Shown: in pieces, positions 1 through 64,000 of the stretch | Numbering within the stretch: position 1 is the stretch's first letter | How the letters are laid out: each line of letters begins with the position of its first letter | Assembly (NCBI RefSeq): GCF_025770765.1 | Contig: NZ_JANZKY010000012.1 | Location: 62,001 to 126,000 of the forward strand | Direction of reading: 5' to 3' | DNA from: Propionivibrio soli | Lineage (GTDB): Bacteria > Pseudomonadota > Gammaproteobacteria > Burkholderiales > Rhodocyclaceae | Length of the DNA: 64,000 bases | Notes under the pieces: model-generated | Told to the model about the DNA's origin: nothing | Seen by the model: only the letters and a program-made list of their open reading frames with translations | Database searches by the model: none | Made by a program: the position numbers and the translations under genes

Positions 1-806
1 AGATCGTTGATACTTGTCTTGGCGCGCGTCTTGGCGTCTACTTTCTTGACGATGACGGCGCAATACAGGCTGTAGGTGCCGTCCTTCGAAGGTAGGTTGC
101 CGGAAACGACCACGGATCCCGGCGGAATACGGCCGTAGCTCACCTCGCCAGTTTCGCGGTCGTAGATCTTAGTCGATTGGCCGATGTACACGCCCATCGA
201 AATCACCGAACCTTCGCCGACGATGACGCCCTCGACAACCTCGGAGCGCGCCCCGATAAAGCAGTTGTCCTCAATGATCGTCGGATTCGCCTGTAGCGGT
301 TCCAAAACGCCACCGATGCCGACGCCGCCGGAGAGGTGCACGTTCTTGCCAATCTGTGCGCACGAACCGACTGTGGCCCAGGTATCGACCATGGTGCCCT
401 CGTCGACATACGCTCCGATATTCACGTACGACGGCATTAACACCACGTTCTTGCCGATGAAGCTGCCACGCCGAGCCGTAGCGGGAGGGACGACCCGGAA
501 CCCGCCGCGACGGAATTTCTCCGTATCATACTGGGCGAATTTCGTCGGTACTTTGTCGAAATAGCGCATCGGGCCATTGTCCAGCAGCACGTTGTCTTCG
601 AGGCGGAAAGAGAGCAGGACGGCCTTCTTGATCCACTGGTGGGTAATCCACTCGCCCCCGATCTTCTCGGCGACGCGCAAGGTGCCGGCGTCAAGCTCGG
701 CGAGAACCTTGCTGACCGCTTCGCCGACGCGGGCCGGGGCCGTGCCGGGTTGCAGCGCGGCACGGTCTTCCCACGCTTCTTCGATGATCTGCTGGAATTC
801 CTGCAT
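1..806 (-). CDS. dapD: 2,3,4,5-tetrahydropyridine-2,6-dicarboxylate N-succinyltransferase (3' end cut by window)
   Basis: DapD transfers succinyl from succinyl-CoA to tetrahydrodipicolinate in the succinylase branch of lysine/diaminopimelate synthesis in the cytoplasm. The minus-strand frame opens with ATG at 806 ([12 protein letters not shown]) and stays open to base 1, giving 268 complete codons. The middle shows the hexapeptide-repeat pattern of a left-handed beta helix ([20 protein letters not shown], then [12 protein letters not shown] and [19 protein letters not shown]), typical of DapD. The visible end, KTSIND, is only a few residues short of the usual C-terminus, so just the tail is missing. 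It follows dapC by 12 bases with the AGGA-like sequence TTTAGGAAATAG before the start, so the two are probably one transcript. Confidence 0.95.
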
Positions 807-818
807 GTTGGCTATTTC

Positions 819-2012
819 CTAAAGGTGTGAGACGAATTGACGAATCCGGTGCGCGGCTTCCAGGCAGTCAGCAAGCGGGGCCACGAGCGCAATGCGCACG
901 AAGCCAGCGCCCGGGTTGACGCCGCCAGCATCGCGGGCGAGGAAACTGCCCGGTAGAACATAGACATTATAATCAGCGACCAGGGCACGGGCGAACTCGG
1001 TGTCCGCCATCGGTGTTCTCGCCCACAGGTAGAAGCTTGCGTCGGGCATGCCTGTGCCGAGGACTTCGGCCAACAATGGCGTCACCGCTTCAAACTTCTC
1101 GCGGTATTGCCGGCGGTTGGCAACGACGTGGGTTTCCTCTTTCCACGCGGCGATGCTTGCCGCCTGGATCGCTGGGCTCATCGCGCTGCCGTGATACGTG
1201 CGGTAGAGCAGAAACGCCTTCAGGATCGCGGGGTCGCCGGAGACAAAACCTGAGCGCATCCCCGGGACATTGGAACGTTTCGATAGGCTCGAGAGCATGA
1301 TCAAGCGGTCGAAGCCGCGCCCGAGTTGCTTGGCGGCCTGCATGCCGCCAAGCGGCGGGTGGCCTTCTTCGAAGTAGATTTCCGAATAGCATTCATCCGA
1401 AGCAATGACGAAGCCATATTTGTCCGAAAGCGTGAACAACTTCCGCCAATCTTCAAGGTTCAGGACTTTGCCGGTCGGATTTGCTGGCGAACAGACGAAC
1501 ATCAGTTGAACGCGGCGCCATTCGTCCTCGCTCAGACTGTCATAATCGAACGCGTAGCCGTTGCCAGGCAGCGTGTTGAGGAAGCGCGGTTCGGCCCCGG
1601 CAAGGTACGCCGCGCCCTCGTAGATCTGGTAGAACGGATTCGGGCTGACGACCAGCGGCACGTAGCCGCGCGACGGGTCGATGATGGTCTGCGTCAGGGC
1701 GAACAGCGCTTCGCGCGAGCCGTTGATCGGGAGTACCTGCGTGTCCGGGTCGATGCCGGACAATCCATAACGGCGCTCCATCCATTCGACAATTGCCGTG
1801 CGCAGAGCCGGGATGCCGAGCGTGTTAGGATACGACGCCAATCCGCCCAAGGCCTTGGTCAAGGCTCCCTTGATGAAGTCGGGTGTCGGATGCTGAGGTT
1901 CGCCGATCGACAACCGTATTTCCCGCAAGTCTCGATTAGGCGTGGTTCCAGCGAGCAGTTGGCGCAGTTTTTCGAATGGGTAAGTTTGCAGCTTGGTCAG
2001 GTGGGGATTCAC
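819..2012 (-). CDS. dapC: Succinyldiaminopimelate transaminase
   Basis: A class I/II PLP-dependent aminotransferase that makes N-succinyl-L,L-diaminopimelate, the step after DapD. With the GTG start at 2012 (reading MNPHLTKLQTYPFEKL, the usual DapC N-terminus) it is 397 residues. An in-frame ATG at 2057 would add 15 residues unlike the family. The Schiff-base lysine is K245 in SLSKRSN, and the cofactor-contacting DECYSE motif lies about 40 residues earlier. Adjacent dapD downstream supports DapC over a generic aminotransferase. Only 51 bases separate its start from the divergent EamA gene, so any promoters overlap. Confidence 0.93.
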   Translation of the reverse strand: MNPHLTKLQTYPFEKLRQLLAGTTPNRDLREIRLSIGEPQHPTPDFIKGALTKALGGLASYPNTLGIPALRTAIVEWMERRYGLSGIDPDTQVLPINGSREALFALTQTIIDPSRGYVPLVVSPNPFYQIYEGAAYLAGAEPRFLNTLPGNGYAFDYDSLSEDEWRRVQLMFVCSPANPTGKVLNLEDWRKLFTLSDKYGFVIASDECYSEIYFEEGHPPLGGMQAAKQLGRGFDRLIMLSSLSKRSNVPGMRSGFVSGDPAILKAFLLYRTYHGSAMSPAIQAASIAAWKEETHVVANRRQYREKFEAVTPLLAEVLGTGMPDASFYLWARTPMADTEFARALVADYNVYVLPGSFLARDAGGVNPGAGFVRIALVAPLADCLEAAHRIRQFVSHL

Positions 2013-2063
2013 GGTGTTTGTTCGAATCGATATCGAGCGCCCGATTATACGGGGCATCGGCTG

Positions 2064-2951
2064 ATGGCGGAAAGGCAGGCAAGCGCCATCGGCGTCCGGG
2101 AAAAGAGCGCGGCCATCGTTTCGCTGCTTACGGGAGCACTCGTCTGGGGCGTCATTTGGTATCCCTACAGGGTTTTGCGCGATATGGGGATCGATGGCGT
2201 GGTCGCCTCGGCCATCACGTATGCGGTGGCTTTTGTGCTCGGGCTGTTCTTCTTCCGACGGTCCTTCGCCGGCATCAAACCTGGCTGGGTCCTGTTCTGG
2301 ATTGCGTTGGCATCCGGCGGCTGCAACATCGGCTACGTCCTGGCTACGCTGGACGGCGAAGTGGTCCGCGTGCTGCTCCTCTTTTACCTTGCGCCGTTGT
2401 GGACCGTCCTGCTTTCCCGTCTTTTGCTCGGTGAGCGGCTCAATCGATACGGTATCTTCGTCGTCATATTGTCCTTGGGCGGCGCGATGACGATGCTCTG
2501 GGAACTGAGCGTCGGGCTGCCGGTGCCTCAGGACGCGGCCGACTGGTCCGGGCTTATCGCCGGGTTTTCGTTCGCTTCACTCAATGTGCTATCGCGCAAG
2601 GCGCACGGCGTGAGCATCGAGTTGAAGGCTATGGTTTCCTTTGCTGGCGCCGCGGTTGTAGCGTTGGCCTTGCTCCTGGCAGGTATTGGTATCCCGCAAG
2701 CACCATCATCATCGTCCGCGTGGCCTTTGTTGTTCGGAGTTGGCGCGGTTCTGTTGCTCGTTAATTTCGTCGTGCAATATGGACTCGTGCGTATTGCTTC
2801 GAATCGCGCCATTGTCATCCTGCTTTCTGAAGTCGGGTTTGCGGCGCTTTCGTCGTGGCTGCTTGCGGATGAGACGATCGGCTTGCGAGAATGGTTGGGT
2901 GGCGCGATGATCGTCGCCGCCAGCGTTTTCTCCGCAAAGATGGAATCCTGA
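2064..2951 (+). CDS. EamA (DMT) family transporter
   Basis: A predicted inner-membrane drug/metabolite transporter of 295 residues. The sequence is a run of about ten hydrophobic helices in two halves, the standard 5+5 EamA layout, with recognisable stretches such as GALVWGVIWYPYRVL near the N-terminus and LLSEVGFAALSSWLLADE (the duplicated EamA signature) near the C-terminus. The frame is open much further upstream, but that part is antisense to dapC; the ATG at 2064 (MAERQASAIGVREK) fits a short cytoplasmic tail before helix 1. Substrate unknown; relatives export amino acids or metabolites. It is divergent from dapC, which hints at, but does not show, a link to lysine metabolism. Confidence 0.85.
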   Translation: MAERQASAIGVREKSAAIVSLLTGALVWGVIWYPYRVLRDMGIDGVVASAITYAVAFVLGLFFFRRSFAGIKPGWVLFWIALASGGCNIGYVLATLDGEVVRVLLLFYLAPLWTVLLSRLLLGERLNRYGIFVVILSLGGAMTMLWELSVGLPVPQDAADWSGLIAGFSFASLNVLSRKAHGVSIELKAMVSFAGAAVVALALLLAGIGIPQAPSSSSAWPLLFGVGAVLLLVNFVVQYGLVRIASNRAIVILLSEVGFAALSSWLLADETIGLREWLGGAMIVAASVFSAKMES

Positions 2952-3008
2952 GACGGCTGGCCTCCAGCCGGTATGTACGGCGCTTATCGAACAAGAAGCG
3001 GAACAGAG

Positions 3009-3977
3009 ATGCGATCCAACATAACCACCATCGGTGGGGGTACCGGAACATTCAACGTGCTCTCCGGCCTTAGCAAGCACGCGCGCCACAACCTGGCAGC
3101 CATCGTCACGGTGGCCGATTCCGGAGGCTCTACCGGCGAGTTGCGGGACGAGTTCGGGATACTTCCGCCGGGCGATGTGCGCCGAGCGATCGTCGCCTTG
3201 TCGGAAGACACTGAGGTCGTGCGCCGTCTTTTCGAGTACCGCTTCAAGGTGGGAAAACGCATCGCCGGGCACACGATCGGCAACCTGCTGCTGACCGCGT
3301 TGACCGACATCATGGGGGACTTCGAACTCGGGATCGAAGAGCTCTCGGAGATGTTCAACGTGCGTGGCAAGGTCATCCCGGTCACGCTGGACAATGTAAG
3401 CCTCGGCGTAACTTTGGAGAATGGCGACCGGATCATCGGTGAGACCGACATCGACGTGCCCAAGCACGACGCCAATATCCCTATCCGTGATGTCTTCCTG
3501 CTCGGCGGCGGACGACTCAATCCACGCGCCAAGGAGGCAATCGAAAATTCCGATTATGTAATCGTCGGGCCCGGTGACCTGTATACCAGCATCGTGCCGA
3601 ACTTGCTCTGCCATGGCATGTTCGACGCGATTCGCAACACGAAAGCGAAAATCGTCTACGTATGCAACATCATGACCAAGCACGGCGAGACCGATGGGTT
3701 CGCGGTCGAGGATTTCGTGCGTATCCTGGAACAGTACCTCGGCGAAGGAACGCTCGATTATGTGCTGGTGAACAACGGCGAACTGCGCGCCGATCTACTG
3801 GAGAAATACGAGTCAGAGGGTAAGGTGCCCGTGCGTCTGCGCGACCGTGATGGGCTGCAGCAGAAGGGCATCAAGGTCGTCGAGCGCGACTTCACAAGCG
3901 CCACCGACTATATCCGACACGATCCCCGCAAACTTGCGCGAACCATAGAAGATTTCGCTAGCGGCTGGATCAAATAG
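3009..3977 (+). CDS. YvcK/CofD-like family protein (gluconeogenesis factor type)
   Basis: A 322-residue protein of the YvcK/CofD family (COG0391). The N-terminal ITTIGGGTGTFNVLSGL is the nucleotide-binding glycine loop. DSGGSTGELRDEFG and GPGDLYTSIVPNLL are other family signatures. In Bacillus YvcK binds UDP-sugars and is needed for growth on gluconeogenic carbon sources and for normal cell shape; whether that holds in betaproteobacteria is not known. The ATG at 3009 (MRSNITTIGGG) matches the family start; an upstream ATG at 2973 would add 12 unlikely residues. It lies 57 bases after the EamA gene and converges on the SEC-C gene, with a hairpin between. Confidence 0.88.
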   Translation: MRSNITTIGGGTGTFNVLSGLSKHARHNLAAIVTVADSGGSTGELRDEFGILPPGDVRRAIVALSEDTEVVRRLFEYRFKVGKRIAGHTIGNLLLTALTDIMGDFELGIEELSEMFNVRGKVIPVTLDNVSLGVTLENGDRIIGETDIDVPKHDANIPIRDVFLLGGGRLNPRAKEAIENSDYVIVGPGDLYTSIVPNLLCHGMFDAIRNTKAKIVYVCNIMTKHGETDGFAVEDFVRILEQYLGEGTLDYVLVNNGELRADLLEKYESEGKVPVRLRDRDGLQQKGIKVVERDFTSATDYIRHDPRKLARTIEDFASGWIK

Positions 3978-4014
3978 CCGCTGAGTCGATAAGAATCAGA
4001 ATCGGTGAGGAAGA

Positions 4015-4037
4015 AGAGGACCGGAGGTCGGTCCTCT
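4015..4037. terminator. Convergent-gene hairpin, probable bidirectional terminator
   Basis: A perfect 8-bp inverted repeat (AGAGGACC / GGTCCTCT) with a 7-base loop lies between the ends of yvcK and the SEC-C gene. On the minus strand it is preceded by TTTT and followed by TTCTTCCTC; on the plus strand only AAAAG follows, so it would work better for the minus-strand transcript. Confidence 0.55.
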
Positions 4038-4043
4038 AAAAGC

Positions 4044-4781
4044 TCACTGCGCGCCGCAACACTGTTTGAATTTCTTGCCGCTGCCGCAAGGGCAGGGGTC
4101 GTTGCGCCCTACCTTTGGTGCGTCGCGGCGCACAGTTCCCGCTCCGCGCTTCGCTTTCCAGAAGCGATAAATGTCGACGACGGCTGCCGGCAGACCTTCC
4201 TCGCAGTCGTTTTCGAGTTTTTCTCGCTCCTCGCCATCGGGCCATTCCTCGCCGTGCTGCTTCGCCGCCGCCTCGGCTTCGCCCGTGAGAACCATTAGCG
4301 GAAACAGGCGCTCGTCGAGATGGGCAATTTCTTCGTGCGCGTCTTCGTCCTCAGTTCCGTCTTCTGTTTCACCGAGAAACTCGAACCAGTCTTCTTCCGA
4401 GTTATCGACGGCGGCCAGATACGCCTGGCACCAGGGAGTGTAGTCGCTGCGGCTCTCGTCATCTTCCTTGCCATACAGGAGCAGAACCGGCGGTTCACCG
4501 GCGGCGAGCTCCGCTTCGAGGGCCGTCGCAAATTTCCGCAGCAGATTGGCTGCCTCGAGCCCGACGCCGTTGTCGTAAGCGTCTTCGGCGCCGAGGACAT
4601 CGGTCAGCCAAATGCTGTCCGGTATGGCCTGAGGACCCGAGAGGGCACCGCACAGGTAACCCTGGATCTCGTCGAGCCGCATCGCGTCGGGTAAGGCAGG
4701 ATCGTCGAGGAGCGTCTCAAGGCGGTCGAGTTCTTCGTCGGGCAATTGGGCGCGCGGAGACGGTGTGTCGTCATTGGCCAT
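4044..4781 (-). CDS. UPF0149/YecA-like protein with C-terminal SEC-C zinc motif
   Basis: A 245-residue acidic protein. The first ~190 residues match the UPF0149/YecA helical domain ([30 protein letters not shown]). The last ~25 carry a SEC-C zinc-binding motif, [15 protein letters not shown], the same type as the C-terminus of SecA. Start ATG at 4781 ([13 protein letters not shown]), four bases after the queF stop, so the two genes are translationally linked on one transcript. YecA proteins with this tail are reported to bind ribosomes and SecA-related components, but no specific role can be read from this sequence. Confidence 0.85.
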
Positions 4782-4785
4782 GAAT

Positions 4786-5205
4786 TTATCCCCGTGTCGT
4801 CGATTGGCTGTCGAATTCGGCGAGATCCACGCGCGGCTCGGGCTTCCACCCTTTCTTGCGGTGCTCGGCGACGACATTCGTGAAAATGCCGCCGCGAACA
4901 TAGAACTTGGCCGTAACGCGCATGAAGCGCGGCTTCGTCGCCTTTACGAGGTCGTCGAGGATGCGATTCGTCACATCTTCGTGAAAACAGCCTTCGTTAC
5001 GGAACGACCAGATGTAGAGCTTGAGGCTCTTGAGTTCGACGCAAGTCTTTTCGGGAATGTAGTCAAGGTTCAGTGTCGCAAAATCGGGCTGGCCAGTCTT
5101 CGGGCAGAGGCAGGTAAACTCCGGAATTTCCATATGAATATGGAAGTCGCGATGCGGGGCGGGATTGGGAAAGGTTTCGAGATTCTTCGAGGGCTGGGTC
5201 GTCAT
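4786..5205 (-). CDS. queF: NADPH-dependent 7-cyano-7-deazaguanine reductase
   Basis: QueF reduces the nitrile of preQ0 to the amine preQ1 in queuosine tRNA modification. This is the short (type I, 139-residue) form. The catalytic cysteine lies in [14 protein letters not shown] near residue 32, and the QueF motif is [13 protein letters not shown], with the substrate-binding glutamate of the family. [13 protein letters not shown] contains the conserved histidine/glutamate pair. Start ATG at 5205 ([15 protein letters not shown]) is typical. It is divergent from smc, with a 140-base spacer holding promoters for both directions; an AT-rich run TGTTATTATAGG at about 5239-5250 may be a -10 region. 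Confidence 0.93.
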
Positions 5206-5345
5206 GGTCGGTCCGGGAAAACGAATCGGGCGGGCAAAATGTTATTATAGGCGCCCATCGAAGCCGGAACGATGCTGTTCCGCAGCAAAAAGCGTTTCCA
5301 GCAGAGTCGTTTATATCGCGCAGCCTCAGGGCTGCGTTCTATTTC

Positions 5346-8300
5346 ATGCGCCTGACAAAACTCAAACTCGCCGGCTTCAAGTCTTTCGTCGACCCGACGA
5401 CGATTGCCTTGCCGGGACAGCTTGTCGGTGTCGTAGGGCCGAACGGCTGTGGCAAATCCAACGTGATGGATGCCGTGCGCTGGGTGCTCGGCGAATCGAA
5501 GGCGTCCGAACTGCGCGGCGAATCGATGCAGGACGTGATCTTCAACGGCTCGGGAACGCGCAAGCCGGTTTCCCGTGCGGCGGTCGAACTCGTCTTCGAC
5601 AACTCGTTGGGCCGCATTGCAGGGCAGTGGTCGCAATATGCCGAGTTGTCGGTCAAGCGGGTGCTCACTCGCGCCGGGCAGTCCGAGTACTACATCAACA
5701 ACCTGCATGTCCGGCGCAAAGACGTAACCGACCTTTTTCTCGGAACGGGGTTGGGGCCCCGGGCGTACGCGATCATCGGTCAGGGGACGATTTCGCGCAT
5801 TATCGAGGCGCGGCCGGATGAGCTGCGCATCTTTCTGGAAGAAGCCGCTGGCGTTACCAAGTACAAGGAGCGGCGCAAGGAAACCGAAGGCCGCCTCGCC
5901 GACACGCGTGAAAACCTGACGCGTGTCGAAGACATCCGAGTCGAACTCGGAACGCAAATGGAGCGCCTCGAAGGGCAGGCCGCTGTGGCCCGGCAGTACC
6001 GGGAATACAGCGACGAGCTGACGCGCAAGCAGCACCTCCTTTGGCTGTTGAAGCGCAACGACGCGCAGGCCGAGCGCGATCGGCTTGCGCGCGAGATCGA
6101 GCGGGCCACGATCGACCTCGAAGCTCAGACCGCTGCCCTGCGTGAGACCGAAGCCAAGGTAGAGGAGGCGCGCGAGAGCCATTTCGCCACGAGTGATGCG
6201 GTACATGCGGCGCAGAGCGAACTCTTTGCGGCCAACGCCGAGGTTGCTCGTCTCGAAGCGGAGATTCGCCACCGCCGCGAATCGCAGCAGGAGTATGAGT
6301 CTCGCCTTGTTCAGTTGGCGGATGACAAGGAACACTGGCTGGGCCAAGTCGAGAGGCTGGAAGCCGATCACGTTCGCTGGACCGATCTTTCGGCGCTCGC
6401 TGATGAGCGGGTCGAGCAGGGCGAGATGCGCCTCGCTGCGCAGCAGGAACGACTGCCGATGGCGGAAGAGGCACACGCCCAAGCTCAGGAAGAAGTGAAC
6501 GGGCAACGTAGCATTCTTGCCCAAGCCGAACAAAGGCTTCAGGTCGAACAGACAAACCGTGCGCATGCGCAACGCTCTTTGCAGATTATCGCCGGTCGGC
6601 GCGACCGTCTCATGCAAGAACGGGACGCTTTGCCGGTTCCGGACAGCGCGGAGTTCGAACTCAAGCAGGAAACGCTCGCGGTGCTACGCGAGCGGATTAC
6701 CGAGGCGCAGGAATCCGTCACCGAATGCCAGCGGCAGATTCCGGAAGTCGAACAGCAGCGCCGTGACGTTCTTGCCGCCGTTCAGCATGCTCAGCGCGAA
6801 CGCGCTGAAGCGCATGCCCGGCGCGCGGCACTCGAGCAGTTGCAGCGCCGCGTTCAGGGCGACGGAAAGCTGGCTGACTGGCTGCGCCGCCATCATTTGG
6901 ACCAGCGCCCACCGCTCTGGAAGTTTCTGCATGTCGACGCCGGCTGGGATGACGCCGTAGAGGCTGTGCTGCGCGAACGCGTTGGCGCGCTCCACACGGA
7001 TCACCCGGATCCGTCCTGGGGCAAGGATCGCCCGGGAAGCAAGTTGACATTGCTCGTCGCTGGCGACCAACCGGCAGTCGAAACCAGGGACGACAGCCTG
7101 TTAGCGAAAATCCGCTGTTCCGATTCTCGATTCGCGCCTGCGCTCGCCGATTGGTTGCGCGACGTTATGACCGCGCCGGATCTTGGCCATGCGTTGGTAC
7201 ACCGCGCAAGTCTCGCCGAAGGAGCCTGTTTCGTAACGCCGGGTGGCGACATCGTTACACAGCGCAGCGTGACCCTGTTCGCACCGGATGCCGCCGAACA
7301 TGGCCTGCTCGAGCGTCAGCGTGAGATCGAAGATCTGGGCCGCCTGATCGAGCAGCGCGAAGACCGCGTCGAACAGGAGCAGGCTCGGCTGGCGGAAATC
7401 GAAGAGCGTCTTGTCGAAGCGCAAAATGCGTTGCAGGAGTCGCGTCAGCAACTCGACGAACTGCAGGAAAAAGCGCATGCGATTCAAGTCGAAACGCTGA
7501 AGCTTGCGCAGGCTCTCGACCGCTTCAAGGAGCGCCAAGCGCAAATCGACGCCAATATGGCAGAGATGGCGGCCGAGGAAGAAGGCGAGAACGAACGCTT
7601 GTTCGTTGCCGAGGAGGCGATCGAAGCGCAGCTGGAACAAATCCGCGAACACCAGGCCGTGCTTGATGTCGCCCGCGGTCGGCTGGAAGCGGCAGACCGA
7701 GCCTTGCGTGACGAGCGCGATCGGGTCAATAGCGTCGAGAAAGAACTGCGGGAAGCGCAATTCTCTCAGCGGGAATGCCAAAGCAAGATCGAGGAAATCG
7801 TGCGCAACCGCGAACTTGCTCAAAAGCAGGTTGCCCGCATTGTCGAAGAGCTGGAGCGGTGTGCTGAGAACGTCGACGCCATGCAGGCCGAAGACCTTGA
7901 ACCGAAGCTGCAGGAGGCTCTCGATCATCGAGTTGCTCGTGAACACGGGTTGGCGGCTGCACGTGACGCGCTGGAAGCGGCGACGTCGGCATTGCGCGGC
8001 CTCGAAGAACAACGCATGAAGCTCGAGCAAGGACTGGAGCCACAGCGGGATCGTATCGGGGAACTCAAGCTGAAGGAACAGGCTGCGAGCCTCAGTTTCG
8101 ATCAGCTCGCGGCGCAGCTCATCGAAGCGCAGGCCGATGAGCAAAGTTTGGCCGCAGAACTGACGGGAGCGAGGCCGGGACCACTCCAAAGCGCCATTAC
8201 GTCTCTGCAGCGATCAATCGACGGCCTCGGCGCGGTGAACTTGGCGGCGCTCGATGAGCTCGAATCAGCCCGCGAACGCAAAGGCTACCTCGACGCGCAG

Positions 8301-8846
8301 TCGGAGGATTTGACGCAGGCGATGGAGACGCTGGAAAACGCCATCCGTCGCATCGATCGGGAAACGCGTGACTTGCTGCAGTCCACCTACGACGCGGTTA
8401 ACCGCAGCTTCGGCGAGCTGTTTCCGACGCTTTTCGGCGGCGGTGAAGCCAAGTTGATTATGACCGGCGACGAAATCCTCGACGCGGGCGTACAGGTGAT
8501 GGCGCAACCGCCGGGCAAGAAGAATTCCACGATCCATTTGTTGTCCGGGGGAGAAAAGGCACTTACCGCGATTGCCCTGGTCTTCTCGATGTTCCAGCTA
8601 AATCCAGCGCCGTTTTGCCTGCTTGACGAGGTGGATGCGCCGCTTGACGATACGAATACGGAGCGTTTTTGCGCCATGGTGCGCCGTATGTCGAACAACA
8701 CTCAGTTCCTGTTTATCAGCCATAACAAGATTGCGATGGAGATGGCCGAACAACTCGTGGGCGTAACGATGCAGGAATCGGGTGTGTCACGCATCGTTGA
8801 AGTCGACATGGAAGAAGCGCTGCGCATGCGCGAGCAGATCGTTTAG
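5346..8846 (+). CDS. smc: Chromosome segregation protein SMC
   Basis: A 1166-residue SMC ATPase that, with ScpA/ScpB, compacts and organises the chromosome. The N-terminal head has Walker A GPNGCGKSN at residues 31-39. Two long coiled-coil arms, rich in E, R, Q and A, flank a hinge around residues 510-650. The C-terminal head has the signature LLSGGEKALTAIAL and Walker B PFCLLDEVDAPLDD. All catalytic motifs are present and the length is normal. Start ATG at 5346 (MRLTKLKLAGFKSF) is the family N-terminus. Ten bases separate its stop from the zipA-like gene, so smc probably leads a smc-zipA-ligA operon. Confidence 0.97.
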   Translation: MRLTKLKLAGFKSFVDPTTIALPGQLVGVVGPNGCGKSNVMDAVRWVLGESKASELRGESMQDVIFNGSGTRKPVSRAAVELVFDNSLGRIAGQWSQYAELSVKRVLTRAGQSEYYINNLHVRRKDVTDLFLGTGLGPRAYAIIGQGTISRIIEARPDELRIFLEEAAGVTKYKERRKETEGRLADTRENLTRVEDIRVELGTQMERLEGQAAVARQYREYSDELTRKQHLLWLLKRNDAQAERDRLAREIERATIDLEAQTAALRETEAKVEEARESHFATSDAVHAAQSELFAANAEVARLEAEIRHRRESQQEYESRLVQLADDKEHWLGQVERLEADHVRWTDLSALADERVEQGEMRLAAQQERLPMAEEAHAQAQEEVNGQRSILAQAEQRLQVEQTNRAHAQRSLQIIAGRRDRLMQERDALPVPDSAEFELKQETLAVLRERITEAQESVTECQRQIPEVEQQRRDVLAAVQHAQRERAEAHARRAALEQLQRRVQGDGKLADWLRRHHLDQRPPLWKFLHVDAGWDDAVEAVLRERVGALHTDHPDPSWGKDRPGSKLTLLVAGDQPAVETRDDSLLAKIRCSDSRFAPALADWLRDVMTAPDLGHALVHRASLAEGACFVTPGGDIVTQRSVTLFAPDAAEHGLLERQREIEDLGRLIEQREDRVEQEQARLAEIEERLVEAQNALQESRQQLDELQEKAHAIQVETLKLAQALDRFKERQAQIDANMAEMAAEEEGENERLFVAEEAIEAQLEQIREHQAVLDVARGRLEAADRALRDERDRVNSVEKELREAQFSQRECQSKIEEIVRNRELAQKQVARIVEELERCAENVDAMQAEDLEPKLQEALDHRVAREHGLAAARDALEAATSALRGLEEQRMKLEQGLEPQRDRIGELKLKEQAASLSFDQLAAQLIEAQADEQSLAAELTGARPGPLQSAITSLQRSIDGLGAVNLAALDELESARERKGYLDAQSEDLTQAMETLENAIRRIDRETRDLLQSTYDAVNRSFGELFPTLFGGGEAKLIMTGDEILDAGVQVMAQPPGKKNSTIHLLSGGEKALTAIALVFSMFQLNPAPFCLLDEVDAPLDDTNTERFCAMVRRMSNNTQFLFISHNKIAMEMAEQLVGVTMQESGVSRIVEVDMEEALRMREQIV

Positions 8847-8855
8847 GAATCCGAC

Positions 8856-10250
8856 ATGACGGAACTGCAAACAGGATTGGTCGGGCTCGGCGCCCTCGCT
8901 GTCGTCGGCGTTCTCGCCTACAACAAGTGGCAGGAGTACCGGCACAGGAAAGTCGCCGAGCAGGTTCTGGAGGCACGCCACAAGGATGTGCTTCTTGACG
9001 ATCGCGCCAACGCCGCCGAGGAGCCGGTGGCCGAAATCGAACCGGGGCTCATGCCCCGGCGCAATACTATGGAAACGAGCGAGCAGCCGACTGCGATTCC
9101 AACGGCGAGGACAAGCGGAAACCGGCCGGTGCCGGTTGACCCCTCCGAACGTATCGAACCCGTTTTTCATGCTGAACCGGTGCTTGAGCCAACGGAGGTG
9201 TTGCCGGACAAAAGCTTGCTGCCCGTCGAGCCTCCCGCAACCAGGCAAGGCGCACAGCCCGATGCACCGGCTATCGCTACGCGATTGGCTGACCGAGCAG
9301 ACGAGTCGGTGGTTGATCCTGGAAGAACCGTAGCCGCAGCGGCCGGTTCGGCCGGTACCAATGAGCCGGATCGGCGAGATCCAAGCCTCGCCAGCGGAAC
9401 TCAAGAGGCGGCGGATGCCGTCGAACCGACGCACCTGCTTTCTCCTATGATCGACTATGTCGCTGTGCTGGAAGCGGCCGATGCAGCCCCTGCCAAGCAA
9501 ATTCTCGCTTCGCAACGCCCGGCGTTGGCTCGCGTGCGCAAGCCGGTGCATTGGATCGGCTACAACGAACAGGTACGGGAGTGGGAACCGATCTCAGAAG
9601 ACAGCCAGACTTTTTACCGGCGAGTCAGGGCGGGGTTGCAAGTTGTCAATCGACAAGGGCCCGTCAAGGACGTTGATCTTGCGACGTTCTGTACGGCCAT
9701 GCAGGACCTCGCTGACGAGTTGATGGCCGTAGTCGATCTTCCGGCTCGGCAACCTGCGCTGCAGGCCGCGGCGACCCTCGACGAGTTCTGTGCCAACGTG
9801 GATATCCAAATCGGCATCAACGTGGTTAGCCAGGGGCAGGTTTTCCAGGGAACCAAGCTCCGAGCGCTGGCGGAGTCGGCAGGCATGGTGATGGATGGCA
9901 ATGGGCGTTTCGTGCGTTTTGACGATGACGGCAACCTTCTATATGCCATGATCAACGTCGAAGATACGCGCTTTGTGCCCGAGGCAATGAAGAACATGGG
10001 GACCCACGGAGTGACCTTCCTTCTCGATGTTCCCTGCGTTTCCCACGGTGAACGTGTATTCAATCAGATGGTGGATCTTGCGCGGCGCTTTGCAGACGTA
10101 CTGCATGGCGTGCTCGTCGACGACAACCGCCGTCCGCTCTCGGAAGCGGCGCTTGAGCCGATTCGTCGTCAGGTAGCCCAATTCCAGGCGACGATGGCGG
10201 CCCAAGGACTGCACGCCGGCGGCCCGCTCGCCCGTCGTCTTTTTTCCTGA
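8856..10250 (+). CDS. zipA: ZipA-like cell division protein
   Basis: A 464-residue bitopic membrane protein. One N-terminal transmembrane helix (about residues 6-22, GLVGLGALAVVGVLAY) is followed by a charged segment, a variable P/E/A-rich linker to about residue 190, and a C-terminal ZipA FtsZ-binding domain. The domain is recognisable from IQIGINVVSQGQVFQGTKL, GVTFLLDVPCVSHGERVFN and GVLVDDNRRPLSEAAL. ZipA tethers FtsZ to the membrane at the division site. Position just before ligA is the classical zipA neighbourhood. The sequence is divergent from enterobacterial ZipA and the linker is longer, so functional equivalence is inferred. Confidence 0.85.
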   Translation: MTELQTGLVGLGALAVVGVLAYNKWQEYRHRKVAEQVLEARHKDVLLDDRANAAEEPVAEIEPGLMPRRNTMETSEQPTAIPTARTSGNRPVPVDPSERIEPVFHAEPVLEPTEVLPDKSLLPVEPPATRQGAQPDAPAIATRLADRADESVVDPGRTVAAAAGSAGTNEPDRRDPSLASGTQEAADAVEPTHLLSPMIDYVAVLEAADAAPAKQILASQRPALARVRKPVHWIGYNEQVREWEPISEDSQTFYRRVRAGLQVVNRQGPVKDVDLATFCTAMQDLADELMAVVDLPARQPALQAAATLDEFCANVDIQIGINVVSQGQVFQGTKLRALAESAGMVMDGNGRFVRFDDDGNLLYAMINVEDTRFVPEAMKNMGTHGVTFLLDVPCVSHGERVFNQMVDLARRFADVLHGVLVDDNRRPLSEAALEPIRRQVAQFQATMAAQGLHAGGPLARRLFS

Positions 10251-10268
10251 TTCGGGATAACGGGATAA

Positions 10269-13175
<2,907 letters not shown>

Positions 13176-13179
<4 letters not shown>

Positions 13180-13724
13180 CAACACCACACCTGGCGCGGG
13201 ATCTTCTCGACGTCGCAGACGTAATCCATACGGCGGAGGAAGTCGCTGCCGGCGTTTCTCGCGTCGCGAAAGAAATTACAGAAAAATTGGGAGACTGCAA
13301 TCCGCTGTTGCTCTGCGTGATGAGCGGCGGCGTACCCTTTGCCGGTCACCTCATGACGCAACTCGATTTCCCGCTGGAGTTCGATTACATGCACGTAACC
13401 CGATACGGGCAGGATACGTCAGGCGGTGCATTGTCCTGGCGGTCGGCTCCCTGGACGCCGGTCAAGGATAGAACGGTCCTCATTCTCGATGACATCCTCG
13501 ATGAAGGGCTGACACTCGCGGCCATTGTGGAGCGCATGAACGAACTCGGGGCCAAGGCCTGCTATACCGCGGTCGCCACCGACAAGCTGAACGGAAAAAA
13601 GAAGCCGATCAAAGCGGATTTCGTTGCACTGACGGTCCCCGACCGTTTCGTCTTCGGTTACGGCATGGACGTCCGCGGCCTGTACCGCAACTTGCCGGCC
13701 ATTTACGCTATGAAGGAAGAGTGA
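13176..13724 (+). CDS. hpt: Hypoxanthine-guanine phosphoribosyltransferase
   Basis: A 182-residue purine salvage enzyme that converts hypoxanthine (and guanine) plus PRPP to IMP/GMP. The PRPP-binding motif is [30 protein letters not shown] is the N-terminal PPi loop, and [19 protein letters not shown] the C-terminal base-binding region. Start ATG at 13176 overlaps the galU stop (ATGA). It is followed after one base by the methylthioinosine phosphorylase gene, whose product is hypoxanthine, so the pair forms a two-step salvage route. Confidence 0.92.
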
Positions 13725-13725
13725 A

Positions 13726-14481
13726 ATGCTAGCGGTGATTGGTGGCACCGGGCTATCACAGCTGGGTAATCTTGACGTGTCGCATCGCGAAGTTTTGCGA
13801 ACGCCTTACGGAGAACCTTCCGGTGCCGTCACCTTCGGGCAGATCGCCGGCCAGCCGGTTGCTTTCCTCGCGCGCCACGGCTACGGACACACGATCCCGC
13901 CGCATCAGGTGAACTATCGGGCGAATATCTGGGCGCTTCACCATCGAGGAGCGCTCGGAATTATTTCAGTCGCCTCCGTAGGCTCAATCCGGGCCGATCT
14001 GAAGCCGGGCGATATCGTCGTTCCGAATCAGATCATCGACTATACCTGGGGGAGGAAGGGTTCCTATTTCGAAGGCCAAGGAGCGAAGGTGACGCACATC
14101 GACTTTACCGAACCCTATGATCGGGCATTGCGCGCAATGCTTGTTGCGTCAGCCGGAGAGATCGGTTTGCCGATTTGCGACGGCGCGGTTTACGGAGCGA
14201 CTCAGGGACCGCGTCTGGAGACGGCTGCCGAGATTAATCGCTACGAACGCGACGGTGTGGATATTGTCGGCATGACCGGAATGCCAGAAGCCGCTCTCGC
14301 TCGGGAACTCGGTGTTCCATACGCCGCGATCAGCGTCGTTGCCAATTTTGCGGCCGGGCGTGGGGACAGTCGCGACGGCATTAGTTTCGAAGCGATCGAG
14401 GGCGTGCTGGTAGAGTCGATGGGGCACGTTCGGGCCATCATTGAACGCTTGGTGACACGTGGCAATCCGGCCCGTTCTTAA
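13726..14481 (+). CDS. S-methyl-5'-thioinosine phosphorylase (MTAP/PNP family 2)
   Basis: A 251-residue trimeric-type nucleoside phosphorylase. [34 protein letters not shown] (phosphate loop) and [15 protein letters not shown] are PNP/MTAP signatures. The end of the active site reads [12 protein letters not shown] rather than the D-Y-D motif of adenosine-type MTA phosphorylases; that fits the proteobacterial 6-oxo methylthioinosine enzymes described in Pseudomonas. The reaction yields hypoxanthine plus 5-methylthioribose 1-phosphate, and the adjacent hpt would recycle the hypoxanthine. An MTA deaminase would be needed elsewhere. The stop overlaps the start of def by 23 bases. Confidence 0.85.
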
Positions 14482-14998
14482 GATGGGCGACCCACGATTG
14501 TGGGACATCGCCCAGCCAGTAAAGAGCTTTGACACGCCGGAATTACGCGCGCTTCTCGCCGATATGGAAGAGACCATGCGGGCGCTGGACGGCGTTGGAC
14601 TCGCCGCTCCGCAGATTGGAGTTGGGCTTCGTGTTGTCGTCTTCGGGTTTGAAACCAATCCGCGATATCCGGATGAAGAAGGTATCCCTTACACCGTGTT
14701 GGTCAACCCGGTATTGGAACCACTTTCTGAAGCTATTGAAGAGGGCTGGGAGGGATGTCTGTCCGTGCCTGGTTTGCGTGGCCTAGTGCCGCGCTGGCGC
14801 GATCTGCGCTACTCCGGCTTCGATGCACGGGGTGGCGCGATCGACCGAACCGTCACCGGCTTCCACGCGCGCGTCGTCCAGCACGAATGCGACCACCTCG
14901 ACGGCGTCCTTTACCCGCTACGGATCAAAGACTTGCGGTCGTTCGGCTTTTCCGATGTGCTAAACGGCAACGACGCAGGCAGGGAAGAGCCCCGCTGA
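14459..14998 (+). CDS. def: Peptide deformylase
   Basis: Removes the N-formyl group from nascent proteins; an Fe/Zn hydrolase of 179 residues. All three deformylase motifs are intact: [10 protein letters not shown] (45-54), EGCLS with metal ligand C100, and HECDH (142-146) with the other two ligands and the catalytic glutamate. The start is GTG at 14459 (reading [14 protein letters not shown]), 23 bases inside the preceding gene, so it is likely translationally coupled. This looks like a second-type Def rather than the fmt-linked copy, because fmt and rsmB are not adjacent. Confidence 0.93.
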
Positions 14999-15120
14999 CA
15001 ACGCGGGAAGCGCGTCCCCGCTCTGCCGAGGCGAAAAGGCCCGGGACAGGCTGCTAGCGGTAGTAAACACTGCGCAAAACCGTTCGCTTTGCCCGTCCCG
15101 GTGGCCGCATGACACACCTC

Positions 15121-15318
15121 TTACGGCGTGGTGCCCATACCTGTGCCTCCCGATTCCGTATTTGACGTGTTGCCTTGTTGCGAAGATTGGGAATTGGTTC
15201 CCAGATACTCACCGTTTGGTCCTCTGTTACTAGCCGGCACACTGCTATCGGACATTCCAGAGCTTGCACATCCCGCAAGTCCGGCGACAATTCCTAATGC
15301 TATGATCAGCTTGCGCAT
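15121..15318 (-). CDS. Small lipoprotein, unknown function
   Basis: A 65-residue protein with a lipoprotein signal: MRKLIIALGIVAGLAGCASS, lipobox LAGC with C17 as the lipidated residue. The rest is a polar S/G/T/N-rich stretch with no recognised domain. A good ribosome binding site (AGGAAAGGAATCACC) precedes the ATG at 15318, which supports translation. It stands alone between def and the divergent hydrolase. No function can be assigned. Confidence 0.7.
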   Translation of the reverse strand: MRKLIIALGIVAGLAGCASSGMSDSSVPASNRGPNGEYLGTNSQSSQQGNTSNTESGGTGMGTTP

Positions 15319-15508
15319 GGTGATTCCTTTCCTAAAAAACGGTTGCTAGCCGGTTCCACGGACGGCGAATTTGCCGGCGCGGGGAGTGGCCCGTGCTGCT
15401 AAGCTCTTGGCCCAACAGGCCGGGCCGCTCTTCTTTTTCGACCGAACCCGAAAACCCGGATTCAGGCCAAAAGTCTTCGTAATGAATATCTGTAAGAAGT
15501 GAAGTAGC

Positions 15509-16165
15509 GTGGTAGTGAGCAATACACCCGCTTCCGCGGAGGAGGACATCGTTGTCCTCGTGCATGGCCTTTGGATGCACGCCGTTGTGTTTGTTGTCCT
15601 TGCGCGTTGGCTGCGTAGGCAAGGGCTCGACGTACGTTGTTTTTCCTATGCGTCGGTAAGCCGGGATCTCGACACCAATAGCGAAGCTTTGGCCCGATTC
15701 GTAGCGGCCATTCCTGGGCGGCAACGAATTCATCTTGTGGGCCACAGCCTTGGCGGCCTTGTGATCCTCGGCATGCTGGCGAGAGGCGCTGATCCACGAA
15801 TTGCTCGAGCCGTGCTGATGGGTTCGCCCTGCAACGGTAGTCATTGCGCCTCGACGCTTCTGCGTACGCCGTTGTCGCCCGTCATCGGCCGTTCGATCGC
15901 ACAGGCCCTTGTGCGCCGAGAATGGCCGTTCTCCCCGCAAATCCAAATCGGCATCCTTTCCGGCATTGGCGGAATCGGGATGGGCCGGATCATTCCTGGT
16001 CTGGCGGTTCCGAATGACGGTGTCGTGACCGTGAAAGAGACCTTCCTTTCCGGTTGCGCGGAGCGCATTACACTGCCCGTCAGCCATTCCGCAATGCTGT
16101 TTTCCAAAGCTTGTGCCGAACAGGTGTCGGCTTTTCTGTTGGCGGGTCACTTTGTTCATGAATAG
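15509..16165 (+). CDS. Alpha/beta-fold hydrolase (lipase/esterase-like)
   Basis: A 218-residue cytoplasmic hydrolase. IVVLVHGLWMH near residue 14 is the oxyanion-hole region, GHSLGG carries the nucleophile S80, VPNDGVVTV supplies the likely acid, and PVSHSAMLF the histidine, so the triad is complete. It resembles the small PGAP1/lipase-like hydrolases. GTG at 15509 is used here; a second GTG at 15515 is possible. The stop overlaps the start of the metallopeptidase gene by 8 bases, indicating an operon. Substrate unknown. Confidence 0.8.
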   Translation: MVVSNTPASAEEDIVVLVHGLWMHAVVFVVLARWLRRQGLDVRCFSYASVSRDLDTNSEALARFVAAIPGRQRIHLVGHSLGGLVILGMLARGADPRIARAVLMGSPCNGSHCASTLLRTPLSPVIGRSIAQALVRREWPFSPQIQIGILSGIGGIGMGRIIPGLAVPNDGVVTVKETFLSGCAERITLPVSHSAMLFSKACAEQVSAFLLAGHFVHE

Positions 16166-17249
16166 GTTCCGTTGGCATCTTGTCCTCGCGACTTGCCTCA
16201 TTTCCGGGTGTTCCAGCTTGAGCTATTACTCGCAAGCCGTCAGTGGGCACGTGGAAGTCATGCTTGCTTCACGGCCGATCGCCGAAGTGATCGAGGATCC
16301 GGCGTGTACCCCCGAGTTGCGACTTAAACTGGAAGAAGTCCGGGCCATCCGAGATTTTGCGAGCCGCGAACTCGGGTTGCCGGATAACAACAGTTACCGT
16401 TCGTATGCCGATTTGAGGCGTCCGTACGTGACGTGGAACGTCTTCGCGGCACCTGAGTTCTCGCTGCATATGCAAACGTGGTGCATGCCTTTCGTCGGAT
16501 GTGTCGGCTATCGGGGCTTCTACAACAAGGATGACGCGGACGCCCTGGCCAAGGAACTCAAGAGCCAAGGGTTCGACACCTACGTGGGGGGTGTTCCGGC
16601 CTACTCCACGCTCGGTTACTTCAGCGATCCCGTGCTCAATACGTTCTTGAAATCGAACAGTATTGATATGGCGCGGTTGATCTTCCATGAGTTGGCGCAT
16701 CAGGTGCTCTACGTTGAGGGTGACACGGTTTTCAATGAATCCTTCGCTACCGCCGTGGAAAACGAAGGACTACGCAAATGGTTGGCGGCAAGAAATGATC
16801 CCGGGCTTTGGGAGAAGGTCACCGGACACTACGAGCAAAAGTCGGCTTTTGTTGATTTTGTGAGCGGTTATCGCGCCAAGCTGAAGGCGATCTATAGCAG
16901 CGGTCTGCCAGTTGCCCAGAAGCGGGAGGCCAAGGAGTCGGTACTGTCCGAAATGAAGGAGAACTATCTTGCGGCACAAGAGGCAGCAGGGCAGCCTCCC
17001 GTGTACAAGTACTGGCTCGACAAAGATCTGAACAATGCGAAGCTTGCGTCGCTCGCTCTATACACGCAGTGGCTTCCAGCCTTTGAAACAATACTTGAGG
17101 AGGAGGGGCGGGATTTGCCGAAGTTTTATGCGCGCGTTTCCGAGCTTGCGCAGATGCCGACAGCTGAGCGAAATGTTGCCCTCAGGCGAATGCGAGGTCT
17201 TCAGACGGCAAAGACACTCGAGGTCGCCGCCTCATCGCCGGGGCATTGA
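16158..17249 (+). CDS. Lipoprotein putative aminopeptidase (PF10023 type)
   Basis: A 363-residue predicted zinc metallopeptidase anchored as a lipoprotein. The N-terminus is a signal peptide ending in the lipobox LISGC (C18). The zinc motif is HELAH (177-181), followed by NESFATAVE with the likely third ligand glutamate. This combination, and phrases such as YFSDPVLNTF, match the proteobacterial 'putative aminopeptidase' family (COG4324), for which activity is predicted rather than well tested. ATG at 16158 is inside the end of the hydrolase gene. The C-terminal part is helical and charged. Confidence 0.85.
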   Translation: MNRFRWHLVLATCLISGCSSLSYYSQAVSGHVEVMLASRPIAEVIEDPACTPELRLKLEEVRAIRDFASRELGLPDNNSYRSYADLRRPYVTWNVFAAPEFSLHMQTWCMPFVGCVGYRGFYNKDDADALAKELKSQGFDTYVGGVPAYSTLGYFSDPVLNTFLKSNSIDMARLIFHELAHQVLYVEGDTVFNESFATAVENEGLRKWLAARNDPGLWEKVTGHYEQKSAFVDFVSGYRAKLKAIYSSGLPVAQKREAKESVLSEMKENYLAAQEAAGQPPVYKYWLDKDLNNAKLASLALYTQWLPAFETILEEEGRDLPKFYARVSELAQMPTAERNVALRRMRGLQTAKTLEVAASSPGH

Positions 17250-17327
17250 GTTTCACTTATCGCAATCAGTTGCGCCGGTACGCGCTACTTGCCGTGCGTA
17301 AAGGGGCGGGGAACGGCCTGCCTTGGC

Positions 17328-19904
17328 TTAGGCTTTCAGCTGCTCCATCAATTCGGCTTCAAGCTTGATCCGGTTAGCGCTGTCCGCGAGGTCACCGCCC
17401 GTGATCAAGAACGTGTCCTCGACACGTTCCCCAAGCGTAGCGATCTTCGCGGTGTGCAAATCCGCCTTGTGTGCAGCCAATGTCATCGCCACGGTATACA
17501 AAAGTCCCGGGCGGTCCGCCGCGCTGACGGAGAGGACGAATTGGTCGCCTTTCTCGTTGGGTTCGACCATCACCTGCGGTTGAATGGGGAAGTGCTTCAC
17601 CTGACGCGATAGACGGCCGCCCGAAGGCGCCTCCGGCGGTCCCTGACGTGTGAGCCGGTCTGTCAACTCATGTTCGACGTAACTGATCATGTCCCGGTCG
17701 CTGCCGCGGCCGCTCACGTCGAGAAGCTTGAAACTGTCCAGGGCATATCCATGACGGGTCGTGTGGATCTTCGCGTCGATGATGTTGTACCCGGCGCGGC
17801 TGAAGAAACCGACTATGCGTGCAAACAAGTCCCGCTGGTCGCGCGTGTATGCCATGACCTCGATCCCGTCGCCAAAGGGGTTGAGCCGGGCTTTTACTGC
17901 CGGTTTGTCCGCGGCTACCCGGTAGTAAAGGGCGCGGGTATGCCAGGCAATTTCATCCGCCGAGTGGCGAAGGAAGTAAACCGTATCGAGTTGGCTCCAA
18001 AGTTTTTCGTGGGCATTTTCGGGAAGCGCAAGATAGCGCATGAGGCGCATCGCTTCCTGCTGCCTTTCCTCAATGACGCCTTGTTTGACTGGGGTTTCTC
18101 CACCAGATAGAAGGAGCTTGCGCGTCTGCTTGAAGAGATCCTCAAGCAGCTGTCCCTTCCAAGAATTCCATACCTTCGGACTTGTGCCCCGGATGTCGGC
18201 GACCGTGAACAGATACAAGGCCGTCAGGTGCCGTTCATCTCCCACTGCCGTTGCAAAGGCCGATAGCACGTCCGGGTCGCTGAAGTCCTTTTTCTGCGCC
18301 ACGTTCGACATCACGAGGTGGTTGCGGACTAGCCAAACAATCAGTTCCGTGTTGGCAGGATCGAGGAAGTGGGCATCGCAGAACTCCTGCGCGTCGACCG
18401 CGCCTAGTTCCGAGTGACCGCCACCGCGGCCCTTGGCGATATCGTGAAAAATCGCCGCGATATACAGGAGCCAGGGGCGATCGAAATCACCGATCAGCTG
18501 ACTGCAGAACGGGTATTCGTGCGTGTATTGGGTTTCCGAGAAGCGGCGCAGGTTGCGCAGCACGTGCATCGTGTGTTGGTCGACGGTGTATGCGTGGAAG
18601 AGATCATGTTGCATCTGGCCCACGATGGTGCCGAAGTTGGGCAGGTACCGACCGAGGATGTCGAATTGGTTCATCCTCCTCAATTCATGCAAGACTCCCC
18701 TCGGTTGCTTGAACAATTCGACGAAATTGGCCTTGTTCCTCGGATCGTTGCGAAAGTCTTCGTCGATCAGTCGGCGCGCCCGCCACAATAGGCGGATTGT
18801 CCGCGCCGTCATGCCCTTCAATTCGGGGTGTTGCTGCATGACCAGAAAGGCTTCGAGAATTGCGCTTGGCGTTTCGGTGAATACGTTCTCGTCTACAATG
18901 TCGAGCAACTGATGTGCGTTCTGGAACCGTTCGTTGATCGGTTCTGGGGCATGGTCGGGCGAGGGAAAGATGACCGCGCCCATGTTCTGCAGAATGATTG
19001 TGTTGAGTTGCATTACCGTCTTCGCCGTCCGGTAATACTCTTGCATCAGTTGTTCGCTGGCCCGCTTCGTCCGGGTTGACGGGAAACCAAGCTGTTCCGC
19101 AAGTGCTGTCTGATAGTCGAACAGCAACCGATCTTCGCGGCGGCCGACGTGCAAGTGCAACTGAATGCGCAGCCGCTGCAGAAAAAGTTCCCGCCTCTCC
19201 AGGCCTTGCTGTTCCTGCTGAGTGATGAAACCGTGCGCACGCAAATCCTGCCAAGAATTTCCATACCCAGCGACTTCCGCGATCCACAAAATCGTTTGCA
19301 GGTCGCGTAATCCTCCTGGGCTCTCCTTGCAGTTAGGCTCCAGACTGTAGGGCGACTCCTGGAAGCGCAGATAGCGCTCTCCTTGCTCGATGCGCTTGGT
19401 GTGGAAAAAAACCTGAGGCTGAAGCTGCTCGCGAAAGGCCCGCACCATTTCAGAGAAAAGCGCTTCGTTGCCCGTGATCAGGCGCGTCTCGACGAGTGCC
19501 GTCTGTACTGTCAGATCCCCGGCCGCCTCGCCCAGGCATTCAGCGACAGTCCGCACGCTATGGCCGATATCAAGTCCAATGTCCCAGAACAGGCCGACGA
19601 GGGTTTCGAGTTGCGCGGCGAGGTCCCGGTCAGGCGGAGAAGGCAGCAGGATGAGCAGGTCGACGTCGGATGCCGGGTACATCTCTCCACGGCCGTAACC
19701 TCCAACGGCGACGAGGGCAAGAGAATCGGGGAACGATAACTCCGCCCACAACTCCGTGAGGACAGCGTCGATGAGTTGCGTTCGCTCGCGAAGAAGGCGT
19801 GGGGCGTCCGGGTGCTCCAGATAACGTTCCCGAGTGCTTGCTTGTTCGGATTGCAAGCGGCCTTTGTACCGGGATAGTAAGTCCTGCCGCGCCGAACCTT
19901 CCAT
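17328..19904 (-). CDS. glnD: Bifunctional [protein-PII] uridylyltransferase / uridylyl-removing enzyme
   Basis: GlnD senses glutamine and uridylylates or deuridylylates PII proteins to control nitrogen metabolism. Domains in this 858-residue protein: nucleotidyltransferase ([19 protein letters not shown], with the GxGxxD-type metal site), a helical linker, an HD phosphohydrolase domain ([18 protein letters not shown]), and two ACT domains at the C-terminus ([19 protein letters not shown] and [18 protein letters not shown]). Start ATG at 19904 overlaps the map stop as TAATG; an alternative start 27 bases upstream would be inside map. Intact and of normal length. Confidence 0.96.
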
Positions 19905-20719
19905 TATGACCGTCCCAGTCCTTCGATCCATTCCGGTGGCAGGCGAGCCCCCGCCGACAATGTCAACACCTCAAAACCGGACTCAGTAACGAGTACCGTA
20001 TGTTCCCATTGTGCGGAAAGACTGTGGTCCTTCGTAACGATGGTCCAGCCGTCGGCCAACTCCCTGATCGCGGCTTTGCCGGCGTTGATCATCGGCTCGA
20101 TGGTGAAGATCATGTTCGGCCTCAGCTGGATGCCGGTCCCCGCTTTCCCATAATGCACCACCTGAGGATCTTCGTGGAATTGTGCGCCGATGCCGTGACC
20201 GCAGAATTCACGTACCACCGAGTAGCCTGCATTCTCCGCGTGCGCTTGAATTGCTTGACCGATATCGCCAAGGTGTCCGCCTGGCTTGACTTGGGCGATA
20301 CCGAGCCAGAGACACTCGAAGGTTACCTCACACAAGCGCTTGGCCTGGATTGATGCATCGCCAACCTGGAACATGCGGCTTGTATCGCCGTGGTACCCGT
20401 CCTTGATCGTAGTGATATCGATGTTGAGGACGTCGCCATTCTTGAGTTGCCTATCGCCCGGCACTCCATGACACACCTGGTGGTTTACCGAAATGCAGGT
20501 CGCTTTCGGATAGGGCTTGTAGCCAGGTGGCGCGTAGTTAAGCGGAGCGGGGATGCAACCTTGCACGTCTTCCATGAACTCGTGACACAAGCGATCCAGT
20601 TCCCCTGTCGTTACGCCGGGGACCACGAACGGGGCAATGTAGTCAAGGACTTCGGCCGCCAAACGGCCGGCAACCCGCATTTTTTCGATTTCTGCGGGTG
20701 TCTTGAGGGAAATACTCAT
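19904..20719 (-). CDS. map: Type I methionine aminopeptidase
   Basis: Removes the initiator methionine from nascent proteins. 271 residues, cytoplasmic. The five metal ligands are visible: two aspartates in [19 protein letters not shown], histidine in [15 protein letters not shown], and glutamates in FTIEPMIN and [12 protein letters not shown]. Start ATG at 20719 ([18 protein letters not shown]). It precedes glnD with a one-base overlap and is divergent from rpsB, the usual map/rpsB arrangement in proteobacteria. Confidence 0.96.
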
Positions 20720-21074
20720 CAGTTTTTTAGGGAATTAGCGGGAGGGGTGAAGAAGCGAGGATAAAGTAAGGAACGTTGTTAGGCAATTTGCGGCTGCGAT
20801 GGTTCGCCCCAGGTCTTCGTGCCTGGCATAGCGATCTTCCGGCGCGGTTGGGATGCTCGCCGTCTGGAATTTGTTGGTGAGCAGTGGTACTATTTCGGGG
20901 TTTTGCTGGCGCAAGTCGGTGAAACGTCTCTGCGGGCCCTGAGTGGTCCGCGCGGCGTGCCGGATTTTCCGGTGTGCCAACTACGCACATTTACCCCGTC
21001 AAAGGGTGCTTGCTAAGAGGTGTGGCAGGCGTAGCTGGGTGAATGGTGGATCAACCCTGACAGGAAAGATAAAC
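20720..21074. promoter_or_regulatory. map/rpsB divergent intergenic region and rpsB leader
   Basis: A 355-base non-coding spacer between divergent map and rpsB. No convincing gene is present; the short frames here have no ribosome binding site or family resemblance. A possible -10 (TACTAT, 20888-20893) would give rpsB a leader of roughly 170 bases. Long rpsB leaders that S2 uses for feedback control are known in other proteobacteria, but I cannot confirm a conserved leader structure here. Confidence 0.45.
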
Positions 21075-21812
21075 ATGTCTGCAACCATGCGTCAAATGCT
21101 GGAGGCTGGTGTTCACTTCGGACACCAGACACGCTTCTGGAACCCCAAAATGGCTCAATACATTTTTGGTTCCCGGAGCAAGATTCATATCGTCAATCTC
21201 GAAAAGACGCTTGCCAAGTACAACGAAGCCATGGCCTTCGTTCGCAAGCTGTCATCCAATAAGGGAAATATTCTGTTTGTCGGCACCAAGCGCCAAGCGC
21301 GCGAGATTGTTGCCGAGGAAGCAACCCGAGCAGGCGCTTGCTACGTCGATCAACGCTGGCTGGGTGGGATGCTGACCAACTTCAAGACCATCAAGCAGTC
21401 GATCAAGCGCTTGAAGGACATGGAAACCATGGTCGAGGATGGCTCGCTCGACAAGCTGGGCAAGAAGGAAGCATTGATGATTCAGCGCGAACTTGCCAAG
21501 CTGCAGAAATCGATCGGTGGCATCAAAGAGATGAATACGCTGCCAGACGCCTTGTTCGTAATCGACGTCGGTTATCACAAAATTGCGATCACCGAAGCTA
21601 ACAAGCTGGGTATTCCTGTCATTGCCGTTGTTGATACCAATCATTCCCCTGATGGGGTGGATTACGTGATCCCAGGCAACGACGATTCCTCAAGCGCAAT
21701 CCGCTTGTATGCCCGCGGCGTGGCCGACTCGATTCTTGAAGGCCGTAGTCAGTTTGTCGAGGATATCGTTGCCGCAGCGTCGGGCGATGATTTTGTCGAA
21801 GAAGCGGAGTGA
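21075..21812 (+). CDS. rpsB: 30S ribosomal protein S2
   Basis: S2 of the small ribosomal subunit, 245 residues. The N-terminal [20 protein letters not shown] and the motifs [28 protein letters not shown] and [24 protein letters not shown] (first part) are diagnostic. ATG at 21075 follows GACAGGAAAGATAAAC, a good ribosome binding site. First gene of the rpsB-tsf-pyrH-frr run, with a strong hairpin before tsf. Confidence 0.98.
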
Positions 21813-21894
21813 GCCAGGAACGGCGATTCTAGCGTTCCGCGTCCCGTCCTAAAGGAACGGAGCTGACACTCTGTTTGACCTGTTTTGAATGCGA

Positions 21895-21916
21895 GCGGCC
21901 GGGAAATCCCGGCCGC
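21895..21916 (+). terminator. rpsB-tsf intercistronic GC-rich hairpin (attenuator candidate)
   Basis: A perfect 10-base inverted repeat, GCGGCCGGGA / TCCCGGCCGC around AA (so 9 pairs plus a tetraloop in practice), lies 21 bases before the tsf start. Only GCTTATACG follows, so there is no T-run and it is not a simple intrinsic terminator. A partial terminator or mRNA-stability element between rpsB and tsf would set the S2 to EF-Ts ratio. Confidence 0.5.
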
Positions 21917-21936
21917 GCTTATACGTGGAGAGAATA

Positions 21937-22830
21937 ATGGCGGCAATTACCGCAAGCATGGTGGCTGATCTGCGCGCGAAGACCGACGCGCCGATGATGG
22001 AATGCAAAAAAGCGCTCACCGAAGCCGGTGGTGACATGGGCAAGGCGGAAGAGATTCTGCGCGTAAAACTCGGAAACAAGGCAACCAAAGCGGCGGCCCG
22101 CATTACTGCTGAAGGCGTCGTCGCGGTCAGCATTTCGGCTGACGGGAAGACTGGCGCGATTATCGAGATCAACTGCGAAACCGATTTCGTCGCCAAGAAC
22201 GACGATTTCCTGGCTCTGACCAAAGGCTGCGCCGACTTGGTGGTCAGCAAGAACCCCGCCGATGTCGCTGCATTGTCGGCATTGCCTATGGGTGAAGGAA
22301 CGGTTGAGTCCACGCGCACGGCGCTCGTCGGTAAGATCGGCGAGAACATGACGGTTCGGCGTTTCGTCCGTATGGAAGCCAAGGGAGCGCTCGTTTCCTA
22401 TGTTCACGGTGGCGCCAAAGTTGGCGTGCTCGTGGATCTGGTAGGTGGCGACGCAGGTCTGGGCAAGGATATTGCAATGCACATCGCGGCGTCTAAGCCG
22501 AAGGCACTCGATGCTTCCGGCGTCTCGGCGGAATTGATCGAAACCGAGCGGCGTATCGCGATTGAAAAGGCGCGGGCAGACAACAAGCCGGATGCGATGC
22601 TCGAAAAAATCGCCGAAGGTACCGTCCAGAAGTATCTCAAGGACGTTACGTTGTTGGCCCAGGTTTTTGTCAAAGCCGAAGACGGTAAGCAAACCATCGC
22701 TCAGTTGCTCAAGGCCAAGAACGCTTCGGTTGCGGGGTTCACGCTCTATGTCGTAGGCGAAGGGCTGGAGAAGCGTTCGAACGACTTTGCCGCTGAAGTC
22801 GCCGCGCAAGCTGCTGCGGCTCAGAAGTAA
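21937..22830 (+). CDS. tsf: Elongation factor Ts
   Basis: Nucleotide exchange factor for EF-Tu, 297 residues. The signature [20 protein letters not shown] and the core [17 protein letters not shown] are intact, and the C-terminal dimerisation part ([17 protein letters not shown]) is present. ATG at 21937 ([13 protein letters not shown]) follows GTGGAGAGAATA. Cotranscribed with rpsB through the hairpin, and followed 24 bases later by pyrH. Confidence 0.98.
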
Positions 22831-22854
22831 TCCACGTCATCCCGGGGCGAGATC

Positions 22855-23580
22855 ATGAGCGAGTCCACCACACCGAAGTTCAAGCGAATCCTTCTCAAGC
22901 TATCCGGTGAAGCCCTTATGGGGGCGGACGCTTATGGAATCAATCGGCAGACAATTTCCGAAATTGTTGCTGAGGTAAAGGGCGTCGTTGAGTTAGGAGT
23001 TCAGGTCGGTGTGGTTATCGGAGGTGGAAACATCTTCCGTGGTGTTGCCCCGGCCGCTACGGGGATGGATCGGGCGCAGGCTGACTATATGGGTATGCTG
23101 GCGACGGTCATGAACGGGCTGGCATTGCAGGATGCCATGCGGACGGCCGGGATGGTCGCCCGCGTTCAGTCGGCACTGAATATCGAACAGGTTGTCGAAC
23201 CGTATATTCGCGGTCGCGCAATCCGTTACCTGGAGCAGGGGCGGACAGTCATTTTCGCCGGTGGGACCGGGAATCCTTTCTTCACGACGGATACCGCCGC
23301 CGCGTTGCGTGGAGCAGAAATCGGTGCGGAAATCGTTCTGAAGGCAACCAAGGTTGATGGTATCTATTCGGCCGATCCGAAGAAAGACCCCTTGGCTACA
23401 CGGTATTCGGAAATTAGTTTCAACGAGGCGATTTCAAAGAACCTGGCCGTTATGGATGCGACAGCCTTCGCATTGTGCCGTGATCAGAAGTTGCCGATTA
23501 ACGTCTTTTCGATTTTCAAGCCAGGTGCATTGAAGCGAGTCGTGCTGGGCGAAAACGAAGGTACGCTGGTCTATTGTTGA
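22855..23580 (+). CDS. pyrH: Uridylate (UMP) kinase
   Basis: Phosphorylates UMP to UDP; hexameric amino acid kinase fold, 241 residues. [13 protein letters not shown] is the N-terminal phosphate loop, [13 protein letters not shown] the second glycine-rich loop, and [20 protein letters not shown] the UMP/ATP site. ATG at 22855 ([15 protein letters not shown]). Member of the conserved tsf-pyrH-frr order; 11 bases separate it from frr. Confidence 0.98.
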
Positions 23581-23591
23581 GGGAGATTGGC

Positions 23592-24152
23592 ATGTCGATC
23601 GCGGATGTGAAAAAGACAACCGAACACAAGATGCAGAAATCGATCGAAGCGTTGAAGGTCGATCTAGCGAAGGTCAGGACCGGGCGTGCGCACGTTGGAT
23701 TGCTGGACCATGTGCAGGTAGAGTATTACGGGTCGATGGTGCCCATTAATACCGTGGCCAACGTGACTGTCATCGACCCGCGCACGTTAGGCGTGCAGCC
23801 GTGGGAGAAGCCGATGGTCTCGAAAGTTGAGCGTGCGATCCGTGATTCCGATCTTGGCCTCAATCCTGCGGCTCAGGGTGAAATTATTCGGGTGCCCATG
23901 CCCCCGCTCACTGAGGAACGGCGCCGGGATCTGATCAAAGTCGTCAAGCACGAATGCGAGAACGCCCGAGTTGCTATGCGCAATCTTCGGCGTGACGCCA
24001 ACTCCACGCTGAAGGACCTGCTGAAAAACAAGGAATGCTCTGAAGACGACGAGCGTCGTGCCCAGGACGATGTCCAGAAGCTTACCGACCGTTACGTTGC
24101 TGAAGTCGATAAGCTCTTCTCGCAGAAGGAAACCGAGCTGTTGGCCGTTTGA
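23592..24152 (+). CDS. frr: Ribosome recycling factor
   Basis: Splits post-termination ribosomes with EF-G. 186 residues, a tRNA-mimic three-helix bundle plus a small beta domain. [21 protein letters not shown] and [11 protein letters not shown]-type sequence (here [16 protein letters not shown]) are diagnostic. ATG at 23592 follows GAGGGAGATTGGC; an upstream in-frame TTG would add six residues overlapping pyrH. Its stop overlaps a possible TTG start of uppS. Confidence 0.98.
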
Positions 24153-24175
24153 CTCCCAGCCGGATAGCGCGCCAT

Positions 24176-25003
24176 ATGGCGGCCTTCACTAGCTCCACTC
24201 GGGAGATTCCTGACGTCGCTACCGTACCGTGTCATGTTGCCATCATTATGGACGGCAACGGGCGCTGGGCTAAAAGACGTTTTCTTCCCCGTTTCGCAGG
24301 TCATCGACGGGGGGTGGAAACCGTTCGAGAATCGGTTAGGTTCTGTCTTGAACGAGGCATCAAGTTCCTCACGCTGTTCGCGTTCAGTTCCGAAAACTGG
24401 CGACGGCCAGCTGATGAAGTCTCCTTGTTGATGCAACTTTTTGTTCGCGCCTTGCGGCAAGAAGTTTCGAAACTCGACAAAAATGGTGTCCGACTAAGGA
24501 TCATTGGAGACCTGTCCCGTTTTGACTCTGAACTGCGCTTGTTGATTGAGGCCTCAGAGCTGCAGACCGAAAACAATGACCAACTGGTTTTGACGATCGC
24601 GGCCAATTACGGTGGGCGCTGGGATTTGCTGCAGGCGGCAAATCGTATGGCGGCGGCGCAACCGGACAAGGCTGGCGAATGGTCGGAGGCCGATCTCGCC
24701 AACTATTTGGCGATGAGCTACGCTCCAGAGCCGGACCTGTTCATCCGTACGGGAGGCGAGAAGAGGATTAGCAATTTCCTGCTGTGGCAGCTTGCTTATA
24801 CCGAACTGTATTTCACCGATACCCTGTGGCCGGAATTCGATTCGACAGCCTTCGAAAATGCGATTCGTTCATATCAGAGCCGAGAACGTCGCTTCGGGCG
24901 AACGAGCGAACAGTTGAAGCCGGATATGGCCTCGCAAGATGACATTAAGGTCGGCGTTTCTTCGGGACGGATTTCTTCCTCGGACGCCGAAATCGATGCT
25001 TAA
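24176..25003 (+). CDS. uppS: Isoprenyl transferase / undecaprenyl diphosphate synthase
   Basis: A cis-prenyltransferase that makes the C55 lipid carrier used for peptidoglycan, LPS and the EPS encoded later in this window. 275 residues from the ATG at 24176. [16 protein letters not shown] holds the catalytic aspartate, [13 protein letters not shown] and [19 protein letters not shown] the other family motifs. A TTG at 24149 overlapping the frr stop (TTGA) would add nine residues and is an equally possible coupled start. It overlaps cdsA by 8 bases. Confidence 0.95.
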
Positions 25004-25832
25004 AGCGCGGGTTTTTACGGCGGTTTTGCTCATCTCCGTTTTCTTGTCGGCCGTGTTCTTTTTGCCGCCGCTTGGATGGGCCGCATTTGCCACAGTTATC
25101 GCATCATTAGCGGCGTGGGAGTGGGGCGCACTGATGAAAGCCGGGGCGCTTTCGAGGGTCTTCCTCGCGGTGGGTATGCTGAGCGCCTGTTTCGCGCTAG
25201 CTTTGATCGATCCAGCAGGAGTGGGGATCGTCGATGGTTCGTCCGATGGTGTATGGCGCCTGGGACGGCTATTTTACTGGCCCGCTGCTTTCTTTTGGTT
25301 GGTATTGGCTCCGCTCTGGCTCGTTCGCCATTGGCCGCTACCAGCGAGTGCTCTAGCTGTCCTTGTAGGTGTGATCGTCATTCTGCCGGCGTGGTTGGCG
25401 TTGATTCAAATACGCAGCGTAGGCCCTTGGCTGTTGGTAATCGTCATGGCGGTGGTTTGGTGCGCCGATACGGGGGCCTATGTCTTTGGGCGGGCCTTGG
25501 GTCGTCACAAGCTAGCACCAAGAATAAGCCCTGGAAAAACATGGGAGGGTGCCATTGGAGGCGCAGGCGTGGTGATCGCGTATGGGTTTATCGTGATACC
25601 GCACTTACCTCCGTTCCTTTCCGGAAACCATCTCATCTTTGCCGTGGGTTTGCTATTCCTGACGGCAGTAAGTGTCACAGGTGATTTGTTCGAATCCCTC
25701 CTTAAACGTCAGGTCGGTCTCAAGGACAGCAGCCGGATGCTCCCGGGCCATGGTGGCATCCTGGATCGTATCGATAGCTTGACATCAACGTTGCCCCTCG
25801 TAGCACTTGTTCTGCTGTCAGGCTCAAACTGA
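24996..25832 (+). CDS. cdsA: Phosphatidate cytidylyltransferase
   Basis: Makes CDP-diacylglycerol for phospholipid synthesis in the inner membrane. 278 residues with about eight transmembrane helices. The CDS signature is [33 protein letters not shown] (shown in part): [14 protein letters not shown] near residue 225 and the [11 protein letters not shown] end. [18 protein letters not shown] is the upstream motif. ATG at 24996 lies inside the uppS 3' end. Normal length and intact. Confidence 0.96.
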
Positions 25833-25846
25833 ATGTGGCTAACGCC

Positions 25847-27037
25847 ATGAGTGTTCGTAATCTCACAGTTCTTGGATCAACCGGATCGATCGGCGTCAGT
25901 ACTCTCGATGTCGTACGAAGGCATCCTGACCGCTTTCGGGTTATAGCGCTCTGCGCGCACTGTCAGGTCGATCGGCTTTTCGCGCAGTGCTGCGAATTCA
26001 AACCGCGATTTGCCGTCGTCAAGGATGTCGCGCTGGCTACGGAGCTTCAAAAGCGCCTTGAACGAGCGGGATGCGAAACCCAAGTGGAATTCGGGGAGGA
26101 CGCTCTTGTCCGGATGGCGCAGCTCCCGGAGGCCGACTCGGTCATGGCAGCCATTGTCGGATCGGCTGGGCTTAGGCCCACGCTCGCGGCAGCCGTGGCG
26201 GGCAAACGGATATTGCTGGCGAACAAAGAAGCGCTTGTCATGGCCGGCCCTGTGTTCATGCGTACCGTAAAGGACAGCGGGGCCGTTCTTCTGCCGATCG
26301 ACAGCGAACATAACGCCATCTTCCAATCGCTTCCCGCTAACTACCGTGGGGATTCTGGACGATGCGGCGTACGTCATCTTCTGCTTACTGCATCCGGCGG
26401 GCCGTTTCGAGACACACCCCGGTCCGATCTCGCGCATGTAACGCCTGATCAAGCCTGTGCGCATCCGAATTGGGCCATGGGGCGGAAGATTTCGGTCGAT
26501 TCGGCCACGATGATGAACAAGGGGCTGGAAGTCATTGAGGCTCATTGGCTCTTCAATGTCCCGCCGGCGCGCATCGAAGTAGTCATCCATCCGCAAAGTG
26601 TTATTCACTCGCTCGTGCAGTACGTCGATGGATCTGTGCTGGCGGAGCTTGGGAACCCCGACATGCGTACGCCGATTGCGCATGCGCTCGCTTATCCAGA
26701 ACGAATTGAGTCGGGGGTCGAGCCGTTGAACCTTTTCGATATTGGCGCCTTGCAATTCACTCGGCCAGACTTGGAGCGTTTTCCATGTCTGGCGCTCGCC
26801 TACCGAGCGCTACGCCGGGGAGACAGCGCTCCAGCAATCCTGAATGCGGCGAACGAGGTGGCTGTCCAGATGTTCCTGGAGGGGCGAATTCGGTTTACCG
26901 CGATTTCCGACATTGTGGAAAAGACGATGGATCGCGTTGCCGTGATGCCACTGTCTTCTATTGATGAAGTGCTTTACGCGGACCTGTGTGCCCGACGGGC
27001 TGCGCAGTCAGCCGTCGACGAGATGGTGGTGGCGTGA
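25847..27037 (+). CDS. dxr: 1-deoxy-D-xylulose-5-phosphate reductoisomerase
   Basis: Second enzyme of the MEP isoprenoid pathway, which supplies UppS. 396 residues. NADPH loop [15 protein letters not shown] at the N-terminus; metal/substrate sites in [15 protein letters not shown] and [23 protein letters not shown] (first part). The C-terminal helical domain is present. ATG at 25847 ([11 protein letters not shown]) is preferred to the GTG at 25835. The stop shares one base with rseP (TGATG), so translation is coupled. Confidence 0.96.
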
Positions 27038-28401
27038 TGAGTTTCCTGCACTACTTGATCGCATTTGCGGTGCTCATCGGCGTTCTTGTGGTGGTCCACG
27101 AGTTGGGGCATTACACGGTGGCTCGTCTCGTCGGCGTCAAGGTGTTGCGTTTCTCCGTCGGATTTGGTCGTCCCGTATGGTCACGCTCGTTCGGTCGCGA
27201 TCGAACAGAATGGGCGATTGGGCTCTTCCCCCTTGGGGGTTACGTAAAGATGCTCGACGAAAGGGAAGAACGAGTCCCCATCGCGGAGTTGCCCCGCGCC
27301 TTCAACCGACAATCGGTGTGGCGTCGTGCCGCTATCGTCATCGCTGGTCCTGGTGCCAATCTCTTGTTGGCCGTGCTCTTGTACTGGGCGCTCTTCTGGA
27401 ATGGTATGGAGGAATTGCGGCCGATCGTCGGCAAGCCTCTGGACTCAACTCCGGCGGCCATCGCGGGGTTTAAGGATGGTGAACGGGTACTGAAAGTTGA
27501 CGGGGAGCCGGTTCTCACTTGGCAGGATGTGCGGTGGGCGTTGGTGAACTTGGCAGCGGAAAAGCAGACGGTGGATCTCGAAGTAATCAATCCACGCGAC
27601 GAAATTGCCGTTCGCCATCTCAGCGTAGTGGGCGTCAGGGAAGCAGGGTGGGAGGGGGACGCCTTGCAGCAGCTTGGCCTGCGCATTTTCCGCCCAAGAG
27701 TGCCACCTGTCATTGGTAAGCTGATTCCGGATAGTCCAGCGGAGAGGGCCGGTTTGCTTCCCGGTGATGAGATCGTCGCGATCGAAGGGCAACCGGTGGA
27801 TAGTTGGCAGGAAGTCGTTCAGGCCGTAATGGAGGCTCCTAGCCGTCGACTCGGCATGGAGATCGATCGAGGTGGGCAGGACGTCAGAATCGACATCGTG
27901 CCGAACGCTTCTAGTGAGCGTGGGCGGCAGGTGGGCCGCATTGGCGCCTACGTCCGAGATGCAGGCGTCAATAGGGACGAGCTGCTGGTTACCGTGCGTT
28001 ACGGCCTTCTTCCCGCTTTTGGCAAGGCGCTCGACGAAACCTGGGACAAAGCGGTATTCAGTCTCGTCATGATGGGCAAGATGGTGCTTGGCGAGGTTTC
28101 TTGGCGAAACATCAGCGGGCCAGTGACAATAGCCGATTACGCTGGTCAGTCGGCTAGCTTGGGTCTGGACTATTACCTAAAGTTCATGGCGCTTGTGAGC
28201 ATAAGCTTGGCCGTATTGAACCTGCTGCCCATCCCGATTCTGGATGGGGGGCATTTGCTGTATTATGTACTCGAAATCATTAAGCGCGGGCCGCTCTCTG
28301 AACGCACCATGGAAATTGGCCAGCAAATCGGATTGGCGCTGATGCTGCTGCTCATGGCTTTCGCTTTTTATAACGATCTCGATCGGCTGATTTCCAGTTG
28401 A
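27037..28401 (+). CDS. rseP: RIP metalloprotease RseP (site-2 protease)
   Basis: An inner-membrane zinc protease that cleaves anti-sigma factors and remnant signal peptides. 454 residues. VVHELGHYTVAR holds the HExxH zinc site in the first helix; two PDZ domains follow (about residues 125-200 and 215-295, the second with GKLIPDSPAERAGLLPGDEIV), and LNLLPIPILDGGHLLYY carries the third zinc ligand aspartate. ATG at 27037 overlaps the dxr stop. Position before bamA is standard in proteobacteria. Confidence 0.97.
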   Translation: MSFLHYLIAFAVLIGVLVVVHELGHYTVARLVGVKVLRFSVGFGRPVWSRSFGRDRTEWAIGLFPLGGYVKMLDEREERVPIAELPRAFNRQSVWRRAAIVIAGPGANLLLAVLLYWALFWNGMEELRPIVGKPLDSTPAAIAGFKDGERVLKVDGEPVLTWQDVRWALVNLAAEKQTVDLEVINPRDEIAVRHLSVVGVREAGWEGDALQQLGLRIFRPRVPPVIGKLIPDSPAERAGLLPGDEIVAIEGQPVDSWQEVVQAVMEAPSRRLGMEIDRGGQDVRIDIVPNASSERGRQVGRIGAYVRDAGVNRDELLVTVRYGLLPAFGKALDETWDKAVFSLVMMGKMVLGEVSWRNISGPVTIADYAGQSASLGLDYYLKFMALVSISLAVLNLLPIPILDGGHLLYYVLEIIKRGPLSERTMEIGQQIGLALMLLLMAFAFYNDLDRLISS

Positions 28402-28408
28402 CCTCCTT

Positions 28409-30718
28409 ATGAAGAAGAATTTTATCGCGGGGTTACTTGCCGCGCTTTTCGTGTCTAGCGCATCGGCATTCGAGCCCTTCGTAATCAAAGACATCCGTAT
28501 CGATGGCATCCAGCGTACGGAAGCCGGAACGGTGTTCAGTTATCTCCCGATTAAGGTCGGGGATACGATGACAGATGAAAAGGCGGCGCAGGCGATCAAG
28601 GCTTTGTTCGCCACTGGTTTTTTCAAGGATGTTCGCGTCGAGATTGAAGGGGATGTAGTCGTCGTCGCGATTGAAGAGCGCCCAGCGATTGCCCAGATCG
28701 ATTTTGTCGGTTTGAAGGAGTTCGACAAGGACCAGATGACCAAGGGTCTGGCAGAGGCCGGATTCGGTGTCTCTCGTTCTTTCGACCGCAGTATGCTTGA
28801 AAGGGCTGAGCAAGAACTCAAACGCCAGTACCTTACACGCGGCAAATATGCCGTATCGATTACCACGACCGTTACCCCGCTTGAGCGGAATCGAGTGGCG
28901 ATTAACTTCAACATCGATGAAGGCGATGCTGCCAAGATACGTCAGATCAATATCGTCGGCGCGCAGGCTTTTAGTGAAAAGGAGTTGCTATCACTTTTCC
29001 AACTCCGGACGCCGAACTGGATTAGCTGGTATACGAAGAACGACCAGTATTCCAAGCAAAAACTATCGGCCGACCTCGAAAGCCTTCGCTCTTATTATCT
29101 GGACCGTGGTTACCTCGAATTCAATATCGAGTCGACGCAGGTATCCATAAGCGCCGACAAAAAGGACATTTACATCACGATCAGTGTTTCGGAGGGCGAG
29201 CGTTATATCGTTTCCTCGGTCAAGCTTGCGGGCGACCTCATCCTTCCGGAAGACGAGCTCAGAAAATCGATGCAAGTTAAGCCAGGCGATATTTTCTCTC
29301 GTGAGCGGCTTAACGAAAGTACAAAGGCAATCAGCGATAAGCTTTCCGCCCGCGGCTATGCGTTTGCTAACGTGAACGCTGCTCCCGAAGTGAGCAAGGA
29401 AAGGCGGCAAGTAGCATTTACGGTATATGTTGATCCGGGGAAGCGTACTTACGTTCGACGCATCAACGTGACGGGGAATACGAAAACACGTGATGAAGTG
29501 ATTCGTCAGGAAATGCGGCAAATGGAAGGCGCTTGGTATGACGACGAGCGTGTGAAGCGGTCTCGAGAGCGGGTCGATAAAACCGACTACTTCTCAGAAG
29601 TTAATATTGAAACTCCTCCAGTTCCCGGAACTACCGACCAGGTTGACGTCAACGTCAATGTTGCGGAGAAATCGACGGGCAGTGTTTCAGTCGGCGCTGG
29701 TTTTTCACAGTCGGAAGGTGTGATCCTTTCCGGATCTGTTGCGCAATCGAATATTTTCGGGAGCGGTCGCTACGTATCTTTACAGCTTGGCACGGGTAAG
29801 ATCAACCGAGCCATCGGCCTTAGCTATACCAATCCCTATTTTACCGTTGATGGAGTGAGCCAAGGCTTCGACGTATATCATCGCAAGTCGAATCCGACGT
29901 CCCTTGATTATGCCTACAAGACCGAATCAACAGGAGGTGGGATCCGTTTCGGTATACCGATTGCCGAGAAGCAGTCGATCAGCTTTGGTGCTGCTTTTGA
30001 CTTCACAAAAGTCGAGATCGACCGGGAGGATTCAGACACACCGGTCCAATACATACGGTTTAGTGACAAGTTCTGCAGCAGCAAGAATGCATGCGGCAAC
30101 GTTTCGGTGCCACTTACCGCAGGCTGGGCGAGCGACACAAAAGACAGTGTGCTTAACCCAACCCGCGGAGCTTTGCAAAAGGCGATTTTTGAAATTAGTC
30201 CGGCGGGAGACCTGAAGTATTACAAGATGTCGTACCAGCATCAGAGGTATTTTCCAATTACGCGCGACATGACGCTCATGCTCAACGGCGAGGTGGGTTA
30301 CGCTAAAGGTCTCGGCGGACAGGAAGTACCGTTCTTCAAGAACTACTTTGCTGGCGGTCCGGGGTCTGTACGAGGTTTTGAAACGTCGAGCTTGGGACCG
30401 TACGAGATCAAGTCGGGAGACGTCGTGCACCTAGGCGGGACCCGGCGGTTCATATTTAACGCGGAATTGTCGGTGCCCGTACCTGGGTTTGGAAAAGACA
30501 AAAGCGTCCGCTTCGGGCCATTCTTCGATGCCGGCCAGGTTTACGCTGATTCGGAATCGTCGGTCTATGATGCGGGCCCTGTTCGTATGTCAGCGGGTCT
30601 TGCGGCCACTTGGGTTTCACCTTTCGGGCCGCTTAAATTCAGCTTGGCGCAACCGCTCAATAAACAGGAAAATGATAAACTTGAGCGGTTCCAGTTCCAG
30701 ATGGGCACAACTTTTTAG
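28409..30718 (+). CDS. bamA: Outer membrane protein assembly factor BamA
   Basis: The essential Omp85 insertase. 769 residues: signal peptide (LLAALFVSSASAFEPF, cleavage near residue 20), five POTRA domains (residues about 24-420), and a 16-stranded C-terminal barrel. The lid-locking motif VRGF is present in GGPGSVRGFETSSLGP, and the protein ends in the aromatic FQFQMGTTF. ATG at 28409, 7 bases after rseP. The next gene is skp, a chaperone that delivers proteins to BamA. Confidence 0.97.
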   Translation: MKKNFIAGLLAALFVSSASAFEPFVIKDIRIDGIQRTEAGTVFSYLPIKVGDTMTDEKAAQAIKALFATGFFKDVRVEIEGDVVVVAIEERPAIAQIDFVGLKEFDKDQMTKGLAEAGFGVSRSFDRSMLERAEQELKRQYLTRGKYAVSITTTVTPLERNRVAINFNIDEGDAAKIRQINIVGAQAFSEKELLSLFQLRTPNWISWYTKNDQYSKQKLSADLESLRSYYLDRGYLEFNIESTQVSISADKKDIYITISVSEGERYIVSSVKLAGDLILPEDELRKSMQVKPGDIFSRERLNESTKAISDKLSARGYAFANVNAAPEVSKERRQVAFTVYVDPGKRTYVRRINVTGNTKTRDEVIRQEMRQMEGAWYDDERVKRSRERVDKTDYFSEVNIETPPVPGTTDQVDVNVNVAEKSTGSVSVGAGFSQSEGVILSGSVAQSNIFGSGRYVSLQLGTGKINRAIGLSYTNPYFTVDGVSQGFDVYHRKSNPTSLDYAYKTESTGGGIRFGIPIAEKQSISFGAAFDFTKVEIDREDSDTPVQYIRFSDKFCSSKNACGNVSVPLTAGWASDTKDSVLNPTRGALQKAIFEISPAGDLKYYKMSYQHQRYFPITRDMTLMLNGEVGYAKGLGGQEVPFFKNYFAGGPGSVRGFETSSLGPYEIKSGDVVHLGGTRRFIFNAELSVPVPGFGKDKSVRFGPFFDAGQVYADSESSVYDAGPVRMSAGLAATWVSPFGPLKFSLAQPLNKQENDKLERFQFQMGTTF

Positions 30719-30733
30719 TCTAGGAGAAATAGC

Positions 30734-31270
30734 TTGAACACGAAACTTGCCGCGTTCTTGGCTGCGCTGATTGTTTCGTCGCTGCCACTGTCTTTTGCGT
30801 CGGCATCGGAAACAATGAAGATCGGTTACGTTAACACGCAGCGTATTTTCCGCGATGCGCCTACAGCTGTTAAAGCGGCGAAGAAGATCGAAGCTGAATT
30901 TTCCAAACGGGACCAAGACCTTCAACGGATGGCAAAGCAGTTGCAGACATTGCAGGAGTCTCTTGAGAAGAACGCCGTGACGATGGCCGAGTCCGAGCGC
31001 CGCACGAAGGAGAAAGACCTGAACGAACTCTCCCGCGAGTTTCAGCGGAAACAGCGTGAGTTTCGTGAAGATTTGAATCTCCGTCAGAATGAGGAAAACG
31101 CTGCCATCATCGAGAAGGCCAACAAAGCAATCAAGCAGCTTGCGGAAACAGAGAAGTACGACCTGATCCTGCAAGACGTCGTTTGGGTCAGCCCCAAGCT
31201 TGATGTGACGGATAAGATCATTAAGGCTTTGTCTGAAGGCAAACCTGACGGTAAGCCGGAAGGCAAGTAA
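30734..31270 (+). CDS. skp: OmpH/Skp family periplasmic chaperone
   Basis: Periplasmic chaperone for unfolded outer-membrane proteins. 178 residues. Signal peptide LAAFLAALIVSSLPLSFASA, then KIGYVNTQRIFRDAP, the conserved first strand of OmpH, and two long K/E/Q-rich helices forming the tentacles. The start is TTG at 30734 (MNTKLAAF), with TAGGAGAAATAGC before it as a strong ribosome binding site. A repetitive GKPDGKPEGK tail closes the protein. Confidence 0.93.
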   Translation: MNTKLAAFLAALIVSSLPLSFASASETMKIGYVNTQRIFRDAPTAVKAAKKIEAEFSKRDQDLQRMAKQLQTLQESLEKNAVTMAESERRTKEKDLNELSREFQRKQREFREDLNLRQNEENAAIIEKANKAIKQLAETEKYDLILQDVVWVSPKLDVTDKIIKALSEGKPDGKPEGK

Positions 31271-31275
31271 GTAGC

Positions 31276-32313
31276 GTGCCTGGGTCTGTAACGCTACGAC
31301 TTGATGAAATCGTTGCCTGCCTGGGGGGCTCGCTCGACGGAGATCCTTCCGTAACTGTCTCCCAGGTTGGGACGCTTTCTTCTGCGTCTCACGGCCAAAT
31401 TGCTTTCTTAGCTAATCCGAAGTACCGGCAGCAGCTGAGTTCGACTCGCGCATCGGCGGTCATCTTGTCGCCCCAATTTGCAGATGGGGTGGATCTTCCG
31501 AAGATCCTTCACGATAATCCATACGTTTATTATGCGCGTGTCGTTGCGTTGCTGAATCCTACAAAGAGTAGAAGACCCGGGATACATCCCTCTGCGGTGG
31601 TAAATTCGCCTGTTCCGGATTCGGTGAGTGTCGGGGAGCGCTCGGTTGTCGGCGAACGGGTGCGGCTCGGAAAGAACGTGACACTCTATCCGGGATGCGT
31701 GATCGGTGACGACTCCGTGATCGGTGACGATTCTGTTCTTTACCCTAACGTTGTTGTATACGACAACTGCGTGATTGGTAGGCGAGCGATCGTCCATGCT
31801 GGGGTCGTGATCGGGGCTGACGGATTCGGCTTCGCGAAAGAAGGCGAACGCTGGGTAAAGATTCCGCAGATTGGCCGGGTTGTAGTTGGCGATGACGTCG
31901 AGATCGGCGCCAATACGACGATTGACCGGGGAGCGCTTGACGACACGGTCATCGGTAATGGGGTCAAGCTTGATAACCAGATTCAAATTGCGCATAACGT
32001 GGTGGTGGGAGAGCACACCGCCATGGCGGGATGCGTTGGCATTGCGGGCAGTACCCGTATCGGCAGTCGATGTACCGTGGGGGGGGCGGGCATGATCGTC
32101 GGCCACCTCGATTTAGGCGACGACGTTCATATTTCGGCGGGGACAATGGTCACCAAGAGCCTTAACAAGCCTGGCCAGTATACGAGCATCTTCCCACTAG
32201 AGCCGCATGACGAGTGGCGGCGCAACGCGGCGCAGATTAAGCGCTTGAGCAAACTCGCAGAGCGCGTTTGCGAACTTGAGAAAAAACTCGAAAAAATGGA
32301 GAAAAATTCTTGA
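31276..32313 (+). CDS. lpxD: UDP-3-O-(3-hydroxyacyl)glucosamine N-acyltransferase
   Basis: Adds the second hydroxyacyl chain in lipid A synthesis. 345 residues: an N-terminal uridine-binding domain ([16 protein letters not shown]-type sequence) followed by a hexapeptide-repeat left-handed helix ([18 protein letters not shown]) and a C-terminal helix rich in K/E ([17 protein letters not shown]). The catalytic histidine is in [16 protein letters not shown]. Start GTG at 31276, five bases after skp. Overlaps fabZ by 4 bases. Confidence 0.96.
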
Positions 32314-32756
32314 ATACCATGGATATCCACGAGATATTGAAGCATCTTCCCCATCGTTACCCGTTTTTGCTCGTAGATCGAGTACTGGAATGCGAACCCG
32401 GAAAGATGATTCACGCTTACAAAAACGTGACCATCAATGAGCCGTTTTTTGTGGGACATTTTCCTCATCATCCCGTGATGCCCGGCGTCCTCATCATGGA
32501 AGCATTAGCTCAGGCCGCTGGCATCTTGTCGTTCAAAACGATGGGGTCTAAACCTGACGACAACTCCGTCTTCTATTTCGTGGGAATTGATAACGGACGT
32601 TTCAAGAGACCTGTCTCCGCTGGCGACCAACTCCATTTGCATGTCGAAATCGAGCGCCAGGTTCGGGGAATATGGAAATACAAAGCGGTGGCACGCGTCG
32701 ATGGCGAGGTTGCCGCCGAGGCGGCCTTGATGTGTGCACAACGCGACATTGCGTGA
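32310..32756 (+). CDS. fabZ: 3-hydroxyacyl-[ACP] dehydratase FabZ
   Basis: Dehydrates 3-hydroxyacyl-ACP, competing with lipid A synthesis for the same substrate. 148 residues, hot-dog fold. [37 protein letters not shown] (catalytic histidine and glutamate) are diagnostic. The TTG start at 32310 ([10 protein letters not shown]) is chosen because GGAG lies 8 bases upstream and the resulting N-terminus matches betaproteobacterial FabZ; ATG at 32319 is the alternative. The TTGA overlap with the lpxD stop indicates coupling. Confidence 0.95.
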
Positions 32757-32772
32757 CAATTGCGCTGAAAAA

Positions 32773-33543
32773 ATGATCCACCCGACAGCTATCGTTCATC
32801 CCGACGCACGCCTTGGAGCCAACGTATCGGTAGGCGCCTATTCGATTATCGGCGAGCACGTGGAGATTGGAGACAATACGTGGATTGGCCCGCATGTCGT
32901 AGTTTCCGGCCATACGCGTATCGGATGTGACAATCGAATATTCCAGTTCTGCTCAATCGGTGAGATACCCCAAGACAAGAAATATGGAGGGGAGCCGACG
33001 CGCCTCGAAATTGGCGACCGGAACACCATACGGGAGTTCTGTACATTCAATCTAGGCACCGCTCAGGACGTAGGAGTTACGCGGTTAGGTGATGACAACT
33101 GGATAATGGCATACGTCCATATTGCTCATGACTGCCAAGTGGGCAATCGGACGACCTTCGCGAACAACTCGCAATTGGCTGGCCATGTTCATATAGATGA
33201 TTGGGCAATTCTTGGCGGGTATACAGGGGTTCACCAGTTCTGCCGTATCGGTGCTCATACAATGACGGCAGTAGGAACAGTGGTTCTGCAAGATATCCCT
33301 CCCTACGTCATGGCTGCGGGCAATACGGCCACCCCTTTTGGAATCAACGCGGAGGGGCTGAAGCGTCGTGGATTCTCCTCGGACGCATTGATGGCTCTTA
33401 AGCGTGCTTATCGGACGCTCTACAAGTCTGGCTTGATGCTTGAGGAGGCTCGCGCGAAGCTTGAAGCAGATGTCTCCGAGCATCCCGAGATACAGCCTAT
33501 TCTGGATTTTCTTTCGGTTTCGAAGCGCGGCATCATTCGATGA
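32773..33543 (+). CDS. lpxA: UDP-N-acetylglucosamine acyltransferase
   Basis: First enzyme of lipid A synthesis. 256 residues. Hexapeptide repeats begin at [20 protein letters not shown]; the catalytic histidine is in [12 protein letters not shown], and the C-terminal helical domain starts at [23 protein letters not shown] at 32773, 16 bases after fabZ. Its TGA shares bases with the lpxB ATG (ATGA). Confidence 0.97.
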
Positions 33544-34721
33544 CCTCATCGCTGGTCCGCATTGCGATGGTGGCCGGCGAGGCATCGGGAGATTTGCTCG
33601 CCAGTCACCTTATCCAAGCGCTCAAAACCAGGCTCCCAAACGCCGTGTTCTATGGCGTGGGGGGGCCTCGAATGGCGGGAAAAGGCTTTGAGGCGTGGTA
33701 TCCGCTTGAGAAACTGGCTGTGCGCGGATACGTTGAGGTACTAAAGCATTATCGCGAGCTGAGGAGCATACGCGATGACATCAAGCGCCGCTTGCTTGCC
33801 GACCCACCGGACTGCTTTATCGGTGTTGATGCGCCCGATTTCAATCTGAATATTGAAAGGGCAATGAAGAAGGCTGGCGTGCCGGCTATACATTACGTCA
33901 GTCCTTCGATCTGGGCTTGGCGAGGAAAGCGAATCCACACAATCGGAGCATCGGTTTCGCTGGTCCTGGCGCTGTTTCCGTTCGAGCCAGCACTGTATGA
34001 AAAACAGGGGATACCGGTTCGTTATGTTGGCCACCCGCTCGCCGATATTCTGCCGATAGATGATCAGAGGGCGGCGGCGCGGGATCTCCTCGGGCTTTCG
34101 GCTACTCAGCCTGTGTTTGCCTTGTTACCGGGAAGTCGCCAATCCGAGTTGCAGTATATGGCGGATACCTTCATTGAGGCGGCACGAGAGCTCAGTAAGA
34201 AGCTGCCGGACGCGAGCTTCCTTGTTCCGATGGCTACTCGCGAAACTCGCCTGTTGTTCGAGGAAGCACGGTATCGCTGCAAAGCTGACGATTTGCCGAT
34301 ACGGATCTTGTTTGGCCACTCACATGACGCGATGGCGGCGTCGGACGCCGTCCTCGTCGCGAGTGGGACGGCAACGTTGGAAGCTGCGCTACTCAAACGC
34401 CCAATGGCAGTCGCTTACAAGATGGCACCGCTGTCTTTCCGCTTGATGCGTAGGATGGGCTATCTCCCCTACATCGCATTACCTAACATTCTCGCTGGCA
34501 AGTTCGTCGTCCCCGAGTTCATTCAGGATGATGCGAGTCCCGAGAACCTGGCACAAACCCTGTACAATTTCTATGTGGACCGGGCGGCGAGGGCGCGTAT
34601 TAGCGACGTTTTCCGGGATATGCACCTACGGCTGAGGCGCAATACGGCGGATGTTGCGGCAGATGCCGTGATTGAGTGTTTTACCGAATTCCGTGGAACG
34701 AATACCGCTATTGCCTGCTGA
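33540..34721 (+). CDS. lpxB: Lipid-A-disaccharide synthase
   Basis: Peripheral inner-membrane glycosyltransferase (GT19) that joins UDP-2,3-diacylglucosamine and lipid X. 393 residues. [47 protein letters not shown] and [13 protein letters not shown] are family signatures, all present. ATG at 33540 overlaps the lpxA stop by four bases. The 3' end overlaps the probable rnhB start. Confidence 0.97.
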
Positions 34722-35286
34722 GGCGTTGGTCTGCGGAGTCGACGAGGCGGGCCGCGGCCCTCTGGCAGGGCCAGTCGTCGCGGCAGCGGTGATTCTCGAT
34801 CCTTGCGATCCGATTGACGGCTTGGACGATTCGAAGAAACTATCCACCAAACGCAGAGAGTTTCTTGCGATCGAGATTCGGAAACGGGCAGTGGCGTGGG
34901 CGGTCGCGGAGGCAAGCGTCGAGGAAATCGACCGCCTCAACATACTGCATGCGAGCATGCTTGCCATGCGGCGTGCTGTGGGCGCGCTCCTTCCCGTTCC
35001 CGTGCGCGCCCTCATCGACGGTAACCGTTGCCCAGCGCTCGATTGCCCAGCGGAGGCGATCATCGGTGGCGATGGAAAGGTGGCGGCTATTGCGGCTGCT
35101 TCTATTCTCGCCAAGACAGTACGTGACGCCGGCATGGCGCGTTTGCATGAGGATTATCCTGCCTACGGCTTCGATCGGCATATGGGGTATCCAACCGCCC
35201 AACATTTGCAGGCGCTGCAGGAACACGGACCGTGCCCTGTCCACCGGCGTTCGTATGCGCCGGTTGCGCAACTCATCCTGCTATGA
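34693..35286 (+). CDS. rnhB: Ribonuclease HII
   Basis: Cleaves RNA in RNA-DNA hybrids and removes misincorporated ribonucleotides. [21 protein letters not shown] holds the first acidic residues; [13 protein letters not shown] and the [21 protein letters not shown] motif follow. About 197 residues from GTG at 34693; TTG at 34672 would give 204. Both starts lie inside lpxB, as is usual for this pair, and neither has a clear ribosome binding site, so the start is uncertain. The stop overlaps the next ATG (ATGA). Confidence 0.94.
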
Positions 35287-36065
35287 AACGTGTCGTTTCG
35301 CGTGACAACGCGGATTTCAAGCTTTTGAAGAAGCTCTGCCATAGCGGCAGGGACCGGCGGAAATCAAACAAAATCGTCCTTGAGGGAGCGCATCTCGTCG
35401 ATGCGTACATGCAGCGCCTGGGGCTACCAGAGATGGTGGTTGTCAGCGAAAGTGGCCTTGGCGTCGCGGAGATAGCTGGGCAGCTGCAGTATGTTGCGGG
35501 CGAAGCTCCGGTGATTCTCCTTGAAGATTCTCTATTTTCAGATCTGGCTTCATTGGAAACACCGAGCGGGATTATGGCGGTTGGGCCGGTTCCCGCTGAC
35601 GCAGGGATGATCGCCTACGATCGGGATTCGGTGGCGCTGGATGGAGTGCAGGACCCTGGAAACGTCGGCTCTATTCTGCGTAGTGCGGCAGCAGCAGGGT
35701 TCTCTCAAGTGCTTCTTTCATCCGACTGCGCGCACGCATGGTCGCCCAAAGTCCTTCGCTCCGCGATGGGAGCACATTTTCTGATCGAGATTCATGAAAT
35801 GTGCGATTTGCCGTCGTTTGTTCGGAGCTTTAGCGGCCAGGTCGTCGTGACCGAAGTCGCGGCCGATCGGGATCTGTACGCGGCCGATCTTCGGACACCC
35901 TCGGCATGGGTGTTTGGAAGCGAAGGCAGGGGCGTGCGACCCGATGTTGCTGCGGCAGCAAAAACGCACGTTCGTATTCCCATGCCCGGCTCGACTGAGT
36001 CTCTTAATGTGGCCGCAGCCGCAGCCATCTGTCTATTTGAGACGGTCCGTCAGCGGCGAAACTGA
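35283..36065 (+). CDS. TrmH/SpoU family RNA methyltransferase
   Basis: A 260-residue SPOUT 2'-O-ribose methyltransferase. An N-terminal substrate-binding domain ([28 protein letters not shown]) is followed by the knotted domain: [20 protein letters not shown] (motif 1), [10 protein letters not shown] (motif 2) and [19 protein letters not shown] (motif 3). Related to RlmB and to TrmH-type rRNA methylases, but the exact target base cannot be read from the sequence. ATG at 35283 overlaps the rnhB stop. Confidence 0.9.
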
Positions 36066-36077
36066 GGTGCTCGCCTT

Positions 36078-36524
36078 TTAGGTTTTTACTCGCATAAGAC
36101 GCGCTTTTTCGCGCGCCCAGTCGCGTTCCTTCTCGGCTTCCCGCTTGTCATGTTGCTTCTTGCCTTTGGCCAAACCGACCTCAACTTTGATACGACCATG
36201 TTCAAAGTGTAGATCGAGGGGCATCAAGGTATACCCGGCTCGCTCCACTAAGCCGATCAACTTGCTGATTTCTTTCGCATGAAGAAGCAGCTTTCTGGTT
36301 CTCACCGGATCAGGGTGCACATGAGTAGAGGCCTCGGCTAGCGGTGTAATGTGCATCCCGAACAGAAAGATCTCGCCGCTACGGATGGTGACATAGGCCT
36401 CCTTGATGTTGGATCTGCCGGCACGGATTGCCTTAACCTCCCACCCCTCCAGTGCAATGCCGGCCTCGAACTTTTCCTCGATAAAGTAGTCGTGAAAGGC
36501 TTTCTTGTTGGTAACGATACTCAT
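36078..36524 (-). CDS. smpB: SsrA-binding protein SmpB
   Basis: Binds tmRNA and carries it into stalled ribosomes for trans-translation. 148 residues: [28 protein letters not shown] is the N-terminal OB-fold signature (given in part), and [20 protein letters not shown] the basic C-terminal tail. ATG at 36524 on the minus strand. Convergent with the methyltransferase and divergent from ratA, the usual smpB-ratA arrangement. Confidence 0.97.
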
Positions 36525-36599
36525 GTGCGGCTCTCAAAAGCGTACTAGGCGGCGATGCTAAAATGGCAGATTCTACAGGACTCACGAGGTACCGTTCGG

Positions 36600-37043
36600 A
36601 TGGCGCTTGTTGAGAAATCCGTTTTGATAGCCAGATCAGCAGAACAAATGTTCGATCTCGTGGACAACGTCGAAGACTATCCCGAGTTTTTACCATGGTG
36701 CAGCGATACTCGGGTGGATTTTCGGGACGTGACCAAGACGGTGGCGACACTGCATATCAGTTTTCTGAGTGTCAAATCACATTTCACGACTGAGAATCTG
36801 AAAGAAAGACCATTGCGTATGAGCCTCCGGTTGGTGGACGGCCCATTTCGCCGTCTCGAAGGATCATGGTTGTTTCGACCGTTGGCGGAGAATGCCTGCA
36901 AGGTCGAATTCAAATTGTCCTATGAGTTTTCTAGTCGGGTATTCGAACGGATTATCGGGCCTGTCTTCGGGCAAATAACGACTACCTTTGTCGACGCTTT
37001 CGTAAAGCGAGCGGATGAGGTATATGGAGACTCCAATGGCTGA
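36600..37043 (+). CDS. ratA: RatA / Coq10-like START-domain protein
   Basis: A 147-residue SRPBCC (START) protein. MALVEKSVLIARSAEQMFDLVDNVEDYPEFLPWC is the family N-terminus (abridged: SAEQMFDLVDNVEDYPEFLP). Homologues include yeast Coq10, which binds ubiquinone, and E. coli RatA, reported to inhibit 70S ribosome formation; which role applies is undecided. ATG at 36600, divergent from smpB over 75 bases. It overlaps the downstream gene by 8 bases. Confidence 0.92.
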   Translation: MALVEKSVLIARSAEQMFDLVDNVEDYPEFLPWCSDTRVDFRDVTKTVATLHISFLSVKSHFTTENLKERPLRMSLRLVDGPFRRLEGSWLFRPLAENACKVEFKLSYEFSSRVFERIIGPVFGQITTTFVDAFVKRADEVYGDSNG

Positions 37044-37356
37044 AGTGATGCGCGTCGAGGTCGCTTATGCTCGCTTGGAAAAGCAGGAGCTTTTTTCGGT
37101 AACACTTCCGTTCGGCGCGACGGTTCGCGATGCTGTAGAGGCGGCGGGCGTTTTGGCAAAGTATGCGGAAATCGACCTAGCCAAAAACAAATTGGGGGTT
37201 TTCGGCAAGCTTGTGAAGCCGGATACGCCGCTCCGCGATCACGATCGTGTGGAAATTTACCGGCCTTTGATTGCCGACCCCAAAGAAGTGCGCAGACAGC
37301 GCGCAGCAGAAGGCAAGCAAATGAAGAAAGGGGCGGGGGAGGCGGAGAACGAGTGA
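37036..37356 (+). CDS. RnfH/RatB (UPF0125) ubiquitin-fold protein
   Basis: A 106-residue small beta-grasp protein: RVEVAYARLEKQELFSVTL at the start, KLGVFGKLVKPDTPLRDHDRVEIYRPL in the centre (abridged), matching UPF0125. The function is not settled. The ATG at 37036 (MAEVMRVEV) is favoured, with GGAG six bases before it; ATGs at 37015 and 37024 are in frame but inside ratA. It is the usual partner of ratA. Confidence 0.9.
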   Translation: MAEVMRVEVAYARLEKQELFSVTLPFGATVRDAVEAAGVLAKYAEIDLAKNKLGVFGKLVKPDTPLRDHDRVEIYRPLIADPKEVRRQRAAEGKQMKKGAGEAENE

Positions 37357-37413
37357 CTAAGCTCGCCCGCGGCACGAACCTTCTTTAGTGTCGCGGAACT
37401 ACGTCTGAGCTGG

Positions 37414-37854
37414 TTATTTACAAGAGAGCTCTACCGCTCGCCGTGCCTTAGCCAATTCCTGCTCGCGTTGTGCGTCTTCGAGGAAGTACCGTTCTCCCTT
37501 GTCGTCGCGCATCGCGACGCGTTCTCCTGATTCCAATAACTGAACATTCCGGCGCGCGTTCTCGCAATTCTCTTTCTTGTCAGCCGCGGCTTGCTGTTCC
37601 TTGTTGGCCTTTGTCGTGCTCTCTTGGGCTTCCTTTTGACGCTTACGGAATTCAAGATCTCGCTCGGCGGTTGTCTTTTGTCCCGCAGTGTCTTGGGCCG
37701 ATGGAGCTTCTATTCTCTTTTGCTCGCGGGCCTTTCCTGCAGGAGGCTTGTCCGAAATAATCGTTTTCCCATTTTCGTCCTTCCACTGGTAAATCTGAGC
37801 ACTAGCTGCACTGGCGGCAAACAGAGCAATCACGGCAAAAACGAAGCGTCTCAT
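37414..37854 (-). CDS. DUF4124 domain-containing secreted protein
   Basis: A 146-residue exported protein. Signal peptide FVFAVIALFAASAASAQ, then the DUF4124 core IYQWKDENGKTIISDKPP and a long K/E/Q-rich region (DLEFRKRQKEAQES) that is probably helical. The ATG at 37854 has AAGG six bases upstream; the ATG at 37860 is directly behind that sequence and less likely. Function unknown. Divergent from guaB. Confidence 0.8.
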   Translation of the reverse strand: MRRFVFAVIALFAASAASAQIYQWKDENGKTIISDKPPAGKAREQKRIEAPSAQDTAGQKTTAERDLEFRKRQKEAQESTTKANKEQQAAADKKENCENARRNVQLLESGERVAMRDDKGERYFLEDAQREQELAKARRAVELSCK

Positions 37855-37882
37855 GGTCATCCTTACATTGCGGAGCATGCTG

Positions 37883-37888
37883 TATAAT
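37883..37888 (+). promoter_or_regulatory. guaB promoter -10 element
   Basis: A perfect TATAAT lies 28 bases before the guaB ATG, giving a leader of about 20 bases. No good -35 is present at 16-18 bases (the best is TTACAT at 37863-37868, spacing 14), so the promoter may depend on an activator or upstream element. It overlaps the start region of the divergent DUF4124 gene. Confidence 0.5.
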
Positions 37889-37913
37889 ACTTATTTGTGA
37901 CCCCGGATTATAG

Positions 37914-39380
<1,467 letters not shown>

Positions 39381-39397
39381 TCGCGAACGCGAACAGT

Positions 39398-39418
39398 AGG
39401 GCGGCTAAAAGCCGCCCT
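39398..39418 (+). terminator. guaB-guaA intercistronic hairpin
   Basis: A perfect 9-bp stem AGGGCGGCT / AGCCGCCCT with an AAA loop, followed by TGTTAATT. It lies in the 60-base guaB-guaA spacer, so it is probably a partial terminator or a processing/stability element that lowers guaA relative to guaB, unless guaA has its own promoter. Confidence 0.6.
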
Positions 39419-39440
39419 TGTTAATTCGGGGCTTGGAAAC

Positions 39441-41006
39441 ATGGCGCATCAGAAAATACTCATCCTGGATTTCGGTTCTCAGGTTACGCAGCTTATTGCT
39501 CGTCGCGTCCGGGAACAGCAGGTGTACTGCGAGTTGCATCCCTTTGACGTGAGCGAAGAGTTCATTCGCTCCTTCCGACCCCAAGGGATTATTCTTTCTG
39601 GCGGTCCGAATTCGGTTTACGAAGCGGCCGATTGGCGGGCGCCGCAGGTTGTTTTCGAACTCGGCGTTCCCGTTCTTGGCATCTGCTATGGCATGCAGAC
39701 GATGGCCGAGCAACTAGGAGGAAAGGTAGAGACTTCAGGAAAGCGCGAATACGGTTACGCCGAGATACGTGCGCGGGGCCACTCCAAGTTGTTTGAAGGG
39801 ATTCAGGATCGCGTAAATGGCGAAGGGCACGGCCTACTAGATGTCTGGATGAGTCACGGTGACAAGGTGACGGAGTTACCAGCCGGCTTCAAAGTCATTG
39901 CCTGCAGCGAAGCGTGCGCTATCGCCGCGATGGCGGACGAAGCACGGCGGTTCTATGCGGTACAGTTTCACCCGGAAGTAACGCACACCATCAAAGGCAA
40001 GGAAATATTCGCCCACTTCGTGCACGACATCTGCGGGTGCGGCCATGACTGGAATATGCCGGACTATGTGAACGAAGCCATCGTGAAGGTGCGTGAGCAG
40101 GTGGGAGGCGACGAAGTCATCCTTGGTCTGTCGGGAGGGGTCGATTCTTCGGTAGTGGCGGCCCTCTTGCATCGCGCTATAGGCGAACAATTAACCTGCG
40201 TATTTGTTGACAACGGCCTGCTGCGCCTCAACGAGGCCGAGCAGGTGATGAAAACGTTTGCCACGAATCTGGGCGTTAAGGTGATTCATGTAGATGCCAG
40301 CGAGCAGTTCATGGGCCACCTCAAAGGAGTATCCGATCCCGAGGCAAAGAGAAAAATCATCGGGCGGGAATTCGTCGAGGTCTTTCAAGCGGAATCGAAA
40401 AAGCTGTCCAATGCGAAGTGGTTGGCGCAAGGAACGATTTATCCTGACGTAATTGAGTCGGCCGGTGGCAAGACCAAGAAGGCGCATACGATCAAGAGCC
40501 ACCACAATGTGGGTGGCTTGCCGGAAACACTGAACTTGAAGTTGTTGGAGCCTTTGCGCGAGCTCTTCAAGGACGAAGTCCGCGAGTTGGGCATCGCGCT
40601 CGGCTTGCCAAGGGAAATGGTCTATCGGCATCCATTCCCCGGCCCGGGTCTTGGAGTTCGCATTCTCGGTGAAGTGAAGAAGGAGTATGCGGATCTTCTA
40701 CGCCGCGCTGACGCAATTTTCATCGACGAGCTTCGGGCCTCAGATTGGTATGACAAGACGAGCCAAGCTTTTGCAGTATTCCTGCCCGTTAAGTCTGTGG
40801 GGGTGATGGGTGACGGTCGAACGTACGAGTACGTGGTCGCGCTTCGTGCCGTCCAAACGCAGGACTTCATGACTGCGCACTGGGCGGAGCTACCGCATAG
40901 CCTTCTGGGTAAGGTTTCGAACCGTATCATTAACGAAGTTCGCGGTATTAATCGAGTGGTGTACGACATTTCCGGTAAACCACCCGCAACGATCGAGTGG
41001 GAGTGA
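39441..41006 (+). CDS. guaA: GMP synthase (glutamine-hydrolysing)
   Basis: Aminates XMP to GMP. 521 residues. N-terminal class I glutaminase with nucleophile in [13 protein letters not shown] and the His/Glu pair in [10 protein letters not shown]; then the ATP pyrophosphatase loop [15 protein letters not shown], and the C-terminal dimerisation domain with [14 protein letters not shown]. Start ATG at 39441 ([14 protein letters not shown]). Intact and of standard length. Confidence 0.98.
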
Positions 41007-41088
41007 GGCTGGCGTCGATTGAGCCGCATTGTTGTCCAATGTCTCATACACCGGACAACAATGACCGTATTCTCGGAGGCCTTTCGCT

Positions 41089-41676
41089 ATGTATTCACAG
41101 CCGTCACTGCCGGGGATTGGTGCCGCGCCCATACCGACAGACCGGCTATTCTTCGCGATCTTTCCGGAAATGGACGCTGCTCGCCGCATTGCAAAGCTCG
41201 CGCGAGGCTTCGGCCTAGAACACGGACTCAGCGGAGCGTTCCTCGCTGCGGAGAGACTTCATATTTCTTTGCACCACGTTGGTGATTTCGCGGGATTGCC
41301 GCAGGGTACTCTCGCGATGGCAGGCAAAGCGGGAAGTGCGGCCGCAGCCGTTACTCCGGCGTTCGAGGTCGAGTTCGATCAGGTGGAGAGTTTCCGCGGG
41401 GGGGCGGACAATCATCCGTTCGTTTTGAGCGGAAATCATGGGATTATTGCGTTATCAGCGTTTTGCAAGACGCTCGGGGGCGCTATGGAGAAAACGGGGT
41501 TCAAGCTTCTGGCGACGAGCTACAAGCCTCACATAACATTGTTGTATAGCGACGGCCATGTCGCTAGGCAACTGGTGGCGCCGATTACCTGGACGGCCCG
41601 GGAGTTTGCCTTGGTAAGAAGCCTGCTTGGTCGAAAGCAATACATCGTACTAGCGCGGTGGTCTCTATTGTCCTGA
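41089..41676 (+). CDS. thpR: RNA 2',3'-cyclic phosphodiesterase (2H family, ThpR type)
   Basis: A 195-residue 2H phosphoesterase. Two HxTx/HxSx motifs are present, RLHISLHHVG and YKPHITLLYS, the paired catalytic histidines of the family once called 2'-5' RNA ligase. RLFFAIFPEMDAARRI is the usual N-terminus, here preceded by about 17 extra residues from the ATG at 41089. The biological RNA substrate is unknown. It stands between guaA and the phosphatase with spacers of 82 and 100 bases. Confidence 0.88.
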   Translation: MYSQPSLPGIGAAPIPTDRLFFAIFPEMDAARRIAKLARGFGLEHGLSGAFLAAERLHISLHHVGDFAGLPQGTLAMAGKAGSAAAAVTPAFEVEFDQVESFRGGADNHPFVLSGNHGIIALSAFCKTLGGAMEKTGFKLLATSYKPHITLLYSDGHVARQLVAPITWTAREFALVRSLLGRKQYIVLARWSLLS

Positions 41677-41776
41677 GAAGAGCGGGTGTTGTGAGGTGAG
41701 TCAGTAGTAGTGCTATTTCAAGCATTCTTGGAGACCACAGAGTGGAACCGAGACCTGTTCGAGTAACCGCTTCAAG

Positions 41777-42298
41777 ATGAAACGCATCCTTTTTGTCTGC
41801 ATGGGGAATATTTGCCGTTCGCCCGCAGCCGAGGGCGTGGCCCGAGCGTTAGTCATGCGCACTGGGTTTGCGTCGTCTATCGAGGTGGCTTCCGCGGGAA
41901 CGCACGCTTACCACGAAGGCGAAACTCCTGACCCGCGAGTCAGGCAAATCGCCTCGGCTAGAGGTTACGACTTAAAAGGCATTCGTGCGCGGCGCATAAC
42001 GGGCAGCGATTTCGAGCGTTTTGATCGGATCCTTGCAATGGACTTGCAGAATCTTGAATTTCTCAAGCGTCGTTGCTTACCCGAGCACGTCGGTAAGATC
42101 GGGCTGTTTTTGGCTCATGATGACGGTTTCGGAGTCACTGAAGTCCCCGATCCCTATTACGGGAACTCCGAAGGTTTCGAAAGAGTATTCGATATGTGTG
42201 AGGTGGCGGCACGTCGCGTCATTTCCGAAACAATCACCTCGTGTCCGAGCACGCAGTCTGACCCGCCTACTCGAGCTTTTTCAGATAATCCTTCGTAA
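41777..42298 (+). CDS. Low-molecular-weight protein-tyrosine-phosphatase
   Basis: A 173-residue phosphatase with the P-loop CMGNICRSP (Cys8-x5-Arg-Ser from MKRILFVC) and the general acid in the C-terminal DPYYG motif. Related enzymes dephosphorylate bacterial tyrosine kinases of the Wzc type; such a kinase is encoded at 54580, so it could be its partner, although the genes are 12 kb apart. It overlaps the convergent LolA-like gene by 32 bases at the 3' ends. Confidence 0.92.
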   Translation: MKRILFVCMGNICRSPAAEGVARALVMRTGFASSIEVASAGTHAYHEGETPDPRVRQIASARGYDLKGIRARRITGSDFERFDRILAMDLQNLEFLKRRCLPEHVGKIGLFLAHDDGFGVTEVPDPYYGNSEGFERVFDMCEVAARRVISETITSCPSTQSDPPTRAFSDNPS

Positions 42299-43061
42299 AC
42301 ACCTTGTCCGGCAGATCACGAAGCTTCATGCTTCTGTACTCGAGGATTGATTGTTCGCCGCTCTTCAGTGCGTCTTCCATAACCAGCCGCGTCGGGCGAG
42401 CGCGTCCCTCCATCATCTGGAAGTTCTCATACTTGCAAGTCTTCAGTAGGCGGTTTGACAGGGAATAAAACTCGGCCTTGAATGGCCAGTTGTCTTTGTG
42501 TCGTACCCAGTACACGACTCGCTGGTACGTGACGCCACGGTCGACGGCGATGAGTTCCAGGACTTGATACGTTTCCCCATCAATGGTCTCTGTGCGGACG
42601 ATGCGCGGGTTATAGTCAGCGGCGAAGTTGGCGCGAGCGAGGTCGCCGTTCGCTACTTGTCCGGTCAGTCGTTGAGATAATGCTATACGGATAGGTTGCG
42701 ATACATCGGGCATGAAGACCCAGAGATCCCGTCCTTTCATCAGAATGATCTGACCTCGCTCGGAGGCAGGTTCCGTCACCATTACGACGGTATTGCTGTT
42801 GCCTTTCGAAAGAACACGATATTTCCGTACCTCGCCAGGCTGTCCCGCCTGCATGTTGGTGATGTTTACATCGACTTGAAATCCCTCGGACGGAAACCTC
42901 ACGAGGTCAGCTTTTTCGACGATGCTCTTGGCTACCGGGTCTTCAGCTTGAACGGCTGGAGAATTCTCTTGTGCGTAGGAATTGAACAGCAAGGTTGTAA
43001 TCACGAAGAGTGCAAACGTTACAACCTTGACACTTTTCCACCGGATAGTCATGATTTCCAT
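42267..43061 (-). CDS. Outer-membrane lipoprotein-sorting (LolA-like) protein
   Basis: A 264-residue exported protein. A signal peptide (VVTFALFVITTLLFNSYAQ) is followed by a LolA-like barrel domain with sequence typical of the 'outer membrane lipoprotein-sorting protein' family (PF17131 type): YRVLSKGNSNTVVMVTEPA, GRDLWVFMPDVSQPIRI, VVYWVRHKDNWPFKAEFY. Such proteins are found next to RND or FtsX-type transporters and are thought to carry lipid or lipoprotein cargo across the periplasm. Divergent from the ABC ATPase over 51 bases. ATG at 43061 is used; 43052 and a GTG at 43070 are alternatives. Confidence 0.85.
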   Translation of the reverse strand: MEIMTIRWKSVKVVTFALFVITTLLFNSYAQENSPAVQAEDPVAKSIVEKADLVRFPSEGFQVDVNITNMQAGQPGEVRKYRVLSKGNSNTVVMVTEPASERGQIILMKGRDLWVFMPDVSQPIRIALSQRLTGQVANGDLARANFAADYNPRIVRTETIDGETYQVLELIAVDRGVTYQRVVYWVRHKDNWPFKAEFYSLSNRLLKTCKYENFQMMEGRARPTRLVMEDALKSGEQSILEYRSMKLRDLPDKVFTKDYLKKLE

Positions 43062-43112
43062 AGTTTTCACCCATTTGTGCTAGCCGCGGGTCGGGGTGGC
43101 AGAGGACATCCA

Positions 43113-43874
43113 ATGAGCGTTGTTCGCATTGAACATGTGTATAAGGATTATCTGCTAGGTGACCAGAAAGTCCAAGCGCTCAAGGACATCACTTTGTCGT
43201 TCGATCCCGGCGTGTTTCTCGCGATCGCCGGTCCATCGGGAAGTGGCAAGACGACGTTGCTCAATCTCATCGGGTGCATCGATACTCCTACCAGCGGAAG
43301 AATCTTCATCAATGACCAGGACGTCTCGGGGCGAACGGCTGACGAGTTAGCCGATTTGCGTAACCGAACCATCGGCTTCATCTTCCAGACCTTCAATTTA
43401 CTCCCTGTACTTTCGGCTGCCGAGAACGTCGAATATCCTCTGCTTCAACGAGCTGACGTTACCAAAGAGGAACGGCAAAGGCGCGTGGAGTATTTCTTGG
43501 ACATTGTTGGCCTCGCCAAGTTTGCCGATCATCGACCTAATCAGTTAAGCGGAGGGCAGCGTCAGCGTGTAGCAATTGCGCGGGCTCTAGCAGTGCTTCC
43601 ATCCATTGTTCTCGCCGACGAACCGACTGCGAATCTTGACCATAAGACAGGCGAGGAAATCCTGAACCTAATGAAGAAAATCAACCGGTCTTTCAATACA
43701 ACGTTTATTTTTTCGACACATGACAAGCGGGTTATTGCGAAAGCCGACCGGTTGGTGAGGGTGGACGATGGAGAAATCTCGGCCCTGGGAGTGCGCTCGG
43801 AAAGCCGCTGGTCGCTTGCGCGGAATCGTCGATCGACCGATGTTGTCGCTCAAAACCAACAAGCCAACAATTAA
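43113..43874 (+). CDS. LolD/MacB-type ABC transporter ATP-binding protein
   Basis: A 253-residue ATPase: Walker A GPSGSGKTT (40-48), Q-loop FIFQTFNLLPVLSAAENV, signature LSGGQRQRVAIARAL, Walker B IVLADEPTANLDHKTGE and H-loop FIFSTHDKRV, all intact. The family drives FtsX-type permeases such as LolCE and MacB. No permease gene follows directly; the matching pair is at 49364-51822 on the same strand, 5.5 kb downstream. ATG at 43113 follows AGAGGACATCC. The DUF1302-type barrel starts 13 bases after its stop. Confidence 0.93.
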   Translation: MSVVRIEHVYKDYLLGDQKVQALKDITLSFDPGVFLAIAGPSGSGKTTLLNLIGCIDTPTSGRIFINDQDVSGRTADELADLRNRTIGFIFQTFNLLPVLSAAENVEYPLLQRADVTKEERQRRVEYFLDIVGLAKFADHRPNQLSGGQRQRVAIARALAVLPSIVLADEPTANLDHKTGEEILNLMKKINRSFNTTFIFSTHDKRVIAKADRLVRVDDGEISALGVRSESRWSLARNRRSTDVVAQNQQANN

Positions 43875-43887
43875 GGGAAAAGAGCTT

Positions 43888-45381
43888 ATGGCGTCACATG
43901 CAGGGAGAGGCAACGCGGGCAACTGTTGGTTGGTTTTCTTCATTCTCATCGCCAGCTGTTTTCCAGTCTTTGCAGCGCAGAATGGAGCGGAGGAGGAGGG
44001 TTCGGAACCGGCTTCGTTGCTACCTGGGGAAGCGCGATCAACTCTGCTGAAGACCAGCCTATTGTTAGCTGCCAAAGCCGAGGAGGACGCTGGTCCGGGG
44101 AGCCTAGGGTCGCTATTTGGCGACGATGAGGAGGTTCAGAAATCGCCGAAACAAGGGCAGGCGTCAGCGGCACAAGGGGGTGGGATAAAGGGATCGATCA
44201 GATTTGAAGCGGCAAGAACGGTCGCCTCGCCCGTGCATTGGTCGAAAATGCTTACACGCGCTGATCTAAGTTCTCAGGGGGATCTGGGTAACGGCGTCAA
44301 ATGGAAATCAGGCATACGCATTGGTTACGACGCTGTTTATGACCTCTATGACTTCTATCCCGGCCGGGTGAGACATGATCAACGCTATGACTTTTCTTTG
44401 CGTGAGAACTATCTAGACGTCAGTTCAGGGGACTGGGATTACCGATTAGGAAAGCAACACGTGGTATGGGGCGAGATGGTTGGTCTCTTCTTCGCCGATG
44501 TCGTATCGGCACGTGAAATGAGGGAATTCATCCTGCCTGAATTCGATACGATGCGAATTCCTCAGTGGGCTGCGCGAGCCGAGTATTTCAAGGATGATTA
44601 CCACGCAGAGTTGCTATGGATCCCCGTAGCCAGTTATGACAACGTTGGCAAACCGGGGGCCGAGTTTTTTCCATACCAGCCTCAGCCTGCCGGCGTGGCA
44701 GTTAGCTATCGCAACGAGGACCGGCCGTCGCGTTCCCTGTCTCATGGCAACTACGGGATACGCCTCTCTACTCTGAAGAACGGGTGGGACGTGTCTGGTT
44801 TTGCTTACAGCAGCATGGACGTTGCGCAGACCTTCTATCGCGATTCAGTTTCCGTTCCGGGAACGTTCATTTACCAGGCACGTCATGATCGCATTCAGCA
44901 GTACGGAGGAACACTCGCGAAGGACTTCGGCGATATTGTCCTCAAGGCGGAAGCGGTTTATACCCATGGACGGCAGTTTACCGTTCTAAGATTGGCAGAT
45001 GATAACGGCCTTGTTCCTCAGAACACGCTTGACTGGGCCGTCGGTTTGGATTTTTCACTTCCAGCCGATACACGGCTTAATGTCCAACTCTATCAACGCG
45101 ATTTCTTTTCTCACGACGCCGATTTACTTTACGAGCCGCGAGAAACCGGTTACAGCCTTCTTCTCAACCATAAATTCACGAATACGTTGGAAGCAGAGGC
45201 TCTATGGATAGCGAGCATCAACCGCACGGATTGGCTGTTCCGTCCTAAGCTGGTATGGAATTTCGAACGAAACTGGCGCCTCTCGGTCGGCGCGGACGTG
45301 TTTAAGGGGCCCGCCCTGGGCTTCTTTGGACGTTACGATGCTAAGGACCGCGTTTATTCTGAAGTGCGGTACAGCTTCTAA
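43888..45381 (+). CDS. DUF1302-type outer-membrane beta-barrel protein
   Basis: A 497-residue exported protein. The signal peptide (WLVFFILIASCFPVFAAQ) lies near residues 13-30. Residues 30-100 form a low-complexity, acidic linker, then a beta-barrel of alternating aromatic strands begins at GSIRFEAARTVASPV. SLRENYLDVSSGDWDYRLGKQHVVWGE and SAREMREFILPEFDTMRIP (abridged) resemble DUF1302 proteins. The C-terminus ends RVYSEVRYSF, a barrel-type terminal phenylalanine. With the LolA-like protein, ATPase and permeases it makes a plausible envelope export system. Function unknown. Confidence 0.8.
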   Translation: MASHAGRGNAGNCWLVFFILIASCFPVFAAQNGAEEEGSEPASLLPGEARSTLLKTSLLLAAKAEEDAGPGSLGSLFGDDEEVQKSPKQGQASAAQGGGIKGSIRFEAARTVASPVHWSKMLTRADLSSQGDLGNGVKWKSGIRIGYDAVYDLYDFYPGRVRHDQRYDFSLRENYLDVSSGDWDYRLGKQHVVWGEMVGLFFADVVSAREMREFILPEFDTMRIPQWAARAEYFKDDYHAELLWIPVASYDNVGKPGAEFFPYQPQPAGVAVSYRNEDRPSRSLSHGNYGIRLSTLKNGWDVSGFAYSSMDVAQTFYRDSVSVPGTFIYQARHDRIQQYGGTLAKDFGDIVLKAEAVYTHGRQFTVLRLADDNGLVPQNTLDWAVGLDFSLPADTRLNVQLYQRDFFSHDADLLYEPRETGYSLLLNHKFTNTLEAEALWIASINRTDWLFRPKLVWNFERNWRLSVGADVFKGPALGFFGRYDAKDRVYSEVRYSF

Positions 45382-45402
45382 CCCAGGCGTTTGCCACAGC
45401 AC

Positions 45403-45418
45403 TGTCGGAAAACTTTAC
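45403..45418 (+). promoter_or_regulatory. Candidate upstream activator element for PEP-CTERM gene
   Basis: TGTCGGAAAACTTTAC lies about 65-80 bases before the sigma-54-type promoter, the range used by enhancer-binding proteins. Read on the other strand it is GTAA-N8-GACA. A related but differently spaced GTAA-N6-GACA occurs upstream of the EPS operon (51913-51926). The assignment rests on position and partial resemblance only. Confidence 0.35.
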
Positions 45419-45480
45419 TTTCTTTTTTTTGACTTTTGGGGGTTTTTCGTAACCTATTGATTTTTAATTTATATTAAAGG

Positions 45481-45496
45481 TGGCATGGGGTGTGCT
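45481..45496 (+). promoter_or_regulatory. Sigma-54 (RpoN) -24/-12 promoter for PEP-CTERM gene
   Basis: TGGCATGGGGTGTGCT matches the TGGCACG-N4-TTGCW consensus at 10 of 12 positions, with the invariant GG (45482-45483) and GC (45494-45495) exactly 12 bases apart. Start would be near 45507, about 55 bases before the ATG at 45562. An AT-rich segment (45421-45480) directly upstream is suitable for DNA bending. Confidence 0.75.
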
Positions 45497-45561
45497 TATG
45501 TAGATCGCGCCAGCTCAAACAGTTGTCTGAGCGAGCCAAGAACCCTCTCGAGGAGATTTAC

Positions 45562-46335
45562 ATGAAGCAATTTGACCTACGCAAGAAAGTCTTGACCGCT
45601 GCTGTCGGCGCTGCGCTGGCGTTCGGAGCTGCCTCCCAAGCTTCCGCTGCTATTGCGCCGGTATTCACTTACGATTTTGATGGTGTGGCTGGCGGCTCAA
45701 CTGTAGTTGCAAACGGACTGTCCGGTGGTAGCGCAGAAATCCTGAATGTCACGAGTCCGACGACTTTCGCCGGTGGCGGTTATGTTCAGATCGACGCACT
45801 GAAATACCTCAGTTCGACCGTGCCGAACACCGGCTACTCGTCGACCGGGCTGTACGCCAAGTTTAATCTGACTAATACACTGGTCAGTGGCGCGTTGGGT
45901 GCGAGCGGCAGCACATACGTTCTAAATTCGTTGAACGTCAGCCTCTATTACGACGCAAACAAGAACAACACGTTTAGCCAAGCCACCGCGAGCGTCGGTA
46001 ATACTGGTGACGATGTCCTGCTGGCTCTCGGCTCCTTGGTTCCTGGAACGGGCACGGCAGGCCTGAGTACCACGTTTGGTGCTTTCCTCAACGCGCTTAC
46101 GCAGTTCTCGTTGACGGCTGACGGAGCGAAGTTCTTTATTTCACCAGTTCCCTTCTATACGCTGGCATTTGAAGGCTTCAACAGCACCGGTAATAGCTGG
46201 ACGTTTAACGGACAGACCTTGACGATCGGCAACGCGACGGGCGTTATCGACTTCCAAAAGGTTCCTGAGCCTGGCTCACTGGCTTTGCTGGGCCTTGGCC
46301 TGGTTGGCTTGGCAGCGAAGCGTCGTCGCAAGTAA
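45562..46335 (+). CDS. PEP-CTERM sorting domain-containing protein
   Basis: A 257-residue exported surface protein. N-terminal signal peptide VLTAAVGAALAFGAASQASA; body rich in G, S, T and N with few charged residues (threonine/serine glycosylation-like composition); C-terminal tripartite sorting signal: VPEPGSLALLGLGLVGLAAKRRRK, i.e. PEP box, hydrophobic helix, basic end (given in two parts: VPEPGS and AAKRRRK). XrtA exosortase would cut after the PEP motif. ATG at 45562 has CGAGGAGATTTAC in front. It has its own sigma-54-type promoter and terminator, so it is a single-gene transcript. Similar in size to PepA-type floc proteins, but identity is not claimed. Confidence 0.92.
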   Translation: MKQFDLRKKVLTAAVGAALAFGAASQASAAIAPVFTYDFDGVAGGSTVVANGLSGGSAEILNVTSPTTFAGGGYVQIDALKYLSSTVPNTGYSSTGLYAKFNLTNTLVSGALGASGSTYVLNSLNVSLYYDANKNNTFSQATASVGNTGDDVLLALGSLVPGTGTAGLSTTFGAFLNALTQFSLTADGAKFFISPVPFYTLAFEGFNSTGNSWTFNGQTLTIGNATGVIDFQKVPEPGSLALLGLGLVGLAAKRRRK

Positions 46336-46360
46336 GCCTGTTAAAGACCTTCACTTAAGG

Positions 46361-46395
46361 ACCTCCATCCCGAACGGGGTGGAGGTTTTTGTTTT
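46361..46395 (+). terminator. Rho-independent terminator of PEP-CTERM gene
   Basis: ACCTCCATCCC-GAAC-GGGGTGGAGGT is an 11-bp stem (one T-G wobble) with a GAAC tetraloop, followed by TTTTTGTTTT. It is the clearest intrinsic terminator in the window and separates the PEP-CTERM gene from the methyltransferase. Confidence 0.9.
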
Positions 46396-46406
46396 ATAGT
46401 AAGCGC

Positions 46407-47282
46407 ATGCCAAGACTATCTTTGCTTCCTGTCATGGTTCGGGAGATGTTTGGCGAGCGGAAGTTTCCGCGCGAGCCAGAACCTGATCTCGTGATGGACG
46501 ATCCTGAGCAGGTGGCCGCGTATTCTTACGCTGGCCGTATCGACGGGGTTATGTCCGCGGCTTACCTCTATCACTCTGCTCAGATCAGTCAGACGATACA
46601 CGGATGCGCAAAGGTTCTTGACTTGGGCTGCGGCCCTGCAACTCAGCTCGGGCAGGTTGCTCAACTTAATCCTGACATTTCATTTCTTGGCGTCGATTTG
46701 TCGGCAACGATGCTCGATAGCGCGAGAAAGCATGCTGCTGCGCTATCCCTGCCTAATGTCGGTTTTCAGGTTGAAGACATTACCCAGCTCGAAGGGATTA
46801 GCGATCAGAGTGTTGACGCAGTGATTTCCACAATGGCGGTGCATCACCTTCCCACCAGAGATTTACTCGATAAGTGTTTCCAACAGATAGCCCGAGTTCT
46901 GAAACCGGGGGGGGCGGTTTACCTAACGGATTTTGGGCGGCTCAAATCTCTCAAGTCGGTGTTGTTTTTTGCCTATATGAACGCCGAGCACCAGCCACAT
47001 CTTTTTTCGCTTGATTACGAGCGTTCCTTGCGTGCTGCTTTTCTGCTCGACGATTTCGAGGATTGTGCGGGGAAGTTTTTGCCCTCATCTGTTAAGGTGC
47101 AGAGCACGTTCAGAGTGCCTTTCCTGGTGATGCTCAAAACGCCATCGAGGGCACTGCCGCCGGCGCTCGTTGAGCGATTGAGAGAGTTGAGAAGGACGTT
47201 GCCGCAGAAGTATCGGTCCGATCTTGATGAATTGCGATTTTTCTGCAAACTTGGCGGGGTCGATCCCGATCCGTTTGGGTGA
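46407..47282 (+). CDS. Class I SAM-dependent methyltransferase
   Basis: A 291-residue methyltransferase. Motif I is VLDLGCGPATQLGQVA (about residue 75), motif II FLGVDLSATML, motif III-like DAVISTMAVHHLP, motif IV RVLKPGGAVYLTDFGRLKS. The fold is that of UbiE/small-molecule methyltransferases. The N-terminal ~60 residues and the C-terminal tail are less typical. ATG at 46407 is chosen; a TTG at 46389 lies inside the terminator tract. The neighbouring nitroreductase-like gene starts 49 bases after its stop on the same strand. Substrate unknown. Confidence 0.85.
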   Translation: MPRLSLLPVMVREMFGERKFPREPEPDLVMDDPEQVAAYSYAGRIDGVMSAAYLYHSAQISQTIHGCAKVLDLGCGPATQLGQVAQLNPDISFLGVDLSATMLDSARKHAAALSLPNVGFQVEDITQLEGISDQSVDAVISTMAVHHLPTRDLLDKCFQQIARVLKPGGAVYLTDFGRLKSLKSVLFFAYMNAEHQPHLFSLDYERSLRAAFLLDDFEDCAGKFLPSSVKVQSTFRVPFLVMLKTPSRALPPALVERLRELRRTLPQKYRSDLDELRFFCKLGGVDPDPFG

Positions 47283-47331
47283 CGTTCATCCTGCCTTATC
47301 TCGACCTGCCGTCCTAGAAAGACCGCGTCAA

Positions 47332-48384
47332 ATGCCATCCGAGACTGCGCGTTTCCTTGCTACAACCGCTCGCGCGGCTCCTTCTGCAGATAATTCCCAG
47401 CCCCTTCGGTTCGAGTGGGACGGAGTGCGATTCACCGTTCTGTTTGACAATGTTCGCTGTGCAGCCAAACTGTTCGGGGCGGAATCTCACCCCACGCTAC
47501 TGACGGTGGGCGCGTGCTTTGAGAACTTGGACTCGGCGGTCAAAGCTATGGGTTCTGGGGGACGGTGGGAGTACTCCCAGGTCGGGTCGGGTTCCGTCGC
47601 CTACGGGAATTTGGTGATTGAGTCGCCGCCCTCGCAACCCTTACCACTGCACTTGCCGCTTTTTCAAAGGCACACGAACCGTTTTCCATACCGAGCCTCG
47701 CCTGTTCCGGAAGCGATCGTTTCGAGAGTCGGCGAGTTTCGTCGTGGGCAAGCACGTATCGTTTTTCTGCGTGACGCAGAGAGAAAGAAAATGCTGGTTA
47801 GCACCGTGCGAGAGGCGGCCGAAGTGCGCTTCCGTACGCGTGAGTTGCATGAATGGCTGATGGACAGCCTTCGTTTTACCTCTGCAGAAGCTGAGCAAGG
47901 CGATGGCCTCGATATTGAGACCGTGGATTTGCCTCCAGGAGGAAAGGCCTTCCTGCGCTTAACTCGCCCGTGGCATCGCATGGCTTGGCTCAATCAACTC
48001 GGCGTGTACAAAGGCTTGGCATTAGCTGAGACAAGATTGCTGAAGAGCTCTCCGGTACTTGCCTGCATCGTTGGCAAGACCGACTGGGATGGCGTCGTTG
48101 AAGCAGGGCGCTTACTCTGTGCGACATGGAGCAGCCTTAATACAGAAGGCCTGGCTGTACACCCGTACTATGTCGTCACGGACCAGTTGTCCCGCCTAAA
48201 AGCGAACAAGGTTCATCCGTCCATGGACAATGCCGTTCGCCGGATCGATCAAACGGTCCGTCAATTGCTGGAACTTGGCTCGGACGAGCAATTGCACATG
48301 ATTCTGCGGGTGGGGTACCCGAGTAAGGCGCCGGTTCGCTCTCGACGGTTACCGTTGGATTTGGTTTATCAAGACCTGAGCTAG
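47332..48384 (+). CDS. Nitroreductase-family protein (Acg/Rv3131-like)
   Basis: A 350-residue flavin-fold protein. The N-terminal ETARFLATTARAAPSADNSQPLRFEWDG (abridged) is the nitroreductase start: xxARxAPSxxNxQPWRF. Other family stretches include LLTVGACFENLDSAVKAMG, HRMAWLNQLGVYKGLA and GRLLCATWSSLNTEGLAVHPYYV. The layout matches the Acg-like nitroreductases, in which the flavin-binding residues are often altered, so FMN binding is not certain. ATG at 47332 is the only usable start. It converges on the ThiF gene; in mycobacteria (Rv1355c) a ThiF and a nitroreductase domain are fused, which suggests a working pair. Confidence 0.75.
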   Translation: MPSETARFLATTARAAPSADNSQPLRFEWDGVRFTVLFDNVRCAAKLFGAESHPTLLTVGACFENLDSAVKAMGSGGRWEYSQVGSGSVAYGNLVIESPPSQPLPLHLPLFQRHTNRFPYRASPVPEAIVSRVGEFRRGQARIVFLRDAERKKMLVSTVREAAEVRFRTRELHEWLMDSLRFTSAEAEQGDGLDIETVDLPPGGKAFLRLTRPWHRMAWLNQLGVYKGLALAETRLLKSSPVLACIVGKTDWDGVVEAGRLLCATWSSLNTEGLAVHPYYVVTDQLSRLKANKVHPSMDNAVRRIDQTVRQLLELGSDEQLHMILRVGYPSKAPVRSRRLPLDLVYQDLS

Positions 48385-48426
48385 CTGACTTCCTTGGCAC
48401 CCCAGATGGTGGCTCGGTACGTTTCT

Positions 48427-49293
48427 TTAGCTGCTCTTAGGCGCGAGTTGCCTTTTGACGAGCGTGATCATGAGACGTTGTAGCGGGTTGCGGTGACCCC
48501 AGGGCCGCCAGGTGGTCGTGTATCGCATCCGATACCCGTCAAATTGGCTCGCCCGCGGTGCGACGAGGACGCCTCCTCGACCGAGGATGAGCTTAAGCGT
48601 TTCGATAGCGGCCACCCCGGCACAAAGCTGACAAGCCGCTATGCTCGACGGACCACGACGCTCCGCCAAGTTGACCCGTGACATGTCCGCTACATATCCA
48701 CGCTGCAGCATTGCGGGCGAGAGACCAACAAGAAAACGGACGGCCATCTCCTGTTCGTCGCATCCTTCAAATCCGAAATACTCTTCGAACGGCATGCCGC
48801 CTGGCGCGAAAACGAGCAACGCCGTTCCCATTCCGAGCGGTGCCGCTGTTACAACCGGGATTCCCTTTTTCTCGCATGCGGCGAACGTAAGGCGTCGCGC
48901 GTCGAACGCAAAAAAATCAAGCCCGTCGACATACACATCCACGCCTTCGAGAAATGCGTCAATCGAATCGGCTTTTATGCCTCCCGGAAAAGTGAGCAGC
49001 TCCATCTCGGGATTGATATCCCTGGCCATTTCGGCAAGGACGTCGAGTTTGGGGCGGCCCAACGTGGGGACTGTTGCCCCGACTTGCCGGTTGAAATTGG
49101 CGATGTCAAAAACGTCGAAGTCGGCGATCGAGAATCGCCCGATTCCAAGCCGGGCGAGGGTCAACAAGTGAACCCCTCCGACGCCGCCTAATCCACCGAC
49201 GGCAACCTTGGCCCGTCGCAGTTTTTCCTGTTCGGTTTCGGTCACCCAACCGATATTGCGCGAAAAAGCCTTGTCGTAATCGAAGGTTTGCAT
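48427..49293 (-). CDS. ThiF/E1-like adenylyltransferase family protein
   Basis: A 288-residue Rossmann protein of the ThiF/MoeB/E1 superfamily. VAVGGLGGVGGVHLLTLARLG is the ATP-binding glycine loop, DFDVFDIANFNRQVGA the conserved D-x-N-x-N-R-Q region, and VDGLDFFAFDARR the switch segment. The CxxC zinc pairs of MoeB are absent and no clear crossover cysteine like that of E1 enzymes is visible. It is therefore not a standard MoeB or ThiF. Start ATG at 49293; divergent from the permeases and convergent with the nitroreductase-like gene (42 bases apart). Confidence 0.85.
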   Translation of the reverse strand: MQTFDYDKAFSRNIGWVTETEQEKLRRAKVAVGGLGGVGGVHLLTLARLGIGRFSIADFDVFDIANFNRQVGATVPTLGRPKLDVLAEMARDINPEMELLTFPGGIKADSIDAFLEGVDVYVDGLDFFAFDARRLTFAACEKKGIPVVTAAPLGMGTALLVFAPGGMPFEEYFGFEGCDEQEMAVRFLVGLSPAMLQRGYVADMSRVNLAERRGPSSIAACQLCAGVAAIETLKLILGRGGVLVAPRASQFDGYRMRYTTTWRPWGHRNPLQRLMITLVKRQLAPKSS

Positions 49294-49313
49294 GGAATTC
49301 GCTCGATATTGGT

Positions 49314-49327
49314 TTATCGTATGATAA
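49314..49327. promoter_or_regulatory. Inverted repeat in ThiF/permease divergent spacer
   Basis: TTATC-GTAT-GATAA, a 5-base inverted repeat, sits in the 70-base spacer between the divergent ThiF and permease genes. It has the form of an operator half-site pair, but it is short and could be chance. Confidence 0.3.
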
Positions 49328-49363
49328 CAACCCTGGCCTCCGCCTCAACAGAGCGCGCAACCG

Positions 49364-50593
49364 ATGAACAGTGTAGCTGCAGAGTTCCGCCTGGCGGCAC
49401 GTAACCTCCGGCGTAACACCCGAAGAACGCTGGTGGCCACGCTAACTGTAGCGTTCGGCATCGTGGCCTTTCTGCTCGCGGGAGGGTTCATCGCGTGGGT
49501 CTTCGAGCAAATGCGGGAAGCGACAATCCACTCGCAACTCGGCCATTTCCAAATTGTACGCCCAGGGTTCTTCGAGAAGGGGATCGCCGACCCTTACGCT
49601 TACCTGCTTCCCGACCAGTCGGTTGAGCAACAAAAGGTGGAGCGCTTGGAGAGTTTCAAGGGCCTCGCACCGCGGCTTACCTTCAGTGGCCTCGTAAGCC
49701 GCGGAGAGACGACGATCGCATTCATCGGCGATGGGATTGATCCAGTCAGAGAGAAACCCATCAGCAGTAGCGTAACGGTAGTTAGCGGTCATGATCTGAA
49801 GGATGCGAACGAGCGGGCCGTCCTCCTCGGCGAAGGACTGGCGGCCGCTATGGGAGTGAAGGTTGGGGATATGGTCGTTCTGCTTGCGACAGCGGCTAAC
49901 GGAAGCCCGAGCGCCGTGGAGGTGGTCGTCGCCGGGACGTTTGCAACGAGCGCCAAGGAATATGACGATAGTGCGCTCCGGCTGCCGATCGGTGTTGCGA
50001 GACGGCTCATGAAAGTCCAAGGCGCTACATCGTGGGTCGTTCTGTTGGACGATACCAAGAAAACCGATACTGCCATTGCGACGATTTCTGACCAGCTGCC
50101 AGCCAAGGAGTTCGAGATCGTGCCTTGGCACGCGCTGGCCGATTTCTACAACAAGACAGTTGTCCTGTTTTCCAAGCAGGTCAGCGTCGTCAAGTTCATT
50201 ATTGGCGTCATCATTGTGCTCACCATTTCGAATACCCTGATGATGAGCGTTCTTGAACGCACGACCGAAATTGGAACCAGTCTCGCGATAGGGCAGAGGC
50301 GAGCGACGATTCTGCGCATGTTCGTGGCCGAAGGAACGCTCATCGGTATCGTCGGTGGCCTCCTCGGAGTGCTGCTCGGCTATGCGTTCGCGTCTGCCAT
50401 ATCCGCCGTGGGAATACCCATGCCCCCGCCACCTGGGATGGCACGCGGCTTTATGGGGGAGATCCTGGTCGTCCCTGGCCTCGCTGTTGATGGATTTGTT
50501 CTGGCGCTGATTACTACGTTCGCCGCCAGCTTGCTGCCGGCGTGGAAGGCGAGCCGCATGAATATCGTCGATGCATTACGGTACAACCAATGA
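49364..50593 (+). CDS. FtsX-like ABC transporter permease (first of a pair)
   Basis: A 409-residue inner-membrane permease in the MacB/LolC fold: N-terminal helix (TLTVAFGIVAFLLAGGFIAWV), a large periplasmic domain (about residues 45-270), then three C-terminal helices (FIIGVIIVLTISNTLMMSVLERTTEIG, then GTLIGIVGGLLGVLLGYAFA, then the last near residue 370). The FtsX signature LERTTEIGTSLAIGQRRATI is intact. The loop IPMPPPPGMARGF is shared with the next protein. It would pair with the LolD-type ATPase at 43113. ATGA overlap with the second permease. Confidence 0.92.
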   Translation: MNSVAAEFRLAARNLRRNTRRTLVATLTVAFGIVAFLLAGGFIAWVFEQMREATIHSQLGHFQIVRPGFFEKGIADPYAYLLPDQSVEQQKVERLESFKGLAPRLTFSGLVSRGETTIAFIGDGIDPVREKPISSSVTVVSGHDLKDANERAVLLGEGLAAAMGVKVGDMVVLLATAANGSPSAVEVVVAGTFATSAKEYDDSALRLPIGVARRLMKVQGATSWVVLLDDTKKTDTAIATISDQLPAKEFEIVPWHALADFYNKTVVLFSKQVSVVKFIIGVIIVLTISNTLMMSVLERTTEIGTSLAIGQRRATILRMFVAEGTLIGIVGGLLGVLLGYAFASAISAVGIPMPPPPGMARGFMGEILVVPGLAVDGFVLALITTFAASLLPAWKASRMNIVDALRYNQ

Positions 50594-51822
50594 GTATCGT
50601 TTCCGTGCAACGAGCCGCCTTCGCTCTTCGCAACGTGTTCCGACAACGTGTCCGGTCTGCTGCGACCTTGGCCGCGATCGGTCTTGGCGTGGCCGGGCTC
50701 ATCCTCGCCGGTGGCTTTGTTCAAGACATTTTTTTTCAACTTGGAGAGGCGGTCATCCATTCTCAGAGTGGCCATATTCAGATTTCGCGCCTCGGTTATC
50801 GAGAAGGGCGGGTTCGATCCCCAGAGGCTTTTTTGATTGATCAGCCGGATCAACTGAAACGGTCGCTATTAACGGAACACGGCGTGCACCAAGTGCTCGA
50901 GCGCTTGAGCTTCACAGGAGTAATTAATAACGGAAAGCGGGATCTTGGGATCATTGGGGAAGGAGTTGAGCCGGACGCCGAAGCCGAACTCGGGACCTAT
51001 CTTCGCTACGTCGAAGGGCGAGCGTTGAAGAACAGCGATGCAGACGGGATTGTGCTCGGGCAAGGTGTTGCAAAGTCGCTTGGCCTAAAAGCTGGGGACC
51101 GTGCAAACCTTGTCATCAGCCTGCCGGAAGGGGCGGTCAATACGCTGGACTTTGAAGTTGTTGGAGTATTCCAGAGTTTCTCCAAGGACTTCGATGCGCG
51201 TGCTGTGCGGATACCGCTTGCCGCAGCACGGACGCTGATGGACAACGCTTCCGCGCATGTTTTGGTTGTCGTTCTCGACAAGACGGAGGATACCGATCTG
51301 GTTCTCGACAGGCTGCGAGCTCGATTGAGCGGGAACGAATATGAGCTGGTTTCTTGGCGGAGCCTCTCGGATTTCTATGAGAAGACGCTCAAACTCTACG
51401 ATCGCCAGTTTGGCGTGTTGCGCCTCATCATCCTGTTGATGGTTCTTCTCAGCGTAGCGAACAGCGTAAACATGACACTCTTCGAGCGCACTCGTGAGTT
51501 CGGTACCATGCTCGCGATTGGCGATCGTCCCGGGACGGTGTTTCAACTTGTCGTTACTGAAAACGCGCTGATAGGCCTTATCGGAGCGGGGTTTGGAATA
51601 GCGGTTGGTTGCGCCGCCGCCTTGGCGATTTCTGCAATCGGCATCCCGATGCCGCCGCCCCCCAACTCAAACCTCAACTATACGGCGTTTATTCGCCTCG
51701 TCCCGCTTGATGTTCTTGTGGCTGGGACTGTTGGTTTTGCTGCTGCGCTACTTGCGGCCCTGATGCCGGCATGGCGCGTGTCGCGCATGAAGGTCGTAGA
51801 TGCTCTTCGTCATGGCGTTTAA
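50590..51822 (+). CDS. FtsX-like ABC transporter permease (second of a pair)
   Basis: A 410-residue paralogue of the preceding permease, with the same order: helix 1 (AAIGLGVAGLILAGGFVQDIFF), periplasmic domain, FERTREFGTMLAIGDRPGTV, two helices with IPMPPPPNSNLNY between them, and the C-terminal SRMKVVDALRHGV (the first ends SRMNIVDALRYNQ). The pair therefore arose by tandem duplication and probably forms a heterodimer like LolC/LolE. ATG at 50590 overlaps the preceding stop. No ATPase follows. Confidence 0.92.
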   Translation: MSIVSVQRAAFALRNVFRQRVRSAATLAAIGLGVAGLILAGGFVQDIFFQLGEAVIHSQSGHIQISRLGYREGRVRSPEAFLIDQPDQLKRSLLTEHGVHQVLERLSFTGVINNGKRDLGIIGEGVEPDAEAELGTYLRYVEGRALKNSDADGIVLGQGVAKSLGLKAGDRANLVISLPEGAVNTLDFEVVGVFQSFSKDFDARAVRIPLAAARTLMDNASAHVLVVVLDKTEDTDLVLDRLRARLSGNEYELVSWRSLSDFYEKTLKLYDRQFGVLRLIILLMVLLSVANSVNMTLFERTREFGTMLAIGDRPGTVFQLVVTENALIGLIGAGFGIAVGCAAALAISAIGIPMPPPPNSNLNYTAFIRLVPLDVLVAGTVGFAAALLAALMPAWRVSRMKVVDALRHGV

Positions 51823-52288
51823 ATTTACGTATGCCTGTACAGAACCGGGGTGAGGTATCCCTTCCTCGTTTGCGATGGTGTCCAAGAATCCGTACGGCAG
51901 CGTGTTTTTTTCGTAACTTTTTGACAATAAGCTTGTCGGATAGCGGCTTTCGAGAAGCGACTGCGCCACATCTTCATGTGGATATCCGGCTAAGTGTGCA
52001 TTAGTTGTTTCGTTTGGTGGTCGGGCGGGTGTACTGTTACGGAATCGGTGTGCCATGCCCGAGCTTCCGTTGTGCGATTCGAAAGCTTAGGGGCCACATA
52101 CACGGAGCGATTGTGGAACCTCTTTTGCTACTTGGTGAAAAGGACGACGGGGCGTGGCGATGCTTAACTCGGGACGTGTTATTCTTCCCGGTTATGATGA
52201 ACAGCTTGAGGTAGGTGCTCGCGGCTTTTGTTTTCATACGCTTCATTGTTCGCGTTCTTATGACCGCTATCGATTAGAGGAGAATGAT
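51823..52288 (+). promoter_or_regulatory. EPS operon upstream regulatory region
   Basis: A 466-base non-coding region ahead of the EPS operon. Seen in it: TTTTTCGTAAC (51907-51917), which also occurs upstream of the PEP-CTERM gene (45443-45453); an inverted repeat GACAA-TAAGC-TTGTC at 51923-51937; and a sigma-54-type promoter at 52114. No convincing gene or terminator of the permease operon is visible. Confidence 0.5.
52114..52129 (+). promoter_or_regulatory. Sigma-54-type -24/-12 promoter candidate for EPS operon
   Basis: TGGAACCTCTTTTGCT has GG (52115-52116) and GC (52127-52128) 12 bases apart and a full TTGCT -12 box; the -24 box has A in place of the usual C. Start would be near 52140, about 150 bases before the ATG at 52289. 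It fits control of the operon by an RpoN-dependent activator such as PrsR of XrtA systems. Confidence 0.6.
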
Positions 52289-52918
52289 ATGTTTGTCGGC
52301 CTGCATAACGGTGTCGTTGCGGCGCTTCGCTGGTTTCTGATTGGTGCGCTGGGGATTGCCGTCTTCGGTTGCGCAACGGGTCATCCTCCCGCACCTTCCG
52401 CTGCGGCATCTTCGGACTACAACTACATCATCGGTCCAGGCGACACCGTGAATATCGTCGTATGGCGGAACCCCGAGTTGTCCATGTCCGTGCCGGTGCG
52501 CCCCGATGGAAAGATCACCGCACCGTTGGTTGAGGACTTACCAGCAATGGGGAAGGATGCCACAACCTTGGCACGCGATATTGAAGCGGCTATCGGCAAG
52601 TTCATTCGCGACCCGGTGGTTACCGTTATTGTCACGGCATTTGTCGGACCCTATGCCGAGCAGATCAGAGTCGTCGGTGAGGCGGCAAAGCCGCAAACCC
52701 TTCCGTATAAGCAGAAAATGACGCTGCTCGACGTAATGATCGCGGTCGGCGGCATCACTGATTTCGCGGACGGTAACGGTACGACTCTTCTGCGTACTTC
52801 CGAGGGCAACAAGCAGTACAGCCTGCGCGTGAAGGACCTGATCAAGCGGGGGGACGTGTCGGCAAACGTCGAAATGAAACCTGGTGATGTTCTCATCATC
52901 CCGCGCAGCTGGTTCTGA
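52289..52918 (+). CDS. XrtA-system polysaccharide export lipoprotein
   Basis: A 209-residue Wza-type export protein. The signal peptide ends at lipobox AVFGC (IAVFGCATGHPPAP), so it is outer-membrane anchored. IIGPGDTVNIVVWRNPELSMSV is the Poly_export domain start, GEAAKPQTLPYKQKMTLLDVMIAVGG and MKPGDVLIIPRSWF the SLBB-like end. It is the short PEP-CTERM/XrtA form of the family. ATG at 52289 follows TAGAGGAGAATGAT, a strong ribosome binding site. First gene of the EPS operon. Confidence 0.93.
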   Translation: MFVGLHNGVVAALRWFLIGALGIAVFGCATGHPPAPSAAASSDYNYIIGPGDTVNIVVWRNPELSMSVPVRPDGKITAPLVEDLPAMGKDATTLARDIEAAIGKFIRDPVVTVIVTAFVGPYAEQIRVVGEAAKPQTLPYKQKMTLLDVMIAVGGITDFADGNGTTLLRTSEGNKQYSLRVKDLIKRGDVSANVEMKPGDVLIIPRSWF

Positions 52919-53003
52919 TTTTCGGCCGCTATAGTTTCCTCTGTTAACCTGGGGCTGGCTACCCGGCTCCAGGCGTTCCTAACACTACTGAACATAGAGA
53001 TCG

Positions 53004-54569
53004 ATGGACGAGATCATCCGACAGGCGACGACCATTCTGCGGGGCATGTGGAAGCACCGCTGGCTCGGCATCGTAGTGGCGTGGCTCGTTGCCGCGATAG
53101 GTGTGGTCACGGTTCTGCGCATTCCAGACAAATACGAAGCGTCGACGCGTATCTACGTCGACACGCAATCCATTCTCAAGCCCTTGATGTCCGGGCTTGC
53201 GATTGAGCCGAACCTCGATCAGCAGATCATGATTTTGAGCCGCACCCTGATCAGTCGCCCGAACATTGAGAAGCTCATTCGGATGGCGGATCTGGATCTC
53301 AATATCAAATCGAAGCAGGGACAGGATGCACTCATTGATTCCTTGATGAAGACGCTCACGATCAAGAGCACATCGAGGGATAACCTCTATACGCTCTCGT
53401 ATAACGACCAAGATCCCGAACGTGCCAAACGGGTTGTCCAATCGCTTGCCTCGATTTTTGTTGAATCAAGCCTGGGCGATAAGCGGAAGGACACGGATTC
53501 CGCCAAGAAATTTATCGACGATCAGATCATCGTTTATCAGAAGAAACTTGAAGAAGCCGAGAACCGGCTGAAGGAATTCAAGCTGAGAAATATCTCCATG
53601 CAGACGTCGGACGGCAAAGACTACTTTGGCCGGATTGGAGAAGTCAGTGCGGCGCTTGAACGCTCGAAGCTTGAATTGCGTGAGGCAGAGAATGCCAGGG
53701 ATTCACTCAAACGCCAGATAGTTGGCGAAGAACCGGTGTTGCTGCCTGATAATCCGAACGCTAATGCGAACGCTGCCGTGTCTCTGCCGGAAATCGACGG
53801 GCGTATCGACGCGATGAAGCGCAATCTCGATGGTTTGTTGCAACGGTATACCGAGCAACACCCTGACGTTGTCGGCACCCGCCGCATGATCCACGAACTG
53901 GAAGAGCAGAAGCGCCAGGAAATTGCATCGAGAAAGAAAATCGACCCGGCTAGTCCTGCGTCGTTGCTGAACAACAATCCGGTTTACCAGCAGCTCAAGT
54001 TGGCGTTGGCGGAAAATGAGGCAACGGTCGCCTCGTTGCGCGTGAGAGTGGCGGAGTATCAAGCACGTTACAACCAGTTGAAAGACGCGATGAAGCTTGT
54101 TCCGCAACTTGAAGCGGAGTACAGCCAACTGAATCGCGACTATGACATCAACAAAAGGAATTACGAAAGTCTGGTTTCCCGGCGCGAATCGGCGACCTTG
54201 TCGGGAGAGATGGAGGCGAGCGCCGGCGGTGTGGACTTCCGGTTGATCGACCCTCCGCGTGTTTCTCCGCGCCCAGTTTCTCCAAATCGTCTACTGCTTG
54301 TGCCGCTTACACTGGTTTTGGCTTTGGCAGCCGGGTTCTTTGTCGCTTTTGCTGCAAGCCAGATAAGGCCCGTGTTCTTCGACGCCAGGGCGCTACGGGA
54401 ATTGACGGGGTTGCCGTTACTGGGCTCCGTATCTCGGCGAGCCGACGACGCAGCGAGAACAAAGGAAAAGAGGGACTTCAGGCGTTTTATTGCCGCCTCC
54501 GCATCGTTAGTCTGCGCCTATGGTGCCGGTATCGCGGTGTTGTTCCTTATTTCGATCCGGACTGCTTGA
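53004..54569 (+). CDS. XrtA-system polysaccharide chain length determinant
   Basis: A 521-residue Wzz-type inner-membrane protein: helix near residues 19-38 (WLGIVVAWLVAAIGVVTVL), long periplasmic coiled-coil part (residues about 160-400; LEEAENRLKEFKLRN, MKRNLDGLLQRYTEQHPDV), a second helix (LLLVPLTLVLALAAGFFVAF) and another near the C-terminus. The PPR-rich segment DPPRVSPRPVSPNR precedes the second helix, as in Wzz. It controls chain length with the tyrosine kinase encoded next. 11 bases separate them. Confidence 0.93.
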   Translation: MDEIIRQATTILRGMWKHRWLGIVVAWLVAAIGVVTVLRIPDKYEASTRIYVDTQSILKPLMSGLAIEPNLDQQIMILSRTLISRPNIEKLIRMADLDLNIKSKQGQDALIDSLMKTLTIKSTSRDNLYTLSYNDQDPERAKRVVQSLASIFVESSLGDKRKDTDSAKKFIDDQIIVYQKKLEEAENRLKEFKLRNISMQTSDGKDYFGRIGEVSAALERSKLELREAENARDSLKRQIVGEEPVLLPDNPNANANAAVSLPEIDGRIDAMKRNLDGLLQRYTEQHPDVVGTRRMIHELEEQKRQEIASRKKIDPASPASLLNNNPVYQQLKLALAENEATVASLRVRVAEYQARYNQLKDAMKLVPQLEAEYSQLNRDYDINKRNYESLVSRRESATLSGEMEASAGGVDFRLIDPPRVSPRPVSPNRLLLVPLTLVLALAAGFFVAFAASQIRPVFFDARALRELTGLPLLGSVSRRADDAARTKEKRDFRRFIAASASLVCAYGAGIAVLFLISIRTA

Positions 54570-54579
54570 GGAAGAACGA

Positions 54580-55515
54580 ATGAGCCTGATTGAACAAGCG
54601 GCGCAACGGCTGGAGCAATTGCGTCAGGCTGGCGTAGATATCCCGTCGAGCCCGGAAGAGAAAGTGCCTGAGAAGACGGAACGACGGGCGCCTTCTACCG
54701 GACGGGTCGAAGCACGGGAAAACACAGTGGATTTGCCTCGCGAGACGTCGAGTCCTGCGAATGACGTGCCCGTGTCACGGCGGGTTGACTTGGATATGGA
54801 TTCGCTTTCGAGAGCAGGCATCATTCGCCCAGATGCGCCGCGGTCCCGTCTTTCTGACGAGTACCGCGTCGTGAAGCGCCCGTTGATCGACAATGCCATG
54901 GGCAAGGGAGCGGCGAAGGTCAAGGACGGTAACCTGATCATGATCACCAGCGCTTTGCCTGGTGAGGGCAAGACGTTCACGGCAGCTAACCTTGCGGTTA
55001 GCATCGCCATGGAGCTCGACAACACGGTTATGCTGGTGGACGCGGATGTGGCACGACCGACGTTGCTCAAAGTTCTCGGCGTGCCGCCAACCCGAGGATT
55101 ACTCGACGTTCTTGTGGACGATACCGTCGATTTGGCGCAAGTCCTGCTGCGTACGAATATCGAGAAACTCACCGTACTGCCGAGCGGAACCCCGCATCCC
55201 AGGGCCACTGAACTGTTGGCGAGCGATGCCATGGTTCACCTTCTTGAGGAGATGGCCAGCCGCTATTCAGACCGTATCATTATTTTCGATTCGCCGCCGT
55301 TATTGGTGACGACGGAGGCGCGAGCGTTGGCGTCCCATATGGGGCAAGTCGTCGTTGTTGTTAAAGCTGAAAACACCCACGTGGCTGATGTTAAGCACGC
55401 CTTGGCCGCAGTTGAAGCCTGTCCCGTTAAACTGATGTTGCTCAATCAGGCAAAACCAACAAAGCTGGATGGCTATGGTTACGGATATGGATACGGTTAC
55501 GGGTATGGCAACTGA
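54580..55515 (+). CDS. XrtA-associated tyrosine autokinase (BY-kinase)
   Basis: A 311-residue cytoplasmic bacterial tyrosine kinase. Walker A is SALPGEGKTF (124-133), Walker A' VMLVDADVARP (150-160), and Walker B lies in RIIIFDSPPLLV. The C-terminus is six alternating Gly-Tyr units (positions 55471-55512), the tyrosine cluster that BY-kinases autophosphorylate. It works with the Wzz-type protein before it to control polymerisation and export. ATG at 54580 follows GAGGAAGAACGA. The stop overlaps the next gene. Confidence 0.94.
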   Translation: MSLIEQAAQRLEQLRQAGVDIPSSPEEKVPEKTERRAPSTGRVEARENTVDLPRETSSPANDVPVSRRVDLDMDSLSRAGIIRPDAPRSRLSDEYRVVKRPLIDNAMGKGAAKVKDGNLIMITSALPGEGKTFTAANLAVSIAMELDNTVMLVDADVARPTLLKVLGVPPTRGLLDVLVDDTVDLAQVLLRTNIEKLTVLPSGTPHPRATELLASDAMVHLLEEMASRYSDRIIIFDSPPLLVTTEARALASHMGQVVVVVKAENTHVADVKHALAAVEACPVKLMLLNQAKPTKLDGYGYGYGYGYGYGN

Positions 55516-57049
55516 GCATCGTCCTCGCTGGCGGGCCGCCGCGACGCGGATCGCCTATTGCGTGTGCACCGCCTTCGCAGTGCCTGCCGTGGCGGGCGAC
55601 TGGAAGATCACACCGTCCATCAGTGTTAATGAGACAGCGACGGACAACGTCGGGCTGAAGAACACTAACCAGGAAAGCGATCTTATCTCCGACATCGCGC
55701 CAGGCCTTCGCATCGAAGGGACGGGCGACCGTGTGAAAATGCGCTTCAATTACCAGATGCACAATCTGTTCTACGCGAATGACTCGTCGCGTAATCAAAC
55801 GCAGAACTCGCTTGACGCATCTGGAACGCTGGAAGCTTTGGACGATTGGTTCTTTATCGATGCAACGGGGCGGATCTCCCAGCAGACCATCTCGGCATTT
55901 GGGGGGGCGACGCCGTCGGGTGTCAACACCAACTCCGACAATACGACTGAAACCTCAACGTATACCCTTTCCCCGTATTTCCGCGGCCGGCTCGGTGGAG
56001 CAGCGGATTACGTGCTTCGCTATACAGCGAAAACAACACGTAGCAAACAAGGTTCGGCGTTCGATTCCGATACCGAGGAGTTATCTGCCAACTTACGAGG
56101 TGTAACGGGCTTGTCAGCTCTCGGCTGGGCCTTTGACGCCGACCGTCAATCGCATGACTTTAGCAATGGGCGGAGCAACGAGGCAGATATGGTGCGGGGC
56201 ACCCTGATATTTCAGTTCGACCCGCAGTTTCGAGTTTCTGTTTTTGGTGGTAGGGAATCGAACGATTACCTGAGCTTGAATTCGGAGAAAGAGAGCCGCA
56301 CAACGCGGGGTGCAGGATTTGAGTGGGCTCCGACCGAGAGAACACAGATTGCGGCCAAGCGTGAAAAGCGTTTCTTCGGCGATGCAAACGACTTTAGCTT
56401 TTCTCACCGAACGGCCGGTACGGCATGGAAGTACAGGGAAAGTAAGGACGCGACCGTTTTACCCAATACGCAATCATCAGGCGGCCTAGGAACTTACTAC
56501 GACTTGTTCTACAGCCTGTTTGAGTCGGCTATCCCTGATCCCACGGCGCGTGCTGCGTACGTGAATGCCTTGCTCCTCAGTAGCGGTATCTCGCCTACGG
56601 CGCAATTGCAGGGTGGTTTTCTGTCGTCCGGCGTAACGCTTCAACATCGCAAAGAGCTTTCTTTCGCGCTTGTTGGCGTGAGGAATACGGTGACTTTTGC
56701 CGCGAACCAGAGCGAGTCCGAAAATTTGTCACGCGCACAGGGGATGGGGTTTTACTTGGGCCAGAATCTGGCTGACGTGCAGACGATCAAGCAGAAGGGG
56801 GTGAGCGTCAACTGGTCGCACAAGCTCACCGCTCTTTCGTCGTTGACAGGCTCGTTCGCTCGCACGGTAAGCACGGGGTCGGGCGGGAGCATCTCTCCTG
56901 AAACGACCCAACGTCTGTTCAACGTCAACTTCACGACCAAGCTCGGACCCAGTACTACTGCCGGGCTGGGAGCGCGCCGAATCGTCGTAGACGGAACGAG
57001 TAACTACACCGAAAACTCGCTGACAGGCACTCTGTCGCATCAGTTTTAG
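55505..57049 (+). CDS. PEP-CTERM system-associated outer-membrane protein (TIGR03016-like)
   Basis: A 514-residue exported beta-barrel protein. Signal peptide RIAYCVCTAFAVPAVAGDW; then strands of alternating aromatic and polar residues (GDRVKMRFNYQMHNLFYAND; TLSPYFRGRLGGAADYVLRY), ending NSLTGTLSHQF with a terminal phenylalanine. Matches the OM protein that always accompanies XrtA EPS loci. It may form the export pore or bind polymer. ATG at 55505 lies within the last codons of the kinase gene, so it is coupled; another ATG at 55469 would run inside the Tyr-repeat DNA and is less likely. Confidence 0.88.
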   Translation: MATEHRPRWRAAATRIAYCVCTAFAVPAVAGDWKITPSISVNETATDNVGLKNTNQESDLISDIAPGLRIEGTGDRVKMRFNYQMHNLFYANDSSRNQTQNSLDASGTLEALDDWFFIDATGRISQQTISAFGGATPSGVNTNSDNTTETSTYTLSPYFRGRLGGAADYVLRYTAKTTRSKQGSAFDSDTEELSANLRGVTGLSALGWAFDADRQSHDFSNGRSNEADMVRGTLIFQFDPQFRVSVFGGRESNDYLSLNSEKESRTTRGAGFEWAPTERTQIAAKREKRFFGDANDFSFSHRTAGTAWKYRESKDATVLPNTQSSGGLGTYYDLFYSLFESAIPDPTARAAYVNALLLSSGISPTAQLQGGFLSSGVTLQHRKELSFALVGVRNTVTFAANQSESENLSRAQGMGFYLGQNLADVQTIKQKGVSVNWSHKLTALSSLTGSFARTVSTGSGGSISPETTQRLFNVNFTTKLGPSTTAGLGARRIVVDGTSNYTENSLTGTLSHQF

Positions 57050-57058
57050 CCCCCAGCC

Positions 57059-58174
57059 ATGTACGAGTCTTTTTATGGGCTGACGAGCAAACCGTTTCAG
57101 CTCAACCCCGACCCTACCTTCTATTTCGGCAGCAAGCAGCATCGGCGGGCTACGGCGTACCTCGAATATGGCATGCACCAGAACGAAGGTTTTATCGTGG
57201 TTACCGGCGAGGTTGGCGCAGGTAAGACGACGATTGTCCGTGGCCTGTTGAACAAGCTTAATTCAGCCAAAGTAGTCGCGGCGCAACTCGTCAGCACGCA
57301 ACTCGATGCCGAAGATACGTTGCGCATGGTCGCGGCGGCGTTCGGCGTTCGTACCAGGGATCTCGGAAAGTCGGACGTCCTCTTGGCGCTGGAAGCTTTC
57401 TTGGTCGACGTGACTCGGCAAGGAAAGCGTTGCCTGCTGATCGTCGATGAGGCACAGAACCTAACTCCGCATGCCGTCGAAGAATTGCGCATGCTGTCGA
57501 ATTTCCAGTTCGAGACGCAGGCGCTGTTGCAGAGTTTCCTGATCGGGCAGCCGGAGTTCCGCAACATCATGCAGAGCCCGCACATGCAGCAATTGCGTCA
57601 GCGCGTTATTGCCGCTTGTCATATCGGTCCTATGGATCAGGACGAAACGCGGGCTTACATCGAGCATCGGTTGAAATGCGCTGGTTACAACGGTGACCCG
57701 TTATTTGACGAGGCAGCATACGCCGCTGTTTTTGCCTCGAGCGGTGGCGTTCCGCGGCGTATCAATTCACTTTGTGATCGGATCTTGCTGTCAGGGTTTC
57801 TTGGCGGAAAGAAACAATTTGGCGTTGCCGATGTCGAGGAAATATCGAAGGAGTTGGGCGAGGAGACCTTGGGGCCGGCTTATCCTGCACGGGGCATAGC
57901 GAATACCTTGGGTCAGCCGGATATGGCTTCGAGATTAACGGACAGTTCTCTCCTCGATATCAATCTGTCGAGGCTCGAACTCGATGCCGCTACTGCGGAC
58001 GAAGCAAGTCGGGCGATCGACGATTTGAAGCACGGAATCACTGAACAGCGGATGGTGCGGCTCGAACGCAGCATGATCCGCATCGAACGAAGCAGCGCGG
58101 CTACGCTGGCGCTACTACAGCAACTTGTTAACGCCATCAAAGTGCGGCAACCGGAAAAGGAAGAAAAAGCTTGA
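57059..58174 (+). CDS. XrtA-associated ExeA-like AAA ATPase
   Basis: A 371-residue ATPase: YESFYGLTSKPFQLNPDPTFYF is the ExeA/GspA-type N-terminus, Walker A GEVGAGKTT (50-58), Walker B LLIVDEAQNLTPHAVEELRML, then an arginine-rich sensor region (RQRVIAACHIGPMDQDETRAYI). The C-terminal ~90 residues are coiled coil (ITEQRMVRLERSMIRIERS). TIGR03015-type proteins occur only at XrtA loci; the role is unknown, perhaps assembly of the export complex. It ends overlapping wecB (TTGA). Confidence 0.93.
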   Translation: MYESFYGLTSKPFQLNPDPTFYFGSKQHRRATAYLEYGMHQNEGFIVVTGEVGAGKTTIVRGLLNKLNSAKVVAAQLVSTQLDAEDTLRMVAAAFGVRTRDLGKSDVLLALEAFLVDVTRQGKRCLLIVDEAQNLTPHAVEELRMLSNFQFETQALLQSFLIGQPEFRNIMQSPHMQQLRQRVIAACHIGPMDQDETRAYIEHRLKCAGYNGDPLFDEAAYAAVFASSGGVPRRINSLCDRILLSGFLGGKKQFGVADVEEISKELGEETLGPAYPARGIANTLGQPDMASRLTDSSLLDINLSRLELDAATADEASRAIDDLKHGITEQRMVRLERSMIRIERSSAATLALLQQLVNAIKVRQPEKEEKA

Positions 58175-59334
58175 ACGCTACGATCTGGCCCGTCGGCCTC
58201 GGTCCCGTCATCTGTGTTGTCGGCGCACGTCCGAATTTCATGAAGATGGCTCCCATTCTTCGCGCGTTCGCGAATCACGCCCCTTCGATCCCAACGATGC
58301 TCGTGCATACCGGGCAGCATTACGACAACGCGATGAACGATCAATTGTTCGTCGATCTACGTTTGCCTCGGCCAGACATCAACCTCGAGGTCGGTTCGGG
58401 AAGTCACGCCGTGCAGACGGCTGAAGTGATGCGTCGTTTCGAACCCGTGCTGGACGAGCACAAGCCGTCCTGCGTCCTCGTCGTCGGTGATGTGAATTCG
58501 ACGCTTGCTTGCACGTTGGTCGCCGTAAAGAAAGGCATTCCGGTTGCGCATGTTGAGGCCGGCTTGCGTAGCTATGATCGGGGTATGCCAGAGGAAATCA
58601 ACCGCGTACTCACCGACCAGATTGCCGATCTCCTCTATACCACCGAGCGAAGCGCACTCGACAACCTGTTGCGCGAAGGTATCGTTGGCGAGCGCGTGCG
58701 TTTTGTCGGCAATGTGATGATCGACTCGCTTCTGTTCAACCGGGAAGTGGCGCGTTCCCCTGAAAAGACGTTACTTTCGGCCAAGGCCGATATCTCGGTT
58801 ATCAACGGGCCCCAAGGCTACGGAGTCGTCACGCTGCATCGCCCGTCGAACGTCGATGAGGCTGAGACGTTAAGGTTCTTGCTCGGTGTGTTGCGAGAAG
58901 TATCGACGAAACTACCGCTCGTGTTTGCCATGCATCCGCGAACCCGCGCCAATATCGAGCGGTTCGGCCTTGCAGACATGGTGGCAGGCGATCGTATCGT
59001 CTGCTTGCCGCCTCAAGGCTACCTTGAAATGCTCGGTCTAATGGCGAAAGCCAAGGTCGTGCTGACCGACTCTGGTGGGCTACAGGAGGAGACGACCGCC
59101 CTTGGCGTGCCGTGCCTGACAATCCGTGAGAACACGGAGCGGCCAATTACCGTCGAACAGGGCTCGAACACCATGGTGGGACGCGACCGGATGGCGATTC
59201 TCGGCGGTGTGGAAGAGGTGCTAGCCGGCGGTGGAAAACGTGGTCGAATCCCCGAGTTATGGGATGGCCATGCGGCGGAAAGGATTGCCGACGATTTGGC
59301 GCGATGGCTGATCGGACGACATCTCGCGACCTAG
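58171..59334 (+). CDS. wecB: UDP-N-acetylglucosamine 2-epimerase (non-hydrolysing)
   Basis: Makes UDP-ManNAc from UDP-GlcNAc for the exopolysaccharide. 387 residues, GT-B-like fold. VVGARPNFMKMAPILRAF, MLVHTGQHYDNAMND, VAHVEAGLRSYDRGMPEEINR, GVVTLHRPSNVD and DSGGLQEETTALGVPCLTIRENTERP (abridged) are the family motifs. The start is TTG at 58171, overlapping the ATPase stop. A hydrolysing or dehydrogenase partner is not next to it. Confidence 0.94.
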   Translation: MNATIWPVGLGPVICVVGARPNFMKMAPILRAFANHAPSIPTMLVHTGQHYDNAMNDQLFVDLRLPRPDINLEVGSGSHAVQTAEVMRRFEPVLDEHKPSCVLVVGDVNSTLACTLVAVKKGIPVAHVEAGLRSYDRGMPEEINRVLTDQIADLLYTTERSALDNLLREGIVGERVRFVGNVMIDSLLFNREVARSPEKTLLSAKADISVINGPQGYGVVTLHRPSNVDEAETLRFLLGVLREVSTKLPLVFAMHPRTRANIERFGLADMVAGDRIVCLPPQGYLEMLGLMAKAKVVLTDSGGLQEETTALGVPCLTIRENTERPITVEQGSNTMVGRDRMAILGGVEEVLAGGGKRGRIPELWDGHAAERIADDLARWLIGRHLAT

Positions 59335-59355
59335 AACAGCATAACTAAGGCCGCG

Positions 59356-60219
59356 ATGACCAAGAACACGATCACTAATGCGCTGACCATCGACGTCGAG
59401 GATTACTTTCAGGTCTCTGCGCTGGCTCCCTATATCCCTCGCGAGGAGTGGGATTCGAGAGCATGCCGCGTAGAGCGCAATGTTGAACGCATTCTGAACT
59501 TGCTCGATAAGCACAGTGTGAAGGCGACATTTTTCACGCTTGGTTGGATTGCGGAGCGCTACCCGTGTTTGATCCGCGCAATCGTTGACGGCGGGCATGA
59601 ATTGGCAAGCCACGGCTACGGGCACCAACGGGCCAGCGACCTCAGTGAAGAGCTGTTTTTCGCCGATATCGAGTCGGCGAAACGGTTGCTCGAGGATTTG
59701 TCCGGACACGAGGTTAAGGGGTACCGAGCCCCTAGTTTTTCTATCGGCAAGCGTAATCTTTGGGCGTTTGATTGTCTCGAGCGGGCGGGGTATCGATACA
59801 GCTCGAGCATCTATCCGATTCGGCATGATCACTACGGCATGCCCGATGCGCCGCGCTTCGCGCATAGCGTTCGTGTTGGTCTGCTTGAAGTTCCGGTCAC
59901 GACGGCGCGCTTCTTCGAACGCAACTGGCCGGCGAGCGGTGGCGGGTACTTCCGCCTCATGCCTTACGCGGTATCGCGTTGGCTGTTGCGTCGCGTCAAC
60001 GATATCGATTGCCAGGCCGCCGTATTTTACTTCCATCCCTGGGAGATCGACTTCGAACAACCGCGCATCAAAGGCATCGATGCCAAGACGCGCTTCCGGC
60101 ATTACCTCAACCTGCATCGGACGGAGCAGCGCCTCGAACGCCTGTTGGCGGATTTTTCGTGGGGGCGCATGGACGAAATCTTCCTGGAACAGGCCACAGC
60201 TTCCAGGGACCGCTTCTGA
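59356..60219 (+). CDS. XrtA-system polysaccharide deacetylase
   Basis: A 287-residue NodB-type deacetylase. ALTIDVEDYFQVSALAPYI is the first motif (metal aspartates, D-x-E-D form typical of this locus type); GHELASHGYGHQRASD holds the histidine pair; GYRAPSFSIGK is motif 3; FYFHPWEIDFEQPRIKG closes the domain. It would remove N-acetyl groups from the polymer. ATG at 59356, 21 bases after wecB, with an AAGGCCG upstream sequence. Confidence 0.93.
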   Translation: MTKNTITNALTIDVEDYFQVSALAPYIPREEWDSRACRVERNVERILNLLDKHSVKATFFTLGWIAERYPCLIRAIVDGGHELASHGYGHQRASDLSEELFFADIESAKRLLEDLSGHEVKGYRAPSFSIGKRNLWAFDCLERAGYRYSSSIYPIRHDHYGMPDAPRFAHSVRVGLLEVPVTTARFFERNWPASGGGYFRLMPYAVSRWLLRRVNDIDCQAAVFYFHPWEIDFEQPRIKGIDAKTRFRHYLNLHRTEQRLERLLADFSWGRMDEIFLEQATASRDRF

Positions 60220-60232
60220 TCGGAGGCGCGCA

Positions 60233-61315
60233 ATGAAAATGGCAAGTGAAGAGGTGCGGGCCGATGCAGATCGGTTACGGGTAAGCGTGAAACGGCTCCT
60301 ATCCGTGGACGAAGCTGGGGGACGGCGATGGGACGCGTTCGTCAATACGTGCCCTCGGGCAACTTTTTTTCACCGGGCGGCGTGGCAGAGAATCATTGAA
60401 GAGATTTTCAAGCACCCCACCTATTTTTTATACGCCGAACGCGGCGACATCATTGAAGGCGTTCTCCCTCTTGCACACGTCAAGAGCCTGATGTTCGGAA
60501 ACGCGCTGGTCTCCCTTCCTTTCGCTGTCTATGGCGGTATCGCCGCCAATAGCGAGGAGGCCGCTCAAATGCTTGAAAACGAGGCGCAGGCGTTGGCGAT
60601 TGAGTTGGGTGTCGAACACCTGGAATTCCGCAACTGCGAGCAACATCATGCGGACTGGCCCCGCCAGGATTTGTATGTGACATTCCGCAAGACGCTGGAA
60701 CCCGATGTCGAAGCCAACATGCTTACCATCCCGCGCAAGCAGCGCGCCATGGTGCGCAAGGGAATCAAGAACGGGTTGCGCAGCGAGATCGACAATACGG
60801 CGGACCGATTCTTTTCCCTGTACGCAGACAACGTTCATCGGCACGGCACGCCGGCGTTGCCGAAGCGATACTTCGACTCGCTCCAGCGCGTTTTTGGTGA
60901 CGACTGCGAGATTCTGACCGTCGTCGGTCCGGAGGGTCGCCCACTAAGCAGTGTCCTTAGCTTCTACTTCCGGGACGAGGTCCTGCCGTACTACGCCGGT
61001 GATGACCTGTCCGCGCGAGAATTGGCAGGCAATGACTTCAAGTACTGGGAGCTTATGCGTCGGGCTTGCGAACGCGGAATTCGCGTGTTCGATTACGGGC
61101 GAAGCAAGCAGGGGACCGGCTCCTATGCCTTCAAGAAGAACTGGGGTTTCGAACCGCAGCCGTTGTATTACGAATACTGTCTCTACAAGCGGGAAGGGAT
61201 TCCCCAGAATAACCCGAACAATGCGAAATACCGCCTGCTTATCGAAGCGTGGCGTCGCATGCCCATCGGCCTTGCCAACTGGCTCGGTCCATTCATCGTT
61301 CGTAATCTAGGGTGA
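60233..61315 (+). CDS. FemAB-family XrtA/PEP-CTERM-associated protein
   Basis: A 360-residue GNAT-like protein of the FemAB family. CPRATFFHRAAWQRIIEEIF and KQRAMVRKGIKNGLRSEIDN are family stretches; the C-terminal FKYWELMRRACERGIRVFDYGRSKQGTGSYAFKKNWGF (abridged) is the second half. Related proteins transfer amino acids from tRNA to peptidoglycan precursors; the XrtA members may modify the EPS or surface protein. ATG at 60233 follows CGGAGGCGCGCA. Four bases separate it from the next gene. Confidence 0.9.
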   Translation: MKMASEEVRADADRLRVSVKRLLSVDEAGGRRWDAFVNTCPRATFFHRAAWQRIIEEIFKHPTYFLYAERGDIIEGVLPLAHVKSLMFGNALVSLPFAVYGGIAANSEEAAQMLENEAQALAIELGVEHLEFRNCEQHHADWPRQDLYVTFRKTLEPDVEANMLTIPRKQRAMVRKGIKNGLRSEIDNTADRFFSLYADNVHRHGTPALPKRYFDSLQRVFGDDCEILTVVGPEGRPLSSVLSFYFRDEVLPYYAGDDLSARELAGNDFKYWELMRRACERGIRVFDYGRSKQGTGSYAFKKNWGFEPQPLYYEYCLYKREGIPQNNPNNAKYRLLIEAWRRMPIGLANWLGPFIVRNLG

Positions 61316-61319
61316 GCGC

Positions 61320-62546
61320 GTGGCAAAGATTCTGTATCTCGTCCATCGTTTGCCTTATCCCCCGAACAAGGGCGACAAGGTACGCTCATTCCATTTGCTC
61401 AAGCACCTCGCGAAGGATCACCGCATCTACCTCGGGACGTTCATAGACGATCCGGAGGACGAGGCCTATCTGGATACGGTGCGCGGCTATTGCGCGGATG
61501 CGTACGTGGCCAAACTCAACCCTCTGTTGGCAAAAGCGAAAAGCCTTGTGGGCCTGCTGAGCGGCGAGCCGCTTACCTTGCCGTACTACCGGGACCCCGG
61601 TTTGGCCGGGTGGGTACGGCGTACGGTCGAGACGCTGACCGTGGATGCGGCGGTGGTTTTTTGTTCCGCCATGGCACCCTATATACCCGATATGTCCCGG
61701 CTGCGGACCCTTGTCGATTTCGTCGATGTCGATTCGGCAAAATGGACGCAGTACGCGCCAAACCATCGCTGGCCAATGTCCTGGCTCTATCGTCGCGAGG
61801 GTGAGCGTCTATTGGAGTTCGAGCGTTCGGTGGCGCGGCGCGCAGCACGTTCGTTTTTTGTTACCGAAAACGAGACGGCTCTGTTCGTGAGCCGCGCCCC
61901 TGAATGTGTGGACAAGGTCGAGGCCATCTGCAATGGCGTCGACGCCGATTTTTTTTCCCCCGAGCACGACTTGGAATCGCCCTATGCGCCGGGAGAAATT
62001 CCGCTCGTGTTTACCGGTGCCATGGATTACTGGCCGAACATTGATGGTGTCAGCTGGTTTGCACGCGAGGTGTTGCCCACGCTCCTCAAACGCAGTCCGC
62101 AATTGCGGTTCTACATCGTCGGGCGCAGCCCGGCACCGGCGGTAACGGCGCTCGCCGACGAGCACGTCGTGGTTACCGGTACCGTACCCGACATTCGACC
62201 GTACCTGCGTTACGCCCGGGTGGTTGTGGCGCCATTGCGCGTCGCACGGGGCATACAGAACAAAATTCTCGAAGCCATGGCGATGGCGGTACCGGTTGTT
62301 GCGGCCGCAGAATGCGCCGGAGCTGTCGACGCGGTCCCGGGCAAAGACCTTCTGACGGCGGGCGCGCCCGAGGAATTCGTCTGTCATGTTGAAAGGCTGC
62401 TGGACGATGCGGCGGAAGCCGAGGTGATGGGGCGAGCCGCACGGCGCCGGGTGCTCGAACGTTACAGTTGGGACGCGCATCTGGCGCGTATCGATGATCT
62501 GCTGCTTCAGGAGGGATCTGCGAACCCAGCAGGAGCCGCGGCATGA
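61320..62546 (+). CDS. XrtA-system glycosyltransferase (TIGR03087-like, GT4)
   Basis: A 408-residue GT-B glycosyltransferase. ILYLVHRLPYPPNKGDKVRSFHLLKHL is the family's N-terminus (abridged). In the C-terminal half, VFTGAMDYWPNIDGVSWF, VVVAPLRVARGIQNKILEAMAMAVPVV is the GT4 donor-binding E-x7-E region. Start GTG at 61320. Overlaps the next gene by four bases. Donor and acceptor unknown. Confidence 0.92.
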   Translation: MAKILYLVHRLPYPPNKGDKVRSFHLLKHLAKDHRIYLGTFIDDPEDEAYLDTVRGYCADAYVAKLNPLLAKAKSLVGLLSGEPLTLPYYRDPGLAGWVRRTVETLTVDAAVVFCSAMAPYIPDMSRLRTLVDFVDVDSAKWTQYAPNHRWPMSWLYRREGERLLEFERSVARRAARSFFVTENETALFVSRAPECVDKVEAICNGVDADFFSPEHDLESPYAPGEIPLVFTGAMDYWPNIDGVSWFAREVLPTLLKRSPQLRFYIVGRSPAPAVTALADEHVVVTGTVPDIRPYLRYARVVVAPLRVARGIQNKILEAMAMAVPVVAAAECAGAVDAVPGKDLLTAGAPEEFVCHVERLLDDAAEAEVMGRAARRRVLERYSWDAHLARIDDLLLQEGSANPAGAAA

Positions 62547-63766
62547 ATGCCCGGGAAACATTGGGTGAAGAGCGGATCAGCGATAGCCGGCCGCTCGTGG
62601 TGCATGTGATGTACCGGTTTGATGTCGGTGGGCTCGAAAACGGCATTGTGAACCTCATCAACCATATGCCGCGCGACGCGTATCGGCATGCCATCGTGTC
62701 GTTGACCGACGTGACGGATTTCCGGCAGCGTATTCGTCGCGACGACGTCCAATTTGTAGCGCTCGAGAAGCCACCCGGTCATGCCTTATGGATCTATCCC
62801 AAGATCTACCGCGTCTTCCGCCAATTGCGACCGGCCATCGTTCATACCCGCAATCTCGGGGCGCTCGAGGTCGTTGTCCCGGCCTGGGCCGCGGGAGCGG
62901 CGATTCGTATTCATGGAGAACACGGACGGGATGTCTCCGATATGGACGGGACGAATCGGAAGTACCAGTGGATTCGCCGGCTTTACCGTCCGTTCGTGAC
63001 TTATTACATAGCGCTATCGCGCAACCTGGCCCACTATCTGACCCATACGATCGGAATACGGCAGGACTGCGTTGAGCATATCTACAACGGTGTGGATACG
63101 GTGCGTTTCCAACCGTCAGATACGAGACAGCCGATTGCTGGTTGCCCTTTCAATGATCAGAACCATTGGCTAGTCGGCACCGTCGGCAGGATGCAGCCGA
63201 TCAAGGATCAGCCGACGCTGGTGCGGGCGTTTATCCGGGCGTTGGAGATCGCGCCGGAATTGAAGGCTTCGCTGCGTCTCGTTTTGGTCGGGGACGGTCC
63301 GCTGAAAGCTCAGTGCGAGACTTTGCTGACGGAGGCGGGTTGTCGAGAGATAGCGTGGCTTCCGGGTGAGCGCGGCGATGTTCCCGATGTGCTGCGCGGA
63401 CTCGATTGCTTTGTACTGCCGTCGTTGTCGGAAGGCATCTCGAACGCGATTCTCGAAGCCATGGCCAGCGGTCTGCCGGTCATTGCGACCGATGTCGGCG
63501 GTAACGGAGAACTCGTCGTCGCAGGCGAAACCGGCGAGTTGGTTCCGGTGAGCGACGTAGATGCCATGGCCCAAACCATCGTCGCCTATGCGCGCGATCG
63601 CGGGCGAGCGAAGCGGGCCGGACGCGCAGGGCGCGAACTCGCAGAGCGTCGCTTCAGTCTGACGGCGATGGTGCAGAGCTACCAGTCGTTGTACGACCGT
63701 CTGCTGGGCTCGCACCGTACGGAGCCCGGCTTTGCCGGCGAAAGAGCGCCCACAGCGCGGAGTTGA
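62543..63766 (+). CDS. XrtA-system glycosyltransferase (TIGR03088-like, GT4)
   Basis: A 407-residue GT-B enzyme. VMYRFDVGGLENGIVNLINHMP is the acceptor-side glycine-rich start, GTVGRMQPIKDQPTLVRAF begins the donor domain, and PSLSEGISNAILEAMASGLPVIATDVGGN is the GT4 E-x7-E motif (abridged). ATG at 62543 overlaps the preceding stop. The amidotransferase follows after 23 bases. Confidence 0.92.
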   Translation: MNARETLGEERISDSRPLVVHVMYRFDVGGLENGIVNLINHMPRDAYRHAIVSLTDVTDFRQRIRRDDVQFVALEKPPGHALWIYPKIYRVFRQLRPAIVHTRNLGALEVVVPAWAAGAAIRIHGEHGRDVSDMDGTNRKYQWIRRLYRPFVTYYIALSRNLAHYLTHTIGIRQDCVEHIYNGVDTVRFQPSDTRQPIAGCPFNDQNHWLVGTVGRMQPIKDQPTLVRAFIRALEIAPELKASLRLVLVGDGPLKAQCETLLTEAGCREIAWLPGERGDVPDVLRGLDCFVLPSLSEGISNAILEAMASGLPVIATDVGGNGELVVAGETGELVPVSDVDAMAQTIVAYARDRGRAKRAGRAGRELAERRFSLTAMVQSYQSLYDRLLGSHRTEPGFAGERAPTARS

Positions 63767-63789
63767 ATGAAGAAAAGTGAGTTACCGAT

Positions 63790-64000
63790 ATGTGCGGAAT
63801 AACGGGCATCTTCGATATCCGCGGTAGGCGTGACATCGAGCGCGCGGTGCTCACGCGCATGAATGAGTCGCAACACCATCGCGGTCCGGTAGAGGGCGGC
63901 CTGCATATCGAGCCTGGCGTGGGTCTTGGCCATCGCCGCTTGTCCATCATCGACCTGTCGACGGGGCAGCAGCCCTTGTACAACGAAGATGGGACCGTCT
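63790..64000 (+). CDS. Asparagine synthase-like XrtA amidotransferase (5' part only)
   Basis: Seventy codons are visible before the right edge. MCGITGIFDIRGRRDIERA has the class II glutaminase nucleophile Cys2; HHRGPVEGGLHIEPGVGLGHRRLSIIDL (abridged) is the following Ntn motif. In XrtA loci this gene is the asnB-like amidotransferase (TIGR03108). The rest, including the synthetase domain, lies beyond the window. Confidence 0.93.
   Translation, partial: MCGITGIFDIRGRRDIERAVLTRMNESQHHRGPVEGGLHIEPGVGLGHRRLSIIDLSTGQQPLYNEDGTV

Follow-up and report, generated by a model that had tools for sequence, protein, structure and literature searches.

In the window, a 64,000-bp stretch of the Propionivibrio soli genome (C4:62001-126000), we recovered the gene placement given in a first-pass annotation: genes for a LolA-like carrier, an ATPase, and a DUF1302 barrel at 42.3-45.4 kb, genes for paired LolC/E-type FtsX permeases at 49.4-51.8 kb, and four genes between them. 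The genes and features of this locus were as follows.

41777..42298, + strand: low-molecular-weight protein tyrosine phosphatase (PF01451, 128.8 bits)
42267..43070, - strand: LolA-like periplasmic carrier (PF17131, 174.4 bits; solved relative 3BUU (NE2245), E 2e-96)
43113..43874, + strand: ABC ATPase, LolD/MacB type (ABC_tran, 115.8 bits; ATG at 43113)
~43888..45381, + strand: DUF1302 outer-membrane barrel (PF06980, 31.8 bits, cut-off 23.2; start codon uncertain)
45481..45496, + strand: weak sigma-54-like -24/-12 box before pepA (one mismatch to consensus; ends ~65 bp before the ATG)
45562..46335, + strand: PepA, flocculation-associated PEP-CTERM protein (NF033554, 167.3 bits, cut-off 80; PF07589, 32.4 bits, cut-off 20.7)
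46356..46391, + strand: terminator-like hairpin after pepA (16 pairs and a T run; longest stem in the scan)
46407..47282, + strand: SAM-dependent class-I methyltransferase (PF13847, 81.3 bits; start TTG 46389 or ATG 46407)
47332..48384, + strand: nitroreductase-superfamily flavoprotein, Rv1355c/Acg type, proposed desaturase (NF005901, 120.3 bits, below the cut-off of 476)
48427..49293, - strand: ThiF/E1-like adenylyltransferase, proposed cyclase (PF00899, 149.1 bits; PRK08223, 473.3 bits, cut-off 266)
49364..50593, + strand: FtsX1 permease, LolC/E-like (PF02687, 64.9 bits; PF12704, 49.2 bits; LolC structure 7arh, E 6.8e-18)
50590..51822, + strand: FtsX2 permease, FtsX/MacB_PCD (PF12704, 64.2 bits; PF02687, 62.1 bits; ATG overlaps the FtsX1 stop)
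52154..63766, + strand: XrtA/PEP-CTERM exopolysaccharide genes (marker models above cut-off)

The phosphatase gene also adjoined the LolA-ATPase-barrel half in several relatives of the same genus. Because the thiF gene was divergent from ftsX1, at a distance of ~70 bp, the methyltransferase, nitroreductase, and thiF genes did not form one co-directional operon. Downstream of the permeases were genes for an export protein, a chain-length determinant, a tyrosine kinase, an outer membrane protein, an ATPase, WecB, a deacetylase, a FemAB-like protein, and two glycosyltransferases. The corresponding models (TIGR03027, 03007, 03018, 03016, 03015, 00236, 03006, 03019, 03087, and 03088) all scored above cut-off, and the nine that are named for XrtA/PEP-CTERM identified the genes as an XrtA/PEP-CTERM locus. 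The exporter halves and the middle block formed its head.

The exporter resembled LolCDE-LolA in having two FtsX-type permeases, a LolD-like ATPase, and a carrier with the LolA fold. However, it was accompanied by a DUF1302 barrel and scored below the LolC/E and LolD cut-offs, and membership in LolCDE was rejected on this basis (TIGR02212, 116 and 95 bits versus 362; TIGR02211, 220 bits versus 308). For the ATPase, LolD (220 bits) and DevA (217 bits) were the best NCBIfam models, neither of which reached its cut-off. Elsewhere, this genome encoded other FtsX-type permeases with 27-28% identity.

The ThiF protein kept the GxGGxGG motif, R69, K82, and D126, residues shared by at least 95% of the 75 sequences compared. 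Like the acyl-oxazolone clusters, the window thus contained a putative ThiF-type cyclase gene with an intact adenylation site (PRK08223, 473 bits) and, adjacent to it, a gene for a nitroreductase-superfamily flavin oxidase. A role for ThiF in molybdopterin or thiamine biosynthesis was judged unlikely, with scores of ~62-91 bits for the MoeB/ThiF models, below their cut-offs. ThiF also matched part of the Rv1355c model (68 bits, below that model's cut-off), and the nitroreductase match covered the C-terminal, flavin-oxidase half of this model (NF005901), the cut-off of 476 being set for the whole model. The nitroreductase had no Pfam match at an E value of 0.001, and its sequence alone retrieved nothing significant from the PDB; the family profile (A1) retrieved Acg (2YMV, E 7e-20). 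This protein belonged to a minority subtype with 18-24% identity to the other types that were aligned. Relatives of the methyltransferase were found at five other ThiF loci (L163, L207, L203, L117, and L179).

The scores of PepA against the flocculation-associated PepA model and the PEP-CTERM tail model assigned it to both families. Via this NCBIfam model, it was likened to PepA of Aquincola tertiaricarbonis, a PEP-CTERM protein that is sigma-54 dependent and linked to floc formation according to the available part of PMC9850573; in that organism, however, pepA is located upstream of prsT. The sigma-54-like box before the window pepA was considered weak because the one-mismatch pattern occurred five times in the window versus 3.5 times by chance and because the box failed the stricter pattern used for the relatives. 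Boxes of the stricter pattern preceded 29 of 68 PEP-CTERM genes at ThiF loci versus 41 of 1015 other ORFs, a background set that includes unlabelled ORFs. Terminator-like sites were not above shuffles (13 in the region versus 13.5). Flanked by the box and the hairpin, pepA may be its own transcription unit. Among the PEP-CTERM proteins at ThiF loci, the L163 protein matched the window PepA at 216 bits, and the others listed matched at 67 bits or less.

Of 399 genomes of the order, 65 carried ThiF, 42 carried FtsX1, and 27, from 11 families, carried both (Fisher p 5e-14, kinship not corrected). In all 27, thiF and the permease genes were on the same contig, with a gap of 12,634 bp at most, and close thiF-ftsX1 neighbors were divergent in 17/17 cases. 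The exporter was present without ThiF in 15/42 genomes, and ThiF without the exporter in 38/65. Among 12 nearer genomes having both, thiF and the permease genes were on different contigs in two (G012 and G033). A single scan of genome contigs with FtsX1 returned three loci, two of which were 'Accumulibacter' fragments.

We then considered the neighbors of thiF at 75 loci, which were not independent (65 order-wide, window included, and 10 from nearer relatives). Genes of the relatives were labelled from our own ORF calls with phmmer and hmmsearch seeds, and PEP-CTERM tails were recognized by a regular expression. Owing to a 0.3-overlap rule, one ThiF was lost (L128, labelled ThiF-minus in the FtsX1 tree), leaving 74 loci. 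Within 10 kb of thiF, we found nitroreductase genes at 56 loci, PEP-CTERM genes at 58, FeeM genes at 48, and FtsX genes at 33, and each was found in 0/20 control regions, which were hand-picked on large contigs of 20 ThiF-carrying genomes. The stretches, 20 kb at most, were centered on thiF but moved toward FtsX wherever both genes had been located beforehand. The FtsX count at these loci therefore cannot serve as an independent measure, unlike the 27/27 linkage. FeeM was missing at 26/74 loci, nitroreductase at 18/74, and PEP-CTERM at 16/74, and loci at contig ends may have lost neighbors in these counts. In the case of L207, a single run contained genes for FeeM, ThiF, a nitroreductase of another type than that of the window, a PEP-CTERM protein, a homologue of the window methyltransferase (404 bits), and a compact exporter. 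Locus L163 had the content of the window with the pepA-methyltransferase-nitroreductase segment inverted. The linkage and the controls indicated that the grouping is beyond chance. They strongly supported the combined system that the first-pass annotation had offered as one of two explanations and led us to reject a random insertion of unrelated genes.

An MMPL pump gene was found at 8/74 ThiF loci, never alongside FtsX, and six of the eight loci had their own DUF1302 and LolA-like genes (Pfam-checked for L208 only). This variant resembles the AmeABCD hydrophobe exporter, which, according to the available part of PMC6394551, also combines a DUF1302 outer-membrane protein, a LolA-superfamily periplasmic protein, and an energized inner-membrane pump. 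AmeABCD differs from the window system in having an RND/HAE3 pump rather than ABC permeases, in having an extra periplasmic protein, and in its role in monoterpene tolerance.

The other explanation offered previously was an insertion into an ancestral exporter operon. We classified a locus as compact when the nearest permease gene was separated from the nearest ATPase or barrel gene by nothing other than LolA or ORFs of <140 aa. The halves adjoined at 21/38 classifiable permease loci, and in the 16-row clade of the window, none was compact, six were split, and 10 could not be judged. This part of the idea was partly upheld; the gap, however, was not randomly filled, as it mostly held biosynthetic and PEP-CTERM genes. 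Its contents differed between relatives of the same genus, and the arrangement changed at least eight times on the FtsX1 tree. An ATPase gene near other permease genes, which the first-pass annotation had named as grounds for refutation if it were the rule in relatives, occurred in G022, where the second permease pair was of the same family.

No FeeM match was found inside the window, which therefore had no synthase gene in the same cluster. This genome contained two strong FeeM genes, one at C5:133416, with no pathway gene seen by eye within the 7 kb inspected, and one at C4:191085, ~65 kb past the window end. In a Nitratidesulfovibrio plasmid, FeeM, ThiF, and nitroreductase were fused in one 989-aa protein, and PEP-CTERM genes of an XrtA locus lay downstream of the fusion gene.

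The same enzyme classes (ThiF, nitroreductase, and FeeM) make acyl-oxazolones in the TyzABC and TrzAS pathways of Mycobacterium and the OxzAB pathway of Pseudoalteromonas rubra (PMC10404671 and PMC12856293, as far as available). Named pathways with such enzymes, these and the stieleriacine-type ones below, do exist for a content to which the first-pass annotation could put no name. By its gene content, the window appears to work like an acyl-oxazolone (Tyz/Oxz/Trz-type) cluster that is incomplete without the synthase gene. It differs from these clusters in having no adjoining synthase gene and in having a methyltransferase gene. The mmpL9 gene beside tyz (PMC10404671) parallels the MMPL genes described above. 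These enzyme classes are also implicated in the formation of N-acyl dehydrotyrosines in the available part of PMC12479983. The stieleriacine-type pathways described there comprise an NAS, a ThiF-superfamily protein, a nitroreductase or oxidoreductase and, in Stieleria, a methyltransferase, and the S. maiorica cluster is described as having a PEP-CTERM gene and putative transporters; however, the pathways were inferred from genomes and synthase deletions, with no exporter assigned. The available text of PMC10404671 and PMC12856293 reports no PEP-CTERM gene, FtsX/LolA/DUF1302 exporter, or XrtA locus for Tyz, Trz, or Oxz. The terms PEP-CTERM and exosortase did not occur in the available text of PMC12856293 or PMC12479983, nor did transporter in the former or ABC transporter in the latter. 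The chemistry is already in print, and the exporter linkage was not found in the portions of the acyl-oxazolone and N-acyl dehydrotyrosine literature examined.

We consider it probable that the middle block supplies the tailoring steps for an N-acyl amino acid lipid that resembles the acyl-oxazolones or N-acyl dehydro-amino acids, and that the flanking genes encode the trans-envelope exporter of this lipid; lipid tailoring replaces the surface modification proposed earlier. This reading is based on the linkage, the FeeM-ThiF-nitroreductase fusion, the MMPL pump as a stand-in for the permeases, the conserved adenylation residues of ThiF, and the biochemistry of the relatives. ThiF would adenylate the carboxylate of an N-acyl amino acid and close the oxazolone ring, the flavoprotein would desaturate the alpha-beta bond with O2, and the methyltransferase would methylate the product. 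In a matrix or floc, PepA and the XrtA-dependent polysaccharide may be the partners of this lipid. Genes for N-acyl amino acid synthases reportedly lie beside PEP-CTERM/exosortase systems (attributed to Craig 2011 by citing papers).

Co-location is not proof of exporter cargo, and it is conceivable, though unlikely, that the exporter pumps acyl lipids or lipoproteins in general and that the middle block is one of several interchangeable cassettes, brought to this locus by common regulation or hitchhiking and not by a substrate relation. The repeated changes of arrangement on the FtsX1 tree fit such a pump, as does the acyl ligase and thioester reductase pair found at 9/26 exporter loci without ThiF versus 0/35 with ThiF (some loci share a genome). 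However, these alternatives are also of the acyl-lipid type, with FeeM, a TIGR03694-type acyltransferase, an acyl ligase, or a thioester reductase near 16 of the 26, and a common task is suggested by the divergent arrangement of neighboring thiF and ftsX1 genes in several families. Some RiPP systems use E1-like and nitroreductase-like pairs to modify peptides, and PEP-CTERM genes are frequent near thiF. Still, we regard it as very unlikely that ThiF, the nitroreductase, and the methyltransferase modify the PEP-CTERM protein in this manner and that the exporter handles the modified protein, given that the FeeM fusion and the closest characterized relatives point to N-acyl amino acids and that most PEP-CTERM proteins at ThiF loci are weakly similar to the window PepA. 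We give equally little credence to a recent chance insertion, in which the pepA-methyltransferase-nitroreductase-thiF block split the exporter operon in this lineage. The compact loci outside the window clade and the varied gap contents among same-genus relatives agree with it, but the 27/27 linkage already weakens it, as do the position of thiF next to or near the permease genes in 11 families, gap contents that are related in kind, and the lack of any mobile-element family among the family matches to the window gap genes.

Returning to the lipid pathway, the gene content suggests that the cell makes such a lipid, exports it, and uses it in a biofilm or floc matrix, as in relatives these genes often adjoin the same pump and a gene for a surface-matrix protein. 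The available part of PMC10404671 places C12:0-tyrazolone in Mycobacterium cell pellets and not in supernatants, which counts against export. It is a long shot that a dedicated exporter (the FtsX pair or MMPL with the LolA-like carrier and DUF1302 barrel) brings acyl-oxazolones to the cell surface and that their reactive ring there acylates amines of PEP-CTERM proteins or of deacetylated XrtA polysaccharide, which would make the lipid a covalent building block of the matrix.

To our knowledge, the substrates of LolA-like/DUF1302 exporters are mostly unknown, and the linkage suggests a class of cargo for them. What oxazolones do physiologically is a major unresolved question according to the available text of PMC12856293, and that of PMC10404671 considers their fate in the cell still to be determined and the neighboring mmpL9 intriguing. 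The linkage to a full exporter and matrix proteins makes surface export for matrix or floc building directly testable, and it bears on floc-forming wastewater bacteria.

Gene calls and family searches of the window upheld the gene list in the first-pass annotation. The genes for PepA, methyltransferase, nitroreductase-superfamily protein, and ThiF were flanked at one end by those for a LolA-like protein, an ABC ATPase, and a DUF1302 barrel and at the other by an FtsX permease pair, and an XrtA/PEP-CTERM exopolysaccharide locus was located downstream of this block in the 4.76-Mb assembly. By sequence, the solved structure closest to the first permease (FtsX1) was LolC/LolE, and the LolA-like protein was close to 3BUU/NE2245; however, the exporter fell below the LolCDE family cut-offs. 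The two close named matches of FtsX1 were 'Accumulibacter' MAG contigs.

We searched for ThiF and FtsX1 in one set of 399 genomes of the order, including the window's own. There were 65 ThiF and 42 FtsX1 matches, and the 27 genomes (11 families) with both had them on the same contig in every case, 71 to 12,634 bp apart (Fisher p for co-occurrence 5e-14, a value that ignores kinship). Another 38 genomes had ThiF but lacked these permeases, and 15 had the permeases but lacked ThiF. Of 59 more closely related genomes, again counting the window's own, 12 had both; the genes were close in 10 and on separate contigs in 2 (G012 and G033). All 17 closely neighbouring ThiF-FtsX1 pairs were divergent.

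ThiF loci numbered 75, and 74 were counted after one was dropped by an overlap rule. Within 10 kb of ThiF, a nitroreductase gene was present at 56 of the 74 loci, a FeeM-type synthase (N-acyl amino acid synthase, NAS) at 48, PEP-CTERM genes at 58, FtsX at 33, and a methyltransferase at 10, counting two seeded kinds only. Control regions of 20 kb, chosen by hand from 20 genomes with ThiF (20 regions in all), contained none of these types. Gene runs of the form FeeM-ThiF-nitroreductase-PEP-CTERM recurred, and a nitroreductase profile labeled 11 of 12 long ThiF proteins (650-816 aa), which marks these as ThiF-nitroreductase fusions. On a Nitratidesulfovibrio plasmid, a single 989-aa protein combined FeeM, ThiF, and nitroreductase (Pfam) and was followed by two PEP-CTERM genes within an XrtA locus. 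A Bdellovibrio plasmid stretch (L237, 4789-8852) carried an ABC ATPase, an FtsX permease, a 388-aa protein with no Pfam match, and then ThiF; no PEP-CTERM gene was annotated there, and two transposase-family proteins lay upstream.

The enzyme chemistry and the synthase-PEP-CTERM link are already published. According to PMC10404671 and PMC12856293, tyrosine is acylated by TyzA in Mycobacterium, TyzC (nitroreductase superfamily) then desaturates with O2, and TyzB (ThiF) performs an ATP-using cyclisation; TrzS is a fused cyclase and desaturase for which cyclisation is the earlier step. PMC12479983 describes NAS, ThiF, and nitroreductase genes as common to N-acyl dehydrotyrosine producers, and PMC7293339 had previously proposed a cyclic intermediate formed via a ThiF-superfamily enzyme. 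The window ThiF retained the nucleotide-binding glycines, R69, K82, and D126, the last matching an E. coli ThiF aspartate in an alignment, and no cysteine was conserved at 95% among 75 ThiF sequences. These features would fit a small-molecule carboxylate as the ThiF substrate better than a thioester route. The lipid product in P. soli, the part played by its distant FeeM genes, and transport are putative.

The locus L163, from the same family and another genus, had the gene content of the window with PepA-methyltransferase-nitroreductase inverted (scores against the window's proteins: methyltransferase 480, nitroreductase 301, and PEP-CTERM 216 bits). Another locus, L207, held FeeM, ThiF, nitroreductase, PEP-CTERM, methyltransferase, and a compact exporter in one run; its methyltransferase is a homologue of the one in the window (404 bits), but its nitroreductase was of another subtype (22% identity). 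The window's own subtype was a minority one, present at 8 of the 57 ThiF loci where a nitroreductase occurred. A seeded methyltransferase occurred at 5 of these 8 loci versus 4 of the 49 others (p 0.001), an association that suggests methylation of the product.

Upstream of the window pepA was a weak sigma-54-like box, and downstream was a long hairpin, so PepA may be a transcription unit of its own. The box failed a stricter sigma-54 pattern, the one common upstream of relatives' PEP-CTERM genes. At ThiF loci, sigma-54-like boxes of this stricter type preceded 29 of 68 PEP-CTERM genes versus 41 of 1015 other ORFs, in line with the RpoN-dependent expression of Aquincola pepA described in PMC9850573.

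Exporter arrangement was mapped on an unrooted tree of 55 FtsX1 proteins, built by a quick method, which left 20 of its 52 inner branches open. The tips were compact (21), split (17), or unclassifiable (17), with at least 8 compact/split changes; the window's 16-row clade had 0, 6, and 10, respectively, versus 21, 11, and 7 outside it. Because of these states, we conclude that the arrangement is labile and that split is the usual state in the window's lineage. One genome (G022; L125 and L124) had two permease pairs, one near LolA-ATPase-barrel genes and the other, with a 492-aa ORF between two FtsX1 pieces, beside the XrtA operon. In G009 (L115, 5646-10452), two genes for GlcD-like oxidases lay in the gap together with an ISAzo13 transposase; PEP-CTERM genes were present and ThiF was absent.

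Within the limited literature searched, we found no link of these enzymes to a LolA/FtsX/DUF1302 exporter. Nothing was found there for N-acyl, ThiF, nitroreductase, and exosortase together or for Accumulibacter, PEP-CTERM, and exosortase together; oxazolone with exosortase gave unrelated passages only, and LolA with DUF1302 gave the Ame exporter only. An MMPL pump was present at 8 of 74 ThiF loci, never sharing a stretch with FtsX, and had its own DUF1302 and LolA-like genes at 6 of those 8 (Pfam check: L208). At 32 of 74 loci, neither FtsX nor an MMPL pump was seen. Because a different motor with similar partners adjoins the same enzymes, the gene neighborhoods point to the FtsX or MMPL pump as the putative carrier of the enzymes' product.

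An acyl ligase and a thioester reductase occurred at 9 of 26 exporter loci without ThiF, some of which shared a genome, versus 0 of 35 with ThiF (p 2e-4). These nine (L112, L122, L124, L135, L222, L224, L226, L229, and L230) included seven with a WbuX-type amidotransferase, and the cassette is possibly another, putative lipid pathway. Directly after FtsX2 in G018 (L144, 1420-4137) was a long-form FeeM-type synthase of 441 aa that, by analogy with PMC4897644 only, might be a PilZ fusion. Some acyl-lipid gene was present at 16 of the 26 loci without ThiF. From these gene contents, the cargo cassettes beside the exporter appear to be exchanged.
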